Below are positions 1-37,647 of a stretch of DNA of 37,647 nucleotides, piece after piece; position 1 is the stretch's first letter; every line of letters begins with the position of its first letter. Under the pieces are notes generated by a model. It was not told the DNA's origin, did not search any database, and saw nothing but the letters and a program-made list of their open reading frames with translations. Source of the DNA: a virus; IMG/VR virus record IMGVR_UViG_3300027747_003941, positions 1-37,647 of that record. One strand, written 5' to 3'. The position numbers and the translations under genes were made by a program.

Positions 1-157
1 AACACAAAGTTGTGTGGATTTTACATCAAATTTTGATGGTGAATATAATGTTCTTATATTTGGTACTCGAAAAGACGAGGCTGCTGAAATGTATTGGAAG
101 GGAGTTGAACAAATAAAAGCACCAAGTCAAGTATTTATTGGACACGAAGGAAGATAA
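1..157 (+). CDS. C-terminal end of an unidentified protein (partial)
   Basis: An open frame enters from the left edge (first whole codon at base 2) and stops at TAA 155-157, leaving about 51 residues. The tail includes VLIFGTRKDEAAEMYW and ends in FIGHEGR. I do not recognise the family. It lies 14 bases upstream of a GT9-like gene on the same strand and probably shares its transcript. No start is visible, so length and function cannot be judged. Confidence 0.55.
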   Translation, partial: TQSCVDFTSNFDGEYNVLIFGTRKDEAAEMYWKGVEQIKAPSQVFIGHEGR

Positions 158-171
158 GAGAAATTAAAAAT

Positions 172-1047
172 ATGAATATAATTTTTACAATTCAAGGTGG
201 ATTAGGTAAATCCATTATAGCTACTGCAGTATGTAAAGCAATCAAAAAAAAGTATCAAGAAGCTACTTTAATAGTAGTTTCAGGCTATCCTGATGTATTT
301 TCAAACCTACCATTCGTAGATAGGGTTTTCGGTTATGGTGAAGAACACTATTTTTATTCCAAATATATAGAAAATCAAGATGTATTAATTTTTAATACTG
401 ACCCTTACTCATTTACCCCAAATTTATTAAACCAAGAACATATCATTAAAACTTGGTGTAATTCTTACGGATTAGAACATGATGGAGAAACAATTGAAAT
501 CTCTTTAAATAGTAGAGAACTTAGTTATTATACAAATAAATATGCTTCGAGTAAACCAATAATGGTAATTCAAACCAATGGTGGAGCACAACAACAAGAA
601 GCTAAATATAGTTGGGCAAGAGATATTCCTAATTCAATTACACAGCAAGTAATCAACGAATTCCATAACGAATACAAGATTTACCACATCAAGAGGGAAG
701 ACCAATTTACTTTTGAAAATACAACTCCATTGATTGATAAATTCAAAGCTGTTGCTTCAGTAATTTTTATGAGTCAAAAAAGATTATTTATGGATAGCTT
801 TGCACAACATACGGCTGCAGCGTTATCTAAAAAGTCAAGCGTTTTGTGGATTGTAAATAAACCTGAAGTTTTTGGATATGATGGGCAAATAAACATAAAA
901 GCAAATCCCGAAACCATAAAACCTGATTTGAGAAATAGCTTTTTACAGAAGTATCAAATTACGGGTGCATTAAATGAGTTTCCATATCGTAATGAAACAG
1001 AAATATTCAATATCGACCAAATAATAGAATCAATAATGATTCAATAA
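172..1047 (+). CDS. GT9-like (heptosyltransferase-type) glycosyltransferase
   Basis: This 291-residue protein opens with MNIIFTIQGGLGKSIIATAV, the glycine-rich first strand and loop typical of GT-B transferases of the heptosyltransferase (GT9) type. Around residues 130-220 comes a second Rossmann-like half, with IMVIQTNGG and a segment near residue 200 (FMDSFAQHTAAALSKKSSVLW) that matches the 'D-S-x-xxH-xAxAL' donor-site pattern of GT9 enzymes. The expected role is transfer of a nucleotide-activated sugar, perhaps ADP-heptose, to a glycan or protein. The ATG at 172 follows a short AT-rich gap. A tRNA-Ser begins five bases after the stop, so both may be on one transcript. Donor and acceptor are unknown. 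Confidence 0.6.
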   Translation: MNIIFTIQGGLGKSIIATAVCKAIKKKYQEATLIVVSGYPDVFSNLPFVDRVFGYGEEHYFYSKYIENQDVLIFNTDPYSFTPNLLNQEHIIKTWCNSYGLEHDGETIEISLNSRELSYYTNKYASSKPIMVIQTNGGAQQQEAKYSWARDIPNSITQQVINEFHNEYKIYHIKREDQFTFENTTPLIDKFKAVASVIFMSQKRLFMDSFAQHTAAALSKKSSVLWIVNKPEVFGYDGQINIKANPETIKPDLRNSFLQKYQITGALNEFPYRNETEIFNIDQIIESIMIQ

Positions 1048-1052
1048 AAAAA

Positions 1053-1139
1053 GGAGAGTTGGCAGAGTGGCCGAATGCGTTAGTCTTGAAAACTAAATTA
1101 CTCGAAAGGGTAACTGGGGTTCGAATCCCTGACTCTCCG
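1053..1139 (+). tRNA. tRNA-Ser (anticodon TGA)
   Basis: The sequence folds as a class II tRNA. The acceptor stem is GGAGAGT/ACTCTCC. The anticodon arm TTAGT-CTTGAAA-ACTAA gives anticodon TGA. The long variable arm is TTACTC-GAAA-GGGTAA, and the T arm is TGGGG-TTCGAAT-CCCTG (last pair G-T or mismatched). The discriminator base is G at 1139, and CCA is not encoded because the next bases are CAACA. The large variable arm and TGA anticodon identify serine. Its 3' trailer is a hairpin shared with the second tRNA-like gene at the other end of the window. Confidence 0.92.
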
Positions 1140-1146
1140 CAACAGA

Positions 1147-1190
1147 ACCCCTTAGCATACCATAAGAACTGCTATGGGGTCATTTTTTTT
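1147..1190 (+). terminator. tRNA trailer hairpin followed by a T-run
   Basis: ACCCCTTAGCA pairs with TGCTATGGGGT (10 of 11 pairs) around the 12-base loop TACCATAAGAAC and is followed by CA and eight T residues. It has the form of an intrinsic terminator for the tRNA transcript. The minus-strand carbamoyltransferase stops inside it (TGA at 1182-1180), so it also sits at a convergent boundary. The same loop and outer stem, with compensatory changes, recur at 37168-37201 after the other tRNA. Confidence 0.7.
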
Positions 1191-2823
1191 CCCAAATACC
1201 TTTAGGAGTAATCAAGTAATCTATAATACCACTATTTAGATGTGCAAACGCATTTTCAGGGTATTCTACGATTGGTTCGTTGTGAACATTGAAAGAAGTG
1301 TTTACTAAGCATCCAATTCCCGTTTTAGCCTTATAATTGCTAAGAATCTTATGAAACAAGCCATTTGATTCAGGCCTAACAATTTGAATTCTTGCCGTCT
1401 TGTCTATTGGATGAACTATTGTTGGAATACTTTCTTTAAATTCAGGCTTGGTGTCATAAAGCAAAGTCATAAAATTAGCCGTGTATTTTGACTTAGTGAC
1501 TTCAAATATCCTTTCGGCATCTTCTTCAATAACTGCAGGTGCAAAAGGCATAAAGTCGTTTCTATGTAACCTATCATTCAATCTTTTGTAAGTATCAGGG
1601 TCTGTACAATCACAAATAATACTTCTATTACCTAATGCTCGTGGACCGTGTTCACTTCTACCTTGATACAAACCAATAATCTTTTTTTGTAATAGTAATT
1701 CAGTAATCCATTCCCAATTTTCTTCCAAAGGGTAAAAAGTCCATTCAGGTAAAATTGCTCCAGCCGCATCACTTATTTGCTGTTCAGAATACTCATTACC
1801 TAAATACATATCCATTTTAAATGGCTTTAATTCAGGATTGAACCGCTTTAAGGCTAACAATCCACAACCTAAAGCCAAGCCTTCGTCACCCATAGGTGGA
1901 GCTACAAATACTTCCTTAACCCAATCCAATTCATTTATACGCTTATTCAATTTAACATTCGCAAATATGCCACCTGACAAGGCTAAATTGTGAATATTGG
2001 GGTATTTATTATGCATGTTATTCAACAACTCAATCACTTTTTGTTCAAAAATGTATTGACCTGTAAAAGCCATATCGCTTAAACATTCATCTGATTTCCA
2101 ATATTTTGAACCAAATTCTTGAAATATAACCCCATACATCTGTTGATAAATGCCACCACTTTCAATATGGTGTCCATCTAAATTAGTTTTAGTTCCTTCA
2201 ATTCTTAACACATTATTCCACTTATGGTATAATTGTTCCCATAATTTCCCATGACTGGATAGTCCGACCACCTTTCCTTCATCTTTTAGCCTTTTAAAAC
2301 CTAATATTTCAGTCAAAGCAGCGTAAAAATGACCTAAAGACATTCTGTTATTAGTAATACCTTCAACATATCTAAGTTGCCCATTTTCTCCTATATAAGT
2401 CTTAGAATTGTATCCATTTCCACCTGAAGCATCGGCACAAAAACATAAAGCAGGTTCTTGAAATCCTGATAAGTAATAAGATGTAGCAGCGTGAGCTTCG
2501 TGGTGGTCAAACTTTAAAAATTTTTGTTGTGGTATTGTAAAATCAAAATAATCCGACAAAAAGAATGTGTCTTCATATTTCAAAAAACTTGTAAAGAAGT
2601 CAATCTTATCTAAGTCAACTCCATAGTCATTTATCAAACAAGTTATAGAAGCAATAGGATACCTTTCAATATTCTTTTCAAAGTCCTTGAATGGTTTTAT
2701 CCTTACTAATCGTTCTTCTTCTAAAACAACGATTAATTCACCTTTTTTAAAGTATGCAACACCACAAGAATGTGCCCCTGCAATAAAAGCAAGTATGTCG
2801 TACTTACAATTTACTAATTTCAT
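1180..2823 (-). CDS. Carbamoyltransferase, NodU/CmcH family
   Basis: This 547-residue enzyme of the NodU/CmcH/TobZ type uses carbamoyl phosphate and ATP to O-carbamoylate a sugar or other hydroxyl, via a carbamoyl-adenylate. Visible marks are the Kae1-like N-terminal half with DHHEAHA at 106-112, a glycine-rich SGGNGYN near 136, GGIFANVKLN near 285, and the C-terminal motif HGPRALGNRSI near 390 followed by MPFAPAV and CLVNTSFN. Length is close to family norm. I chose the ATG at 2823; the codons upstream offer only a TTG. It overlaps the heptosyltransferase gene by 20 bases and is last in the operon. In this setting a glycan is the likely substrate, which is inference. Confidence 0.9.
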   Translation of the reverse strand: MKLVNCKYDILAFIAGAHSCGVAYFKKGELIVVLEEERLVRIKPFKDFEKNIERYPIASITCLINDYGVDLDKIDFFTSFLKYEDTFFLSDYFDFTIPQQKFLKFDHHEAHAATSYYLSGFQEPALCFCADASGGNGYNSKTYIGENGQLRYVEGITNNRMSLGHFYAALTEILGFKRLKDEGKVVGLSSHGKLWEQLYHKWNNVLRIEGTKTNLDGHHIESGGIYQQMYGVIFQEFGSKYWKSDECLSDMAFTGQYIFEQKVIELLNNMHNKYPNIHNLALSGGIFANVKLNKRINELDWVKEVFVAPPMGDEGLALGCGLLALKRFNPELKPFKMDMYLGNEYSEQQISDAAGAILPEWTFYPLEENWEWITELLLQKKIIGLYQGRSEHGPRALGNRSIICDCTDPDTYKRLNDRLHRNDFMPFAPAVIEEDAERIFEVTKSKYTANFMTLLYDTKPEFKESIPTIVHPIDKTARIQIVRPESNGLFHKILSNYKAKTGIGCLVNTSFNVHNEPIVEYPENAFAHLNSGIIDYLITPKGIWEKK

Positions 2824-3910
2824 TATCAATCAAATTAAGTACTTTATCAGATGTAATAGCTTTGTGACACTCGAATTGTCTTGGGGTATCTTCATGTTCA
2901 GGACACCAAGTCCATGACCCACGATTAAACTTAAATAGAGGATTATGCCAACAACTATTACATATCGTATGGTCGTAAATTCTAATAGTATCAATGTTAA
3001 ATTCGTGGTTAGGTTCAGTAAAGTTAGCAATCATAAATACTTTCTTTCGTAAAGCCCAAGCCATCCAAGATAAACCACTTGATAAACCTACAAAGAAGTC
3101 ACAATGATAAATTGTGTTCATCGTATTCTCTAAAGACTTGTCTTCAAATGGTTCTAAGCCAACAAGGTCATTAGTATCAATTCCCATCATATTTGTTTCT
3201 TTAGAAATTTCAACAACCTTGTAACCTCTTAATCTCAAGCCGTCTATTAGTTCCTGCCAATAGTACCAATATTTAAGCATTGCAGTAGAATGAATAGAAA
3301 TACAAACATACTTACCTTCAAATGGTCTTTCTTTTACGAATGACAAATCAATGTTAGGTTGTATTTCATTATAAGGTAGATGCAGAATATTTGTAGCAGA
3401 TTGTTGCAAAGGAATCAAAATTGGATTGACAGGTTCTTTACTTTTTTGCCAATACCAACCAATCTCAAACATACCAATCAAATCATTCACTACGACACCT
3501 CTATCCACAAATTCTAATTCAGGGTAAACATTTTTAAATAAAAAGTTTTTAAATGTAGAAACAACCACTTTACAATCATATTGTTTTGCAAATTCAGCAC
3601 AATAAGGCATCCAAGCAAGAGTATCACCTAATGCTTTACTTTCAAAAGTTATAAAAACTCTTTTGCCTTTTAGTTCATCTAATATGTTTATTTGCTTTAT
3701 AGTACGACCTTCATATCTAACAATAACACTTAAATCTGACAAGTATTTTCTTTCTGCTCTTGCCCATGAACCAACTTTAAGTTTTGATTCATAAAGATTT
3801 GTCTTAGTTGTATTATCATAGAATACTACATCGTATTCTCTATTTTTATTTTCATCCCCCGTTAATTCAAAATAAAGTCCGTTAACATGGTGTATTTTGT
3901 ATGTAATCAT
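2804..3910 (-). CDS. TibC/AAH-like autotransporter heptosyltransferase (BAHT family)
   Basis: This 368-residue protein resembles bacterial autotransporter heptosyltransferases, which put heptose from ADP-heptose onto Ser/Thr of surface proteins. An N-terminal domain of about 80 residues precedes a GT-B core with SKALGDTLAWMPY near 91. The donor-site segment near 275 reads FFVGLSSGLSWMAWAL, and the C-terminal finger has cysteines at 317 and 320 (CNSC), 336 (WTWCPEH) and 348 (FECHKAI). In TibC a comparable four-cysteine finger binds iron. Family members normally act on autotransporters; no autotransporter is in this window. It starts with a TAATG overlap onto the GT4 stop, so the two are translationally coupled. 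Confidence 0.82.
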   Translation of the reverse strand: MITYKIHHVNGLYFELTGDENKNREYDVVFYDNTTKTNLYESKLKVGSWARAERKYLSDLSVIVRYEGRTIKQINILDELKGKRVFITFESKALGDTLAWMPYCAEFAKQYDCKVVVSTFKNFLFKNVYPELEFVDRGVVVNDLIGMFEIGWYWQKSKEPVNPILIPLQQSATNILHLPYNEIQPNIDLSFVKERPFEGKYVCISIHSTAMLKYWYYWQELIDGLRLRGYKVVEISKETNMMGIDTNDLVGLEPFEDKSLENTMNTIYHCDFFVGLSSGLSWMAWALRKKVFMIANFTEPNHEFNIDTIRIYDHTICNSCWHNPLFKFNRGSWTWCPEHEDTPRQFECHKAITSDKVLNLIDNEISKL

Positions 3911-4947
3911 TATTTTTTAATTTGTGTGTTGTTGTAAACATTTTTATATTTTTCTCTAATAGTTTCAGAATTAAAGTTTTGAAACTGCTTTATAGCAAAA
4001 TAATTTTTCTCAATATGTTTACATACATGACTCCAATCGTATTGCTCTCTTTTTTCTGTCATTTCAGTTACTAATTTTGTATAAATATTGCTAACTAAAT
4101 TTATACCCTTAATAACTTCGGCAGTTGAAATTTCATTCATGATGTACATACCTGCCAAATTAGTTCTTCCTTTGTAAGTACCAACTACAGGCATACAACA
4201 ACTAATAGATTCTAAAAGCGTCAAATTAGGGTGTCCATATTCAAGATTTGATGGGTGTAAAAAAATAGTATGGTCTTGAAAAATTTTTAACTTTTCTGCT
4301 TCTGTAGGATTCGTATCGATTATAGTAAGTCTTTCGTATTCCAAAAGGTCGGGTTGTGCTTTAAAAAATCTTGTATTTGCATCTGCACCAACGATAGTGA
4401 TAGGAAGATTTAATTCTTTCGCTGCTTCAATCCCAAACCTAAATCCTTTTCTATCTGCTCCATCAATTCCTGCAACTCCATTATTTGCACAAATAAGAAG
4501 TTTATGTTCAGTTATGTTCATTTTATATTTAGGCAAGTAGTAGCTTGTATCAACTCCATGTGATAAATAAAATAACTTATCAGTTTCATCAAAATAATCA
4601 ACAACGTATTCAGCAGGTGCAAATGAAAATATTGACTTCTTCATCGCTTCTAATTGTTGTTTATAATTAAAACTATCTTTACCATAATAATAACTATGGT
4701 GGTCATGAGTAGAATAAATATATTCAATACCTCTTTTAGCAGCTTCAATACATAAATTAGCAACATGGATGTGTACTATATCGTATTCATTAGGCTGTAC
4801 TTCATTTAAATATTTAAGATGAACTTCATGACCTAATTTTCTTAAGCCTTTACAATATTCATCCATAATTAATTCTGTAGCTCCCCATCCTCTTTCGCCC
4901 GTTGGCTTTATAGGAATATTACTGCTTATAACTTGACAAATTTTCAT
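3910..4947 (-). CDS. GT4-family glycosyltransferase
   Basis: A GT-B retaining-type transferase of 345 residues. The N-terminal half contains YDIVHIHVANLC. The C-terminal half shows ADRKGFRFGIEAAKELN, DHTIFLHPSNLEYGHPNLTLLES and MPVVGTYKG, the usual nucleotide-sugar-binding region of GT4 enzymes, where a glutamate sits in the 'E-x7-E'-like stretch. I start at the ATG at 4947 rather than the in-frame one 30 bases upstream, because the preceding gene ends TAA-T-ATG there, the coupling style of this operon. The start of the mature protein, MKICQVISSN, is the normal first beta strand. Sugar and acceptor are unknown. Confidence 0.85.
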   Translation of the reverse strand: MKICQVISSNIPIKPTGERGWGATELIMDEYCKGLRKLGHEVHLKYLNEVQPNEYDIVHIHVANLCIEAAKRGIEYIYSTHDHHSYYYGKDSFNYKQQLEAMKKSIFSFAPAEYVVDYFDETDKLFYLSHGVDTSYYLPKYKMNITEHKLLICANNGVAGIDGADRKGFRFGIEAAKELNLPITIVGADANTRFFKAQPDLLEYERLTIIDTNPTEAEKLKIFQDHTIFLHPSNLEYGHPNLTLLESISCCMPVVGTYKGRTNLAGMYIMNEISTAEVIKGINLVSNIYTKLVTEMTEKREQYDWSHVCKHIEKNYFAIKQFQNFNSETIREKYKNVYNNTQIKK

Positions 4948-4948
4948 A

Positions 4949-7657
4949 TTATCTAAAGGTTTTATCTTGTTGGTCAATTAATGAAAAGCCACCTGCTTGT
5001 GTGGTTATACGATGATGTAGAATACCCATTTTGTATTCGCTATGCTTAAATATAGTATTGAAATAAATATCCGCAGCATCCCAATTATGTGTTCTTAATT
5101 TATCTTGCAAGTATCTTTTTACAAGTTTAGGGAACATAATACATTGTAAGCCAATGATATGGTTAGTTATGAAAAGTAAATCCTGATTAGGAACTACACC
5201 TGTTACTTTACTTTGTAGCCAACCATGTTCTAATGTGTGAGTATCGCCAAAAGACATATATCCAATATTATTGTCTTCGCAAATTGTTGAGGCCTCGAAT
5301 ACCTTTTTTGCAAATTCTTCAATTGGTATTTCTATAATACAATCCCCTTCGCAAACAATCAAAAAGTCTTCATCATTAAATTCAGTTAAGATTGCATCTT
5401 TGAAGGCTTTGTAACATCCGTAATGTGATGGGGTGAGGGCTGTGCCAAGTCTTTGTATAGTAGGCTCATCGAACAATTCCATTGAAACGCATTCTGGCCT
5501 GATGCAGTTGTGGCTTGGAGGTAGACTCTTGTAAGGTTCGTTAAGGTGGAGGATATATTCGATTCCGTGTTCAGCCACTTTTGATACTGATTCTCTACTT
5601 GCTTGTTCTCGTTCGTCATTTCTTGTAGTTTGTATATGTACTAACTTAATCTTAGGCTTTTTATTTTTGTATTTAAAAATTCCTGTTTGACTATATTTAT
5701 TTATGTTAGTAGGGTTCAATTCATACTTTTCAGTTTTGTAAATTAAATCCTCATCATAAAATTCTAATATTATTTCGATATTCTTGCCTGAATAGGTAAA
5801 TTCTTTTTTGTATTCTCTCGTTTTGCTTAATTGGAATCTTGTATTAAAGAACTCAGCACCATCTTCAAACATACTAACATTTACCTTTCTGTCATCAACA
5901 TTGTAGGTGTAAAAGTAAAACATATATTTATTTGGATGCTTTTCGATAGGTATTATTGAGTAATATTCACTATTTGATGCCACTCCTAAACCACTATTTA
6001 TTAATAGTGTTTCTTGCGGGTTGTCAATCTTAAGCACATCCTTGATATTTCTATCGACCATTTTTACCATATAGTCTTCCAAGAAGTTTTGTGCCCCTAT
6101 TTCCTGACAAATTCTATTGTACTCCTCAGAATTTCTAACATCATGGAATGTATTCAAGAAAAAATCAACGTTAAAAGTCATTCCATTAGTTTGGATACCT
6201 TTGCCAAATGGTGTATTTAAAGTCCCTAAATATGCACCTAAACCTGAATTAACTGCAATAAAAGAATCTTCTACAACACCAAAGTCTTTTTCATCAAGGA
6301 TGACATCATAAGTTGTGTAAAAGAAACTCTTGAAACCTAATTGTTTAGCAGCTTTAGCACCATTAAACATATTTACAAGTACAGTCAATGATTGGTTGCT
6401 ATCTTTCAATCCATTGATATTGATTTCAGAATAGTAGTTATCTGTGTGTCTATAAAATCTTGTATAATATGAATGATGTGTTAGTGGATTATAAGCATCA
6501 AAAATATAGTAATCCACCATTCTTTGAATGTCAGCATCGACAGGATAATGAGATAGCAGCATTATTTTTCTACCTAAAGGCTTAAGACTTTTGATTGTAT
6601 CTTTTGTTAACTGAACTCGGCTCTTCAAATTAGGATATGTACCTAAAATGATAACCTCTTCCTTGTTTTCTTTATTTTTTGGTTGTGTTAGTTCTATTAC
6701 TTTTTGCACATCTAATTGTACATTTCCTGTTAAATAGTGAACATCAGGATGTGCATTGTACCTATTAAGATACACATCTAAGTTGTATAATAATTTAGGA
6801 ATATCGTACTCTAATGCTTCTAAAATAACCAATGGATTTAATTCTTTATTTCCTCTATCACCCTTAGAAGGGAATAAAAACAAGTCTGATGCTTTTAAGA
6901 ATTCTTCTGTGTCGCTTCTTTCACCCCAAACAATACAATTATCCAAATTAGGATTGTTCCTTTTCCAATCCATAAGTGGTTGCCAATAGTTAGCAAAATT
7001 TCCAGCTTGATTACCTAAGAAGTGAAACTTAACTTTATAGTCTGCTAATTTATCAGCCATTTCAAAAGCATACCCTTGATTTTTCCTTTGAGTAAACAAT
7101 CCAATAATAACAATATGTTTATAATCGTGTTCCAAGCCTAATTTTTCTCTTGCTTCTCTTTTATTTCTTTCCTTGTGGTCAACAGGATATTGAATTACTT
7201 CATATTCAACATCTAAATGGTTGTACTTTAAAGCGTTATATGGGCTAACAAATACAAACTTGTCAGGCATATATGTTTTTCTTGCAGGGTCGAAACTGCT
7301 ATCGTGTGTCGTTTCAAGAATGGTGTATGTCCTATTTTTGTCATACAACATATCACTCATTTCCTTATCCATAAAAAATTCAGGAAATTCTTCCATAGAA
7401 ACCACATCAGGTTGCCAAGTGTCAATTATTTCCTTTAATTGTTTTGTCTTGTTTTCGCCAAGTGAAATGAAATTATCATTTCCCACAAGATTTATCATTC
7501 TATTTCTTTGTACAACAAAAGTCCAAGCAACACAATGATGTTCAACAACTTTAATGTCAAATTCATCTTTTATCAATGAAACTTTGTTAACGGTCACTTG
7601 TGGACTGCCACCTGTTGAGTAGTGTGGAGAAATAATCAGTAGTTTCTTTTTATTCAT
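4949..7657 (-). CDS. 902-residue multidomain glycosyltransferase
   Basis: Three parts can be read. Residues 1-335 form a GT4-like GT-B unit with LLIISPHYSTGGSPQVTV, GLFTQRKNQGYAFEMADKL and FLFPSKGDRGNKELNPLVILE. Residues about 340-680 form a middle region with IILGTYPNLKSRVQ, AKQLGFKSFFYTTYDVIL and AVNSGLGAYLG, resembling a GT-A-like fold. Residues about 690-902 form a second GT-A-like unit with FLIVCEGDCIIEI, whose EGD could serve as the metal-binding DxD-like site. Such fusions typically build an oligosaccharide step by step. It is eight bases downstream of the homing nuclease gene and is followed by GT4 with TAATATG spacing. Domain borders are estimates. Confidence 0.8.
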   Translation of the reverse strand: MNKKKLLIISPHYSTGGSPQVTVNKVSLIKDEFDIKVVEHHCVAWTFVVQRNRMINLVGNDNFISLGENKTKQLKEIIDTWQPDVVSMEEFPEFFMDKEMSDMLYDKNRTYTILETTHDSSFDPARKTYMPDKFVFVSPYNALKYNHLDVEYEVIQYPVDHKERNKREAREKLGLEHDYKHIVIIGLFTQRKNQGYAFEMADKLADYKVKFHFLGNQAGNFANYWQPLMDWKRNNPNLDNCIVWGERSDTEEFLKASDLFLFPSKGDRGNKELNPLVILEALEYDIPKLLYNLDVYLNRYNAHPDVHYLTGNVQLDVQKVIELTQPKNKENKEEVIILGTYPNLKSRVQLTKDTIKSLKPLGRKIMLLSHYPVDADIQRMVDYYIFDAYNPLTHHSYYTRFYRHTDNYYSEININGLKDSNQSLTVLVNMFNGAKAAKQLGFKSFFYTTYDVILDEKDFGVVEDSFIAVNSGLGAYLGTLNTPFGKGIQTNGMTFNVDFFLNTFHDVRNSEEYNRICQEIGAQNFLEDYMVKMVDRNIKDVLKIDNPQETLLINSGLGVASNSEYYSIIPIEKHPNKYMFYFYTYNVDDRKVNVSMFEDGAEFFNTRFQLSKTREYKKEFTYSGKNIEIILEFYDEDLIYKTEKYELNPTNINKYSQTGIFKYKNKKPKIKLVHIQTTRNDEREQASRESVSKVAEHGIEYILHLNEPYKSLPPSHNCIRPECVSMELFDEPTIQRLGTALTPSHYGCYKAFKDAILTEFNDEDFLIVCEGDCIIEIPIEEFAKKVFEASTICEDNNIGYMSFGDTHTLEHGWLQSKVTGVVPNQDLLFITNHIIGLQCIMFPKLVKRYLQDKLRTHNWDAADIYFNTIFKHSEYKMGILHHRITTQAGGFSLIDQQDKTFR

Positions 7658-7664
7658 AAAATAT

Positions 7665-8315
7665 TTAATTTAATGCTTCTTTCTTATTTTTATAATATGC
7701 AAGTTTAGAAATTCTTAATTTTTCTTTGTGTTCTTCAGTAAATTTCATTCCTTTTCTTGAATTGCTAAGTTTTAATTTTGATTCTTCTTTCATTATTCTA
7801 CCAGTATTAACAAGCCTCATCTTTTCAAGATTATCTAAATTTAATGGTCTTTTAGATGCTTTTATACTCATAATTTTTTTAGTTTCTTCAGAATGTTTCT
7901 TTCCATAAAAATGATTATTCTCGCCAAAATGTGACAAACTCATTTTAATTAAAGTTTGTATAGAGGCTTTTTTTCCGATTTGAGTAATTCTATGTTTTTC
8001 AATCCATTCTTTGTCTTTTTTAACTCCTGAATTACTTTCACCTCCATCTGAAACATTACACAAATTGCCTAATCCTAAATCATTTCTGCCGTAAAAAGAA
8101 ATTAAATACTTTTCAATTGTACAAGCATCTTCTTTTAATAAATTATTATGAGTAATTTCTATTGTGTATCCAACCTTTTTTACAATATTGTGCCAATATT
8201 TATTTCTTCCTGTATTTTGACTTGCTCTTACTTTAGAAGAACCAATTCCAACATAAAAAACATTTTCAAAATTGTCATCAATGTCTTTTCTTCTATGGAT
8301 ATAAACAATAGCCAT
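7665..8315 (-). CDS. GIY-YIG homing endonuclease with NUMOD3 repeats
   Basis: A 216-residue free-standing nuclease. The GIY-YIG core is at the N terminus (VYI at 4-6, FYVGIGSS at 20-27, arginine at 30, glutamate in IEKYLISFYG near 68, then LCNVSDGGE). The C-terminal two thirds carry NUMOD3-type DNA-binding motifs: NHFYGKKHSEETKKIMS, NTGRIMKEESKLKLS and RKGMKFTEEHKEKL. Such genes spread by cutting alleles that lack them. It sits between two glycosyltransferase genes, starting in a TAATG overlap with the GT9 stop, so it has been accommodated in the operon without breaking a neighbour visibly. Confidence 0.9.
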   Translation of the reverse strand: MAIVYIHRRKDIDDNFENVFYVGIGSSKVRASQNTGRNKYWHNIVKKVGYTIEITHNNLLKEDACTIEKYLISFYGRNDLGLGNLCNVSDGGESNSGVKKDKEWIEKHRITQIGKKASIQTLIKMSLSHFGENNHFYGKKHSEETKKIMSIKASKRPLNLDNLEKMRLVNTGRIMKEESKLKLSNSRKGMKFTEEHKEKLRISKLAYYKNKKEALN

Positions 8316-9253
8316 TATAAATAATCGTTTAAACTAAGTAATACTTGTGATACTGAAGGATGACATTCGTAAGTTTCCTTCTTTTCAAGACATTTTATTA
8401 ATGGTGGAACTGAATTTATATCATCCCAATATTCCATAGCATATTTCATATTAGAAGCACATTCCAATCCACATCCACCACGAACATAACTATAGTTGTA
8501 TCCTTGTCTATTGCCTCTATATGGAATTCTGAATTCAGGTTTAATTGAAGACCCTAAATGAATAATAGGCACATCAGTAGTACCTGCAAGGTGTAGTAAT
8601 CCACTATCCATAGTAACGAATGCACTTGCTTTTTGCATTAAATTCCAACAATCAGATATGGAAGTCTTATTCATTAAGTTTAAACCTTTTTCTATTTCAA
8701 AGTTGAATACTGGCTTTTCTACATTAAAGAAACCTTTTTCAGAAGAATCCTTTCCAACTGACACAACGCTATAGCCTAATTCATTCAATGATTGTGTAAG
8801 TTTCATCCAATTAATTGCATCCCAAGTTCTTGAAGGCCAAGTAGCAACGGGATGAATTAAAACAAACTTTTCAGGAACTTCTATGCTTAATTCAGTTAAT
8901 GGTTTATAGTAACATTCCATTTCATCTTTGCCAAGCATAAATCCCAAGTGAATAGCGTGGAATTGTCTAATATCCATCATATTGTGCTTGTACTCAATAC
9001 CTCTTTCATTCTTTTTACCTACGTTATAAAATGAATTATGAACAATATAATTTGACTTTATATATTCCACATCCACAGAAGAAGATTTATAACTTTTTTC
9101 TACGAAAGGGTTCATTTTAAAAAGTTCAGGCATTTGTGAAATGACTAAAATCTTTTGTTGATATGCTTCTGAAATCTTTTTGATTGTAGGTGTGGCACAA
9201 ATTAAGTCGCCAAGACCATTACATTCGGTTAAATCTAAACAGATTGGTTTCAT
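8315..9253 (-). CDS. GT9-family (heptosyltransferase-type) glycosyltransferase
   Basis: A 312-residue GT-B enzyme. The N terminus has LDLTECNGLGDLICATPTIKK, the GLGD motif of GT9. The C-terminal half has FVLIHPVATWPSRTWD and the donor-site signature AFVTMDSGLLHLAGTTDVPI followed by HLGSS. Family members transfer heptose from ADP-heptose, typically to lipopolysaccharide core. A C-terminal cluster of cysteines (GGCGLECASN, KCLEKKETYECH) may bind a metal, an inference from spacing only. It starts in TAATG coupling with the sulfotransferase gene. Confidence 0.87.
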   Translation of the reverse strand: MKPICLDLTECNGLGDLICATPTIKKISEAYQQKILVISQMPELFKMNPFVEKSYKSSSVDVEYIKSNYIVHNSFYNVGKKNERGIEYKHNMMDIRQFHAIHLGFMLGKDEMECYYKPLTELSIEVPEKFVLIHPVATWPSRTWDAINWMKLTQSLNELGYSVVSVGKDSSEKGFFNVEKPVFNFEIEKGLNLMNKTSISDCWNLMQKASAFVTMDSGLLHLAGTTDVPIIHLGSSIKPEFRIPYRGNRQGYNYSYVRGGCGLECASNMKYAMEYWDDINSVPPLIKCLEKKETYECHPSVSQVLLSLNDYL

Positions 9254-10077
9254 TAAAAGTTATATTTAAAATATTTGTAAAACCATTCGTATCTTTTGTA
9301 AATATAGGTGTAAGGGCCTTCACCTAAAATATGTAAAGCATCTGATTGATTTAGCGAAAGTTTATGTCTTATAGTATGGTCTCCAAATCCACCATGTAAA
9401 GTATCATCTTCTTTTGTGATTTGTTCAATGTAGTCAAAATTGTGACTATAGAAAGGTATTTCTAAATATCGATATATACCTTTCATAACTTCATCAGGAT
9501 TTAGACACAACTCTTCATATCTAACAAAGTGCATATGAACATCGTTTCTAAAATTTATTACTTCTTTAATTCTTTCTATAGCTAAACCAACAGGTATTCC
9601 ATTAGCCCATGTATCAACTCTTTTTTCAACACTTGTATTAATAAGATTTTCCCAATTTATAATAGGACTTAATTTATCAGGATTTTTTCTAAAGTTCTTT
9701 TCCATAGATGCAAATACATCTCTTAAGTCACGAACCATAACAATAATTTTTGGATTTTCTCCTTTGATTAATTTTAACCAATCAAAGTGTACAGCCCAAG
9801 ACCTTCCTTTATCTATGTAATATTTTTTATCCGTAATTGCTTCAGCCCACGCCTCCATACCTGCTTTACAAAACGCAAGAAATCCTTTTTTCATTAATTC
9901 TGCATCTTGAGAAATAAATTCAGGTGAGTTTGTGTAATTGCCTCTTGCACCATATAATAGCTCCATCATGCCACTTGTAGGTGTAGCATATATGTCAGGG
10001 TTTTGTGCTAATATGTTTTGTAATAAAGTTGAACCACTTCGTGGTAGACTACTTTGATAGAAAATTTTTTGGCTCAT
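9253..10077 (-). CDS. PAPS-dependent sulfotransferase
   Basis: A 274-residue protein with the 5'-phosphosulfate loop SSLPRSGSTLLQNIL at residues 9-23 and the 3'-phosphate-binding motif VMVRDLRDVFASM near 113-125, the two signatures of cytosolic and Golgi-type sulfotransferases. It should move sulfate from PAPS to a hydroxyl, here most likely of a glycan. No signal peptide or membrane helix is visible, so it acts in the host cytoplasm. It is coupled by ATGA overlap to the FkbM methyltransferase upstream and by TAATG to GT9 downstream. An APS-kinase-like gene, which would make PAPS, lies about 1.4 kb away on the other strand. Confidence 0.87.
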   Translation of the reverse strand: MSQKIFYQSSLPRSGSTLLQNILAQNPDIYATPTSGMMELLYGARGNYTNSPEFISQDAELMKKGFLAFCKAGMEAWAEAITDKKYYIDKGRSWAVHFDWLKLIKGENPKIIVMVRDLRDVFASMEKNFRKNPDKLSPIINWENLINTSVEKRVDTWANGIPVGLAIERIKEVINFRNDVHMHFVRYEELCLNPDEVMKGIYRYLEIPFYSHNFDYIEQITKEDDTLHGGFGDHTIRHKLSLNQSDALHILGEGPYTYIYKRYEWFYKYFKYNF

Positions 10078-10733
10078 ATTTTTTTCATTAAATAATCACA
10101 AGTAATTGCATCTTTTTGTAAAATGGAGTAACCCATATTCATTAATTTGTTTACTGCAACTGAATTAGTAAGGTCTTCTATCCAAATCAATGGTTTGTAT
10201 TTTAGTAAAGTTTTTTTCATTCCTTCTATAGCAGACAGCTCATGTCCTTCAATATCTAATTTTATAAATGAAATATGCTTATTCATTTCATCACAATCTA
10301 ACAAGTCATCTAATGCTACGATTACGTTTTTATGCATACCATCAGCATCCATTCTTACAACGCCTGAATTACCAATGTGTCCATCGTTAAAAGAAACTAC
10401 TGAAGTTCTACTACCTATTCCCACATTAAATGCATGTACATCTTTGTATCTTTTTACATTTGCTTTTAAAATTTCTGAATTTTGTTCATGTAATTCAAAA
10501 GCCCAAATGCTTAAATCTGGTAAATGATATTTAAACTGAAGACAATGGCTGCCAATATTTGCACCTATGTCAATCATAAGACCATCTTTAGGGAAATACT
10601 CTTTCCATTTATTAAAAAGCTCGAATTCCCAAAAATCATTGTATTTAACAATGTCATCAGAAATACATTCAGGTTCATCATATATGACCATAGGAACACC
10701 TTTTATGTTCACTAATCTTGTAGTTCTAAGCAT
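10074..10733 (-). CDS. FkbM-family SAM-dependent methyltransferase
   Basis: A 219-residue class I methyltransferase. The SAM-binding motif I is LMIDIGANIGSHCLQF near residues 52-67, followed by IWAFELHEQN (acidic residue for the ribose) near 76-85. The FkbM hallmark FIKLDIEGHELSAIEGM is at about 150-166. FkbM enzymes O-methylate sugars and other secondary metabolites. The start overlaps the DUF6165 stop by eight bases, and the stop overlaps the next start as ATGA, so the gene is embedded in the sugar operon. Confidence 0.9.
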   Translation of the reverse strand: MLRTTRLVNIKGVPMVIYDEPECISDDIVKYNDFWEFELFNKWKEYFPKDGLMIDIGANIGSHCLQFKYHLPDLSIWAFELHEQNSEILKANVKRYKDVHAFNVGIGSRTSVVSFNDGHIGNSGVVRMDADGMHKNVIVALDDLLDCDEMNKHISFIKLDIEGHELSAIEGMKKTLLKYKPLIWIEDLTNSVAVNKLMNMGYSILQKDAITCDYLMKKI

Positions 10734-11109
10734 ATTTAGTATAGGATTTTTCTTCAGTAAATTCTGAATTAAAGTGTGTGTTTATTTCTTTTTTAATAGC
10801 AGCTCTTAAATCGTTTTTTAGATAAACCTGTCTTGCTAATTGTATGAAATTATCACCAAAATCTTGGTTTTTTTCGCAGTTTCTTTTACCATCTTCAATA
10901 TCCCAAAGTTCTGAATTTACCTTGAATAGTGAAGAGCAAAGTCTTTCGAAATCTTTGTCATCTTTAATTTTTTGTGAAACTTTTGTAAGAAGATAGTCGT
11001 ACTCTTTTGTAATATTAGCTAATTTGTTAGGGTCTTTAATTTTAGTTCTCTTGAGTTCTAAAATGGTTAATTTGTCAAGAAGCTCCCCTACGCTAACCTT
11101 AATTTCCAT
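10726..11109 (-). CDS. DUF6165 family protein
   Basis: A 127-residue protein with the family pattern IKVSVGELLDKLTILELKRTK at the start (here EIKVSVGELLDK), SELWDIEDGKRNCE in the middle and ND-LRAAIKKEINTHFNSE followed by EEKSY at the end. Its length matches the family, which has no established biochemical role but is repeatedly found beside sugar-transfer genes. It is first in the minus-strand sugar operon. The start ATG at 11109 is preceded by AAAACAGAGAAATT, nearly the same leader as that of recT. Confidence 0.8.
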   Translation of the reverse strand: MEIKVSVGELLDKLTILELKRTKIKDPNKLANITKEYDYLLTKVSQKIKDDKDFERLCSSLFKVNSELWDIEDGKRNCEKNQDFGDNFIQLARQVYLKNDLRAAIKKEINTHFNSEFTEEKSYTKYA

Positions 11110-11197
11110 AATTTCTCTGTTTTAATTAAAAAAATACATTTAATTTTACTGAATGCGAATATAGTAATACTTTTACAAAAAGAGAAAATAAATTTTT
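11110..11197. promoter_or_regulatory. Divergent intergenic region between the sugar operon and the sulfate-type genes
   Basis: These 88 bases separate two diverging transcripts and are very AT-rich. On the minus strand AAAACAGAGAAAT lies just before the DUF6165 ATG. On the plus strand TACTTTTA and TACATTTA resemble weak -7 elements, but I find no TTG at a suitable distance, so exact promoters cannot be assigned. Confidence 0.4.
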
Positions 11198-11434
11198 ATG
11201 AAAAAAATTGACATTAGGTTCAATACAAACTTCCCAACCAAAAGCAAATTTGAATGGCGTTTATTGATTGACGGGGAAGAAACATTAGTAAATAATGTAA
11301 AAATTAATACACCTTGCTACACTACATCAACATTTATTGAAGGTCACGGAATGAAGTGGCATATTACTACAGAAGCAACTCATGTTGAATTCAATAACAC
11401 ATTAATTAACAATAAAATAGCAATTATAAAATGA
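11198..11434 (+). CDS. Small unidentified protein, 78 aa
   Basis: The protein reads as a soluble beta-rich domain (IDIRFNTNFPTKSKFEWRLL, then EETLVNNVKI and GHGMKWHITTEATHVEF) without membrane helix or metal motif. I do not recognise it. Its stop overlaps the start of the APS-kinase-like gene (AAATGATT), so it is first in a coupled plus-strand set and may assist that enzyme or the next one. Confidence 0.7.
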   Translation: MKKIDIRFNTNFPTKSKFEWRLLIDGEETLVNNVKINTPCYTTSTFIEGHGMKWHITTEATHVEFNNTLINNKIAIIK

Positions 11435-11907
11435 TTATACTTTTTTATGGTCAACCTGCTTCAGGTAAAACGACACTTGCTGATGATTTGTATAAAAGAT
11501 TGCAAACTTTCATAAAGTTTACTGAATACTACCACGAATATAAATTTGTTCGTATTGATGGTGATAAATGGAGAGATATAACAAAAAACAAAGATTATTC
11601 AAAAGAAGGTAGAGTTTTAAATTTAAAAGGAGCTTTTAATATGGCAATTTACCTTGAAAAAGAAGGTTTTATACCAATTTTAAGTTTTGTTACACCTTAC
11701 GAGGAGCTTCGTAAATATTTAAAAGAAAATTCGAAACAAGTTGTTGAAATATATCTACAATATGAAGGTGATAGAGGTAGAAATGAAAAATTTGCAAATG
11801 ATTTTGAATTGCCTCAAAGTCCTGATGTAAATATAAATACAACTTATAGGTCAGTTTCAGATTGTGTTGATGAAGTAATTGATTTTTGTGCTCAAAATTT
11901 TAAATAA
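11431..11907 (+). CDS. Adenylylsulfate (APS) kinase-like P-loop protein
   Basis: A 158-residue P-loop kinase. Walker A is GQPASGKTT at 7-15. The acidic pair RIDGDKWR at 41-48 is in the position of the LDGDxxR motif of CysC. GRVLNLKGAFNMAIYLEKEG near 66-85 matches the 'DR-x-x-N-I-R-R' region in position but lacks the arginines, and SFVTPYEELRKYLKEN corresponds to the CysC segment with S-P-x-x-x-x-R. It is slightly shorter than cellular CysC (about 200). If active it would phosphorylate APS to PAPS, the donor for the nearby sulfotransferase. The weak middle motif means another small-molecule kinase role is possible. Confidence 0.72.
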   Translation: MIILFYGQPASGKTTLADDLYKRLQTFIKFTEYYHEYKFVRIDGDKWRDITKNKDYSKEGRVLNLKGAFNMAIYLEKEGFIPILSFVTPYEELRKYLKENSKQVVEIYLQYEGDRGRNEKFANDFELPQSPDVNINTTYRSVSDCVDEVIDFCAQNFK

Positions 11908-11908
11908 T

Positions 11909-12316
11909 ATGTGGATAAAGAAAGTACACGCTAAAAGCACTTTACCAAAAAAAGAAGGACAATATTCATTATTTGTAGGTCGATGGCAGCCTCTACATTC
12001 AGCTCACAAAGAGTTATTTAACCAAGTTATTGAACAAGGCGGTAGAGTTTGTATTGCAATTAGAGAGGGTGAGGTCAATGAAAAGAATCCTTTTACTCCA
12101 AGAGAAGTTATGATGAACATTTGTAAAGAAATGGAAAAAGAAGTAAATTCAGGAAAAGTTAAAGTTATAACAATTCCTGATATAGATTCAGTATGTTTTG
12201 GTAGAGGAGTAGGTTATGATGTTATAGAATTTATTCCACCTGCTGAAATAGCAGAAATTTCTGCTACAAAAATCAGAGAAGAAATGAAAAATAAAATAAA
12301 TGATAGTACAAAATAA
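11909..12316 (+). CDS. HxxH nucleotidyltransferase (NadM/cytidylyltransferase-like)
   Basis: This 135-residue Rossmann nucleotidyltransferase has the substrate loop FVGRWQPLHSAH at 22-33, giving H30 and H33 of the HxGH motif with A in place of G, and the second signature ISATKIREEM near 117-126. Proteins of this superfamily adenylylate or cytidylylate small substrates (NMN, phosphopantetheine, sulfate in ATP sulfurylase, sugar-phosphates). I start at the ATG at 11909, one base after the kinase stop (TAA-T-ATG). Being between an APS-kinase-like gene and DUF2061 suggests sulfate activation, but NMN adenylylation fits the GRWQPLH sequence equally well. Confidence 0.72.
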   Translation: MWIKKVHAKSTLPKKEGQYSLFVGRWQPLHSAHKELFNQVIEQGGRVCIAIREGEVNEKNPFTPREVMMNICKEMEKEVNSGKVKVITIPDIDSVCFGRGVGYDVIEFIPPAEIAEISATKIREEMKNKINDSTK

Positions 12317-12527
12317 AAGACATATAGCAAAAACTATAAGTTATAGATTATTAAGTACTTCCATAGGATTTTTTATAGTTTTTTTAGCTTCAGGAAGTTT
12401 TAAAGCAGGTGCTGCTTTTTCTATAGCTGAATTATTGTATAAACCAATTCAATACTATATACACGAAAGGATATGGTATAAATATATAAAATTTGGTCTA
12501 AAAGTTCCTAAAAAGAAAATTTATTAG
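12300..12527 (+). CDS. DUF2061 membrane protein
   Basis: A 75-residue protein with the family pattern: RHIAKTISYRLLSTSIGFFI, then LASGSFKAGAAFSIAELLYK and YYIHERIWYKYIKFG. It has one or two hydrophobic helices (residues about 17-50). DUF2061 proteins are short membrane proteins of unknown activity; from memory they occur beside cysC/cysD/cysN in many Bacteroidota, which would agree with the two genes upstream. It overlaps the nucleotidyltransferase end by 17 bases. Confidence 0.85.
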   Translation: MIVQNKRHIAKTISYRLLSTSIGFFIVFLASGSFKAGAAFSIAELLYKPIQYYIHERIWYKYIKFGLKVPKKKIY

Positions 12528-12584
12528 ATAAATATACTAATTTAGTGTCATAATTTAAATATGTTACTAAAATTATAAACAAAA

Positions 12585-12806
12585 ATGCAAAATCAACAAT
12601 CAGGATTTAGCCTATTTGTAGGATTTATTATGGCTATTTTCAATCATGTATTTGGATGGTTAAACAATATTGAACCTACAAATCATTTACCAAGTATGTT
12701 TCAAGCCCTTTTGATGGGTATTTTTGGTGCATTTGGTACATATATTGGTAATCAACTAATTAAAAATTTAAAGAAACGTTTTACAAAAGATGCTGAAAAT
12801 AAATAA
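12585..12806 (+). CDS. Small two-helix membrane protein, holin-like
   Basis: A 73-residue protein with two hydrophobic segments (residues about 9-25 and 39-57), a connecting loop (NNIEPTNHLPS) and a basic tail (LKKRFTKDAENK). This architecture is that of small holins, but it is too general to assign. It starts the plus-strand structural-looking gene set and overlaps the next gene by 17 bases. The 57 bases upstream are AT-rich and may hold its promoter. Confidence 0.65.
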   Translation: MQNQQSGFSLFVGFIMAIFNHVFGWLNNIEPTNHLPSMFQALLMGIFGAFGTYIGNQLIKNLKKRFTKDAENK

Positions 12807-13269
12807 AAAAGGTAAATTTTTATTGTATTCTATACCTATTGTTGTGGGGGTATATCTTATTTTCATGCAATTTTCAAAAGCAAAAAAGGCTAAAAGTATG
12901 CCTGTTTCTCCGACTCCTCCCCAACCACAAACACCTACAAAACCAACTCAAAAAACAGCAAATGATTCATTTCCATTACAAATTGGCAGTAGAGATGCAG
13001 GAGCACCTTTAGCACCTGCAGGTAGAGTTGTGGCTTTACAAAAAATGATAAATCAAAAAGGATATTTAGATAATGGTGTTAATAAATTATTAAAAGAAGA
13101 TGGTATTTTTGGCCCTAAAACTGCAACTGCTGTCGAATATTGGATAGAACAAGATAGTGTTGATAATTTAGATGATTGGAATTTAATTTTTAGAAAAATT
13201 GCTCCATTTATTGCAGCACCACCATCATATGATGTATTACAAGACTCTTACAAGATAACAAATTTTTAA
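12790..13269 (+). CDS. Membrane-anchored protein with a peptidoglycan-binding-like domain
   Basis: A 159-residue protein with an N-terminal membrane helix (about 9-28), a Pro/Thr-rich linker (PVSPTPPQPQTPTKPTQK) and a C-terminal domain at about 70-125 resembling PG_binding_1: VVALQKMINQKGYLDNG then LKEDGIFGPKTATAVEYW. The conserved DGxFGPKT core is clear. It should hold peptidoglycan from a membrane location. It has no catalytic domain, so it probably works as a tether or adaptor with the lytic enzymes at 34.2-35.5 kb. Confidence 0.75.
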   Translation: MLKINKKGKFLLYSIPIVVGVYLIFMQFSKAKKAKSMPVSPTPPQPQTPTKPTQKTANDSFPLQIGSRDAGAPLAPAGRVVALQKMINQKGYLDNGVNKLLKEDGIFGPKTATAVEYWIEQDSVDNLDDWNLIFRKIAPFIAAPPSYDVLQDSYKITNF

Positions 13270-13270
13270 A

Positions 13271-13612
13271 ATGGCAGATATAAAAAAAAATACAACGGAT
13301 TTAGTCACATCTGCACAATCAGTTGTTGTAAATCTATTTCAGAAAGCTAATTCATCAAATATTTCCACATCTATAAAAGATGGATTGCTGAATTCAGCTA
13401 ATTCTATTCAATCTTTATTAGACAACGTTTTATTAAATAATGGATTAATTACCGATAAGCAAGTAAATGAATTAGATGCACAACTTGAAATTGCTAAATT
13501 AAAATTATTAGAATCAAAAAGTAATAATACAGTAATGAATTTAGCTATGTATGTTGGGCTTGGGGTAGTTATTGTTGCATTATTATGGTATTTTACATCA
13601 GAAAAAAAATAA
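13271..13612 (+). CDS. C-terminally membrane-anchored protein, 113 aa
   Basis: The first 80 residues are polar and probably helical (SIKDGLLNSANSIQSLLDNV, QVNELDAQLEIAKLKLLESK). A single hydrophobic helix at about 88-107 (MNLAMYVGLGVVIVALLWYF) ends in a short basic tail. It is a tail-anchored design like the proteins at 31002 and 31399. Function unknown. It follows its neighbour by a single base. Confidence 0.72.
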   Translation: MADIKKNTTDLVTSAQSVVVNLFQKANSSNISTSIKDGLLNSANSIQSLLDNVLLNNGLITDKQVNELDAQLEIAKLKLLESKSNNTVMNLAMYVGLGVVIVALLWYFTSEKK

Positions 13613-13615
13613 AAA

Positions 13616-13951
13616 ATGAATAAAGAAACTAATTATAATTTATATAAAGCGGCTATTATTTTAGGTGTAGGAGCTTTGCTTTTTTGGGTTTTAAAACCAA
13701 AAAATAAAAATACAAATACTTCTACTTTGCCAACAACAAAGACAAATGCAGAAGGACCTACTCCAAATATTGAGAATGCAGACATTGTAGCAAATGCATA
13801 TTCAGCAGCTTTAAAAGCAAACGAACCTGCAGGAAGGCTTACTGAATTAAATAAAGAAATGATGAAAGAGTTTGGTATGCGTTGCTTTATGGATAAAGAT
13901 AATAAATTGGTAGTTGTAGATTCAGCAGGTAATACTATTACAGCAAAATAA
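13616..13951 (+). CDS. N-terminally membrane-anchored protein, 111 aa
   Basis: The anchor is YKAAIILGVGALLFWVLKPKNK near residues 10-30, the same 'helix then LKPKxK' layout seen in many genes at 29-36 kb. A low-complexity Asn/Thr stretch follows, then a small domain with VANAYSAALKANEPAGRLTE and MMKEFGMRCFMDKDNKLVVVD. I do not recognise the domain. It lies three bases after the previous stop. Confidence 0.72.
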   Translation: MNKETNYNLYKAAIILGVGALLFWVLKPKNKNTNTSTLPTTKTNAEGPTPNIENADIVANAYSAALKANEPAGRLTELNKEMMKEFGMRCFMDKDNKLVVVDSAGNTITAK

Positions 13952-13953
13952 AA

Positions 13954-14637
13954 ATGATTTTTAATGTTACTATAATTCATCATGCCTTACCTGCTATTTC
14001 AGTTGTTGTAGCAGATGGTGGTAATGGCGTAGGTGGAGTAACGTATAAAGAATTAAAGCAATCATTAGGAAATCAAGTCTATGATGTAGGATGTTTATAT
14101 TTATTTTCTGATAACACAAAACAATTAATAGGAACTATTAATTACAATATTTATGATGTAAATGGTAATGCTGAAATTACAAACATAGCAACAACAATTG
14201 ACCCATATCAAGCTGTAAATTCACTATTAGTAAAATTAAACGATAAAGTAAACACACCAATAATTTTAAATGGGAATTCAAGCGTATCAACAACCATTTT
14301 ACCAAATACATATGTACAAATAAAATTTTTAGCTGATAGAATTACTAATAAATTAGGCCTTGTAAATAATAATTTTACTCAAATGCAAGAAATTACTAAT
14401 ACTAATTTCTTTGAATCTACTTATAGTAAAGCAGGAGATGCTTTAAGTTGTTCGGGTAGAGAAAATTTATTAACAGGTCAAAATACTTTAATACAAAAGA
14501 CTGATGTATTAGAAAATTTGCCTTCTAAAACTATAACAACAGATACAGGAATAATTCATAAATATGAACCTGATTATACTTTTTTATTATTAATTGCTTC
14601 AGTTTCTGCTGGAGTTTATATTTTTAGCAAACAATAA
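13954..14637 (+). CDS. Protein with C-terminal membrane anchor, 227 aa
   Basis: The ectodomain reads as beta-rich (VSVVVADGG-like opening, TIDPYQAVNSLLVKLND, PNTYVQIKFLADRI). The last 20 residues are a hydrophobic helix (YTFLLLIASVSAGVYIFSK). No family is recognisable. Stop and start of the next gene overlap as TAATG, coupling it to the threonine-rich protein, so the two may be partners. Confidence 0.7.
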   Translation: MIFNVTIIHHALPAISVVVADGGNGVGGVTYKELKQSLGNQVYDVGCLYLFSDNTKQLIGTINYNIYDVNGNAEITNIATTIDPYQAVNSLLVKLNDKVNTPIILNGNSSVSTTILPNTYVQIKFLADRITNKLGLVNNNFTQMQEITNTNFFESTYSKAGDALSCSGRENLLTGQNTLIQKTDVLENLPSKTITTDTGIIHKYEPDYTFLLLIASVSAGVYIFSKQ

Positions 14638-16670
14638 TGCCAATACAAGGATTAGACATATCGTTAAATGTTAGAAACAATACTAATTACCCACAACAAA
14701 TAAATGTTATGGGTAATCCGTCTAATTTGTTAGATACAGCTAATTCAACAACAGAATATAGGTATGATTTAACAGGTTTTACAATTACTACAGAAAATAA
14801 TGTGTCAATACAATATAGAAGAATCGGAGATTTGTCTTTTTCAATTTTCACTTTTAATTTAGAAAGTACACAACTTAATGGTATTGTATTAGCTTTAAAT
14901 AATTTAGGAATTGGCTATTTTAATTTATATTCAGAATTAGGTAATACATATATTGGTACATATAATGATAATTATGAATTTGGTGATTTAAATGTTTATG
15001 GGTCAACAACCACAACAACTACAACGACCACTACAACAACTGCTGCACCCACTACTACTACTACTACAACTACTACTACGACAACGGCTGCACCTTCTAC
15101 TACGACAACAACAACAAGTACGACAACGGCTGCACCTACGACTACTACTACAACAACAAGTACGACAACGGCTGCACCTACGACTACGACAACAACAACA
15201 AGTACAACAACGGCTGCACCTATCACTACGACAACAACAACAACAACAACAACACCTCCACCTTCTACTACGACAACAACTACAAGTACGACAACGGCTG
15301 CACCTACGACTACTACTACAACAACAAGTACAACAACGGCTGCACCTACGACAACAACAACAACAACAAGTACGACAACGGCTGCACCTACGACTACGAC
15401 AACAACTACTACTACAACAACACCTGCATTCTCTCAATATTCCTTAACATACAATATTGGAGATTTTGCATCAAGTGCTTGTGATGGTAACACAGGAAAT
15501 ACAGGGCCATTTAATTACTATACGGCACTACAACCATTAGCTAATGGGTCAATATTGTATTCAAATCAATCATTATTATCTCCTGCAAATAATGGGTTCT
15601 ATTCAAATAATATATTTAATTGGGAAATTAATGACTCAAATGGTACGTTGACTAATCAAACGCCATGTATTCCTGCAACAACTACTACTACAACAACTAC
15701 AACAACAACAATAGCATTTAGTACTTATAGTTTGCAACCAAGTGGAATAGACCAAGCTGATGCTTGTGCAACTTATCCAAATAGTTTAGTATCGTATTAC
15801 ACTACTTTTGGAACACCTTTACAAGATGGGACAATAATTTATTTAGATTCTGCATTAATGATTGTTGCGGGAAATGGTTATTATTCTGATGGTACAAATT
15901 CATGGCAAATAGCAGGTGAAGATGGAATGTTAGTAAATCAAGCAGCTTGTATAATACCAACAACAACTACGACAACAACTACTACTACAACAACACCTGC
16001 ATTCTCTCAATATTCATTAACATACAATATTGGAGATTTTGCATCAAGTGCTTGTGATGGTAACACGGGTAATGTAGGACCATTTGATTACTATACTGCA
16101 CTACAACCATTATCTGATGGTTCAATTTTATATTCAAATACATCATTAACATCTCCTGCAAATAATGGGTTCTATTCAAATAATATATTTAATTGGGAAA
16201 TTAATGACTCAAATGGTACATTAGCGAATCAAACACCATGTATTCCTGCTACAACAACAACAACTACTACTACTACTACAACTTCAACAACTACAATAGC
16301 TCCAACAAATAATTGGGAATGGACAAATAATAATGTTGCTGAAACTCCTCCTTTTGGTGGTGGTTATATAACTATTGATGTGAATGGTATAAATGTAGTA
16401 AATCAAAACGATACAAGTAGTACTTCTACAATTACTTATAGTGGATACATTCCAATAAATATAGGTGATTTAGTAAGTATTTATGTATACAGCTATGCAA
16501 ATAATACAAGTGGAACATTAACTGCCTTAAATGTACAAAATCCTGTAGGTAATATAATTTATAATGCAAATGACCCACAAAGTAATGCAGGTTCGTCATC
16601 AAGTGAAACATATACATTTAATGCAACTGCAACTGATATGTTGATAATAGCAAGTTCAAATTCTTTTTAA
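14637..16670 (+). CDS. Threonine-rich, mucin-like modular structural protein
   Basis: A 677-residue protein. Residues 1-120 form an N-terminal beta-rich domain. Residues about 122-262 are almost pure Thr with AAP or PPP spacers and a period near 14 residues (T7-S-T3-A-A-P). Three related globular domains of about 80-85 residues follow, near 263-347, 360-441 and 454-538, separated by further poly-Thr linkers. Each has a conserved core of the form Y-x-L, ILYSN, NGFYSNN and NWEI, plus cysteine pairs. A distinct C-terminal domain fills about 558-677. The Thr tracts are probable rigid spacers and possible O-glycosylation sites. No signal peptide or membrane helix is seen, which suggests a virion surface or fibre protein rather than a host-exported one. 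Two glycosyltransferase genes follow directly. Confidence 0.8.
   Translation: MPIQGLDISLNVRNNTNYPQQINVMGNPSNLLDTANSTTEYRYDLTGFTITTENNVSIQYRRIGDLSFSIFTFNLESTQLNGIVLALNNLGIGYFNLYSELGNTYIGTYNDNYEFGDLNVYGSTTTTTTTTTTTTAAPTTTTTTTTTTTTAAPSTTTTTTSTTTAAPTTTTTTTSTTTAAPTTTTTTTSTTTAAPITTTTTTTTTTPPPSTTTTTTSTTTAAPTTTTTTTSTTTAAPTTTTTTTSTTTAAPTTTTTTTTTTTPAFSQYSLTYNIGDFASSACDGNTGNTGPFNYYTALQPLANGSILYSNQSLLSPANNGFYSNNIFNWEINDSNGTLTNQTPCIPATTTTTTTTTTTIAFSTYSLQPSGIDQADACATYPNSLVSYYTTFGTPLQDGTIIYLDSALMIVAGNGYYSDGTNSWQIAGEDGMLVNQAACIIPTTTTTTTTTTTTPAFSQYSLTYNIGDFASSACDGNTGNVGPFDYYTALQPLSDGSILYSNTSLTSPANNGFYSNNIFNWEINDSNGTLANQTPCIPATTTTTTTTTTTSTTTIAPTNNWEWTNNNVAETPPFGGGYITIDVNGINVVNQNDTSSTSTITYSGYIPINIGDLVSIYVYSYANNTSGTLTALNVQNPVGNIIYNANDPQSNAGSSSSETYTFNATATDMLIIASSNSF
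15005..15425 (+). repeat. Poly-threonine codon repeat array
   Basis: A run of ACA/ACT/ACG codons interrupted by GCTGCACC (Ala-Ala-Pro) blocks. The best-kept unit is 42 bases, coding T7-S-T3-A-A-P. Neighbouring units match almost exactly, as expected of expansion by slippage or unequal exchange. Shorter Thr runs occur at about 15679-15712, 15959-15997 and 16252-16303. Confidence 0.9.
15423..15676 (+). repeat. Duplicated globular module, copy 1
   Basis: This roughly 254-base segment encodes the first globular module after the Thr array and is nearly the same at DNA level as 15994-16250, with only scattered substitutions. The intervening module (about 15715-15957) is clearly related in protein pattern but diverged in DNA. 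This points to a recent copying of the flanking modules inside one gene. Confidence 0.85.
15994..16250 (+). repeat. Duplicated globular module, copy 2
   Basis: The partner of the copy at 15423-15676, starting at the same PAFSQYSLTYN and ending at the same TPCIPA. Differences are mostly single-base changes. Confidence 0.85.
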
Positions 16671-16692
16671 AAACCTTAAGTGAAATTAAAAT

Positions 16693-17679
16693 ATGGAAAA
16701 ATTTACAAGAAAACCAATTACACTAATTTGTGTACAACCTTGTCAATTATATTATGCATGGCAAATAGAAGTGATGTTAACAAATTTTCAAAAATTAAAC
16801 ATACATGATGATTTCAATATACATTGTTTATTTGCCTTTAACAAAAACAACGAACAAGATAATTGGAGAGAAAACATACAACTAATACAATTATTAGAAC
16901 AAAAATTTAAAAATGTTGCGAATTTCTATTACTACCCTGACACAAGAAAATTACCTATAGAATATATTTCATCAATTAGACCAAATATTTTAAAACAACA
17001 TTTCAAACAATATAAATATTTGCAAGATGATTGTATTTTTTATCACGATTGTGACATCGTTTTTTCAAAATACCCTTCTTTTTTAAAAAGGCTTAGTCAA
17101 AATGATAATAATTGGTATGTAAGTGATACTAAGGGTTATATTGGATATGAGTATATAAAATCAAAAGGTGAAGATGTTTTAGAAAAAATGTGTGAAATAG
17201 TTGGAATTAATAAAGAATTGGTTAAAAGAAAAGAATATCAATCAGGAGGAGCACAATACCTTTTAAAAGGGTTAGATAGTCAATTTTTTAATAAAATGGA
17301 AGAAGATTGTGAAAGACTATTTAAAGAAATCACACAATTAAACAATCAAAAAAAATCAGAAAATCCTAATTATCATGAAATACAAATATGGTGTTCTGAT
17401 ATGTGGTCTATTCTTTGGAGTGGTTGGATGAGAGGCTATCATACGAATATAATACCTGAATTAGATTTTTGTTGGGCAACAGATTCTGTTGATAATTGGG
17501 ATAAAAAATATATTTTTCATAATGCAGGTGTAACAGATGACAGAGTTGAATTGTTTAATAAAAGTAAATTTACAAATAGATTACCTTTCTTATTAGAAGA
17601 TTCATTCGATAAAAACAGAGCAAGTTATAAATATTTCGAAATAATTAAATTAATAGGTGAAAAAAGTTGTTTATTATGA
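16693..17679 (+). CDS. GT-A-type glycosyltransferase with DxD motif
   Basis: A 328-residue protein. The first 90 residues fit a GT-A nucleotide-binding half (ITLICVQPCQLYYAWQIEVML). The metal-site motif is FYHDCDIVFSKYP near 116-128, with DCD as the DxD. Further on are GGAQYLLKG (near 190) and IQIWCSDMWSILWSGW (near 233-248), an acceptor-side pattern I have seen in viral transferases but cannot place in a CAZy family. It starts 22 bases after the threonine-rich protein, so it may modify that product. The stop overlaps the next start as ATGA. Confidence 0.72.
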   Translation: MEKFTRKPITLICVQPCQLYYAWQIEVMLTNFQKLNIHDDFNIHCLFAFNKNNEQDNWRENIQLIQLLEQKFKNVANFYYYPDTRKLPIEYISSIRPNILKQHFKQYKYLQDDCIFYHDCDIVFSKYPSFLKRLSQNDNNWYVSDTKGYIGYEYIKSKGEDVLEKMCEIVGINKELVKRKEYQSGGAQYLLKGLDSQFFNKMEEDCERLFKEITQLNNQKKSENPNYHEIQIWCSDMWSILWSGWMRGYHTNIIPELDFCWATDSVDNWDKKYIFHNAGVTDDRVELFNKSKFTNRLPFLLEDSFDKNRASYKYFEIIKLIGEKSCLL

Positions 17680-18488
17680 AAAATAATCCCAAAATAAGTG
17701 CAGTTTGTTGCACTTATGGTCGTTTTAAATGCGTAGAAAGAGTAATGAATTGCTTTTTAGCACAAGGTTATCAAAACAAAGAATTAATAATTTTCAATAC
17801 TGATACTGATAGCCCTTATGATAATATTCAGTCTAATTTCAATATAACTATTGTAAATCGTAGTATTGATTCAATTACTAACGAACCATATACAAATGTA
17901 GGGGCAATACGCAGAGATGCGTTAATGTTTGCATCGGGTGATTTTGTTGTAACATGGGATGATGATGATATTTTTTTACCACATTTCATGACTCAAGCCA
18001 TAGAAAGAATGAAACAAACAGGGCTTCCTTCTTTCAAACCTGAAAATTCTTTCTTTTATTCAGGGGATAATCTAAGATTAGTGAAAAACACATTAGAGGC
18101 ATCTGTAGTCGCTTCTATTGACTTAGTAAGAAGGTATGGTTATTTACTTGAAACAGGTAAAGAAGGTCTTGGATGGTATACTAAAATGCGTGACAATAAG
18201 GAATTAGATGAAAATGATTCATATAGTTTACCATCTTATTGTTTTAATTGGAATGATGGACATGAAATGTCAGCACCTCACAAACAATCAGGCGATATTG
18301 ATAATCCAAATAATTTTAACAATCACAAAGAAGCATCTAAAGATTCAGTAAACAATAGAAAATTACAAGTATATAATAAAGAGCAAATGAATGTTATTTA
18401 TAAGCCCTACTTTGACTTTATACAAGATAATTACAAATCTTTTCCTGAAGATTTATTATTCAGGTTCGGCTTCGAAAGGAGTTTTTAA
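17676..18488 (+). CDS. GT2-family glycosyltransferase
   Basis: A GT-A enzyme of 270 residues with the GT2 opening ISAVCCTYGRFKCVERVMNC, YTNVGAIRRDALMFASGDF and the metal-binding VTWDDDDIFLPHF near 90-102. I use the ATG at 17676, which overlaps the previous stop (ATGA), rather than the in-frame ATG nine bases earlier. The C-terminal third is less typical. Its end overlaps a minus-strand gene by 33 bases, and no terminator is visible between the convergent transcripts. Confidence 0.85.
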   Translation: MKNNPKISAVCCTYGRFKCVERVMNCFLAQGYQNKELIIFNTDTDSPYDNIQSNFNITIVNRSIDSITNEPYTNVGAIRRDALMFASGDFVVTWDDDDIFLPHFMTQAIERMKQTGLPSFKPENSFFYSGDNLRLVKNTLEASVVASIDLVRRYGYLLETGKEGLGWYTKMRDNKELDENDSYSLPSYCFNWNDGHEMSAPHKQSGDIDNPNNFNNHKEASKDSVNNRKLQVYNKEQMNVIYKPYFDFIQDNYKSFPEDLLFRFGFERSF

Positions 18489-18701
18489 ATGTTCCAATTC
18501 TTCTTTAGTAAGTCTATTTGTTATATCAATATCCACTTTTTTTGTTCTAATCAAAACTTTAACAACATCACAGGATACAATTTCAGAGTCAAAAAATGTA
18601 TGTATTCCATGACATTCCTCTTCTCTAACATCAGTTTGATATGTAGTTTCTATTTCAGCATTTAGCCAAATCCAATTTGTTGTTAATTCTGTTTCTATCA
18701 T
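18456..18701 (-). CDS. Small unidentified protein, 81 aa
   Basis: Acidic and soluble, with a possible beta core (LTTNWIWLNAEIETTYQ, EIVSCDVVKVLIRTKKVDID). No known family. The ATG is directly preceded by AACACACAC, a start-proximal motif shared with at least three other minus-strand early genes, which supports it as real. It is the last gene of the recT transcript and overlaps the convergent GT2 gene. Confidence 0.65.
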   Translation of the reverse strand: MIETELTTNWIWLNAEIETTYQTDVREEECHGIHTFFDSEIVSCDVVKVLIRTKKVDIDITNRLTKEELEHLKTPFEAEPE

Positions 18702-18718
18702 GTGTGTGTTTTTTATTG

Positions 18719-18928
18719 TTAATTTAGCCTAATTTTACTTATATCAGTAATATTTTTATAAACATGTGCATTAATAGCACCAATAACACTATGAGTAATT
18801 ATATCGTCATTTTGCATAGCAGAGAAAATCATAGATTCTAATTGTTCTATATTACCTCTTGTTTGCACTTCTACACATTCATTACCTAATTCATCTTCAA
18901 CAATTCTAATTTTGATTACAGGGTTCAT
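18719..18928 (-). CDS. Small unidentified protein, 69 aa
   Basis: Soluble alpha/beta pattern: VIKIRIVEDELGNECVEVQT then IEQLESMIFSAMQNDD. No known family. I start at the ATG at 18928, one base past the recT TAA (TAA-A-ATG), rather than at an in-frame ATG inside recT. It lies in the recombination operon. Confidence 0.65.
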   Translation of the reverse strand: MNPVIKIRIVEDELGNECVEVQTRGNIEQLESMIFSAMQNDDIITHSVIGAINAHVYKNITDISKIRLN

Positions 18929-18929
18929 T

Positions 18930-19934
18930 TTACTTTGCATTATCAATTGAGTTTAAAGTTCCATATATATTTCTAAAGCGTGTTGGTTTTATCGCAGCTC
19001 CTTCAATAATTTTTATTTGGTCATTATTTTCAAGAGTCAAGATAGCACCATTAGAAATTTTATTGTCCATTTCTATTGCTTTTGTACCATAAAGGTCTTT
19101 ATTTAATAGTTTAGAAAGTTGAATTAAGCAAGTTTTTTTTTCTAACCATCTGTTAGGATTTTTTATGTCGTTGAAATACAATTCGTTATCATATTTGTTC
19201 ATATTTTTTACAGCCATGAGTTCATCTCTTGTCATAACAGAGAATTTAGGTTTACCAACTTTATAGTGTGCCACAGCGTAAACGTGAGTAATATTTTCTG
19301 CAGTCCTGACAGCATCATATTTTGGCGTATGTTGTAAAATTGGGGATAAACCATAAGCAATTTTAAGTTTGTCCCCTTTATAAACCACTTCTGCATCTAA
19401 TGATTCTATTTCACCACTTCTTAATAAAAGTTTTACAATTCCTTTGTATCCAATAAGTGGGGTAACACTCATTTTGTAATTCCCGTTTGGTTGCTTTATA
19501 TTTCTTGGGATAAGAAAAAATTCACCATGTAATTCTGAAGGAACTAAACCAATTTCAGCAGCCGTAAGAATAGAAGCAAACATACTTGAAGGGTTTTCTT
19601 GAAACGCTTGTTGCAGTTTTTGATTCTTTTTAACTTCACTTATAGCTGCAAAAACAAATTGTGAAGGGGTAATATTTGGAATATTTTGTAACAACTTTGG
19701 TAATAGCTCTTGTTCATATCTTTCCATATAAACGCTAAACTTTTTAATTACAGGTAGTTCATCAACTTTACTCATCTCATCAACTACTTTTAGAAAGTCT
19801 TCGTATTTGCTAATTTTTGCAGTTTCATAAACTTTTTTCCAATCAATAATATTCATAAAATTAAAATTTAAATTAAGTTGTTCTGGTACAACTTTAAACC
19901 CCTTTGTTTTCTTTAAGCCTGAGTCACGGAACAT
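18930..19934 (-). CDS. recT: RecT/Redbeta-family ssDNA-annealing recombinase
   Basis: The core from about residue 55 to 290 shows the RecT signature: SMFASILTAAEIGLVPSELH, GEFFLIPRNIK, VTPLIGYKGIVKLLLRSGEI and SLDAEVVYKGD. RecT anneals single strands made by its partner exonuclease, whose gene is 82 bases upstream in the same transcript. Two starts are possible. The first is 19934, preceded by AAAACAGAGAA as at 11109, which gives 334 residues. The second is 19856 (MNIIDWKKVYET), giving 308 residues, closer to normal. In the second case the first 26 codons are leader. Confidence 0.92.
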   Translation of the reverse strand: MFRDSGLKKTKGFKVVPEQLNLNFNFMNIIDWKKVYETAKISKYEDFLKVVDEMSKVDELPVIKKFSVYMERYEQELLPKLLQNIPNITPSQFVFAAISEVKKNQKLQQAFQENPSSMFASILTAAEIGLVPSELHGEFFLIPRNIKQPNGNYKMSVTPLIGYKGIVKLLLRSGEIESLDAEVVYKGDKLKIAYGLSPILQHTPKYDAVRTAENITHVYAVAHYKVGKPKFSVMTRDELMAVKNMNKYDNELYFNDIKNPNRWLEKKTCLIQLSKLLNKDLYGTKAIEMDNKISNGAILTLENNDQIKIIEGAAIKPTRFRNIYGTLNSIDNAK

Positions 19935-19937
19935 TTC

Positions 19938-20016
19938 TCTGTTTTACAGCTAAATCAAGAAAACTATGTCTAACGCAGCCGCAAGGCATCGGCACAAGCG
20001 AAATCAGTAAAACAGA
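19938..20016 (-). ncRNA. Structured RNA candidate between the nuclease and recT
   Basis: In RNA sense, TCTGTTTTAC (20016-20007) pairs perfectly with GTAAAACAGA (19947-19938). Inside, CGC...GCG and GCCG...CGGC stack around ATGCCTTG, giving a second hairpin. The stretch is distinctly richer in G and C than its surroundings and codes for nothing. It starts right after the nuclease stop and ends four bases before the longer recT start. It could be a processing site, an attenuator or a translational control element. It lacks a T-run, so it is not a plain terminator. Confidence 0.55.
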
Positions 20017-20787
20017 TTAATAATATACTTCAGTAATTAAAGGTGCTAATGCTTTTTCTGAACAATTTTCGTTTAATGGACAATCTTTACATTTTCTGTA
20101 ATCAGGATATGCTTTAAATCCATTAAATAATTCTTTTTCTATTTGGTCTTTTACTTGTTGAATTGCTGTTCTATGAAAGAAAAATTTATCGCCATCAACG
20201 TTTTGTTTAATAATTTTCATATCTGATGGGTCTTTACTATTAAATATAAAATAGTAAAAGGGGATGTCTTCAATACCTAAAATGTCTTTAGCCAAAATTT
20301 TATAATGAACCCCTTGTATCATCAAACTATCTTTCATAGGAAGGCTTTCCGTTTCCCAACCTAATTCGTTCCATTTGTCATCGATAAGTCCTGAATACTT
20401 AAGGTCTATGATTACTTTTTTACCATTCCATTCAGCAAGAATGTCTAAAATTCCATTCTTTTCTTCATCAGAAAGAACTAAACCTACCTCAAGTATTTTA
20501 ATTTCGTAATGCTCTATAATTTTTTTGAAAAATTCTGCAGCTTCAGTTGCTCGTTGGTATGGGGCAGATAAATTACCATTTTTAAGTCTATCGGGTTCAG
20601 GCGGTATTCCATTTCTTGGTAAACCACCTGTAGCAAGATATTCAAAATAAATCCCTTCTTTCATTGCATCTGAAGGAATTGATTCAACACTTTTGTCTAT
20701 GTACTTGGCTTGAAAAAGCAAACCACATTCTTTTTTGTTAAGGTAGTCTGTGAAACCTTTAATAAGTGATTGTGAAATTTTAATCAT
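20017..20787 (-). CDS. Cas4/RecB-like PD-(D/E)XK exonuclease with Fe-S cysteines
   Basis: A 256-residue nuclease. Motifs in order are GIYFEYLATG (E49), NGILDILAEW (D115) and KVIIDLKYSG (D128, K130), the catalytic set of the RecB/Cas4 superfamily. Four cysteines sit at 21, 233, 236 and 242 (CKDC then CPLNENC), the arrangement that holds a 4Fe-4S cluster in Cas4 and AddB. With RecT in the same operon it is most likely the 5'-3' resecting partner for viral recombination. The start is preceded by AAAACACACACAAT. It overlaps the upstream small gene by eight bases. Confidence 0.87.
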   Translation of the reverse strand: MIKISQSLIKGFTDYLNKKECGLLFQAKYIDKSVESIPSDAMKEGIYFEYLATGGLPRNGIPPEPDRLKNGNLSAPYQRATEAAEFFKKIIEHYEIKILEVGLVLSDEEKNGILDILAEWNGKKVIIDLKYSGLIDDKWNELGWETESLPMKDSLMIQGVHYKILAKDILGIEDIPFYYFIFNSKDPSDMKIIKQNVDGDKFFFHRTAIQQVKDQIEKELFNGFKAYPDYRKCKDCPLNENCSEKALAPLITEVYY

Positions 20788-20968
20788 ATTGTGTGTGTTT
20801 TGTTTCAGGGATAATTACTAAAAAATATGATTTATCTTTTAGTCTATACATCTTGTTCCATTTAGCAATAATTTCATTCCTTTGAGATTTATATCTGTAA
20901 ATTTCACTTGTAATAAAGTTTTTATCAAAATCATATAACAAAACTTTACCATATACTCTATATTTCAT
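20780..20968 (-). CDS. Small unidentified protein, 62 aa
   Basis: A basic soluble protein (MKYRVYGKVLLYDFDKNF, YRYKSQRNEIIAKWNKMYR). No known family. I start at 20968, one base after the upstream stop (TAA-A-ATG), rather than at the earlier alternative. Its stop overlaps the nuclease start region. Confidence 0.62.
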   Translation of the reverse strand: MKYRVYGKVLLYDFDKNFITSEIYRYKSQRNEIIAKWNKMYRLKDKSYFLVIIPETKHTQYD

Positions 20969-20969
20969 T

Positions 20970-21260
20970 TTAATCAATATTTAATTTCTCAAATTCCCAC
21001 AAAAGTATCCAACCTTTACCTATCCAAACATATTCATTTCCATTAATATTTTTAGTTGATTCACCAATTATAGGTAGACTAAGACTTTCATTTATAATTG
21101 GTACATTTTGATACTTTGGATTCATTAGAATAAAATCACGAAGTAGTGTTCGTGCTTGTCTTCTATAGTATGCTTCAATTATAATTGGGTCTTCATCTAT
21201 GCCTAAAAACTTGTATTTATAGAAACGAAGTACGTTCTTTTCTACGGGGTATCTAAACAT
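20970..21260 (-). CDS. Unidentified protein, 96 aa
   Basis: Soluble, with YYRRQARTLLRDFILMNP and NEYVWIGKGWILLWEFEKL. No known family. A near-perfect Bacteroidota promoter ends only three bases before the ATG, so the message may be leaderless or nearly so. It heads the segment that continues into the nuclease and recT. Confidence 0.65.
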   Translation of the reverse strand: MFRYPVEKNVLRFYKYKFLGIDEDPIIIEAYYRRQARTLLRDFILMNPKYQNVPIINESLSLPIIGESTKNINGNEYVWIGKGWILLWEFEKLNID

Positions 21261-21263
21261 TCA

Positions 21264-21293
21264 CAAATGTATAAATATTATTTTACAAAACAA
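21264..21293 (-). promoter_or_regulatory. Bacteroidota-type promoter for the nuclease/recT operon
   Basis: On the minus strand TTG (21293-21291), a 19-base spacer, then TACATTTG (21271-21264), matching TTG-N17-23-TAnnTTTG exactly. Transcription would begin at or next to the ATG at 21260. Confidence 0.65.
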
Positions 21294-21590
21294 CTAAATA
21301 ATCTCATCTTTTTTTCTAATACTATCCTTTAATTTTACACTTTGAGAGTTTGATTTAAGCCACTCTTCTTTTTCAAATTGATGTTTTTCACATAGGTAAA
21401 AATCTCGTGTAATAGGGTGTACCGTTTCCTGAAGTGTAAATGCAAATAACATTGATTGAATTTTGCAATAGCCTAATGGCATATCTTGTCTCGAACCTTT
21501 AATATCAGGTTGCCAAAACTTGCAATTGAAACACCTCCTAAGCATAGGGAAGCCTTTCCTGTTGATATATGTTTCTAAATTCTCAATCAT
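21294..21590 (-). CDS. Cysteine-rich small protein, probable metal binder, 98 aa
   Basis: Four cysteines in RRCFNCKFW (20 and 23), GYCKIQ (about 42) and FYLCEKHQ (about 67) could hold a zinc ion or Fe-S cluster. The rest is polar with a charged C terminus. No family assigned. It lies between the palm-like protein and the promoter at 21264-21293, so it is probably the last gene of the upstream transcript. Confidence 0.65.
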   Translation of the reverse strand: MIENLETYINRKGFPMLRRCFNCKFWQPDIKGSRQDMPLGYCKIQSMLFAFTLQETVHPITRDFYLCEKHQFEKEEWLKSNSQSVKLKDSIRKKDEII

Positions 21591-21600
21591 TTTAGCTAAA

Positions 21601-22314
21601 TTAAACCAATTGTTTCATTAATAAATCGTTTTCTTTAAAAAAGTCTGTAACTAATTTTCTATTTTCCTTTGTGTCAATATAGTAAATACAATCTGTTTTA
21701 TAACACAAAAAGTCTTTTCCGAGTTTTTTTTGTACTTCTGACATATACTTATAGCAAGTATATCGTATTAGCCTATATACATTTTGCAAAATTTCATCTC
21801 CTTTAATTGTATAAATCTGCGTGGTCAATTCTCCTTTGACAATTTTTTGATACTTTTTTGGAGCACCCATAGTACTTAAAGCAGCAAGTCTTAATTCTTT
21901 ATAGTCATCACCTAAACCTTTGTGATATGTAACACTACTGATGATACCTAAATTGTATGCTATACGCCAATATGCATGGTTTAAATCTGTAGCAGTAATT
22001 TTGCCAAATAATTCTTCATTTAAATCTTTATTATATTCAATTTGCCCATACTTGGTTGGCAATTTAAAATCAGGATTTTCTTTTATAAAAATTTTTGCAT
22101 CTCGTCTTACCATACCAAATAGGTATAAACCTTTTTGAAACTTTTTTTGTTTGTTTTTTGTAAGATGTGAACTTACATATGAATAATTACCCCAAACAAT
22201 TTCATTTGTAAAGACACCTTTTTTATAATATCCATTTGCTTTTTCAATTTTCATTTTATTCAAAAGAAATGGCTCTGAACCTTTAGCTACATAACGTAAT
22301 GTTTTGTTTCTCAT
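21601..22314 (-). CDS. Small palm-domain protein, possibly related to family B DNA polymerases
   Basis: A 237-residue protein. ATDLNHAYWRIAYNLG with D110 looks like polymerase motif A (DLNSxYP), and LCYKTDCIYYID with D208 looks like motif C (YxDTDS). In between, LRLAALSTMGAPKKYQKIVKG could be the motif B helix. These would be the two metal-binding aspartates of a palm, but the second acidic residue of DTD is replaced by K-T-D, and there is no exonuclease domain. It is far shorter than any ordinary PolB. It may be a minimal polymerase, a primase-like protein or an inactive relative. Neighbours are a very basic protein upstream and recombination genes downstream. Confidence 0.5.
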   Translation of the reverse strand: MRNKTLRYVAKGSEPFLLNKMKIEKANGYYKKGVFTNEIVWGNYSYVSSHLTKNKQKKFQKGLYLFGMVRRDAKIFIKENPDFKLPTKYGQIEYNKDLNEELFGKITATDLNHAYWRIAYNLGIISSVTYHKGLGDDYKELRLAALSTMGAPKKYQKIVKGELTTQIYTIKGDEILQNVYRLIRYTCYKYMSEVQKKLGKDFLCYKTDCIYYIDTKENRKLVTDFFKENDLLMKQLV

Positions 22315-22318
22315 AAAA

Positions 22319-23248
22319 CTAATCAGTAAAATCTTTAAAAAGTTTATCTTTTGATTTTTCGTATTGAATTTTAGTCAATTTACCCTCTTTGTACGCTTTT
22401 TCTATTTGTCCAAATAATTTATCAAAAAGTTTTAATTGTTCTTTTTTCCAAACTTTTGCTTTATAAGCAGTTTTGTTATTTTTTGTTTTTTCTACTTTTT
22501 TTGAAATTTTAGCAAATGCATCAAGATTTGAATTGATTGTTTTTCTCGTTCTTTTTCTGCTATCCTTTTTAACTTTTAAGGCTTTAATTCTTGCTTCAAT
22601 TATTTGTTTTACTTCAGTCTTCTTTTTTCTATTTTCTCTCGTTTTAGGTATTTCAAATTCAACTGAAACTGCATCCGCTTGTGCTTTTTCCCTTCCTTTG
22701 CTGTCAATAATAAATAAAACAAAATCTAAATAATAATTTTCAGGAGTTCCGTCATTCTTTTTTCTTGGTCTAAGTTTTTTGTATCCTGAAAAAATATACT
22801 TTCCTGAAGCACCATCTGCATCGGGTCTAATAGCTTCCACTATGTCTCTTACACCTTTCCCACCATATTCGTAATTTCGTGTATTAAATATTTTTGTATC
22901 ACCATATTCTCCTGCAGAAACCTTAACAAAAACACAATCAGGGACTAATTCTCTTATTGTTTCATCTAATAAAAACCACTCAACAAATGCAAATTCCGAT
23001 GGGTCAATATAGTTTAGGTCACATATTTCTTTAGGCGGTATTTTATCATAAATTTCAAAAATTTGATTTTTAAGCCCTTTAACTCTTAATTTGTATGATG
23101 GAATTTCTTTGTACTGAGGATAAATCTCTTCTTTTATAATCTTTCTACGTTCCTTTATCGATAGCTTACGTTCTTCAGGTAGTGAATTATTTATCTTCGT
23201 AAATTCCTTAAGAATCCGATTATAGGTAGAAGTCTTTTTTTTAGCCAT
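22319..23248 (-). CDS. Highly basic protein of unknown function, 309 aa
   Basis: Lysine and arginine make up a large part of the chain, especially in the N-terminal 60 and the last 120 residues (RKKKTEVKQII, KKDSRKRTRK, KAKVWKKEQLK). A central folded part has DPSEFAFVEWFLLDETIREL, FVKVSAGEYGDTKIF and YYLDFVLFIIDSKG. It is probably a nucleic-acid-binding protein. Its place immediately upstream of the palm-like protein would suit a replication partner, even a terminal protein, but nothing in the sequence proves that. The start follows a TAAATTTG -7 element by about 28 bases. Confidence 0.68.
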   Translation of the reverse strand: MAKKKTSTYNRILKEFTKINNSLPEERKLSIKERRKIIKEEIYPQYKEIPSYKLRVKGLKNQIFEIYDKIPPKEICDLNYIDPSEFAFVEWFLLDETIRELVPDCVFVKVSAGEYGDTKIFNTRNYEYGGKGVRDIVEAIRPDADGASGKYIFSGYKKLRPRKKNDGTPENYYLDFVLFIIDSKGREKAQADAVSVEFEIPKTRENRKKKTEVKQIIEARIKALKVKKDSRKRTRKTINSNLDAFAKISKKVEKTKNNKTAYKAKVWKKEQLKLFDKLFGQIEKAYKEGKLTKIQYEKSKDKLFKDFTD

Positions 23249-23276
23249 TTGGAAAATTATAGGAAGTGCAGGGCAA

Positions 23277-23284
23277 CAAATTTA
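23277..23284 (-). promoter_or_regulatory. -7 promoter element before the basic protein
   Basis: TAAATTTG on the minus strand is a full match to TAnnTTTG, about 28 bases upstream of the ATG at 23248. No TTG is found at the usual 17-23 base distance. It lies just past the terminator at 23331-23371, the right place for a new transcript. Confidence 0.45.
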
Positions 23285-23330
23285 AATAAAAACAATTACC
23301 TATATGCTTTTTATTAAAAAAAGATAAAAA

Positions 23331-23371
23331 AAAGATTGTAAGTAACTAAGAATCAATTACTTACAATCTTT
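23331..23371 (-). terminator. Strong intrinsic terminator
   Basis: AAAGATTGTAAGTAA pairs perfectly with TTACTTACAATCTTT (15 base pairs) around an 11-base loop. On the minus strand the stem runs into TTTTTTTTATC. It ends the transcript that comes from the gene at 23394-23819 and separates it from the replication block. Confidence 0.87.
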
Positions 23372-23393
23372 ATTAATGTAACAATTTTTTTTA

Positions 23394-23819
23394 CTATGCT
23401 AATACAGCATTATCGTCATCATCTTCATCTGATTCTAAATCATCTTCGTCATCATCTTCTTCTTCATCATCATCATCAAACTTTATGAGAATATTATCCA
23501 TTTCAAGTTCCATACCTTTATTTATAGATGAAATTGTAAATGATTCTTTTATCTCCATAAATGTATCATATGATATTGATAAAAGTGCCAATAATTGTTC
23601 GGCCTCTGAATAATCTAATTCAATAGTTTTGTTTTCTAAATTTACAATCATTTTATTTTCATCATCAATCAAAGAACATCTTTCTTCTTCTGTTCCTGTA
23701 TCTTTTAAAGTATATGTATCATACCCGTCTTCGTTTTGGGTAATAAAAACATCATACTCATGTTGTAAAGGCTCATCAACGAAAGATTCAATCCAAACTT
23801 GTTTTGTTGTGTTTTTCAT
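23394..23819 (-). CDS. Acidic-tailed protein, 141 aa
   Basis: The first 110 residues form a soluble domain (KQVWIESFVDEPLQHEYDVF, IVNLENKTIELDYSEAEQLL). The last 30 are almost all Asp and Glu, closing with NAVLA. Acidic tails of this kind occur in ssDNA-binding and DNA-mimic proteins of phages, but no OB-fold signature is clear. The start is preceded by ACCAACCACAAT, a degenerate form of the CA-repeat start motif. It lies between the terminator and an upstream gene with a 75-base gap. Confidence 0.7.
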   Translation of the reverse strand: MKNTTKQVWIESFVDEPLQHEYDVFITQNEDGYDTYTLKDTGTEEERCSLIDDENKMIVNLENKTIELDYSEAEQLLALLSISYDTFMEIKESFTISSINKGMELEMDNILIKFDDDDEEEDDDEDDLESDEDDDDNAVLA

Positions 23820-23894
23820 ATTGTGGTTGGTTTTAAAATTTAGGTAAATTTCAATCTTTTTATACAGAACAACTAAAAATAAAAAATATTTTTT

Positions 23895-24407
23895 TTAAGG
23901 TTGATTATCAATCTTTTGTATCCTTGTTTTAATATCATTGATTTTATTTTGCCAATCTTCTTTGCTTAATTGAGACAATTCACTTTTAGTGCAAATTGAT
24001 ACATCTTTATAAAATATTATATCAGTAATGTTTGATTCTATACAGCCTATTTCAACTAAATCTGCTACTTTTTTATTCAAGGCATCTAATTCAGCTTTTT
24101 GTCTATTATCCTCAATATGTTGTATGGCATCCATTAAAAATTTACTCGCCCAATCAGGAGTAACTTGTTCTTTAAATGCTTGTTGCATTTCTTGTTTGGT
24201 ATTAAATGAAATAGGAAATTGGATGTGTGATACATTTATAATCGGAATTTCAGGTATGCTGCATATTAAATAATGTAAACTTGATTCTTCGTCAAATGCT
24301 TGACTGACATACATATCAACTTCATCAATTTTAAAAACTTTTGTAAATTCGTTTTCTGATACTAAAGTACTTGTAAGTTTTGGGTACATTTTAATAATTT
24401 TTGCCAT
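23895..24407 (-). CDS. Unidentified protein with coiled-coil potential, 170 aa
   Basis: An N-terminal half with beta pattern (EFTKVFKIDEVDMYVSQAF, LHYLICSIPEIPIINV) and a C-terminal half rich in Lys/Glu/Ile heptads (NRQKAELDALNKKVADLVEI, DWQNKINDIKTRIQ). Not recognised. It overlaps the GT2 gene end by 17 bases and is thus coupled to it. Confidence 0.68.
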   Translation of the reverse strand: MAKIIKMYPKLTSTLVSENEFTKVFKIDEVDMYVSQAFDEESSLHYLICSIPEIPIINVSHIQFPISFNTKQEMQQAFKEQVTPDWASKFLMDAIQHIEDNRQKAELDALNKKVADLVEIGCIESNITDIIFYKDVSICTKSELSQLSKEDWQNKINDIKTRIQKIDNQP

Positions 24408-25035
24408 TAAATGGTATTTTAAATTTTTCTAATAAAGGGATGTCACCCCATTTGTCAATATATCTTTGTCTATTGTATTTCATTGAATCATTTACAAATT
24501 CGGGAGCTTTTTCATATGTTTGACTAACTCTTGCATCAATAGGGTTTAATTTGGCATCTACAGCCTGATAACAACCTAATAGCTTCATTCTGTATAGGAA
24601 GTCGCTATCTTCGTAATATGCAGGATAAAACTCATCATCAAATCTACCAACGTATTTATAAAATTCTTTGTGTAGTAAAATGACTGAAAAATTTAAGTGA
24701 GATTGTATTAATCCAAATGTATTATTATCATCTATAACTTTGTTAATAACATGTGAATTATAGCCTAAATATATATCATCATTTAATAATAAAGCCCAAT
24801 CATGTTCGTGATAAATTATATCACACAAAAAATTCCACGAACCCGCTACACCTAAATTCTTTTTTTGTATGTGAATAAATACGTTACTAAATTCTTCATA
24901 TTTTTGTAAATCTTGATTGCCGTTATCAACAATATGTATTTCTACATCATTGAAGTCTTTTACATATTTCATTAAAGATGGTACAAGCAAATCAGCTCTA
25001 TTTATAGTTGGTATTCCTATTGCAAATTTTACCAT
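24391..25035 (-). CDS. GT2-family glycosyltransferase, short
   Basis: A 214-residue GT-A enzyme: FAIGIPTINRADLLVPSLM, EIHIVDNGNQDL, NLGVAGSWNFLCD, then the metal site WALLLNDDIYLG near 79-90, and YEDSDFLYRMKLLGC near 140, which fits the catalytic-base region. Short for the family but complete in its motifs. Unlike the other transferases it lies in the early-type minus-strand block, overlapping the start of the previous gene by seven bases. It may act on DNA or on a host structure rather than on virion proteins, which is speculation. Confidence 0.85.
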   Translation of the reverse strand: MVKFAIGIPTINRADLLVPSLMKYVKDFNDVEIHIVDNGNQDLQKYEEFSNVFIHIQKKNLGVAGSWNFLCDIIYHEHDWALLLNDDIYLGYNSHVINKVIDDNNTFGLIQSHLNFSVILLHKEFYKYVGRFDDEFYPAYYEDSDFLYRMKLLGCYQAVDAKLNPIDARVSQTYEKAPEFVNDSMKYNRQRYIDKWGDIPLLEKFKIPFNGKNY

Positions 25036-25457
25036 TGATTTTTTCTTTGTTGTGCTCCTTTTGAAAATATTGTTCTGTTAAGAGCTTGTTCATTAGATTT
25101 TTGAATAGCTTTATTTAATTTTTTTCTTTTCATCTTATTGCCAATTGATTGAAATTTACCAAATTTTTCATTTTCATTTTCAAGAATTTTATCATAACAA
25201 AAATTTATATGTTTATAATAAATTTTATTAAATCTATCTTCTTCATATTTTTTTTTATCAATAACTCTATCATCTAATATAAAAAGTTCTTCTTTAATAT
25301 CAGGCATATAATCAATATTTCTACAGAAATAATATATTTCTAATAACTTACGTTGTTGTCTTGTATCAATTAAATTTTGAACAGTAAGGTCTTTAAAATT
25401 ACCAAATCCAATAATAGATTTCCTTGTTAGCGTTCTCAATAATACTATATCTGACAT
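25029..25457 (-). CDS. Basic unidentified protein, 142 aa
   Basis: Rich in Lys, Asn and Arg, with FGNFKDLTVQNLIDTRQQRK near the N terminus and KFQSIGNKMKRKKLNKAI near the end. The N-terminal part, with 'FGkykdlTVqdli', resembles a short motif seen in some phage exonuclease-like small proteins, but this is too weak for assignment. It follows the terminator at 25475-25505 and couples to GT2 by a seven-base overlap. Confidence 0.62.
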   Translation of the reverse strand: MSDIVLLRTLTRKSIIGFGNFKDLTVQNLIDTRQQRKLLEIYYFCRNIDYMPDIKEELFILDDRVIDKKKYEEDRFNKIYYKHINFCYDKILENENEKFGKFQSIGNKMKRKKLNKAIQKSNEQALNRTIFSKGAQQRKNQW

Positions 25458-25474
25458 AAAAAAAATTTAAAAAT

Positions 25475-25505
25475 GGGGGTGAGGACAAACATAACCTACA
25501 CCCCC
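25475..25505 (-). terminator. Intrinsic terminator after the DUF932 gene
   Basis: On the minus strand GGGGGTG pairs with CACCCCC (7 pairs, extended by AGG/CCT across a one-base bulge). The stem is followed by ATTTTTAAATTTTTTTT. It lies between the DUF932 stop and the start of the next gene. Confidence 0.8.
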
Positions 25506-25520
25506 TGAACAAACAACAAA

Positions 25521-26516
25521 CTATATTAAAACTAAGGCTTCTTCAAAACCTTTGTTTATTTTAACGTTACCATTACCAAACATTTGACTTTTGAATTTAT
25601 CTTCATCAGTTTTATATTTAGCAATATAGTTATAATACCCTGATATTGAATTATATGCACCCCAAAGAGTACCTTTTGTAGCATCAGTCAATTGTGTAGG
25701 GTGAGTTGAGGCAAAATTGTAAATAGAGTCAACTTGATTTTTAAATCTTGTGCTTATTTGCTCTTCTTCTTCTTTGCTTGTTGCTTTTACATTAGGCTTC
25801 ATAACTTCCATTATGTAATTTTTTAATTTACCATCATCAATTTTAGTATCAACCATTTTATTGAAAATATCCTCTACTTCATTCATATAGGCAGATGCTA
25901 TATTCATAACTTTATGTGCTTCTGCTAATTTATCTTTAGCACCTGCTCTGTGTTGTATACTAACTTTATTATTTAAGTTTCCTAATGCAGCTTGTAATGT
26001 GTTATTACATACAACTCTAACACTTGTTAAACCTGCAATAATACTTGATGTTCCATTGTGTGAATTCGTAAGAATAATATACTTATTACAAACTTCACCA
26101 CCAACTAACATATCTTCAGGTAATTTAGCAGTAACAAAAATTCTTTCACCTTTACCTAAAGCACCTGCTGTTTCAAAAATAGCTTCACCTGCATCTATTA
26201 TAGCATCGAAGAAGCCAAAAGCATCTTTGTTTTGTACAATTTCATACCTACTACCAACCATCCCTAAATAAGCATTGTTGTCTTTTCGCATGATTGCGAA
26301 TTTATCATCAATAGCTTCACCATTGATTGGACTACCATCAACATAAGGATGTAGGGTAGTTCTATAAACTTCGTAATCAAGATTTGCTAAATTGATTGCT
26401 TCTTCAGCAGTCATAGCTTTTTCTACTACTTGACCTAATCCGTGCCAAGCCTTTTCTGAATGTGATGCAAAGGAATGTGTTCCTTTTCTTCCATCGTAAT
26501 TAATTAAATGTGCCAT
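25521..26516 (-). CDS. DUF932 phage/plasmid-like protein
   Basis: A 331-residue protein with the family pattern: KAWHGLGQVVEKAMTAEEAI, YRTTLHPYVDGSPI, FAIMRKDNNAYLGMVGSRYEIVQN (split here for clarity), FFDAIIDAGEA and NSHNGTSSIIAGLTSVRVVC, ending in a more variable helical C-terminal third. DUF932 proteins are common in phages and plasmids and have no firmly established biochemical role. Its own promoter and operator lie just upstream, its start has the CACACACAC motif, and a strong terminator follows, so it is probably transcribed alone and heavily. Confidence 0.92.
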   Translation of the reverse strand: MAHLINYDGRKGTHSFASHSEKAWHGLGQVVEKAMTAEEAINLANLDYEVYRTTLHPYVDGSPINGEAIDDKFAIMRKDNNAYLGMVGSRYEIVQNKDAFGFFDAIIDAGEAIFETAGALGKGERIFVTAKLPEDMLVGGEVCNKYIILTNSHNGTSSIIAGLTSVRVVCNNTLQAALGNLNNKVSIQHRAGAKDKLAEAHKVMNIASAYMNEVEDIFNKMVDTKIDDGKLKNYIMEVMKPNVKATSKEEEEQISTRFKNQVDSIYNFASTHPTQLTDATKGTLWGAYNSISGYYNYIAKYKTDEDKFKSQMFGNGNVKINKGFEEALVLI

Positions 26517-26539
26517 GTGTGTGTGATTTGTTTAGAATG

Positions 26540-26580
26540 TAAAAATAAATGATATTGTTTAGAATAACAAATTATTCTAA
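26540..26580 (-). promoter_or_regulatory. Promoter and palindromic operator before DUF932
   Basis: Minus strand: TTTG (26571-26568), 20-base spacer, TATTTTTA (26547-26540). TTAGAATAA (26559-26567) and TTATTCTAA (26572-26580) are perfect inverted arms flanking the CAAA of the -35-like box. The half-site AGAATAAC is shared with the promoters near 27194 and 28152. Confidence 0.6.
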
Positions 26581-26784
26581 AGTTATTTTTTCAATTATTT
26601 CTTTAGTCTCTAAAATTCCTCCATTAGCAACAATAATGTGATATTTATTTTTTGCTTCTTCTAAGTCAAAACTACCTGAATCACTTAAAAAACATCCATC
26701 AACTTCTGTGTAATACCAATCTTTGTTTTTACTCAATGAATTAGTTTTTTTAACTAATGAAATTTCCATTTGTTTTTTTTCCAT
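26572..26784 (-). CDS. Small unidentified protein, 70 aa
   Basis: Soluble, with KNKDWYYTEVDGCFLSDSGS and FDLEEAKNKYHIIVANGG, a pattern suggesting a small alpha/beta fold. No family. Start could also be the ATG at 26769. Its 3' end overlaps the operator that precedes DUF932. Confidence 0.62.
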   Translation of the reverse strand: MEKKQMEISLVKKTNSLSKNKDWYYTEVDGCFLSDSGSFDLEEAKNKYHIIVANGGILETKEIIEKITLE

Positions 26785-26795
26785 TTTTTTTGTTT

Positions 26796-27161
26796 TTATT
26801 TTTTTAAAAATTGTTTTAAACCTTCTGCTGATTTTAATATTGAGTTTGCTCTTTCATTCAATGATTGAATTTGAGCCATAATTTCATCTCTGTCATATGA
26901 TGTGTAATAACCATTTGATGTAGCTATCAATGGCAGTATACCATTACTTCTTATGTAGTTAGAACATTTTCTTAATCTTGGTTCAGAGAATTTGTTTTTC
27001 AACCCTAATGATTGCCTTTTTTCATTAATAGCTTTAATGATTTCGGGGGCTTTTATTGGGTCATTTTTACCATGACTTTTGAAACCTTTAACCAAGATGG
27101 GGATTAACTTTAGTTCTTCTTCATTAAGTTCTTCTGTAATTGATTCAAAATTAGTAATCAT
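26796..27161 (-). CDS. Putative winged-helix DNA-binding protein, 121 aa
   Basis: The middle part (NDPIKAPEIIKAINEKRQSL, then KFSEPRLRKCSNYIRSNG and LPLIATSNGYYTSYD) reads as helix-turn-helix plus wing, followed by a helical tail. That is a fold used by small phage regulators; the specific family is not recognised. It has its own operator-bearing promoter at 27184-27215 and a CACACAC start motif. It is therefore a candidate for the factor that binds the shared palindromes, including its own. Confidence 0.6.
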   Translation of the reverse strand: MITNFESITEELNEEELKLIPILVKGFKSHGKNDPIKAPEIIKAINEKRQSLGLKNKFSEPRLRKCSNYIRSNGILPLIATSNGYYTSYDRDEIMAQIQSLNERANSILKSAEGLKQFLKK

Positions 27162-27183
27162 ATTTAGTGTGTGTTTGTTATAA

Positions 27184-27215
27184 CAAAGATAGTGTTATTC
27201 TATAAGATAACAAAA
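27184..27215 (-). promoter_or_regulatory. Promoter with 18-bp palindromic operator in the spacer
   Basis: Minus strand: TTTTG (27215-27211), 19-base spacer, TATCTTTG (27191-27184), a full Bacteroidota match. The spacer is filled by the palindrome GTTATTCTATAAGATAAC (27194-27211). A bound protein would block RNA polymerase between the two boxes. Confidence 0.75.
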
Positions 27216-27234
27216 TAATATTGTTAAAATTTTG

Positions 27235-27456
27235 TTATGGTTTCCAAATTTTTGGAACTTTTATTTCACCTCCCATCATTTTATTTGGATATACTCTTAT
27301 TTCATCATCAAAAATGTTTCTTACACTACCATCTTCATAAAATACCACTTTCCATACAGTATTTACATCTTGTCCATAATCAATCCAAGCAATTGCTTTC
27401 CCACGACCTAAAGGAGTATGTACATCAATAGGGTTTATTAATTCATGAATTATCAT
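27235..27456 (-). CDS. Small unidentified phage protein, 73 aa
   Basis: Contains DVHTPLGRGKAIAWIDYGQD and WKVVFYEDGSVRNIFDDEIRV, a compact beta-rich pattern like an SH3-type barrel. I recall similar short proteins in other phages but no function. Coupled by four bases to the preceding gene. Confidence 0.68.
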   Translation of the reverse strand: MIIHELINPIDVHTPLGRGKAIAWIDYGQDVNTVWKVVFYEDGSVRNIFDDEIRVYPNKMMGGEIKVPKIWKP

Positions 27457-27713
27457 ATATTTTGTAGGATGTTTGGTTCTCCGTCAAGATTAATAATTTC
27501 AAGTAAAGTTTTTGATTTTTCAATATATTTTTTTATACAATCTTCACATCCAATTTCTTCAACTTCTAACAAACTCGCCCAATTATTACTTAACATAGGT
27601 TTTTCGCATAATGTTACACTTGAGCCTGATTCACAAATATGTACTTTTTTTGACCAAACACTACCTTTATTACCATACATGTAGTAATTTGATTTTAAAT
27701 CACTCTTTTTCAT
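27453..27713 (-). CDS. Small cysteine-motif protein, 86 aa
   Basis: Pattern VHICESGSSVTLCEKPML, then NNWASLLEVEEIGCEDCIKKY: a His/Cys group at about 25-36 and CxxC at about 56-59, suggesting one zinc site. Similar small zinc-finger-like proteins are frequent in early regions of phages. Function unknown. Overlaps neighbours at both ends. Confidence 0.68.
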   Translation of the reverse strand: MKKSDLKSNYYMYGNKGSVWSKKVHICESGSSVTLCEKPMLSNNWASLLEVEEIGCEDCIKKYIEKSKTLLEIINLDGEPNILQNI

Positions 27714-27858
27714 TTTTTTTTAATTTATAAGTTGATATTTTACCACAAATCATACAAGTGGTAGTTTTATAAGTTTCTTTAATTGTATAATTTATAGTGG
27801 ACATTTTGTGACATCCACTACAAACTACAAACTTTTGATTAATCTTATTCAATTTCAT
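27700..27858 (-). CDS. Zinc-ribbon miniprotein, 52 aa
   Basis: A short frame with two CxxC knuckles, CSGC (13-16) and CMIC (35-38), spaced 18 residues apart as in a zinc ribbon. The start ATG at 27858 lies inside the end of the gene upstream (14-base overlap) and the stop overlaps the start of the next gene by 14 bases. That tight nesting supports it as a real gene in the early transcript. Probably a nucleic-acid- or protein-binding regulator. Confidence 0.65.
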   Translation of the reverse strand: MKLNKINQKFVVCSGCHKMSTINYTIKETYKTTTCMICGKISTYKLKKNEKE

Positions 27859-28099
27859 TGAATTCTGATTTTATGTAATCATCAGGTGAAATACGATTAA
27901 TTCTGCCTTTTAAAACAGCATTTCTAATTTCCAATGTTTCCCATTCAACTAAATGTTCTAAAATTTCATAAAAAGATTGAATTGTTAAATATGGTAATAC
28001 ATCATCATCTTTAAATGTTTTTAGATACTGCTGAGCAGGTAAAAGTCTTTTTACTTTTTTTTCTGTCATTTCTTCAATCATTAATTCATTGATTTCCAT
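27845..28099 (-). CDS. Small unidentified protein, 84 aa
   Basis: Acidic, helical: MEINELMIEEMTEKKVKRLL, YLTIQSFYEILEHLVEWETL, ISPDDYIKSEF. No family. I start at 28099, because the promoter at 28143-28172 places the transcript start near 28138, inside the longer possible reading frame. It is first gene of a small early operon running down to 27235. Confidence 0.65.
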   Translation of the reverse strand: MEINELMIEEMTEKKVKRLLPAQQYLKTFKDDDVLPYLTIQSFYEILEHLVEWETLEIRNAVLKGRINRISPDDYIKSEFNEIE

Positions 28100-28142
28100 A
28101 AATAATTTTTTTTTTGGTTTAGTATGTGTATTTTTGAAAGTG

Positions 28143-28172
28143 TAAATATATGTTATTCTAAAAGATAACAAA
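28143..28172 (-). promoter_or_regulatory. Promoter with 18-bp palindromic operator
   Basis: Minus strand: TTTG (28172-28169), 18-base spacer, TATATTTA (28150-28143). The spacer carries GTTATTCTAAAAGATAAC (28152-28169), which differs at only one position from the operator at 27194-27211. It sits between diverging transcripts and could also affect the plus-strand gene at 28227. Confidence 0.7.
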
Positions 28173-28226
28173 TGAAAATAAATGTTAAATAATTGTTAAT
28201 GAGTTTTTTTTGAAAATCAATAAGTT

Positions 28227-28532
28227 ATGAAAGGTAGGCAGGTACAATTCGATGATGTAGACTTTTTTTTGAACCCTTTTTTTACAAAAATGAGGAATTA
28301 TTGCGATGAAGAGGGTATCGTTTTAAAAAGAGATTATACAATATCAGAATCAGGTAAAAAATATCCTCCTCATAAAACTTTTGGCAATATAGAAGGTAAA
28401 GTTTCAAGTATATATTTAACTTATTACGAGTCAGGATTCGAACTTTTTGGTGAAATAAAGATAGATTTAGAAGAAAAAAAAATACAAATAGAATTTCCCG
28501 AATTACAAATATTTTTAGAAAATAACTTGTAA
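28227..28532 (+). CDS. Unidentified protein, 101 aa
   Basis: Soluble, mixed alpha/beta (FDDVDFFLNPFFTKMRNY, SSIYLTYYESGFELFGEIKI, IQIEFPELQIFL). No family. First plus-strand gene after the divergence point at 28.1-28.2 kb. A promoter for the next gene follows it, so it may be transcribed on its own. Confidence 0.66.
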   Translation: MKGRQVQFDDVDFFLNPFFTKMRNYCDEEGIVLKRDYTISESGKKYPPHKTFGNIEGKVSSIYLTYYESGFELFGEIKIDLEEKKIQIEFPELQIFLENNL

Positions 28533-28541
28533 GTCAAAAAA

Positions 28542-28576
28542 TTTGTTTATTATGTCGCTATTTATTAATATTTTTG
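28542..28576 (+). promoter_or_regulatory. Candidate promoter of the membrane-protein operon
   Basis: TTTG (28542-28545), 23-base spacer, TATTTTTG (28569-28576). The -7 box is a full match; the spacer is at the long end of the usual range. Transcription would start near 28583, fifteen bases before the ATG. Confidence 0.5.
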
Positions 28577-28597
28577 ACATACAAACAAACAACAAAA

Positions 28598-29791
28598 ATG
28601 AAGACTGAAACCAAAGTTGGTATTGGTGTAGCTTTAGCTTTACTTGGAATTTATCTTTATAGTAAAAGCAAAAATTCATCAAAAAAAACTATTTCTACAA
28701 CTAATGTTGATAATTCTACACAGAACACAGGCACTAAAACAAATGATGTTATATCAACCCCTCCAATAGTTCAAATAACTCCTGTACCTGTTACTCCACA
28801 TCCTTTAGATGAATTTATCCCACCTGCACCGAGTCCTGCACCTGCACCGAGTCCTGCACCTGCACCGAGTCCTGCACCTGCACCGAGTCCTGCACAACCT
28901 ATTGAAAATTTTCCTATTCAAACATATCCTATTGAAAATATTCCAATAGAAAATCTTCCGATAGATACAATACAAAATCCAATTGATGTGTATCCTGTAT
29001 CGGAACCAGAACCAATCCCCGTGCCAAGACCACAGCCAAATCCAAAAAATGGTCCTGAACCAAATCCAATAGATGTATTTTTCCCACCAACATATATTCC
29101 AATCATCAATCCACCAACACCAAATCCTCCTGAAAGAAAAGGTGGTATTGAAATAGGGGAATTAGACAAAGGTGAATATGGCCCAAGCAATCCAATTGAT
29201 GTATTTATTCCACCAACATATATTCCAATCATCAATCCACCAACACCAAATCCTCCTGAAAGAAAAGGGGGTATTGAAATAGGGGAATTAGACAAAGGTG
29301 AATATGTAATTGGAATTCAAGACCCTATTATTGCTCCAATGCCTGTTGTTATGCCAATAGAAACAAATCCAACACCTGAAAGAAAAGGCAGCATAGAAGT
29401 AGGTCAATTAGATGAAGGAGAATATATACCTAATTATCATCCAATTGATGAATTTATTCCACCACTTCCTGCACCTCCTGCACCTCCCGCACCTGAAAGA
29501 AAAGGCAGCATAGAAGTAGGTCAATTAGATGAAGGACAATATGAATCTGATATTATAAATCAACAACCAAATATAAGTAATGATACTTCTGATTATAGTT
29601 TTCCAAAACTATTAGTAAGTAATGGTGGAGGTTCTGATACTTTTTCCGACAATTTTACTCTTTATAATGGAGGTGGTGTTGGTCAAAGTTTAAATGACTT
29701 TATTTTTAATCAGAGTTTATCGGGTGGTGATGTAGGTAATAAACGTGGTTCTATAATAGTAGGTGAATTAGATGAAGGAACATATGGATAA
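28598..29791 (+). CDS. Membrane-anchored proline-rich repeat protein
   Basis: A 397-residue protein. The N-terminal anchor is KVGIGVALALLGIYLYSKSK at 6-25. A (PAPAPS)n stretch follows, then long Pro-rich segments. A recurring block of the form ERKGGIEIGELDKGEY (or ERKGSIEVGQLDEGEY) appears four times and once more at the C terminus (KRGSIIVGELDEGTYG). The blocks are spaced by PIDVFIPPTYIPIINPP or variants. The Pro-rich parts should be extended, giving a stalk of considerable length reaching out from a membrane. I start at 28598; an earlier start would fall before the promoter's expected start site. Confidence 0.78.
   Translation: MKTETKVGIGVALALLGIYLYSKSKNSSKKTISTTNVDNSTQNTGTKTNDVISTPPIVQITPVPVTPHPLDEFIPPAPSPAPAPSPAPAPSPAPAPSPAQPIENFPIQTYPIENIPIENLPIDTIQNPIDVYPVSEPEPIPVPRPQPNPKNGPEPNPIDVFFPPTYIPIINPPTPNPPERKGGIEIGELDKGEYGPSNPIDVFIPPTYIPIINPPTPNPPERKGGIEIGELDKGEYVIGIQDPIIAPMPVVMPIETNPTPERKGSIEVGQLDEGEYIPNYHPIDEFIPPLPAPPAPPAPERKGSIEVGQLDEGQYESDIINQQPNISNDTSDYSFPKLLVSNGGGSDTFSDNFTLYNGGGVGQSLNDFIFNQSLSGGDVGNKRGSIIVGELDEGTYG
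29063..29305 (+). repeat. 126-base tandem repeat inside the proline-rich gene
   Basis: Two copies (29063-29188 and 29189-29305, the second slightly shorter) encode the same 42-residue unit and are nearly identical in DNA, indicating recent duplication. Two further units of different linker length (ends near 29425 and 29541) are related at protein level. Confidence 0.85.
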
Positions 29792-29879
29792 TTTTAAAAT
29801 AAGTAAAAATTTAAATAGCGTTGTAATAATATTTGGTGCAGTAGCAGCAATATTGATTATTAATAAATTAATAAAATAA
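29784..29879 (+). CDS. 31-residue single-helix membrane miniprotein
   Basis: The ATG at 29784 overlaps the end of the proline-rich gene and the TAA at 29877-29879 is one base before the next ATG. The product has one hydrophobic helix (SVVIIFGAVAAILIINKLI) with basic ends. Its exact fit between neighbours supports it. Confidence 0.6.
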   Translation: MDNFKISKNLNSVVIIFGAVAAILIINKLIK

Positions 29880-29880
29880 A

Positions 29881-30207
29881 ATGGAAAAAAATAAAAAAAT
29901 GTTATTGATTGGTGGAGGTATTGCTGCTTTAGGTATTATTACATATCTAATTGTATCAAATAAAAATAAAACTACATCCAACACATCAGTATTAACATCA
30001 GTTGGTAATTGTCCTGCAGGTCAAGTGCCATGTAGTAACAACAAATCAAAATGTTACAACCCATCTTTAACTTATGTTATTGACCCTTGTGCGACTATAA
30101 CCAATACAAAACAAACAAATACAAATACAAATACTACACTCAATCCGATTGCAGAAATCGTTGATGGATTATTTAATTTGTTCAAAAAGAAACCTGCTAC
30201 TACATAA
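29881..30207 (+). CDS. N-terminally anchored small protein, 108 aa
   Basis: Anchor MLLIGGGIAALGIITYLIVS at about 7-26 after a lysine-rich start. The head has CPAGQVPCSNNKSKC, a close cysteine set, and a polar linker of Asn/Thr. The last part INPIAEIVDGLFNLFKKKP-like (TLNPIAEIVDGLFNLFKKK) is amphipathic. Not assigned to a family; it belongs to the series of anchored proteins here. Confidence 0.7.
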   Translation: MEKNKKMLLIGGGIAALGIITYLIVSNKNKTTSNTSVLTSVGNCPAGQVPCSNNKSKCYNPSLTYVIDPCATITNTKQTNTNTNTTLNPIAEIVDGLFNLFKKKPATT

Positions 30208-30233
30208 TAGTAATAGCATGAGAAATTAAAAAT

Positions 30234-30635
30234 ATGAGCAAATTAATAGATAGGCTCACAACAGGAGATGTAATATATACTTCTTGTGTAGAAATTCCTT
30301 TTTGTTATCATTTAGGCATTGTAGTCGATTATGGAAACAGAAAAAGAATATTTCACAACTGCCCCAATAACAAAAACAAATTTGGTGGTAGTGTTTGTTC
30401 TGAATCATACGATACTTTTATGAAAGAAAGAGAAGTAATGAAAATAGTAAGAACAAATGTTAGTGTAGAACAAATTGAAAAAGCATCTCGTAAATGTAAA
30501 AAAGTTGTATGGGATACTTTCTTTTTTAATTGTGAAGACTATATTTTAGAGATAGTTGAAGGTAAAAGGAGGTCCGATTTGAGAGATGCTTGGAAAATAT
30601 CAGCTTTAGGGATTGCAATAATAAGTTTAATGTAA
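30234..30635 (+). CDS. LRAT/NlpC-P60-like (permuted papain fold) protein
   Basis: A 133-residue protein. H26 in CYHLGIVVDYG, H41 in RIFHNCP and C100 in FFFNCEDYI match the H-box, second polar residue and NCE box of the LRAT/H-rev107 group, a circularly permuted NlpC/P60 fold that includes acyltransferases, phospholipases and peptidases. The order (His before Cys) fits that group. The C terminus is weakly hydrophobic (WKISALGIAIISLM) and could attach to a membrane. The function may be cleavage of lipid or peptidoglycan. Context with muralytic genes favours wall or membrane action. Confidence 0.65.
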   Translation: MSKLIDRLTTGDVIYTSCVEIPFCYHLGIVVDYGNRKRIFHNCPNNKNKFGGSVCSESYDTFMKEREVMKIVRTNVSVEQIEKASRKCKKVVWDTFFFNCEDYILEIVEGKRRSDLRDAWKISALGIAIISLM

Positions 30636-30645
30636 ATTTACAAAT

Positions 30646-30999
30646 ATGAAAATAGAAAATATTTTAATTGGTGGTTTGATAGGAGGGATTATTGCCTATT
30701 TTATACTAAAACCTAAAAAGACTGCAAATGCAAGTGGTACATGTACTTGTAATCAAATACCTTGTAATTGTAGAAATACAAATTTAACTTCTCATTTCAA
30801 AGATGAATTAAGCAAAGCACAAGCAAAATTTGTAGATTTTGATGCAGAAAGTGATAATTTTAGCAAAGACCCTGATGCACCTCAATCACAACCCTACATT
30901 GTTACTTATGGTAATCCAAATATAAGTGGTGTGCCGGTCCATGCAGGTTTTTCATATCCTAACAAGGAACTTTTTAATGTATCACCTTTCAAGCATTAG
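30646..30999 (+). CDS. N-terminally anchored small protein, 117 aa
   Basis: Anchor IENILIGGLIGGIIAYFILK then PKK, as in neighbours. A short cysteine cluster follows (CTCNQIPCNC) and a polar domain (FKDELSKAQAKFVDFDAESD) with a C-terminal segment GVPVHAGFSYPNKELF. No family found. Confidence 0.7.
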   Translation: MKIENILIGGLIGGIIAYFILKPKKTANASGTCTCNQIPCNCRNTNLTSHFKDELSKAQAKFVDFDAESDNFSKDPDAPQSQPYIVTYGNPNISGVPVHAGFSYPNKELFNVSPFKH

Positions 31000-31001
31000 T
31001 A

Positions 31002-31397
31002 ATGGCAGGTAAATTACCAAATTCAAGTGTTAAAGCTCCAGACCCTTTTCAGGCGGCTGCCCAAGTCATTAATGGCACGGTTCAACAATTATTTCAAAAT
31101 AAAATATACAAGGCTCAAGCAGAACAAATTAATATGCAAAGTCGGCTTGACCAACTTAGCAATTCTCAACAATATGCTTTATCACTAAAACTACAAGCTG
31201 CACAAACTGATTCTGAAAGATTCAGGATTATGCAAGACGCTGTTTCAAAAATAGATGTTGCAACAATTGAAGGTAATGCTTCAATATTATCTGCTTCAGT
31301 TACGGCAAATTCAAAAAATACTACAACTATTCTAATAGTGGTAACGGCAGGAATAGCTTTATTAATTGGTGCGTATTATGTAATAAATAAAGACTAA
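31002..31397 (+). CDS. Coiled-coil protein with C-terminal membrane anchor, 131 aa
   Basis: Helical, Gln/Ala-rich body (AAAQVINGTVQQLFQNKIYK, QYALSLKLQAAQTDSERFRI), probably a coiled coil, with a tail helix ILIVVTAGIALLIGAYYVIN at about 107-127. The overall design is the same as at 13271 and 31399. Two bases separate it from the previous gene. Confidence 0.7.
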   Translation: MAGKLPNSSVKAPDPFQAAAQVINGTVQQLFQNKIYKAQAEQINMQSRLDQLSNSQQYALSLKLQAAQTDSERFRIMQDAVSKIDVATIEGNASILSASVTANSKNTTTILIVVTAGIALLIGAYYVINKD

Positions 31398-31398
31398 A

Positions 31399-32094
31399 AT
31401 GGCAACTTCACTAAATAAATTTATGTACGGAGCTGATGATGATGCAAATTTAAGGGCTCAATTATTAGCAGTTACGAATTTACTTGGATGCAATTCAGAC
31501 CAACAACAATGGTTATCCTTTTTCAGTAATCCCACAAATATTGCTGGTATGAAAGAGGCTAATGCTAAATATGGTATACCTGCAAAAAATAGACAATCAT
31601 ATCATACAGGTTTAGGAATGTTTGGCACTTGGCATGACTTCTGCGATTGGGGCGATGTATTTAGATTTTATTATTATTCTAAAATTGCACAAGATTATCC
31701 AACATTAAATCCTGATGTAAAATCTAATTGTAATGTTATTAAGGGCTATATACAAGGTCTTGAAAATGAAAAAGTTAATGTAGATAAAGAGTTCACAATT
31801 AAAAATGATAATGAAAGGAGAGTTAGACAATTAGAAGTCATTAATGAAAAACTTAATGATTTTAATAGCCTTTACGCTACTATGAGTTGTGATACTTGGA
31901 TAGCAGACCAAGATAGAATTAAGGTAGAAGCAGCAAGAACAAAAGCATTAAAACAATCAGAAGCAAGTAATATAGCAGTTTATCAACAAACTGCACAACA
32001 ATCGTCTACAAGTACAACCAAGATAGCATTGTATGTTTTAGGGGGTGTAGCCGTGCTAATAACAATAATTATATTAACAAAGAAAAAAGAGTAA
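31399..32094 (+). CDS. C-terminally anchored protein, 231 aa
   Basis: An ectodomain of about 180 residues (NLRAQLLAVTNLLGCNSDQQ, SYHTGLGMFGTWHDFCDWGD, DVKSNCNVIKGYIQGLENEK), with cysteines that could pair, a helical neck, and a membrane helix at about 208-227 (IALYVLGGVAVLITIIIL) followed by KKKE. Not recognised. One base separates it from the previous gene, and another start (32096) follows immediately. Confidence 0.7.
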   Translation: MATSLNKFMYGADDDANLRAQLLAVTNLLGCNSDQQQWLSFFSNPTNIAGMKEANAKYGIPAKNRQSYHTGLGMFGTWHDFCDWGDVFRFYYYSKIAQDYPTLNPDVKSNCNVIKGYIQGLENEKVNVDKEFTIKNDNERRVRQLEVINEKLNDFNSLYATMSCDTWIADQDRIKVEAARTKALKQSEASNIAVYQQTAQQSSTSTTKIALYVLGGVAVLITIIILTKKKE

Positions 32095-32095
32095 A

Positions 32096-32173
32096 ATGGT
32101 AACTGTAACTGATAATTCAGTATTAAGAACGGAAATACAAAAAGAGATAAATTTTAAAAAAAATGTCAAATAA
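32096..32173 (+). CDS. 25-residue possible miniprotein
   Basis: A short frame from the ATG at 32096, one base after the previous stop, to a TAA inside the next start region. The product is polar (VTVTDNSVLRTEIQKEI) with no helix anchor. Support is limited to position. Confidence 0.35.
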   Translation: MVTVTDNSVLRTEIQKEINFKKNVK

Positions 32174-32288
32174 CTCTAAAATATTGATTGCCACTTTAGT
32201 AGGGATAGCTCTTATAAATTTTTATCTTCAACATAAATCAGGTAAGAAATTAGATGAAATAAAAAGCATAATAAAATCAAACAACTAA
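32163..32288 (+). CDS. 41-residue single-helix membrane miniprotein
   Basis: One hydrophobic helix (ILIATLVGIALINFYLQ) and a basic helical tail (KSGKKLDEIKSIIKSNN). It lies between two genes of the same type with a three-base gap to the next ATG. Same architecture as the neighbouring anchors without a head domain. Confidence 0.6.
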   Translation: MSNNSKILIATLVGIALINFYLQHKSGKKLDEIKSIIKSNN

Positions 32289-32291
32289 ATT

Positions 32292-32684
32292 ATGGAAAAA
32301 CAAACAAAAATATTATTAGGATTAGCTGCGGCAGGAGTCGTGGCTTATCTTGTTTTTAAGCCTAAAAAGGCAGTAGTTCAAAATACAACTGACCCATATT
32401 TATGTCCTCAAGGTTATAAATTGACTGCAAAGCCGATGGGCTTAAGTTCTATGATAGTTTGTGAAGATTCAAATAACAATCAAGCAGATAAAATAGTTAA
32501 CCCAAACTATGACAAAAACAAAGTAATAATTCCTACTAAAAATAAGGATGTTCCTATGTCTAATATAGATTGGAAACATTTAATGGACAAGGTTGATAAT
32601 GCTTGTATAGAAGACCCAAATTCATATAATTGTTATGTATCAAAAGGTGGTGGGTTTATGCCAATTCTAAAAAATCAAGGATAA
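32292..32684 (+). CDS. Anchored protein of a paralogous trio, member 1 (130 aa)
   Basis: Anchor TKILLGLAAAGVVAYLVF then KPKKAV, almost identical to the next gene. The head has CPQGYKLTAKPMG with a second cysteine at IVCEDSN and a further pair near the end (NACIEDPNSYNCYVSKGG), which may form disulfides. No known family. The stop overlaps the next start (TAATG). Confidence 0.72.
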   Translation: MEKQTKILLGLAAAGVVAYLVFKPKKAVVQNTTDPYLCPQGYKLTAKPMGLSSMIVCEDSNNNQADKIVNPNYDKNKVIIPTKNKDVPMSNIDWKHLMDKVDNACIEDPNSYNCYVSKGGGFMPILKNQG

Positions 32685-33139
32685 TGGAAAGAAATACAAA
32701 AATATTAATAGGATTAGCTTTGGCAGGTGTTGTCGCTTATCTTGTTTTTAAGCCTAAAAAGGCAGTAACTAAATCTAATTTACCTCCTTTTAATGATTTC
32801 CCTGACATGAGTAAAATTCTTTCAAATCATATAAATCCAATTCCATATGGAGATGAAAATAATTTTATTTATAAATATAAAGTAATTAAACCTATTAGTT
32901 TTGGAAGTGGCTATTTTAGTGATAATACATCTTTTAATAGTTTAGCACCTAAAGTTGGGGATATTATAGAAACTAATGGAGCAGAAATTTTACCTCAATA
33001 TATGGCAGGTGGCGGTATAGCTTATCCATATCAAATTTGTATAACACCTTTATATCATAGTATCCAAGATAAAGAATGTCATGATGTTTTAATTCCTTAT
33101 GATTCTTTAGAAAATTTAGGACAAATTATTTATACCTAA
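32684..33139 (+). CDS. Anchored protein of a paralogous trio, member 2 (151 aa)
   Basis: I start at 32684, where TAATG couples it to the previous stop. The anchor TKILIGLALAGVVAYLVF then KPKKAV is shared with member 1 even at DNA level, but the head is unrelated (YKYKVIKPISFGSGYF, PKVGDIIETNGAEIL, PYQICITPLYHSI), looking like a small beta domain. The stop overlaps the next start (TAATG). Confidence 0.72.
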   Translation: MERNTKILIGLALAGVVAYLVFKPKKAVTKSNLPPFNDFPDMSKILSNHINPIPYGDENNFIYKYKVIKPISFGSGYFSDNTSFNSLAPKVGDIIETNGAEILPQYMAGGGIAYPYQICITPLYHSIQDKECHDVLIPYDSLENLGQIIYT

Positions 33140-33585
33140 TGGGAAAACAAACAAAAATATTAATAGGATTAGCTGCGGCAGGTGTCGTGGCTTTTGCTTT
33201 ATGGAGAAACTTTGGAGTTAAATCTACAGGTTCTATAGTTTTAAATTCTCCGCTTGGAACTACTAATGATACGAGTAACGAACAAAAAGAATTGATTGAA
33301 AAAATAAAGAATGTTGGAAATCCTAAAGAAGGCGATACAATAATCACATCATTTGGTAAAAACAAATTTTCAAATGGTGTTTGGACAAAATATGCAGAAG
33401 TGTGGCAGGGATTTGCAAATGAACAAAAAAATAAATGTCCTAATGGATATAGATATGTAAAATATCCTTTGATTAAAGGATTTAAAGAACATATGTCTGA
33501 TATTTATGGTGGTAAATGCGTTGAAAATGACGTAAATATCACTATAGAAGACGAACAAATACATCCTGCACCAAAATTCAAATAA
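33139..33585 (+). CDS. Anchored protein of a paralogous trio, member 3 (148 aa)
   Basis: Anchor TKILIGLAAAGVVAFALWRN. The head has a polar linker, then EGDTIITSFGKNKFSNGVW and CPNGYRYVKYPLIKG, the latter comparable to CPQGYK of member 1, with another cysteine in GGKCVEND. Not assigned. The trio suggests duplication followed by exchange of heads. Confidence 0.7.
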   Translation: MGKQTKILIGLAAAGVVAFALWRNFGVKSTGSIVLNSPLGTTNDTSNEQKELIEKIKNVGNPKEGDTIITSFGKNKFSNGVWTKYAEVWQGFANEQKNKCPNGYRYVKYPLIKGFKEHMSDIYGGKCVENDVNITIEDEQIHPAPKFK

Positions 33586-33596
33586 AAATTCATAAA

Positions 33597-33758
33597 ATGA
33601 CAGAATCACAAAAATTAATATCATCATTAGCTTATACAGGTGCAGCTTTTTTATTCTTAAGCAGTTTTTGGATAGAAGATAAACAAATTGCTGTGAATAG
33701 AAGAATTGTATCTTTTGTAGCTTTAGGAGTAGGTTTATACTTCACAAAAACAAAATAA
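33597..33758 (+). CDS. 53-residue two-helix membrane miniprotein
   Basis: Two hydrophobic segments (SSLAYTGAAFLFLSSFW and IVSFVALGVGLYFT) with a short charged connection (IEDKQIAVNRR). Hairpin topology, which might be holin-like or structural. It occupies the gap between two other anchored proteins with no overlap. Confidence 0.6.
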   Translation: MTESQKLISSLAYTGAAFLFLSSFWIEDKQIAVNRRIVSFVALGVGLYFTKTK

Positions 33759-33773
33759 TTTAAATCAAACAAC

Positions 33774-33908
33774 ATGACAAACAAAACAAAAATGTGGTTA
33801 GGCGTAGCAGCATTAGCAGCTATTGCTTATTATTTCTTAGTGTGGGAAAAAAGTGCTACTGACCAAGCAAACGATGCAGCCAAAAAAAATTATGTAACTA
33901 ATTATTAA
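33774..33908 (+). CDS. 44-residue single-helix membrane miniprotein
   Basis: Anchor MWLGVAALAAIAYYFLVW preceded by TNKTK, then a short charged tail (EKSATDQANDAAKK). The leader AAATCAAACAAC is like those of neighbouring genes. Same anchor pattern as the larger proteins. Confidence 0.6.
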   Translation: MTNKTKMWLGVAALAAIAYYFLVWEKSATDQANDAAKKNYVTNY

Positions 33909-33915
33909 ATTTTAT

Positions 33916-34194
33916 ATGAATAAAGAATTAAAATTAACTATAGGACTAATTGCTGTAACAGCTTTAGGGTATTATTTATGGAAACAAAGTCAAAAAACAA
34001 CACCCGTAGTAACATCTACAAGTGTTGAGCCAACTCCACCTGTATCTACAATGCCTGTTACTCCTGTAGAGAGCATGCCAGCACCAACATCTAATTTTAT
34101 AGATACAAAGTCAATCTTTGCACCTTATGCAAACATGGCTGCAGCTCCTTCAGGAGGTTTTTTCGATAGTCAAAAGGCAAAACTTAACTATTAA
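33916..34194 (+). CDS. N-terminally anchored small protein, 92 aa
   Basis: Anchor LKLTIGLIAVTALGYYLWKQ, then a Pro/Thr-rich linker (SVEPTPPVSTMPVTPVESMP) and a short terminal segment (NFIDTKSIFAPYANMAAAPS). It stops one base before the lysozyme start region. No family. Confidence 0.7.
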   Translation: MNKELKLTIGLIAVTALGYYLWKQSQKTTPVVTSTSVEPTPPVSTMPVTPVESMPAPTSNFIDTKSIFAPYANMAAAPSGGFFDSQKAKLNY

Positions 34195-34195
34195 G

Positions 34196-34843
34196 ATGAA
34201 CAAAGATAATGCTATAAGTATAGCTATGGATTTTATCAAGCAATGGGAACAGCTTGGTTTAAAGAGTGAAAATGGTGGTCATTATACACCACTACAAGCA
34301 AGTTCACTTTCTCCTGAAACTTTATTATACGCTTATCCTGATGGAAAATCATATAGTATTGGATGGGGGACTTACAATAAATTTCCTTCAGATGGTTCAA
34401 AAATTACGGCTAATACAATAATTAATAAAGAAAAAGCTGATTCTGAATTTGAAGACGAAGTTTTATACTTAATAATTCCTGCAATTGATAATCAAATTAC
34501 AAGAGACTTAAACGAAAACGAATATGCCGCTTTAGTAAGTTTTGCTTATAATGCAGGGCCTAATGCTCTTAAATATAATGGACTAATTGATGCAGTTAAT
34601 AACGGAGGGGATGTTGTTGGTATTCTAAAGAGAACAGCCCTTACAGACCAACAAACAGGTAAAATATCTAATGGCTTGGTAAATCGTAGAAAAGACGAAG
34701 CAGCTTTATATTCAGGTGAAAGAAATGCTTTGTATTCATATTATTTAAGGAATGCTTCAACAATAAATTACGCTGTAATAGGCGTGGTATTAATTGGGTT
34801 ATCAGGATATATATACTATTTAAAAAGAAAAAAATTATTTTAG
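34196..34843 (+). CDS. GH24 (T4-type) lysozyme with C-terminal membrane anchor
   Basis: A 215-residue enzyme. E18 in FIKQWEQLG is the expected catalytic glutamate. YPDGKSYSIGWGTYN near 47-61 supplies the aspartate and the GxGT-like strand. EYAALVSFAYNAGPNAL near 103-119 and NGLVNRRKDEAALYSG near 160-175 are typical of phage GH24 lysozymes. A hydrophobic helix follows (about 191-208: YAVIGVVLIGLSGYIYYL), ending KRKKLF. Free endolysins lack this; an anchor suggests action from a membrane or a virion. I start at 34196; the upstream in-frame region belongs to the previous gene. Confidence 0.87.
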   Translation: MNKDNAISIAMDFIKQWEQLGLKSENGGHYTPLQASSLSPETLLYAYPDGKSYSIGWGTYNKFPSDGSKITANTIINKEKADSEFEDEVLYLIIPAIDNQITRDLNENEYAALVSFAYNAGPNALKYNGLIDAVNNGGDVVGILKRTALTDQQTGKISNGLVNRRKDEAALYSGERNALYSYYLRNASTINYAVIGVVLIGLSGYIYYLKRKKLF

Positions 34844-34844
34844 A

Positions 34845-35504
34845 ATGATAACAGGAAAACAACTAAAAGCAATTTGTACAACTTTAAAACAAGAAAGAGC
34901 TGACGAAATAGCTGAACTGATGAATAAATCATTCCCTAAGTATAAAATAGACACTCCTATAAGAATACAGGCCTTTATTGCTCAAGTAGCTCACGAAAGT
35001 GGTGAATTTACAATAAAAACAGAGAGTTTGTATTATACCACTCCCGAAAGAATTTGTGCTATATGGCCTTCAAGATTCAATATGGATGGTTCAAATAAAA
35101 AATTAAATGCACACGATTATGTGAAAAATCAAGAAAAATTGGCGAATACTGTATATGCCAATAGAATGGGTAATGGCGATTTTGCAAGTGGAGATGGGTT
35201 TAGATATAGAGGTGGTGGTAATATGCAGCTTACAGGTAAGGAATCATATGAAAAATATGCTAAATACGTTGGTAAAGATGTTAGGGAAACAGCAGACTTA
35301 GTAAGAAGTACCGATGAATATGCTTTAGATTCAGCTTGTTGGGAGTTTGCTATAGATAAGCAACTAAACGATGAGGCTGATAGAGGAGAATTCATCACAA
35401 TCACAAAAAAAATTAATGGTGGTACTATTGGGATTGAGGAAAGGCAAAAATATTACGCAAGAGCAAAAACAAATATTGTTTCAATATCCGATAACATAGC
35501 ATAA
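34845..35504 (+). CDS. GH19 chitinase-like muralytic enzyme
   Basis: A 219-residue GH19 protein. FIAQVAHESGEF near 44-55 has the catalytic glutamate (E51). GFRYRGGGNMQLTGKESY near 118-135 and ITKKINGGTIGIEERQKYY near 189-207 are strong family marks. GH19 members in phages cut peptidoglycan. There is no membrane helix or signal peptide. It is one base after the anchored lysozyme and its stop overlaps the next start (TAATG). Two different wall-cutting enzymes side by side may serve entry and release separately. Confidence 0.9.
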   Translation: MITGKQLKAICTTLKQERADEIAELMNKSFPKYKIDTPIRIQAFIAQVAHESGEFTIKTESLYYTTPERICAIWPSRFNMDGSNKKLNAHDYVKNQEKLANTVYANRMGNGDFASGDGFRYRGGGNMQLTGKESYEKYAKYVGKDVRETADLVRSTDEYALDSACWEFAIDKQLNDEADRGEFITITKKINGGTIGIEERQKYYARAKTNIVSISDNIA

Positions 35505-36202
35505 TGGAAAAATCAACAAAAATTATAATTGGATTAGGTATTTTAGGTTTATTAGGGTACTTAATTTTCAAAAAAAAGTCTTCACCTAAAAATATTACTA
35601 CTGTAAAAAAAGTAGTAACACCAAAAAAATCTATTACTCCTATTGAGCCTGTACCTTCAGAGCCTTTGCCTATTAATACACCTATAGTTCCTTCTGTACC
35701 TGTTATAGAACCTGAACCTATAGTTGAAAACCCAATTATACATCCTAAAACAGGTAAAATAGTTCCTCCAATTACTAAAAAACCTGAAATACCTGAAAAT
35801 CCTATATCACTACCCGATTTACCACCAATAGTAATTGATTATAGTAATTTAAATCCAAACATAGGTTCATCTTTAGTGAATACAAATGTTGTCAATACTG
35901 ACCCTTATGCCAATTGTAAAACACAAAAAGAGTGGGATACTATAAAAATGAAAGGAGGTTATGTTCCTAATAATCCGTGTATAATATTTGAAGGTACATC
36001 AAGTGGTCAAACAGGAGGTAGCTTTGATATGAAAACTACAAAAGATACAACTTTAGAAAATGTTAATGCAACACTAAATGATTTGATGAAACAAGGGAAA
36101 GACTATACAAATATTTATACTCCTGGGTCATTTGGAGGAGAAAGACAAAACTTAAGAGAAGGAATCGACCCGTATGGATATGGAGGCGTTGCATCAGCAT
36201 AA
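35504..36202 (+). CDS. Anchored proline-rich protein, 232 aa
   Basis: Anchor TKIIIGLGILGLLGYLIF then KKKSS. A long Pro-rich section (PIEPVPSEPLPINTPIVPSV and onward, residues about 45-115) should form a stiff extended rod. The C-terminal region has CKTQKEWDTIKMKGGYVPNN and ends with a Gly-rich segment. Comparable in plan to the proline-rich gene at 28598. Confidence 0.72.
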   Translation: MEKSTKIIIGLGILGLLGYLIFKKKSSPKNITTVKKVVTPKKSITPIEPVPSEPLPINTPIVPSVPVIEPEPIVENPIIHPKTGKIVPPITKKPEIPENPISLPDLPPIVIDYSNLNPNIGSSLVNTNVVNTDPYANCKTQKEWDTIKMKGGYVPNNPCIIFEGTSSGQTGGSFDMKTTKDTTLENVNATLNDLMKQGKDYTNIYTPGSFGGERQNLREGIDPYGYGGVASA

Positions 36203-36211
36203 TCTCATTAT

Positions 36212-36742
36212 ATGAACGTTTTTAATAAATACGCAATTTCAGGCGAGTTCTTTTATCAAGTAGGTTCGGTTTACACTAAGAAGCCTTGGAAAATGCCAAC
36301 ATATGAAAACGTTGAAGAATTATTAAATGAAATAAAAAATATTTCACCATACGATATGTATTTAGTAGGTGGTGTTGTCAATGGTAAAATAGGGAATACT
36401 TGGGATATAGACATAATTGTAACAGGTCCAATTGTCTATCAAGAATTTGAGGATGTGATTCATAATATTTATGACATTTCATTAAATAAATACAGACTAT
36501 TAGTAGACATAAGATGGATAAATAAATCTATTGATAGATTACAATATTTAATTGATAATAAATTATCAGAAACATATAAAAGTGTTAGATTTGGATATTA
36601 TTTGAAAAAAATAGGAGATGAAGTTTCAGAAATTAATCTTTTTGAAAATTCAAAAAAATTAACTGATTATTTGATTGAAAGAGAAGTAACTTTTCCAACT
36701 GAAAAATCATTGACAACTAATAATAATTTTATACGAATTTAA
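36212..36742 (+). CDS. Polymerase-beta-superfamily nucleotidyltransferase
   Basis: A 176-residue protein. MYLVGGVVNGKIGNTWDIDI (residues 49-68) gives GG at 53-54 and the aspartates D65 and D67; LLVDIRW provides the third at D99. These are the three metal ligands of the minimal nucleotidyltransferase fold, used for transfer of NMP to RNA ends, antibiotics or proteins. No partner antitoxin or RNA-binding domain is seen. The role in this virus is unknown; tRNA modification or protein nucleotidylation are options, and the next tRNA-like gene is only 312 bases away. Confidence 0.75.
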   Translation: MNVFNKYAISGEFFYQVGSVYTKKPWKMPTYENVEELLNEIKNISPYDMYLVGGVVNGKIGNTWDIDIIVTGPIVYQEFEDVIHNIYDISLNKYRLLVDIRWINKSIDRLQYLIDNKLSETYKSVRFGYYLKKIGDEVSEINLFENSKKLTDYLIEREVTFPTEKSLTTNNNFIRI

Positions 36743-36756
36743 TAAAAACAATTTTT

Positions 36757-37032
36757 ATGAAACAAATGATAAATTGGTTTATAGGTTTTTTTGATTCAAC
36801 AAATGAAAAATCATCAAGTAAAAGGTTAGTAGGAATATTAGGTGCATTTTCTTTATTTTATACTTTATTACGACATAAAATAGAATCAGATTCTGTTATG
36901 AATACACTAATTTGGGCTATTGTATTAGTAATTTGCGTTTCTTTAGGATTAGCATCAGTAAAGGATTTTTCAGGGCTGATTGGTAAATTTAAAGGTGATA
37001 AAACAAATGATTCAGAATCACCATCAAAGTAA
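36757..37032 (+). CDS. Two-helix membrane protein, holin-like, 91 aa
   Basis: Short amphipathic start (MINWFIGFFDSTN), a charged segment, helix 1 (VGILGAFSLFYTLL), a polar loop (RHKIESDSVM) and helix 2 (TLIWAIVLVICVSLGLAS), then a soluble tail ending in ESPSK. The pattern fits small holins that act with lytic enzymes upstream, but it is not diagnostic. Confidence 0.65.
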   Translation: MKQMINWFIGFFDSTNEKSSSKRLVGILGAFSLFYTLLRHKIESDSVMNTLIWAIVLVICVSLGLASVKDFSGLIGKFKGDKTNDSESPSK

Positions 37033-37053
37033 TAATATAATAAACTAATAATA

Positions 37054-37160
37054 TGTAGGGTGGTGAAATAGGATAGGGGTAACCCAATCGTGGCAAACAC
37101 ACTTCTCAGTCTCGGAAGCGGAGTTAAAACTCTCTGAAGGTTCGAATCCTTCCCCTACAG
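37054..37160 (+). tRNA. Aberrant class II tRNA-like gene (Leu-like)
   Basis: The acceptor stem is TGTAGGG/CCCTACA with discriminator G at 37160. The T arm is GAAGG-TTCGAAT-CCTTC. The long variable arm is GGAGT-TAAA-ACTCT, and the D stem is GTG/CAC. The anticodon stem CTTCT/GGAAG encloses the loop CAGTCTC, so position 33 is A instead of T and the triplet at 34-36 would be GTC. The D loop has an 18-base insert (37072-37089) that itself folds as GAT-A-GGG, GTAA tetraloop, CCC-A-ATC. Removing it leaves a normal Leu-type D arm. It may be a decayed tRNA or one with a special role. CCA is not encoded. Confidence 0.6.
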
Positions 37161-37167
37161 CAACAGA

Positions 37168-37210
37168 ACCCATTTGCATACCATCAGAACTGCACTTGGG
37201 TCATTTTTTT
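37168..37210 (+). terminator. Second copy of the tRNA trailer hairpin with T-run
   Basis: ACCCATTTGCA pairs with TGCACTTGGGT (9 of 11 positions) around TACCATCAGAAC, followed by CA and seven T residues. Relative to the copy at 1147 the fifth pair changes C-G to A-T and the eighth changes A-T to T-A, both keeping pairing, while the loop differs at a single base. Confidence 0.7.
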
Positions 37211-37350
37211 GGATATATCAATAACGCATCCAAACATTTTTAATACTTGTATTAACCCTTGAATATTGTAATTAGTTTTATTTTGCTCAATTTTTCTTAG
37301 AACTGTCAAAGCAATTCCGCTTTTATATGCAAATTCCATTTGTGTCAATC
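37184..37350 (-). pseudogene. Xre-type helix-turn-helix domain, out of frame with the gene upstream
   Basis: In the frame one base off from the GIY-YIG gene, the minus strand encodes SVGLTQMEFAYKSGIALTVL, RKIEQNKTNYN and QVLKMFG, a clean HTH_3 (Xre) domain, and then stops at TGA 37186-37184 inside the trailer hairpin. It has no start codon of its own nearby (only an internal ATG in QMEFA). Adding one base to the A10 run at 37362-37371 would join it to the GIY-YIG product. So it is either the detached C-terminal domain of a broken gene or a domain reached by slippage. Confidence 0.65.
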
Positions 37351-37647
37351 CTACGCTTTTTCTTTTTTTTTTATAAAGTTTCCTATTTTATTAATTTCCA
37401 TACCTTCTCCATCTCCTAATAATACATCCAAATCTTTATTTATCAATAGAGGGGTAACTAATACACTATTTAAAAGCAACGCTTTTTTATTTAAATAATA
37501 TTGAATCCAATATCTTTCTCTTCCATCCAAGTCTTCTTCAATAGAAACATTTTGCAAAATAACTATCTTAGGGGCGTGTCCAATATCTTTCAAACTATCA
37601 ACCCATTTTTTTACTTTTTCTGAATGACTTTCTTTTAAATGCTCTAA
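37351..37647 (-). CDS. C-terminal part of a GIY-YIG nuclease (open at right edge)
   Basis: The frame is open up to the window edge (LEHLKESHSEKVKKWVDSL before the first internal ATG at 37593). DLDGREIYWIQYYL-like text, here DGRERYWIQYY, followed by LLNSVLVTP gives the glutamate and asparagine region of GIY-YIG nucleases. The N-terminal GIY and YIG strands must lie beyond the edge. The chain ends in IKKKEKA through an A-run. If the run were one base longer, it would continue into the HTH domain described at 37184-37350. Confidence 0.6.
   Translation of the reverse strand, partial: LEHLKESHSEKVKKWVDSLKDIGHAPKIVILQNVSIEEDLDGRERYWIQYYLNKKALLLNSVLVTPLLINKDLDVLLGDGEGMEINKIGNFIKKKEKA

Follow-up and report, generated by a model that had tools for sequence, protein, structure and literature searches.

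A candidate sulfate-activation and sulfotransferase gene set beside a viral glycan operon

Introduction

Two kinds of adenylyltransferase, Sat and CysDN, are known in sulfate activation. The described systems closest to the genes reported here are the bifunctional PAPS synthases, APS kinase, the NMN adenylyltransferase NadM, and a fused kinase-cytidyltransferase of Casjensviridae phages. The open-access literature yielded no NadM-like ATP sulfurylase, no viral PAPS synthesis and no haloarchaeal PAPS source, which is not proof of their absence.

The window, the whole stretch of viral DNA that was analysed, is 37,647 nucleotides long (IMG/VR record IMGVR_UViG_3300027747_003941, positions 1 to 37,647). 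It encodes a sulfotransferase, an APS-kinase-like protein, an HxxH nucleotidyltransferase (NT) and a DUF2061 protein, which an earlier note had read as a sulfation set, and the analysis supports that interpretation overall. As judged from sequence, it is probable that the NT would form APS, the kinase would convert it to PAPS, and the sulfotransferase would use PAPS on a glycan, the genes together making up a self-contained module. Neither known adenylyltransferase kind was recognized. No match to Sat (PF01747) was found in the window at E<=1, the Sat motifs QxRNPxHxxH and GRDHA were not found in the NT, and profile comparison of the NT with two Sat sequences (hhalign) gave a probability of 4%, with no detectable sequence kinship. 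Sequence and model both place the NT among HxxH enzymes and not with the CysDN type, which consists of a PP-loop CysD and a GTPase CysN.

The viral locus

The four genes proposed earlier were all confirmed in place, with profile matches to each (Table 1). The kinase, NT and DUF2061 genes mutually overlap or abut. The open frame of the NT begins at 11879 (TTG), and its relatives indicate the ATG at 11909 as the start. The DUF2061 gene scores 54 bits with PF09834 (gathering score 23.1), and in 16 viral loci a homolog of the small protein encoded upstream of the kinase forms a fusion with DUF2061. The sulfotransferase is of the PAPS-dependent type according to its Pfam scores (Sulfotransfer_3, 71.1 bits against a cut-off of 27; Sulfotransfer_1, 65.7 against 22) and an N-terminal PSB-like loop, SLPRSGST. 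A 48% identical homolog lies directly upstream of the kinase in the related locus L008.

Table 1. Genes of the putative sulfation set and of the glycan operon in the window.
Product	Coordinates	Strand	Evidence	Place or proposed role
Carbamoyltransferase	1180-2829	-	Pfam	Glycan operon
GT9-like protein	2804-3910	-	Pfam	Glycan operon
GT	3910-4977	-	Pfam	Glycan operon
Glycosyltransferase, 902 aa	4949-7657	-	PF00534 5e-10	Glycan operon
GT9 glycosyltransferase	8315-9253	-	PF01075 9e-18	Glycan operon
Sulfotransferase, 274 aa	9253-10077	-	PF13469 (Sulfotransfer_3) 2e-19	Proposed PAPS user
FkbM-family methyltransferase	10074-10733	-	PF05050 1.4e-10; fkbM_fam 3.8e-21	Glycan operon
DUF6165 protein	10726-11109	-	PF19662 1e-11; also in loci L076 and L081	First gene of glycan operon
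78-aa protein	11198-11434	+	43% identical homolog in related locus L008	Fifth small gene of the set
APS-kinase-like protein, 158 aa	11431-11907	+	PF01583 1.4e-12; APS-site residues kept	Proposed APS to PAPS step
HxxH nucleotidyltransferase (NT), 135 aa	11909-12316	+	PF01467 (CTP_transf_like) 4e-7, alignments, model	Proposed sulfate + ATP to APS
DUF2061 small membrane protein, 75 aa	12300-12527	+	PF09834 2.3e-14; next to NT in viruses	Putative accessory

The APS-kinase-like protein

The window kinase matches Pfam APS_kinase (PF01583) at 48.3 bits, above the gathering score of 21.1. Its best NCBIfam match is apsK (TIGR00455; 2.6e-16), at 59.8 bits, far short of the equivalog cut-off of 138.7, whereas the fused kinases of Planctomycetota, Scalindua, Acidobacteria and haloarchaea score 150-200 bits and exceed that cut-off. 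The earlier note had pointed to missing arginines in the CysC motif. They are indeed absent from the ENIRR segment, but the Asp, Arg, aromatic, Arg and Asn that we take to contact APS are all present. The P-loop Lys, the DGD aspartates and the Arg, aromatic, Arg and Asn residues are kept in the window kinase and in 20 aligned viral kinases, with Phe replaced by Tyr. The short-kinase subtypes of SAR11 and phages are divergent. The kinase is not a member of a non-APS kinase family, a possibility that the earlier note had allowed for: its nearest family is APS kinase, and the fused and in-place relatives are APS kinases by curated cut-off. Phosphorylation of APS is the predicted activity.

Recurrence in viruses

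The grouping of these genes is far beyond chance, and dozens of viral contigs carry it. The loci examined were the best-scoring 80 of larger sets and not a random sample. Among these best-scoring loci, the kinase lies upstream of the NT in 77 of 79 other viral loci, with the two genes overlapping in 65; 60 of 75 also have DUF2061, and in 41 of 54 there is a homologous sulfotransferase just upstream. The distances among kinases and those among NTs are correlated (Mantel r=0.80; none of 999 permutations as high). The earlier note had proposed a survey of other phage contigs, and the set does recur there; a viral supply line of this kind, earlier called unusual, is common among environmental viruses. 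Viral contigs scanned with the kinase as a single protein gave no matches, while NT alignments did find relatives. In the Casjensviridae phage Bhz60, a fused kinase-NT gene adjoins NADAR. A kinase match in MT838634 ('Bacteriophage sp.') was dropped, because this record is an unverified fragment of 5 kb whose genes look bacterial.

The pair in cellular genomes

Cellular genomes have the kinase and NT side by side or fused, with either one first, and often next to sulfotransferases of several different families. There are contigs with kinase and sulfotransferase no more than about 5 kb apart in alphaproteobacteria, Omnitrophota, SAR11, Patescibacteria and Marinimicrobia. Among 287 Patescibacteria, NT and Sulfotransfer_3 co-occur (4/8 against 12/279; Fisher p=4e-4). 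The pair tracks sulfotransferases in cells, and DUF2061, named in the earlier note as a neighbour of cys genes, was found near cysC/D/H in some Bacteroidota. In the Marinimicrobia locus L101, a canonical CysC occupies the kinase slot (268.6 bits against the apsK cut-off of 138.7; 2e-64 to a solved APS kinase) and its gene overlaps the NT gene by one base. The neighbours in L101, including Sulfotransfer_5 and the NT, are 61-82% identical to those of L094 and L099, which carry the divergent kinase. Neither Sat nor CysD was found in the L101 genome.

The NT occurs in 193 of 247 SAR11 genomes, and in the SAR11 loci that were read it lies amid osmolyte-catabolism-like genes and not next to a sulfotransferase. 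The SAR11 and Casjensviridae versions that do not stand beside sulfotransferases are not accounted for by a sulfation module.

Fifty pair-bearing genomes were compared for canonical sulfate activation. Sat was found in 3 and CysD-like matches scoring 185 bits or more in 11, and 38 had neither, although these absences are soft because many of the genomes are incomplete MAGs or SAGs. Sulfotransferases are present in 18 of these 38; in the other 20, two Pfam models detected none. These counts bear on the possibility that the kinase draws on APS from the host to make PAPS while the NT adenylates another acceptor as part of a related surface modification. In its favour, CysD-like genes are often present as well in alphaproteobacterial carriers, and sulfate is only a predicted acceptor of the NT. 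However, coupling or fusion of kinase and NT is nearly universal, and in the 38 carriers the NT is the sole detectable candidate source of APS. This reading is unlikely.

The nucleotidyltransferase

GRxQPxHxxH and SxTxxR are invariant across 77-80 aligned NT rows, giving the HxxH/ISxTxxR signature of adenylyl transfer. A further invariant, GRxxG (mostly GRxVGY), is specific to the family, and IR[DEN] is near-invariant at the position of IGS[AS] in NadM. The structure model reached a mean pLDDT of 91.9 from a 77-row alignment, which omitted three rows from annotated phage records, against 45 from the lone sequence. The modelled fold matches PPAT and NMNAT, and ATP sulfurylase was absent among the structural matches listed.

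The best named matches of the NT are also NMN adenylyltransferases. Together with the NMNAT match of the model and the NADAR gene beside the fused gene of Bhz60, they would fit NAD salvage or repair, with nicotinamide riboside or a similar nucleoside as the kinase substrate, adenylylation of NMN by the NT in the manner of NadR, and a sulfotransferase that is a neighbour by coincidence. The NadM-like character noticed earlier is confined to the first half of the NT protein; the remaining half of the NadM profile is missing and the GRxVGY region stands in its place. The curated NMNAT cut-offs are far above the scores of the window NT (NF002243, 40.7 against 127; TIGR01527, 33.7 against 181.2). 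In the tree, the NT clade is split from NadM with 99/99 support, and NadM stays on one side of the branch in 100% of 200 bootstrap trees. By these results the NT is not an orthologue of NMN adenylyltransferases. In addition, the NT reads CFGRG where 1ej2 has CNALW, of which Asn84 and Trp87 are presumably NMN contacts. The kinase is APS-kinase-like and is swapped in place for canonical CysC in L101, the fused kinases are curated APS kinases, and the neighbours are sulfotransferases. A role in NAD salvage is therefore quite improbable.

The Campylobacter MeOPN pathway has a CysC-like CDP-phosphoramidate kinase with a non-sulfate substrate and a cytidylyltransferase whose fold differs from HxxH. 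Activation of another oxyanion or amidate by the pair, with the 'sulfotransferase' transferring that group, would have a precedent in this kinase and some room in the divergent SAR11 and phage short-kinase subtypes, but it is very improbable given the canonical CysC in the same slot of L101, the several sulfotransferase families adjoining the pair and the HxxH fold of the NT.

Proposed mechanism and significance

In the sulfation module, the NT would apply HxxH adenylyl-transfer chemistry with sulfate as the predicted acceptor (sulfate + ATP to APS + PPi), and the adjacent kinase would phosphorylate the 3'-hydroxyl of APS to give PAPS. The sulfotransferase would then transfer the sulfuryl group to a sugar of a glycan, presumably of viral origin, made by the neighbouring glycosyltransferase/methyltransferase/carbamoyltransferase operon. 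The DUF2061 small membrane protein may be an accessory, perhaps in sulfate supply.

The pair may represent an unrecognised sulfate-activation route, because it is common to dozens of viruses and to many bacteria and archaea that seemingly do without the textbook enzymes. The evidence leans towards the NT family being a third class of sulfate adenylyltransferase, one that evolved independently and is built on the NadM/PPAT fold. Together with APS kinase, it would form a minimal PAPS synthase for sulfation, not assimilation, in Patescibacteria, Marinimicrobia, some SAR11, Omnitrophota, planctomycetes, haloarchaea and many environmental viruses. If so, a small third kind of adenylyltransferase exists in most sampled SAR11 genomes, Patescibacteria, archaea and viruses. 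It would explain surface sulfation by cells without assimilatory sulfate reduction and offer small enzymes for PAPS regeneration. Viruses would carry, besides sulfotransferase and glycan genes, a sulfate-donor supply of their own, suggesting that viral or host-surface glycans are sulfated in the course of infection. The idea can be tested directly, since such small pairs are readily assayed.

Comparison with known systems

NadM (PRK01153, TIGR01527; 1f9a, 1ej2) shares with the NT the HxxH fold and the GRxQPxHxGH and ISxTxxR motifs, with 27% identity over 110 residues to 1f9a. In contrast to NadM, the NT forms a separate clade, has GRxVGY for the NMN site and IR[DEN] for IGS[AS], and is about 30-50 residues shorter. 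The viral kinase has the P-loop, DGDxxR, aromatic, Arg, Asn and P....R segments of CysC, but it is a shorter protein without the ENIRR arginines or the RDxKGxY...FTG segment, and its score falls below the curated cut-off. The phrog_10255 'kinase', which is the fused kinase-cytidyltransferase of Casjensviridae with a relative in Stenotrophomonas phage DLP_6, is the same kinase and NT pair in fused form; it differs from the window set in its short-kinase subtype and in that no sulfotransferase was seen nearby. The bifunctional PAPS synthases (PAPSS1/2, bacterial Sat-CysC) correspond to the pair in the two proposed steps and in a homologous APS kinase part. Sat-CysC and the kinase-NT pair are both fused or coupled and both found with sulfotransferases, as in genome G024, where Sat-CysC stands beside one. 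Unlike in these synthases, the adenylyltransferase of the pair has about 115-135 aa and is NadM/PPAT-like, without Sat kinship or Sat motifs.

Gene layout of the viral locus

Two gene runs diverge from 11109/11198 in the 37.6-kb virus record. Gene calls and Pfam matches bore out the grouping of a sulfotransferase with APS-kinase-like, nucleotidyltransferase (NT) and DUF2061 genes. For the NT, ATG 11909 is the most likely start, in line with the starts of its relatives. The glycan operon closes with the carbamoyltransferase gene, and the viral glycan may accordingly carry carbamoyl in addition to methyl and sulfate groups. A probable homing endonuclease gene, NUMOD3 with an N-terminus that resembles GIY-YIG by eye, splits the glycosyltransferase operon. 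A single-sequence scan of viral contigs found no relatives of the DUF932 protein.

Features of the window and of related loci (L, viral or cellular loci)
Feature	Location	Strand	Remark
Minus run	11109 down to 1180	-	DUF6165, FkbM methyltransferase, sulfotransferase, GT9, NUMOD3/GIY-YIG-like, 902-aa glycosyltransferase, 2 more glycosyltransferases, carbamoyltransferase
Plus run	from 11198	+	78-aa protein, APS-kinase-like, NT, DUF2061; neighbours overlap or abut
Carbamoyltransferase	1180-2829	-
NUMOD3 gene	7665-8315	-
677-aa protein	14637-16670		no PHROG/Pfam matches; 15001-16500 higher in GC, skews strongly different
RecT-like annealing protein	18930-19934		phrog_148
DUF932 protein	25521-26516
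GT9 + 902-aa glycosyltransferase homologs	L076:332-5802, L081:2866-8330		viral contigs
78-aa protein-DUF2061 fusions	e.g. L034, L041, L044, L049, near 4393-4850		viral loci
SAR11 NT loci	L173:5247-6028, L174:5624-6423, L178:5487-6268
Casjensviridae fused kinase-NT	L002:2584-3321, L005:2584-3324, L006:1578-2324

Recurrence in viruses and cells

An NT profile search returned at least 469 viral and at least 451 genomic relatives, and the best 80 of each were taken forward. The kinase-NT pair is widespread and not an oddity of one phage, and the gene trio recurs in other phage contigs. In 77 of the 79 viral loci (one duplicate excluded), kinase and NT share a strand with the kinase upstream, and in 65 of these the two genes overlap. 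DUF2061 is present in 60 of the 75 loci that extend 1.5 kb or more downstream; of the 54 that extend 3 kb or more upstream, 41 have a homologous sulfotransferase no farther than 2.5 kb upstream. The 78-aa protein occurs in 26 viral loci and as a fusion with DUF2061 in 16, which makes it probable that the two work together. Locus L008 carries sulfotransferase, kinase, NT, a small protein, DUF2061 and a glycosyltransferase-like gene in this order on one strand; in L007, kinase-NT-DUF2061 adjoins genes judged by eye to be tail sheath- and tail tube-like. Pairwise distances of kinase and NT co-vary (Mantel r 0.80, 140 loci, 0/999 permutations as high), to which shared ancestry contributes. Close homologs of the window GT9 and 902-aa glycosyltransferase occur in L076 and L081 with DUF6165, DUF2061, kinase and NT in rearranged order; the glycan module therefore seems to move as a unit.

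Among cellular loci drawn from the best 80 of the genomic relatives, kinase and NT genes are adjacent in Marinimicrobia, one marine group III archaeon and one Flavobacteriales MAG, and in Peribacteria with NT first. NT-kinase fusions occur in Omnitrophota, planctomycetes and some Patescibacteria, and kinase-NT fusions in acidobacteria, haloarchaea, alphaproteobacteria and one Bacteroidetes MAG. Pfam scans of neighbour proteins found Sulfotransfer_5 in 5/44, Sulfotransfer_3 in 6/57 and 3/46, arylsulfotransferase-type proteins, sulfatases and one PAPS-reductase-domain protein.

DUF2061 was found in 11 of the 119 Bacteroidota genomes searched. Its proposed place beside cysC/D/N holds for some of these: in three (L179, L181, L182) it lies near CysD-, CysC- or CysH-like genes, and in L185 near a CysQ-like gene (all labels by motif and reading of sequences). 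An accessory role in sulfate supply is a guess.

The kinase slot

The window kinase is divergent, scoring 59.8 bits against the 138.7-bit cut-off of apsK, the APS-kinase equivalog model. The earlier note was right that arginines are missing, namely those of ENIRR, but the P-loop lysine, DGD, Arg48, Tyr56 (aromatic), Arg61 and Asn64 are retained, and the last four, with DGD, correspond to APS-contacting residues. NT-fused kinases of Planctomycetota, Scalindua, Acidobacteria and haloarchaea exceed the cut-off (199.6, 180.7, 172.4, 158.8, 150.5 bits).

In the Marinimicrobia locus L101, four proteins (aminotransferase, Sulfotransfer_5, the 562-aa protein and NT) share 61-82% identity with their counterparts in L094/L099. 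The slot of the divergent kinase of L094/L099 holds a canonical CysC in L101 (apsK 268.6 bits; E 2e-64 to the solved APS kinase 6b8v; 26-30% identity to the divergent kinase), whose gene overlaps NT by one base. The slot has thus passed to a true APS kinase, and this replacement is the sharpest clue to the kinase's predicted role. Neither Sat nor CysD was detected in this genome (G012).

Sulfate activation and sulfotransferases in pair-bearing genomes

Among 50 genomes carrying the pair, mostly drafts, 3 have PF01747 (Sat), 11 have a CysD-like match scoring 185 bits or more, and 38 show neither. Of these 38, 17 carry Sulfotransfer_3, plus G004 with Sulfotransfer_5, and the pair's own kinase is the sole apsK match in most. 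As drafts make single absences weak, it is the repeated pattern that serves as evidence. A sulfotransferase gene sits no more than about 5 kb from the kinase gene on one contig in alphaproteobacteria (G036, G039, G041, G042, G044), Omnitrophota (G014, G019), SAR11 (G045) and Patescibacteria (G025, G049, G052), and so does a Sulfotransfer_5 gene in G004, G005, G006, G007, G010 and G012. Among 287 evenly drawn genomes from a single Patescibacteria phylum, NT occurs in 8, Sulfotransfer_3 in 16 and both in 4 (Fisher p=4e-4).

Some versions do not fit. Of the 247 SAR11-order genomes sampled (Pelagibacterales; G037 and relatives), 193 have an NT. In the loci read, NT usually comes after a short kinase and is surrounded by dimethylglycine-dehydrogenase-like, ETF-like and enoyl-CoA-hydratase-like genes; no sulfotransferase was found nearby, and no kinase beside NT in L175 and L176. 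In Casjensviridae phages kinase and NT are fused; in phage Bhz60 the fused gene comes directly after an annotated NADAR-domain gene, and gene order looks alike in the other two. These versions may serve another purpose by the same chemistry or act on a different acceptor.

Proposed supply line and the nucleotidyltransferase

NT would convert sulfate and ATP to APS and PPi, the kinase would convert APS and ATP to PAPS, and the sulfotransferase would move the sulfuryl group of PAPS onto a hydroxyl of a sugar in the glycan from the neighbouring operon. That operon also encodes methyl- and carbamoyltransferases, and DUF2061 may contribute to sulfate supply. Context and homology suggest the first two steps, and family membership the third. 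The proposal of this supply line holds and has gained strength over how it first looked: the pair is a widespread candidate PAPS synthase, and no description of it was found in the open-access literature.

NadM, the NMN adenylyltransferase, is the best profile match of NT, mainly across the first 70-80 residues. The NT model, built from 77 sequences (mean pLDDT 91.9), matches HxxH adenylyltransferases in its predicted fold, with PPAT 1gn8 (Z 10.2; 112 residues at rmsd 3.3) and NMNAT 1f9a (Z 9.8; 110 residues at rmsd 3.0) tied. Clear orthology to NadM, which the earlier note had named as part of what would refute its proposal, was not found; the two families split in the tree with support 99/99. 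GRxQPxHxxH, GRxxG and SxTxxR are invariant across the NT family and Arg52 (IR[DEN]) almost so, whereas NadM proteins have IGSA/IGSS at the IR[DEN] position and lack the GRxVGY of NT. Since clade and motifs differ, NMN is an unlikely acceptor, and sulfate would be the one that fits an APS kinase partner. NT also differs from Sat, to which Pfam, motif and profile comparison showed no kinship. Judged by sequence, NT is a putative adenylyltransferase outside both known sulfate adenylyltransferase families, Sat and CysD/CysN.

Follow-up and report, generated by a model that had tools for sequence, protein, structure and literature searches.

Membrane-anchored proteins with exchangeable heads in a probable fragment of a large tailless bacterial virus

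Described membrane-containing viruses and the present locus

In the Sphaerolipoviridae, linear double-stranded DNA (dsDNA) genomes end in inverted terminal repeats and encode no canonical DNA polymerase (PMC12643093). Within the Sphaerolipoviridae/Halopanivirales, SH1, HCIV-1 and the Thermus phage P23-77 have single-jelly-roll capsid proteins, a conserved packaging ATPase and many virion membrane proteins, and in these respects may resemble the candidates described here. The Tectiviridae (PRD1, GC1 and phiKo) have linear DNA, an internal membrane with many small proteins that span it once, lytic enzymes in the virion and the packaging ATPase P9. Salisaeta icosahedral phage 1, whose host belongs to the Bacteroidota in the broad sense, is likewise large (43.8 kb) and membrane-containing, and has an ATPase as well as several structural proteins. 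FLiP (Finnlakeviridae), a membrane-containing Flavobacterium phage, carries a lytic enzyme in its virion, along with many proteins that have one helix. Its genome is a 9.2-kb circle of single-stranded DNA encoding a double-jelly-roll capsid and no packaging ATPase, and the tailless double-jelly-roll genomes surveyed span 7-18 kb (PMC5894146).

Here we analyse a viral record of 37,647 nucleotides (IMGVR_UViG_3300027747_003941; hereafter the window), which is a genome fragment, together with seven relatives: five viral records of 27-74 kb and, from bacterial MAGs, two binned contigs. We put at roughly 0.68 the probability that the window is part of a large tailless virus not described before, presumably with a dsDNA genome, with a membrane under its shell and a probable Bacteroidota host. 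The group is best read as organised like the Sphaerolipoviridae and Tectiviridae but not as yet assignable to either, and with a genome more than twice as large. Its largest record, G014, shares with the Sphaerolipoviridae an apparently linear form and inverted terminal repeats (exact over 653 bp), but has 74 kb as against 28-31 kb, and a probable bacterial, non-halophilic host in place of a haloarchaeal one; where the Halopanivirales have two established capsid proteins, there is one clear candidate and one paralogue. The ATPase profile can be aligned with the P9-type profile of the Tectiviridae motif by motif, whereas tectiviral capsid proteins are double jelly rolls of about 340-400 aa and the candidate here has 228-262 aa with one beta core. 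Tectiviral genomes are also shorter (11-16.5 kb), and PRD1 has a protein-primed polymerase, of which none was found here. Salisaeta icosahedral phage 1 differs in its circular genome with integrase and invertase, and showed no similarity to the ATPase, capsid and g29 profiles; FLiP proteins gave no match to profiles from the group. The crAss-like record G001 (IMGVR_UViG_3300032326_000971) shares the GH19 endolysin (68%), g38 (66%) and glycosyltransferases; its gene order and sizes read as those of a tailed phage, and the anchor series, ATPase and candidate capsid protein are all absent from it. With 43.8 kb the largest comparator, a 74-kb relative would stretch the range of genome sizes known for tailless bacterial viruses.

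The membrane-protein series and its anchors

A row of single-pass membrane proteins had been claimed for positions 28,598-37,032 in a first-pass annotation, and this was borne out. When hydrophobic segments are called over 19 residues (Kyte-Doolittle, cut-off 1.4), 12 of the 16 non-overlapping plus-strand ORFs of at least 45 aa in this block are positive, compared with a mean of 4.3 and a maximum of 9 after residue shuffling (500 shuffles) and with 3 of 40 ORFs outside both clusters (Fisher test, p = 1.1e-6). Tailed-phage records, however, contain TM proteins as well (25% of ORFs versus 40% here). The claim of a helix in nearly every gene holds for most of them, but the GH19 endolysin, the nucleotidyltransferase and probably the product of 30234-30635 are unanchored. 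The basic tail noted beside the helix is real and general, the flank behind the helix having a mean net charge of +2.1 in 81 N-anchored and +2.2 in 64 C-anchored proteins of the virus group. Two genes under the hydrophobicity cut-off, g43 and g53, are nevertheless alignable with the anchor family, and three further short ORFs that belong to this type had been overlooked, at 29784-29879, 32163-32288 and 33774-33908, opening with MDNFKISKNLNSVVIIFG, MSNNSKILIATLVGIALI and MTNKTKMWLGVAALAAIAYY, respectively.

All features of the block lie on the plus strand. In g43 (28598..29791), the N-terminal anchor MKTETKVGIGVALALLGIYLYSK leads into a Pro-rich rod that contains ERKGSIEVGQLDEGEY repeats, and the short ORF at 29784..29879 appears from its sequence to encode little beyond a TM helix, MDNFKISKNLNSVVIIFGAVAAILIINKLIK. 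Cysteine-containing heads stand behind the N-terminal anchors of g44 (29881..30207) and g46 (30646..30999, with KPKK); they had been called cysteine knots, a description we withdraw, as no fold was identified. The intervening g45 (30234..30635) encodes a soluble protein with an H...NCEDY motif, possibly NlpC/LRAT-like, whose membrane anchor is unconvincing and which had no Pfam or PDB match. A coiled coil with a C-terminal TM helix is encoded by g47 (31002..31397), with homologues in G012, G013 and G014 that have the helix in the identical position, and g48 (31399..32094) combines a 231-aa head, a C-terminal TM helix and a KKKE tail, and is weakly similar to proteins encoded in the virion blocks of G014, G013 and L089. 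The short ORFs at 32163..32288 and 33774..33908 join the anchor family by alignment. An anchor with a variable head is found in each of g49 (32292..32684; anchor MEKQTKILLGLAAAGVVAYLVFKPKKAV), g50 (32684..33139, start set at ATG 32684) and g51 (33139..33585), followed by g52 (33597..33758; 53 aa, two hydrophobic segments) and g53 (33916..34194), which has a Pro-rich head behind its anchor.

The predicted lysozyme head was confirmed in g54 (34190..34843; Phage_lysozyme, Pfam E 2.5e-17), which has a C-terminal TM helix and a KRKKLF tail and a homologue of identical layout in G012 (22384-23028). Next to it, g55 (34845..35504) encodes a GH19-type endolysin with no TM helix. It has 39 relatives on viral contigs; of these contigs, the larger ones that were inspected were tailed phages. 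As a route to the virus group these relatives were abandoned, and the resemblance was put down to horizontal transfer. The block ends with g56 (35504..36202; anchor and Pro-rich rod), the nucleotidyltransferase (36212-36742; no membrane anchor) and the holin-like g58 (36757..37032), a relative of which (55%) adjoins a GH19 endolysin in L004. As a whole, the 28.6-37 kb block is a lysis-side cluster, distinct from the capsid block.

The N-terminal anchors are mutually homologous (Z up to 24), whereas most heads behind them give Z of about 0. Between g49 and g50, the anchor DNA is 89% identical (repeat D4), with Z of 24.0 for the anchor and -1.2 for the head; the g43 anchor aligns with those of g50 (Z 8.0) and g53 (Z 8.5). 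The best reading of these sequences, included in the joint probability given above, is that the series was probably built by copying one anchor helix and swapping the head behind it. Such a layout turns the acquisition of new enzymatic functions by a virion membrane into a testable question.

A second cluster of the same type, placed at 12.8-14.6 kb by the earlier annotation, does exist, at 12.6-14.6 kb (5 of 7 ORFs), also on the plus strand. It comprises g15 (12585..12806), a small, weakly holin-like membrane protein; g16 (12790..13269), with an N-terminal TM helix, a peptidoglycan-binding domain slightly under the Pfam cut-off and homologues in G012, G013 and G014; g17 (13271..13612), with a C-terminal TM helix, homologues in G013 and G014 and a counterpart by position in G012; and g18 (13616..13951), with an N-terminal TM helix, KPKN and counterparts by position in G012 and G014. 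The jelly-roll-like g19 (13954..14637) is a paralogue of the relatives' candidate capsid protein (hhalign against that family: probability 97.6, E 3.6e-12) with a C-terminal hydrophobic segment of its own; its structure model, run through Foldseek, is too weak taken alone (pLDDT 43). The adjoining g20 (14637..16670) has Thr-rich repeats and an N-terminal domain conserved across the five relatives, and is a probable spike or fibre.

Relatives, candidate capsid protein and ATPase

Direct searches with g48, g30, g29, g44, g50, g16 and DUF932 found no relatives; these were reached via RecT, next the g29 alignment and next the ATPase. Window and relatives have in common members of both TM clusters, RecT, an exonuclease, g29, g30, APS kinase, sulfotransferase, g19 and g20. 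No DNA polymerase was recognised, and g29 had no PDB match. The inverted terminal repeat of the 74.1-kb G014 is seen in this one record alone and could be an assembly artefact; none is present in the other records, which are probably fragments. In G014 and G013, the genes at the genome end include one for a CHAP-type enzyme and one for a holin-like protein, in G014 near the inverted repeat; G014 also has polyvalent-protein domains.

A virion block is present in six of the seven relatives and consists of a P-loop ATPase and a 228-262-aa protein amid closely packed genes for single-pass membrane proteins. The ATPase adjoins the 228-262-aa protein in all six, both are conserved, and the ORFs around them are TM-positive in 18 of 27 cases in G014, 28 of 42 in G015 and 22 of 34 in G016. 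The 228-262-aa protein, homologous to g19, was modelled from its L089 and L090 copies, with a well-resolved beta core for which Foldseek returned weak jelly-roll matches (TNF family, nucleoplasmin, PRD1 P5 and picornavirus capsid, all E > 0.001). On this model the protein is probably a single jelly roll; a double one is unlikely, as the beta core has only about 150 residues.

The ATPase (282 aa) aligns as a profile with the packaging ATPases of PRD1, GC1, phiKo and P23-77 over 122 columns, from Walker A to the R...Q motif, and its match to a joint PRD1-type/P23-77 profile is moderate (hhalign probability 67, P 5e-5); an unrelated P-loop enzyme scores higher (81 versus 67), but over just 21 columns. 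Pairwise Z-scores against packaging ATPases are 1.4-2.3, and the global alignment with PRD1 P9, which was not significant, was set aside as evidence. P23-77 proteins had no significant similarity to the capsid and ATPase profiles in direct hmmsearch. Among 50,697 phage records nothing matched either the ATPase or the jelly-roll-like protein, and standard marker searches would therefore miss the group. We infer capsid and packaging roles for the two proteins, and the class of the ATPase, from these comparisons. A double-jelly-roll capsid protein and an FtsK/HerA-type packaging ATPase had been named as what to look for outside the window. The relatives lean towards this outcome, with an ATPase, a jelly-roll-like protein and dozens of single-pass membrane proteins, but the jelly roll looks single rather than double, and the pair is absent from the window.

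Packaging genes and alternative explanations

Terminase and portal genes had been named as the signs of a tailed phage, and neither was found in the relatives. The large-terminase model PF03237 had no match in the five related viral records, and phrog_2 had none in these or in the window; since phrog_2 also misses the crAss-like control G001, a very divergent terminase may escape the search. PHROG 'terminase' matches in G014 were rejected, as they fall on an intein/Hom_end insertion inside an AAA_5 ATPase; the G015 and G016 homologues of that ATPase are shorter by about 360 aa. Among 30 proteins of the G014 structural regions, compared with PHROGs and Pfam, there was no portal, HK97 capsid or tail protein; matches were limited to fibre-type and lysis functions, the fibre-like proteins matching Peptidase_S74 and tail-fibre PHROGs. 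These fibre matches, the blind spot of the terminase model and the GH19, glycosyltransferase and g38 genes in common with G001 would all suit a tailed phage rich in small membrane proteins, with terminase, portal and tail genes too divergent to recognise. We nevertheless consider this quite unlikely: in the scanned proteins of G014, a record apparently with both ends, neither a terminase or portal nor an HK97 capsid, tail tube or tape measure could be recognised, the apparent terminase matches of G014 are intein, and its terminal repeats are inverted, not direct. Because the relatives join a membrane-protein row to a candidate capsid protein and ATPase, apparently without tailed-phage packaging genes, the window probably comes from a tailless membrane virus.

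The series could instead act outside the particle, as a host-takeover or lysis module, whatever the particle type of the virus: its anchored lysozyme, binding proteins and phosphatase/esterase-like heads would then work from the membrane of the host at a late stage of infection, or modify the envelope. The free GH19 endolysin and holin-like protein of the block favour this, as do the CHAP-type enzyme and holin-like protein at the G014 and G013 genome ends, but the identical anchor style dominates the ATPase/candidate-capsid block, where g48 and g19 also have homologues, and we regard the idea as doubtful, if worth keeping in view. The virion membrane module proposed in the first-pass annotation is partly supported by the ATPase, jelly-roll-like protein and membrane series of the relatives, but the block also carries lysis genes and is similar to the relatives' genome-end region, so some of its proteins may act in entry or lysis instead of in the shell. 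We regard it as highly improbable that a plasmid-like element is involved and that the proteins form a secretion- or conjugation-like machine across the envelope. The series does contain possible envelope-bridging elements in its Pro-rich rods, coiled coils and wall-binding heads, and the polyvalent-protein domains of G014 occur in conjugative elements as well, but neither a secretion ATPase nor a relaxase or coupling protein was recognised, a virus would account for the linear ends, the lysis cassette and both the fibre and the candidate capsid proteins, and the window and five of the records were drawn from a viral collection.

In a tailless membrane virus, the anchored proteins would be inserted into the host membrane, a patch of which would be taken up into the particle beneath a shell of single-jelly-roll capsomers, and the ATPase would pump in the DNA. 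Tethered lysozyme, peptidoglycan-binding and other heads may then aid the particle membrane across the wall at entry, the free GH19 enzyme and holin acting in lysis. The host is likely bacterial, since peptidoglycan-degrading enzymes are encoded; Shine-Dalgarno counts weakly favour the Bacteroidota, a weak support because PRD1 scores low in the same crude test too.

We give about even odds to the reading that the relatives rank as a family or order of their own, made up of tailless bacterial viruses with large linear genomes (about 74 kb), an internal membrane, a single-jelly-roll shell and an expandable set of anchor-plus-head proteins. The exchangeable heads on this virion membrane would include lysozyme, wall-binding, esterase, phosphatase and others.

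Membrane-anchored proteins of the window

Between 28.6 and 37.0 kb of the window, 12 of 16 ORFs encode a hydrophobic segment. Shuffling the residues leaves 4.3 on average, and elsewhere in the window the count is 3 of 40 ORFs (Fisher p 1.1e-6). The series of single-pass membrane proteins described here by the first-pass annotation thus stands, except that the GH19 enzyme of the block is soluble and, like the nucleotidyltransferase, forms no part of the anchored series; the ORF g45 probably falls outside it as well. Two further ORFs belong to the same membrane type, as do three short ones that were absent from the annotated list. The second cluster noted near 12.8-14.6 kb proved similar, with a hydrophobic segment in 5 of 7 ORFs at 12.6-14.6 kb, and the basic stretch noted behind the helix is a general feature of N-anchored and C-anchored proteins alike.

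The first 30 residues of the N-anchored proteins are mutually related (Z of 24.0 for g49-g50, 18.4 for g49-g51, 18.1 for g49-g56 and 16.0 for g50-g56), while the heads behind these anchors give Z around 0 for most pairs; a few Pro-rich heads resemble each other, a likeness for which composition may account. Together with an 87-base DNA repeat over the g49 and g50 anchors (89% identity), this pattern shows that an anchor was duplicated while the heads behind it were replaced. Two kinds of head could be recognised in the window: a C-anchored phage lysozyme and, in g16, a peptidoglycan-binding domain just under the Pfam cut-off. Sequence motifs in a related record, G012, suggest candidate SGNH-type esterase, SH3-type and CX5R-type phosphatase heads.

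Related genomes and their putative virion block

RecT led to the viral record G012 (27.4 kb), an alignment of the g29 family to G013 (33.9 kb), G014 (74.1 kb), G015 (60.3 kb) and G016 (51.2 kb). The ATPase described below led to two contigs, L089 and L090, that had been assigned to a Chlamydiales and a Gammaproteobacteria MAG and are probably misbinned viruses. RecT (42-56%), an exonuclease (46-59%), g29 (35-52%) and g30 are common to the window and all five records; APS kinase, nucleotidyltransferase, sulfotransferase, g19, g20 and TM-cluster proteins are shared with subsets.

In G014, a 282-aa P-loop ATPase and a 262-aa protein are separated by one 58-aa TM protein. The pair is kept in G013, G015, G016, L089 and L090 (49-86% identity for the ATPase, 38-79% for its neighbour), and about 65-67% of the surrounding ORFs in G014, G015 and G016 encode TM helices. 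The ATPase profile aligns with the packaging ATPases of PRD1, GC1, phiKo and P23-77 (prob 67, P 5e-5) over 122 columns spanning Walker A, the following strand, a Walker B-like strand and an R...Q motif. A control APS kinase family scores higher against the same profile (prob 81), but over 21 columns of P-loop only, so the argument lies in alignment extent, not score. No terminase was found in searches of the five relatives and the window. PHROG 'terminase' matches at residues 136-521 of an 823-aa G014 protein (L075:11989-14457) represent an intein: Pfam places a homing endonuclease there, adjoining an AAA_5 (MoxR-like) ATPase at 512-646, and the G015 and G016 homologues (454 and 467 aa) lack the insertion. 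A candidate for the packaging ATPase proposed as an alternative to terminase is present in the relatives. The window lacks it, and so represents the portion of a genome of this type that does not include the capsid block.

The neighbour is probably a single jelly roll, rather than the double one suggested for the capsid. In the predicted model of the L089 protein (pTM 0.62), pLDDT across the beta core lies mostly between 73 and 90; no Foldseek match fell below E 0.001, but jelly rolls are heavily represented among the matches (TNF family, nucleoplasmin, cupins, PRD1 P5, picornavirus capsids). The window's g19 is homologous to the neighbour (hhalign 97.6, E 3.6e-12), and the top Foldseek matches of g19 include plant-virus jelly-roll coat proteins. 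The virion block also encodes a conserved HExxH protease-like protein (G014:33359-34141). In very large proteins (G014:44882-47722, G015:40236-45014, G016:9020-13864), a motif of the type [FYML]A[DKN]GG recurs in 10-16 copies; these may serve as sites of maturation cleavage or as linkers.

A probable internal-membrane layout

The ends of G014 form an exact 653-base inverted repeat, which, unless an assembly artefact, would mark a linear genome recovered from one end to the other; the window (IMG/VR, 37,647 bases) has no end repeats. The combination of inverted repeats on a linear genome, an ATPase next to a small jelly-roll-like protein, many single-pass TM proteins and no terminase is the layout that internal-membrane viruses have. 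Proteins of this type give the PRD1 membrane its organisation and build its DNA-delivery tube, and PRD1 also has annotated virion lytic enzymes, P7 and P15; by analogy with PRD1, a function at entry would be expected for the anchored lysozyme and the wall-binding protein. A role in lysis is a partial alternative for the 28.6-37 kb block, which adjoins GH19 and a holin. A 1,229-aa polyvalent protein of G014 (L075:16006-19692), with ADP-ribosyltransferase (ART-PolyVal) and acetyltransferase domains, is possibly delivered together with the DNA.

Sphaerolipoviridae are linear, with inverted repeats, single jelly rolls, an ATPase and no canonical polymerase (PMC12643093). The window group appears to work alike in these respects, and like Tectiviridae, a likeness of layout that does not establish membership. 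Profiles of the candidate capsid protein, g19, ATPase and g29 found nothing significant in FLiP, PRD1, SSIP-1, P23-77 or PM2, nor did tblastn with the ATPase and capsid protein among 50,697 phage records, and no description of the group was found in the open-access literature. Composition, start contexts and genes in common with a crAss-like record suggest that the host is probably a member of the Bacteroidota.

Other genes of the window

No polymerase was recognised in genomes of the group. The g29 family (233-259 aa; window 21601-22314, minus strand) has no Pfam, PHROG or PDB match; its invariant TDLNHAYWRIA and TDC-YY motifs recall motifs A and C of family-B polymerases, and g29 and g30 may form the replication core. 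A tRNA-like sequence at 37100-37215 (plus strand), in which the acceptor ends match and a T arm is present (GGTTCGAATCC), is reported by neither ARAGORN nor Rfam and is perhaps a degenerate tRNA. A surface-modification block at 1180-12316, conserved in part in relatives, encodes a carbamoyltransferase, glycosyltransferases, heptosyltransferase-like proteins, a sulfotransferase with APS kinase, and a nucleotidyltransferase. The g6 product (7665-8315, minus strand) resembles phage seg-type (GIY-YIG) homing endonucleases, and the gene has a 45-base match to mobE of the T4-like phage JS10. Long Thr-rich repeats in g20 (14637-16670, plus strand; TTTTTTTSTTTAAP) are a probable spike stalk, and conservation of g20 in relatives is limited to the N-terminal domain.
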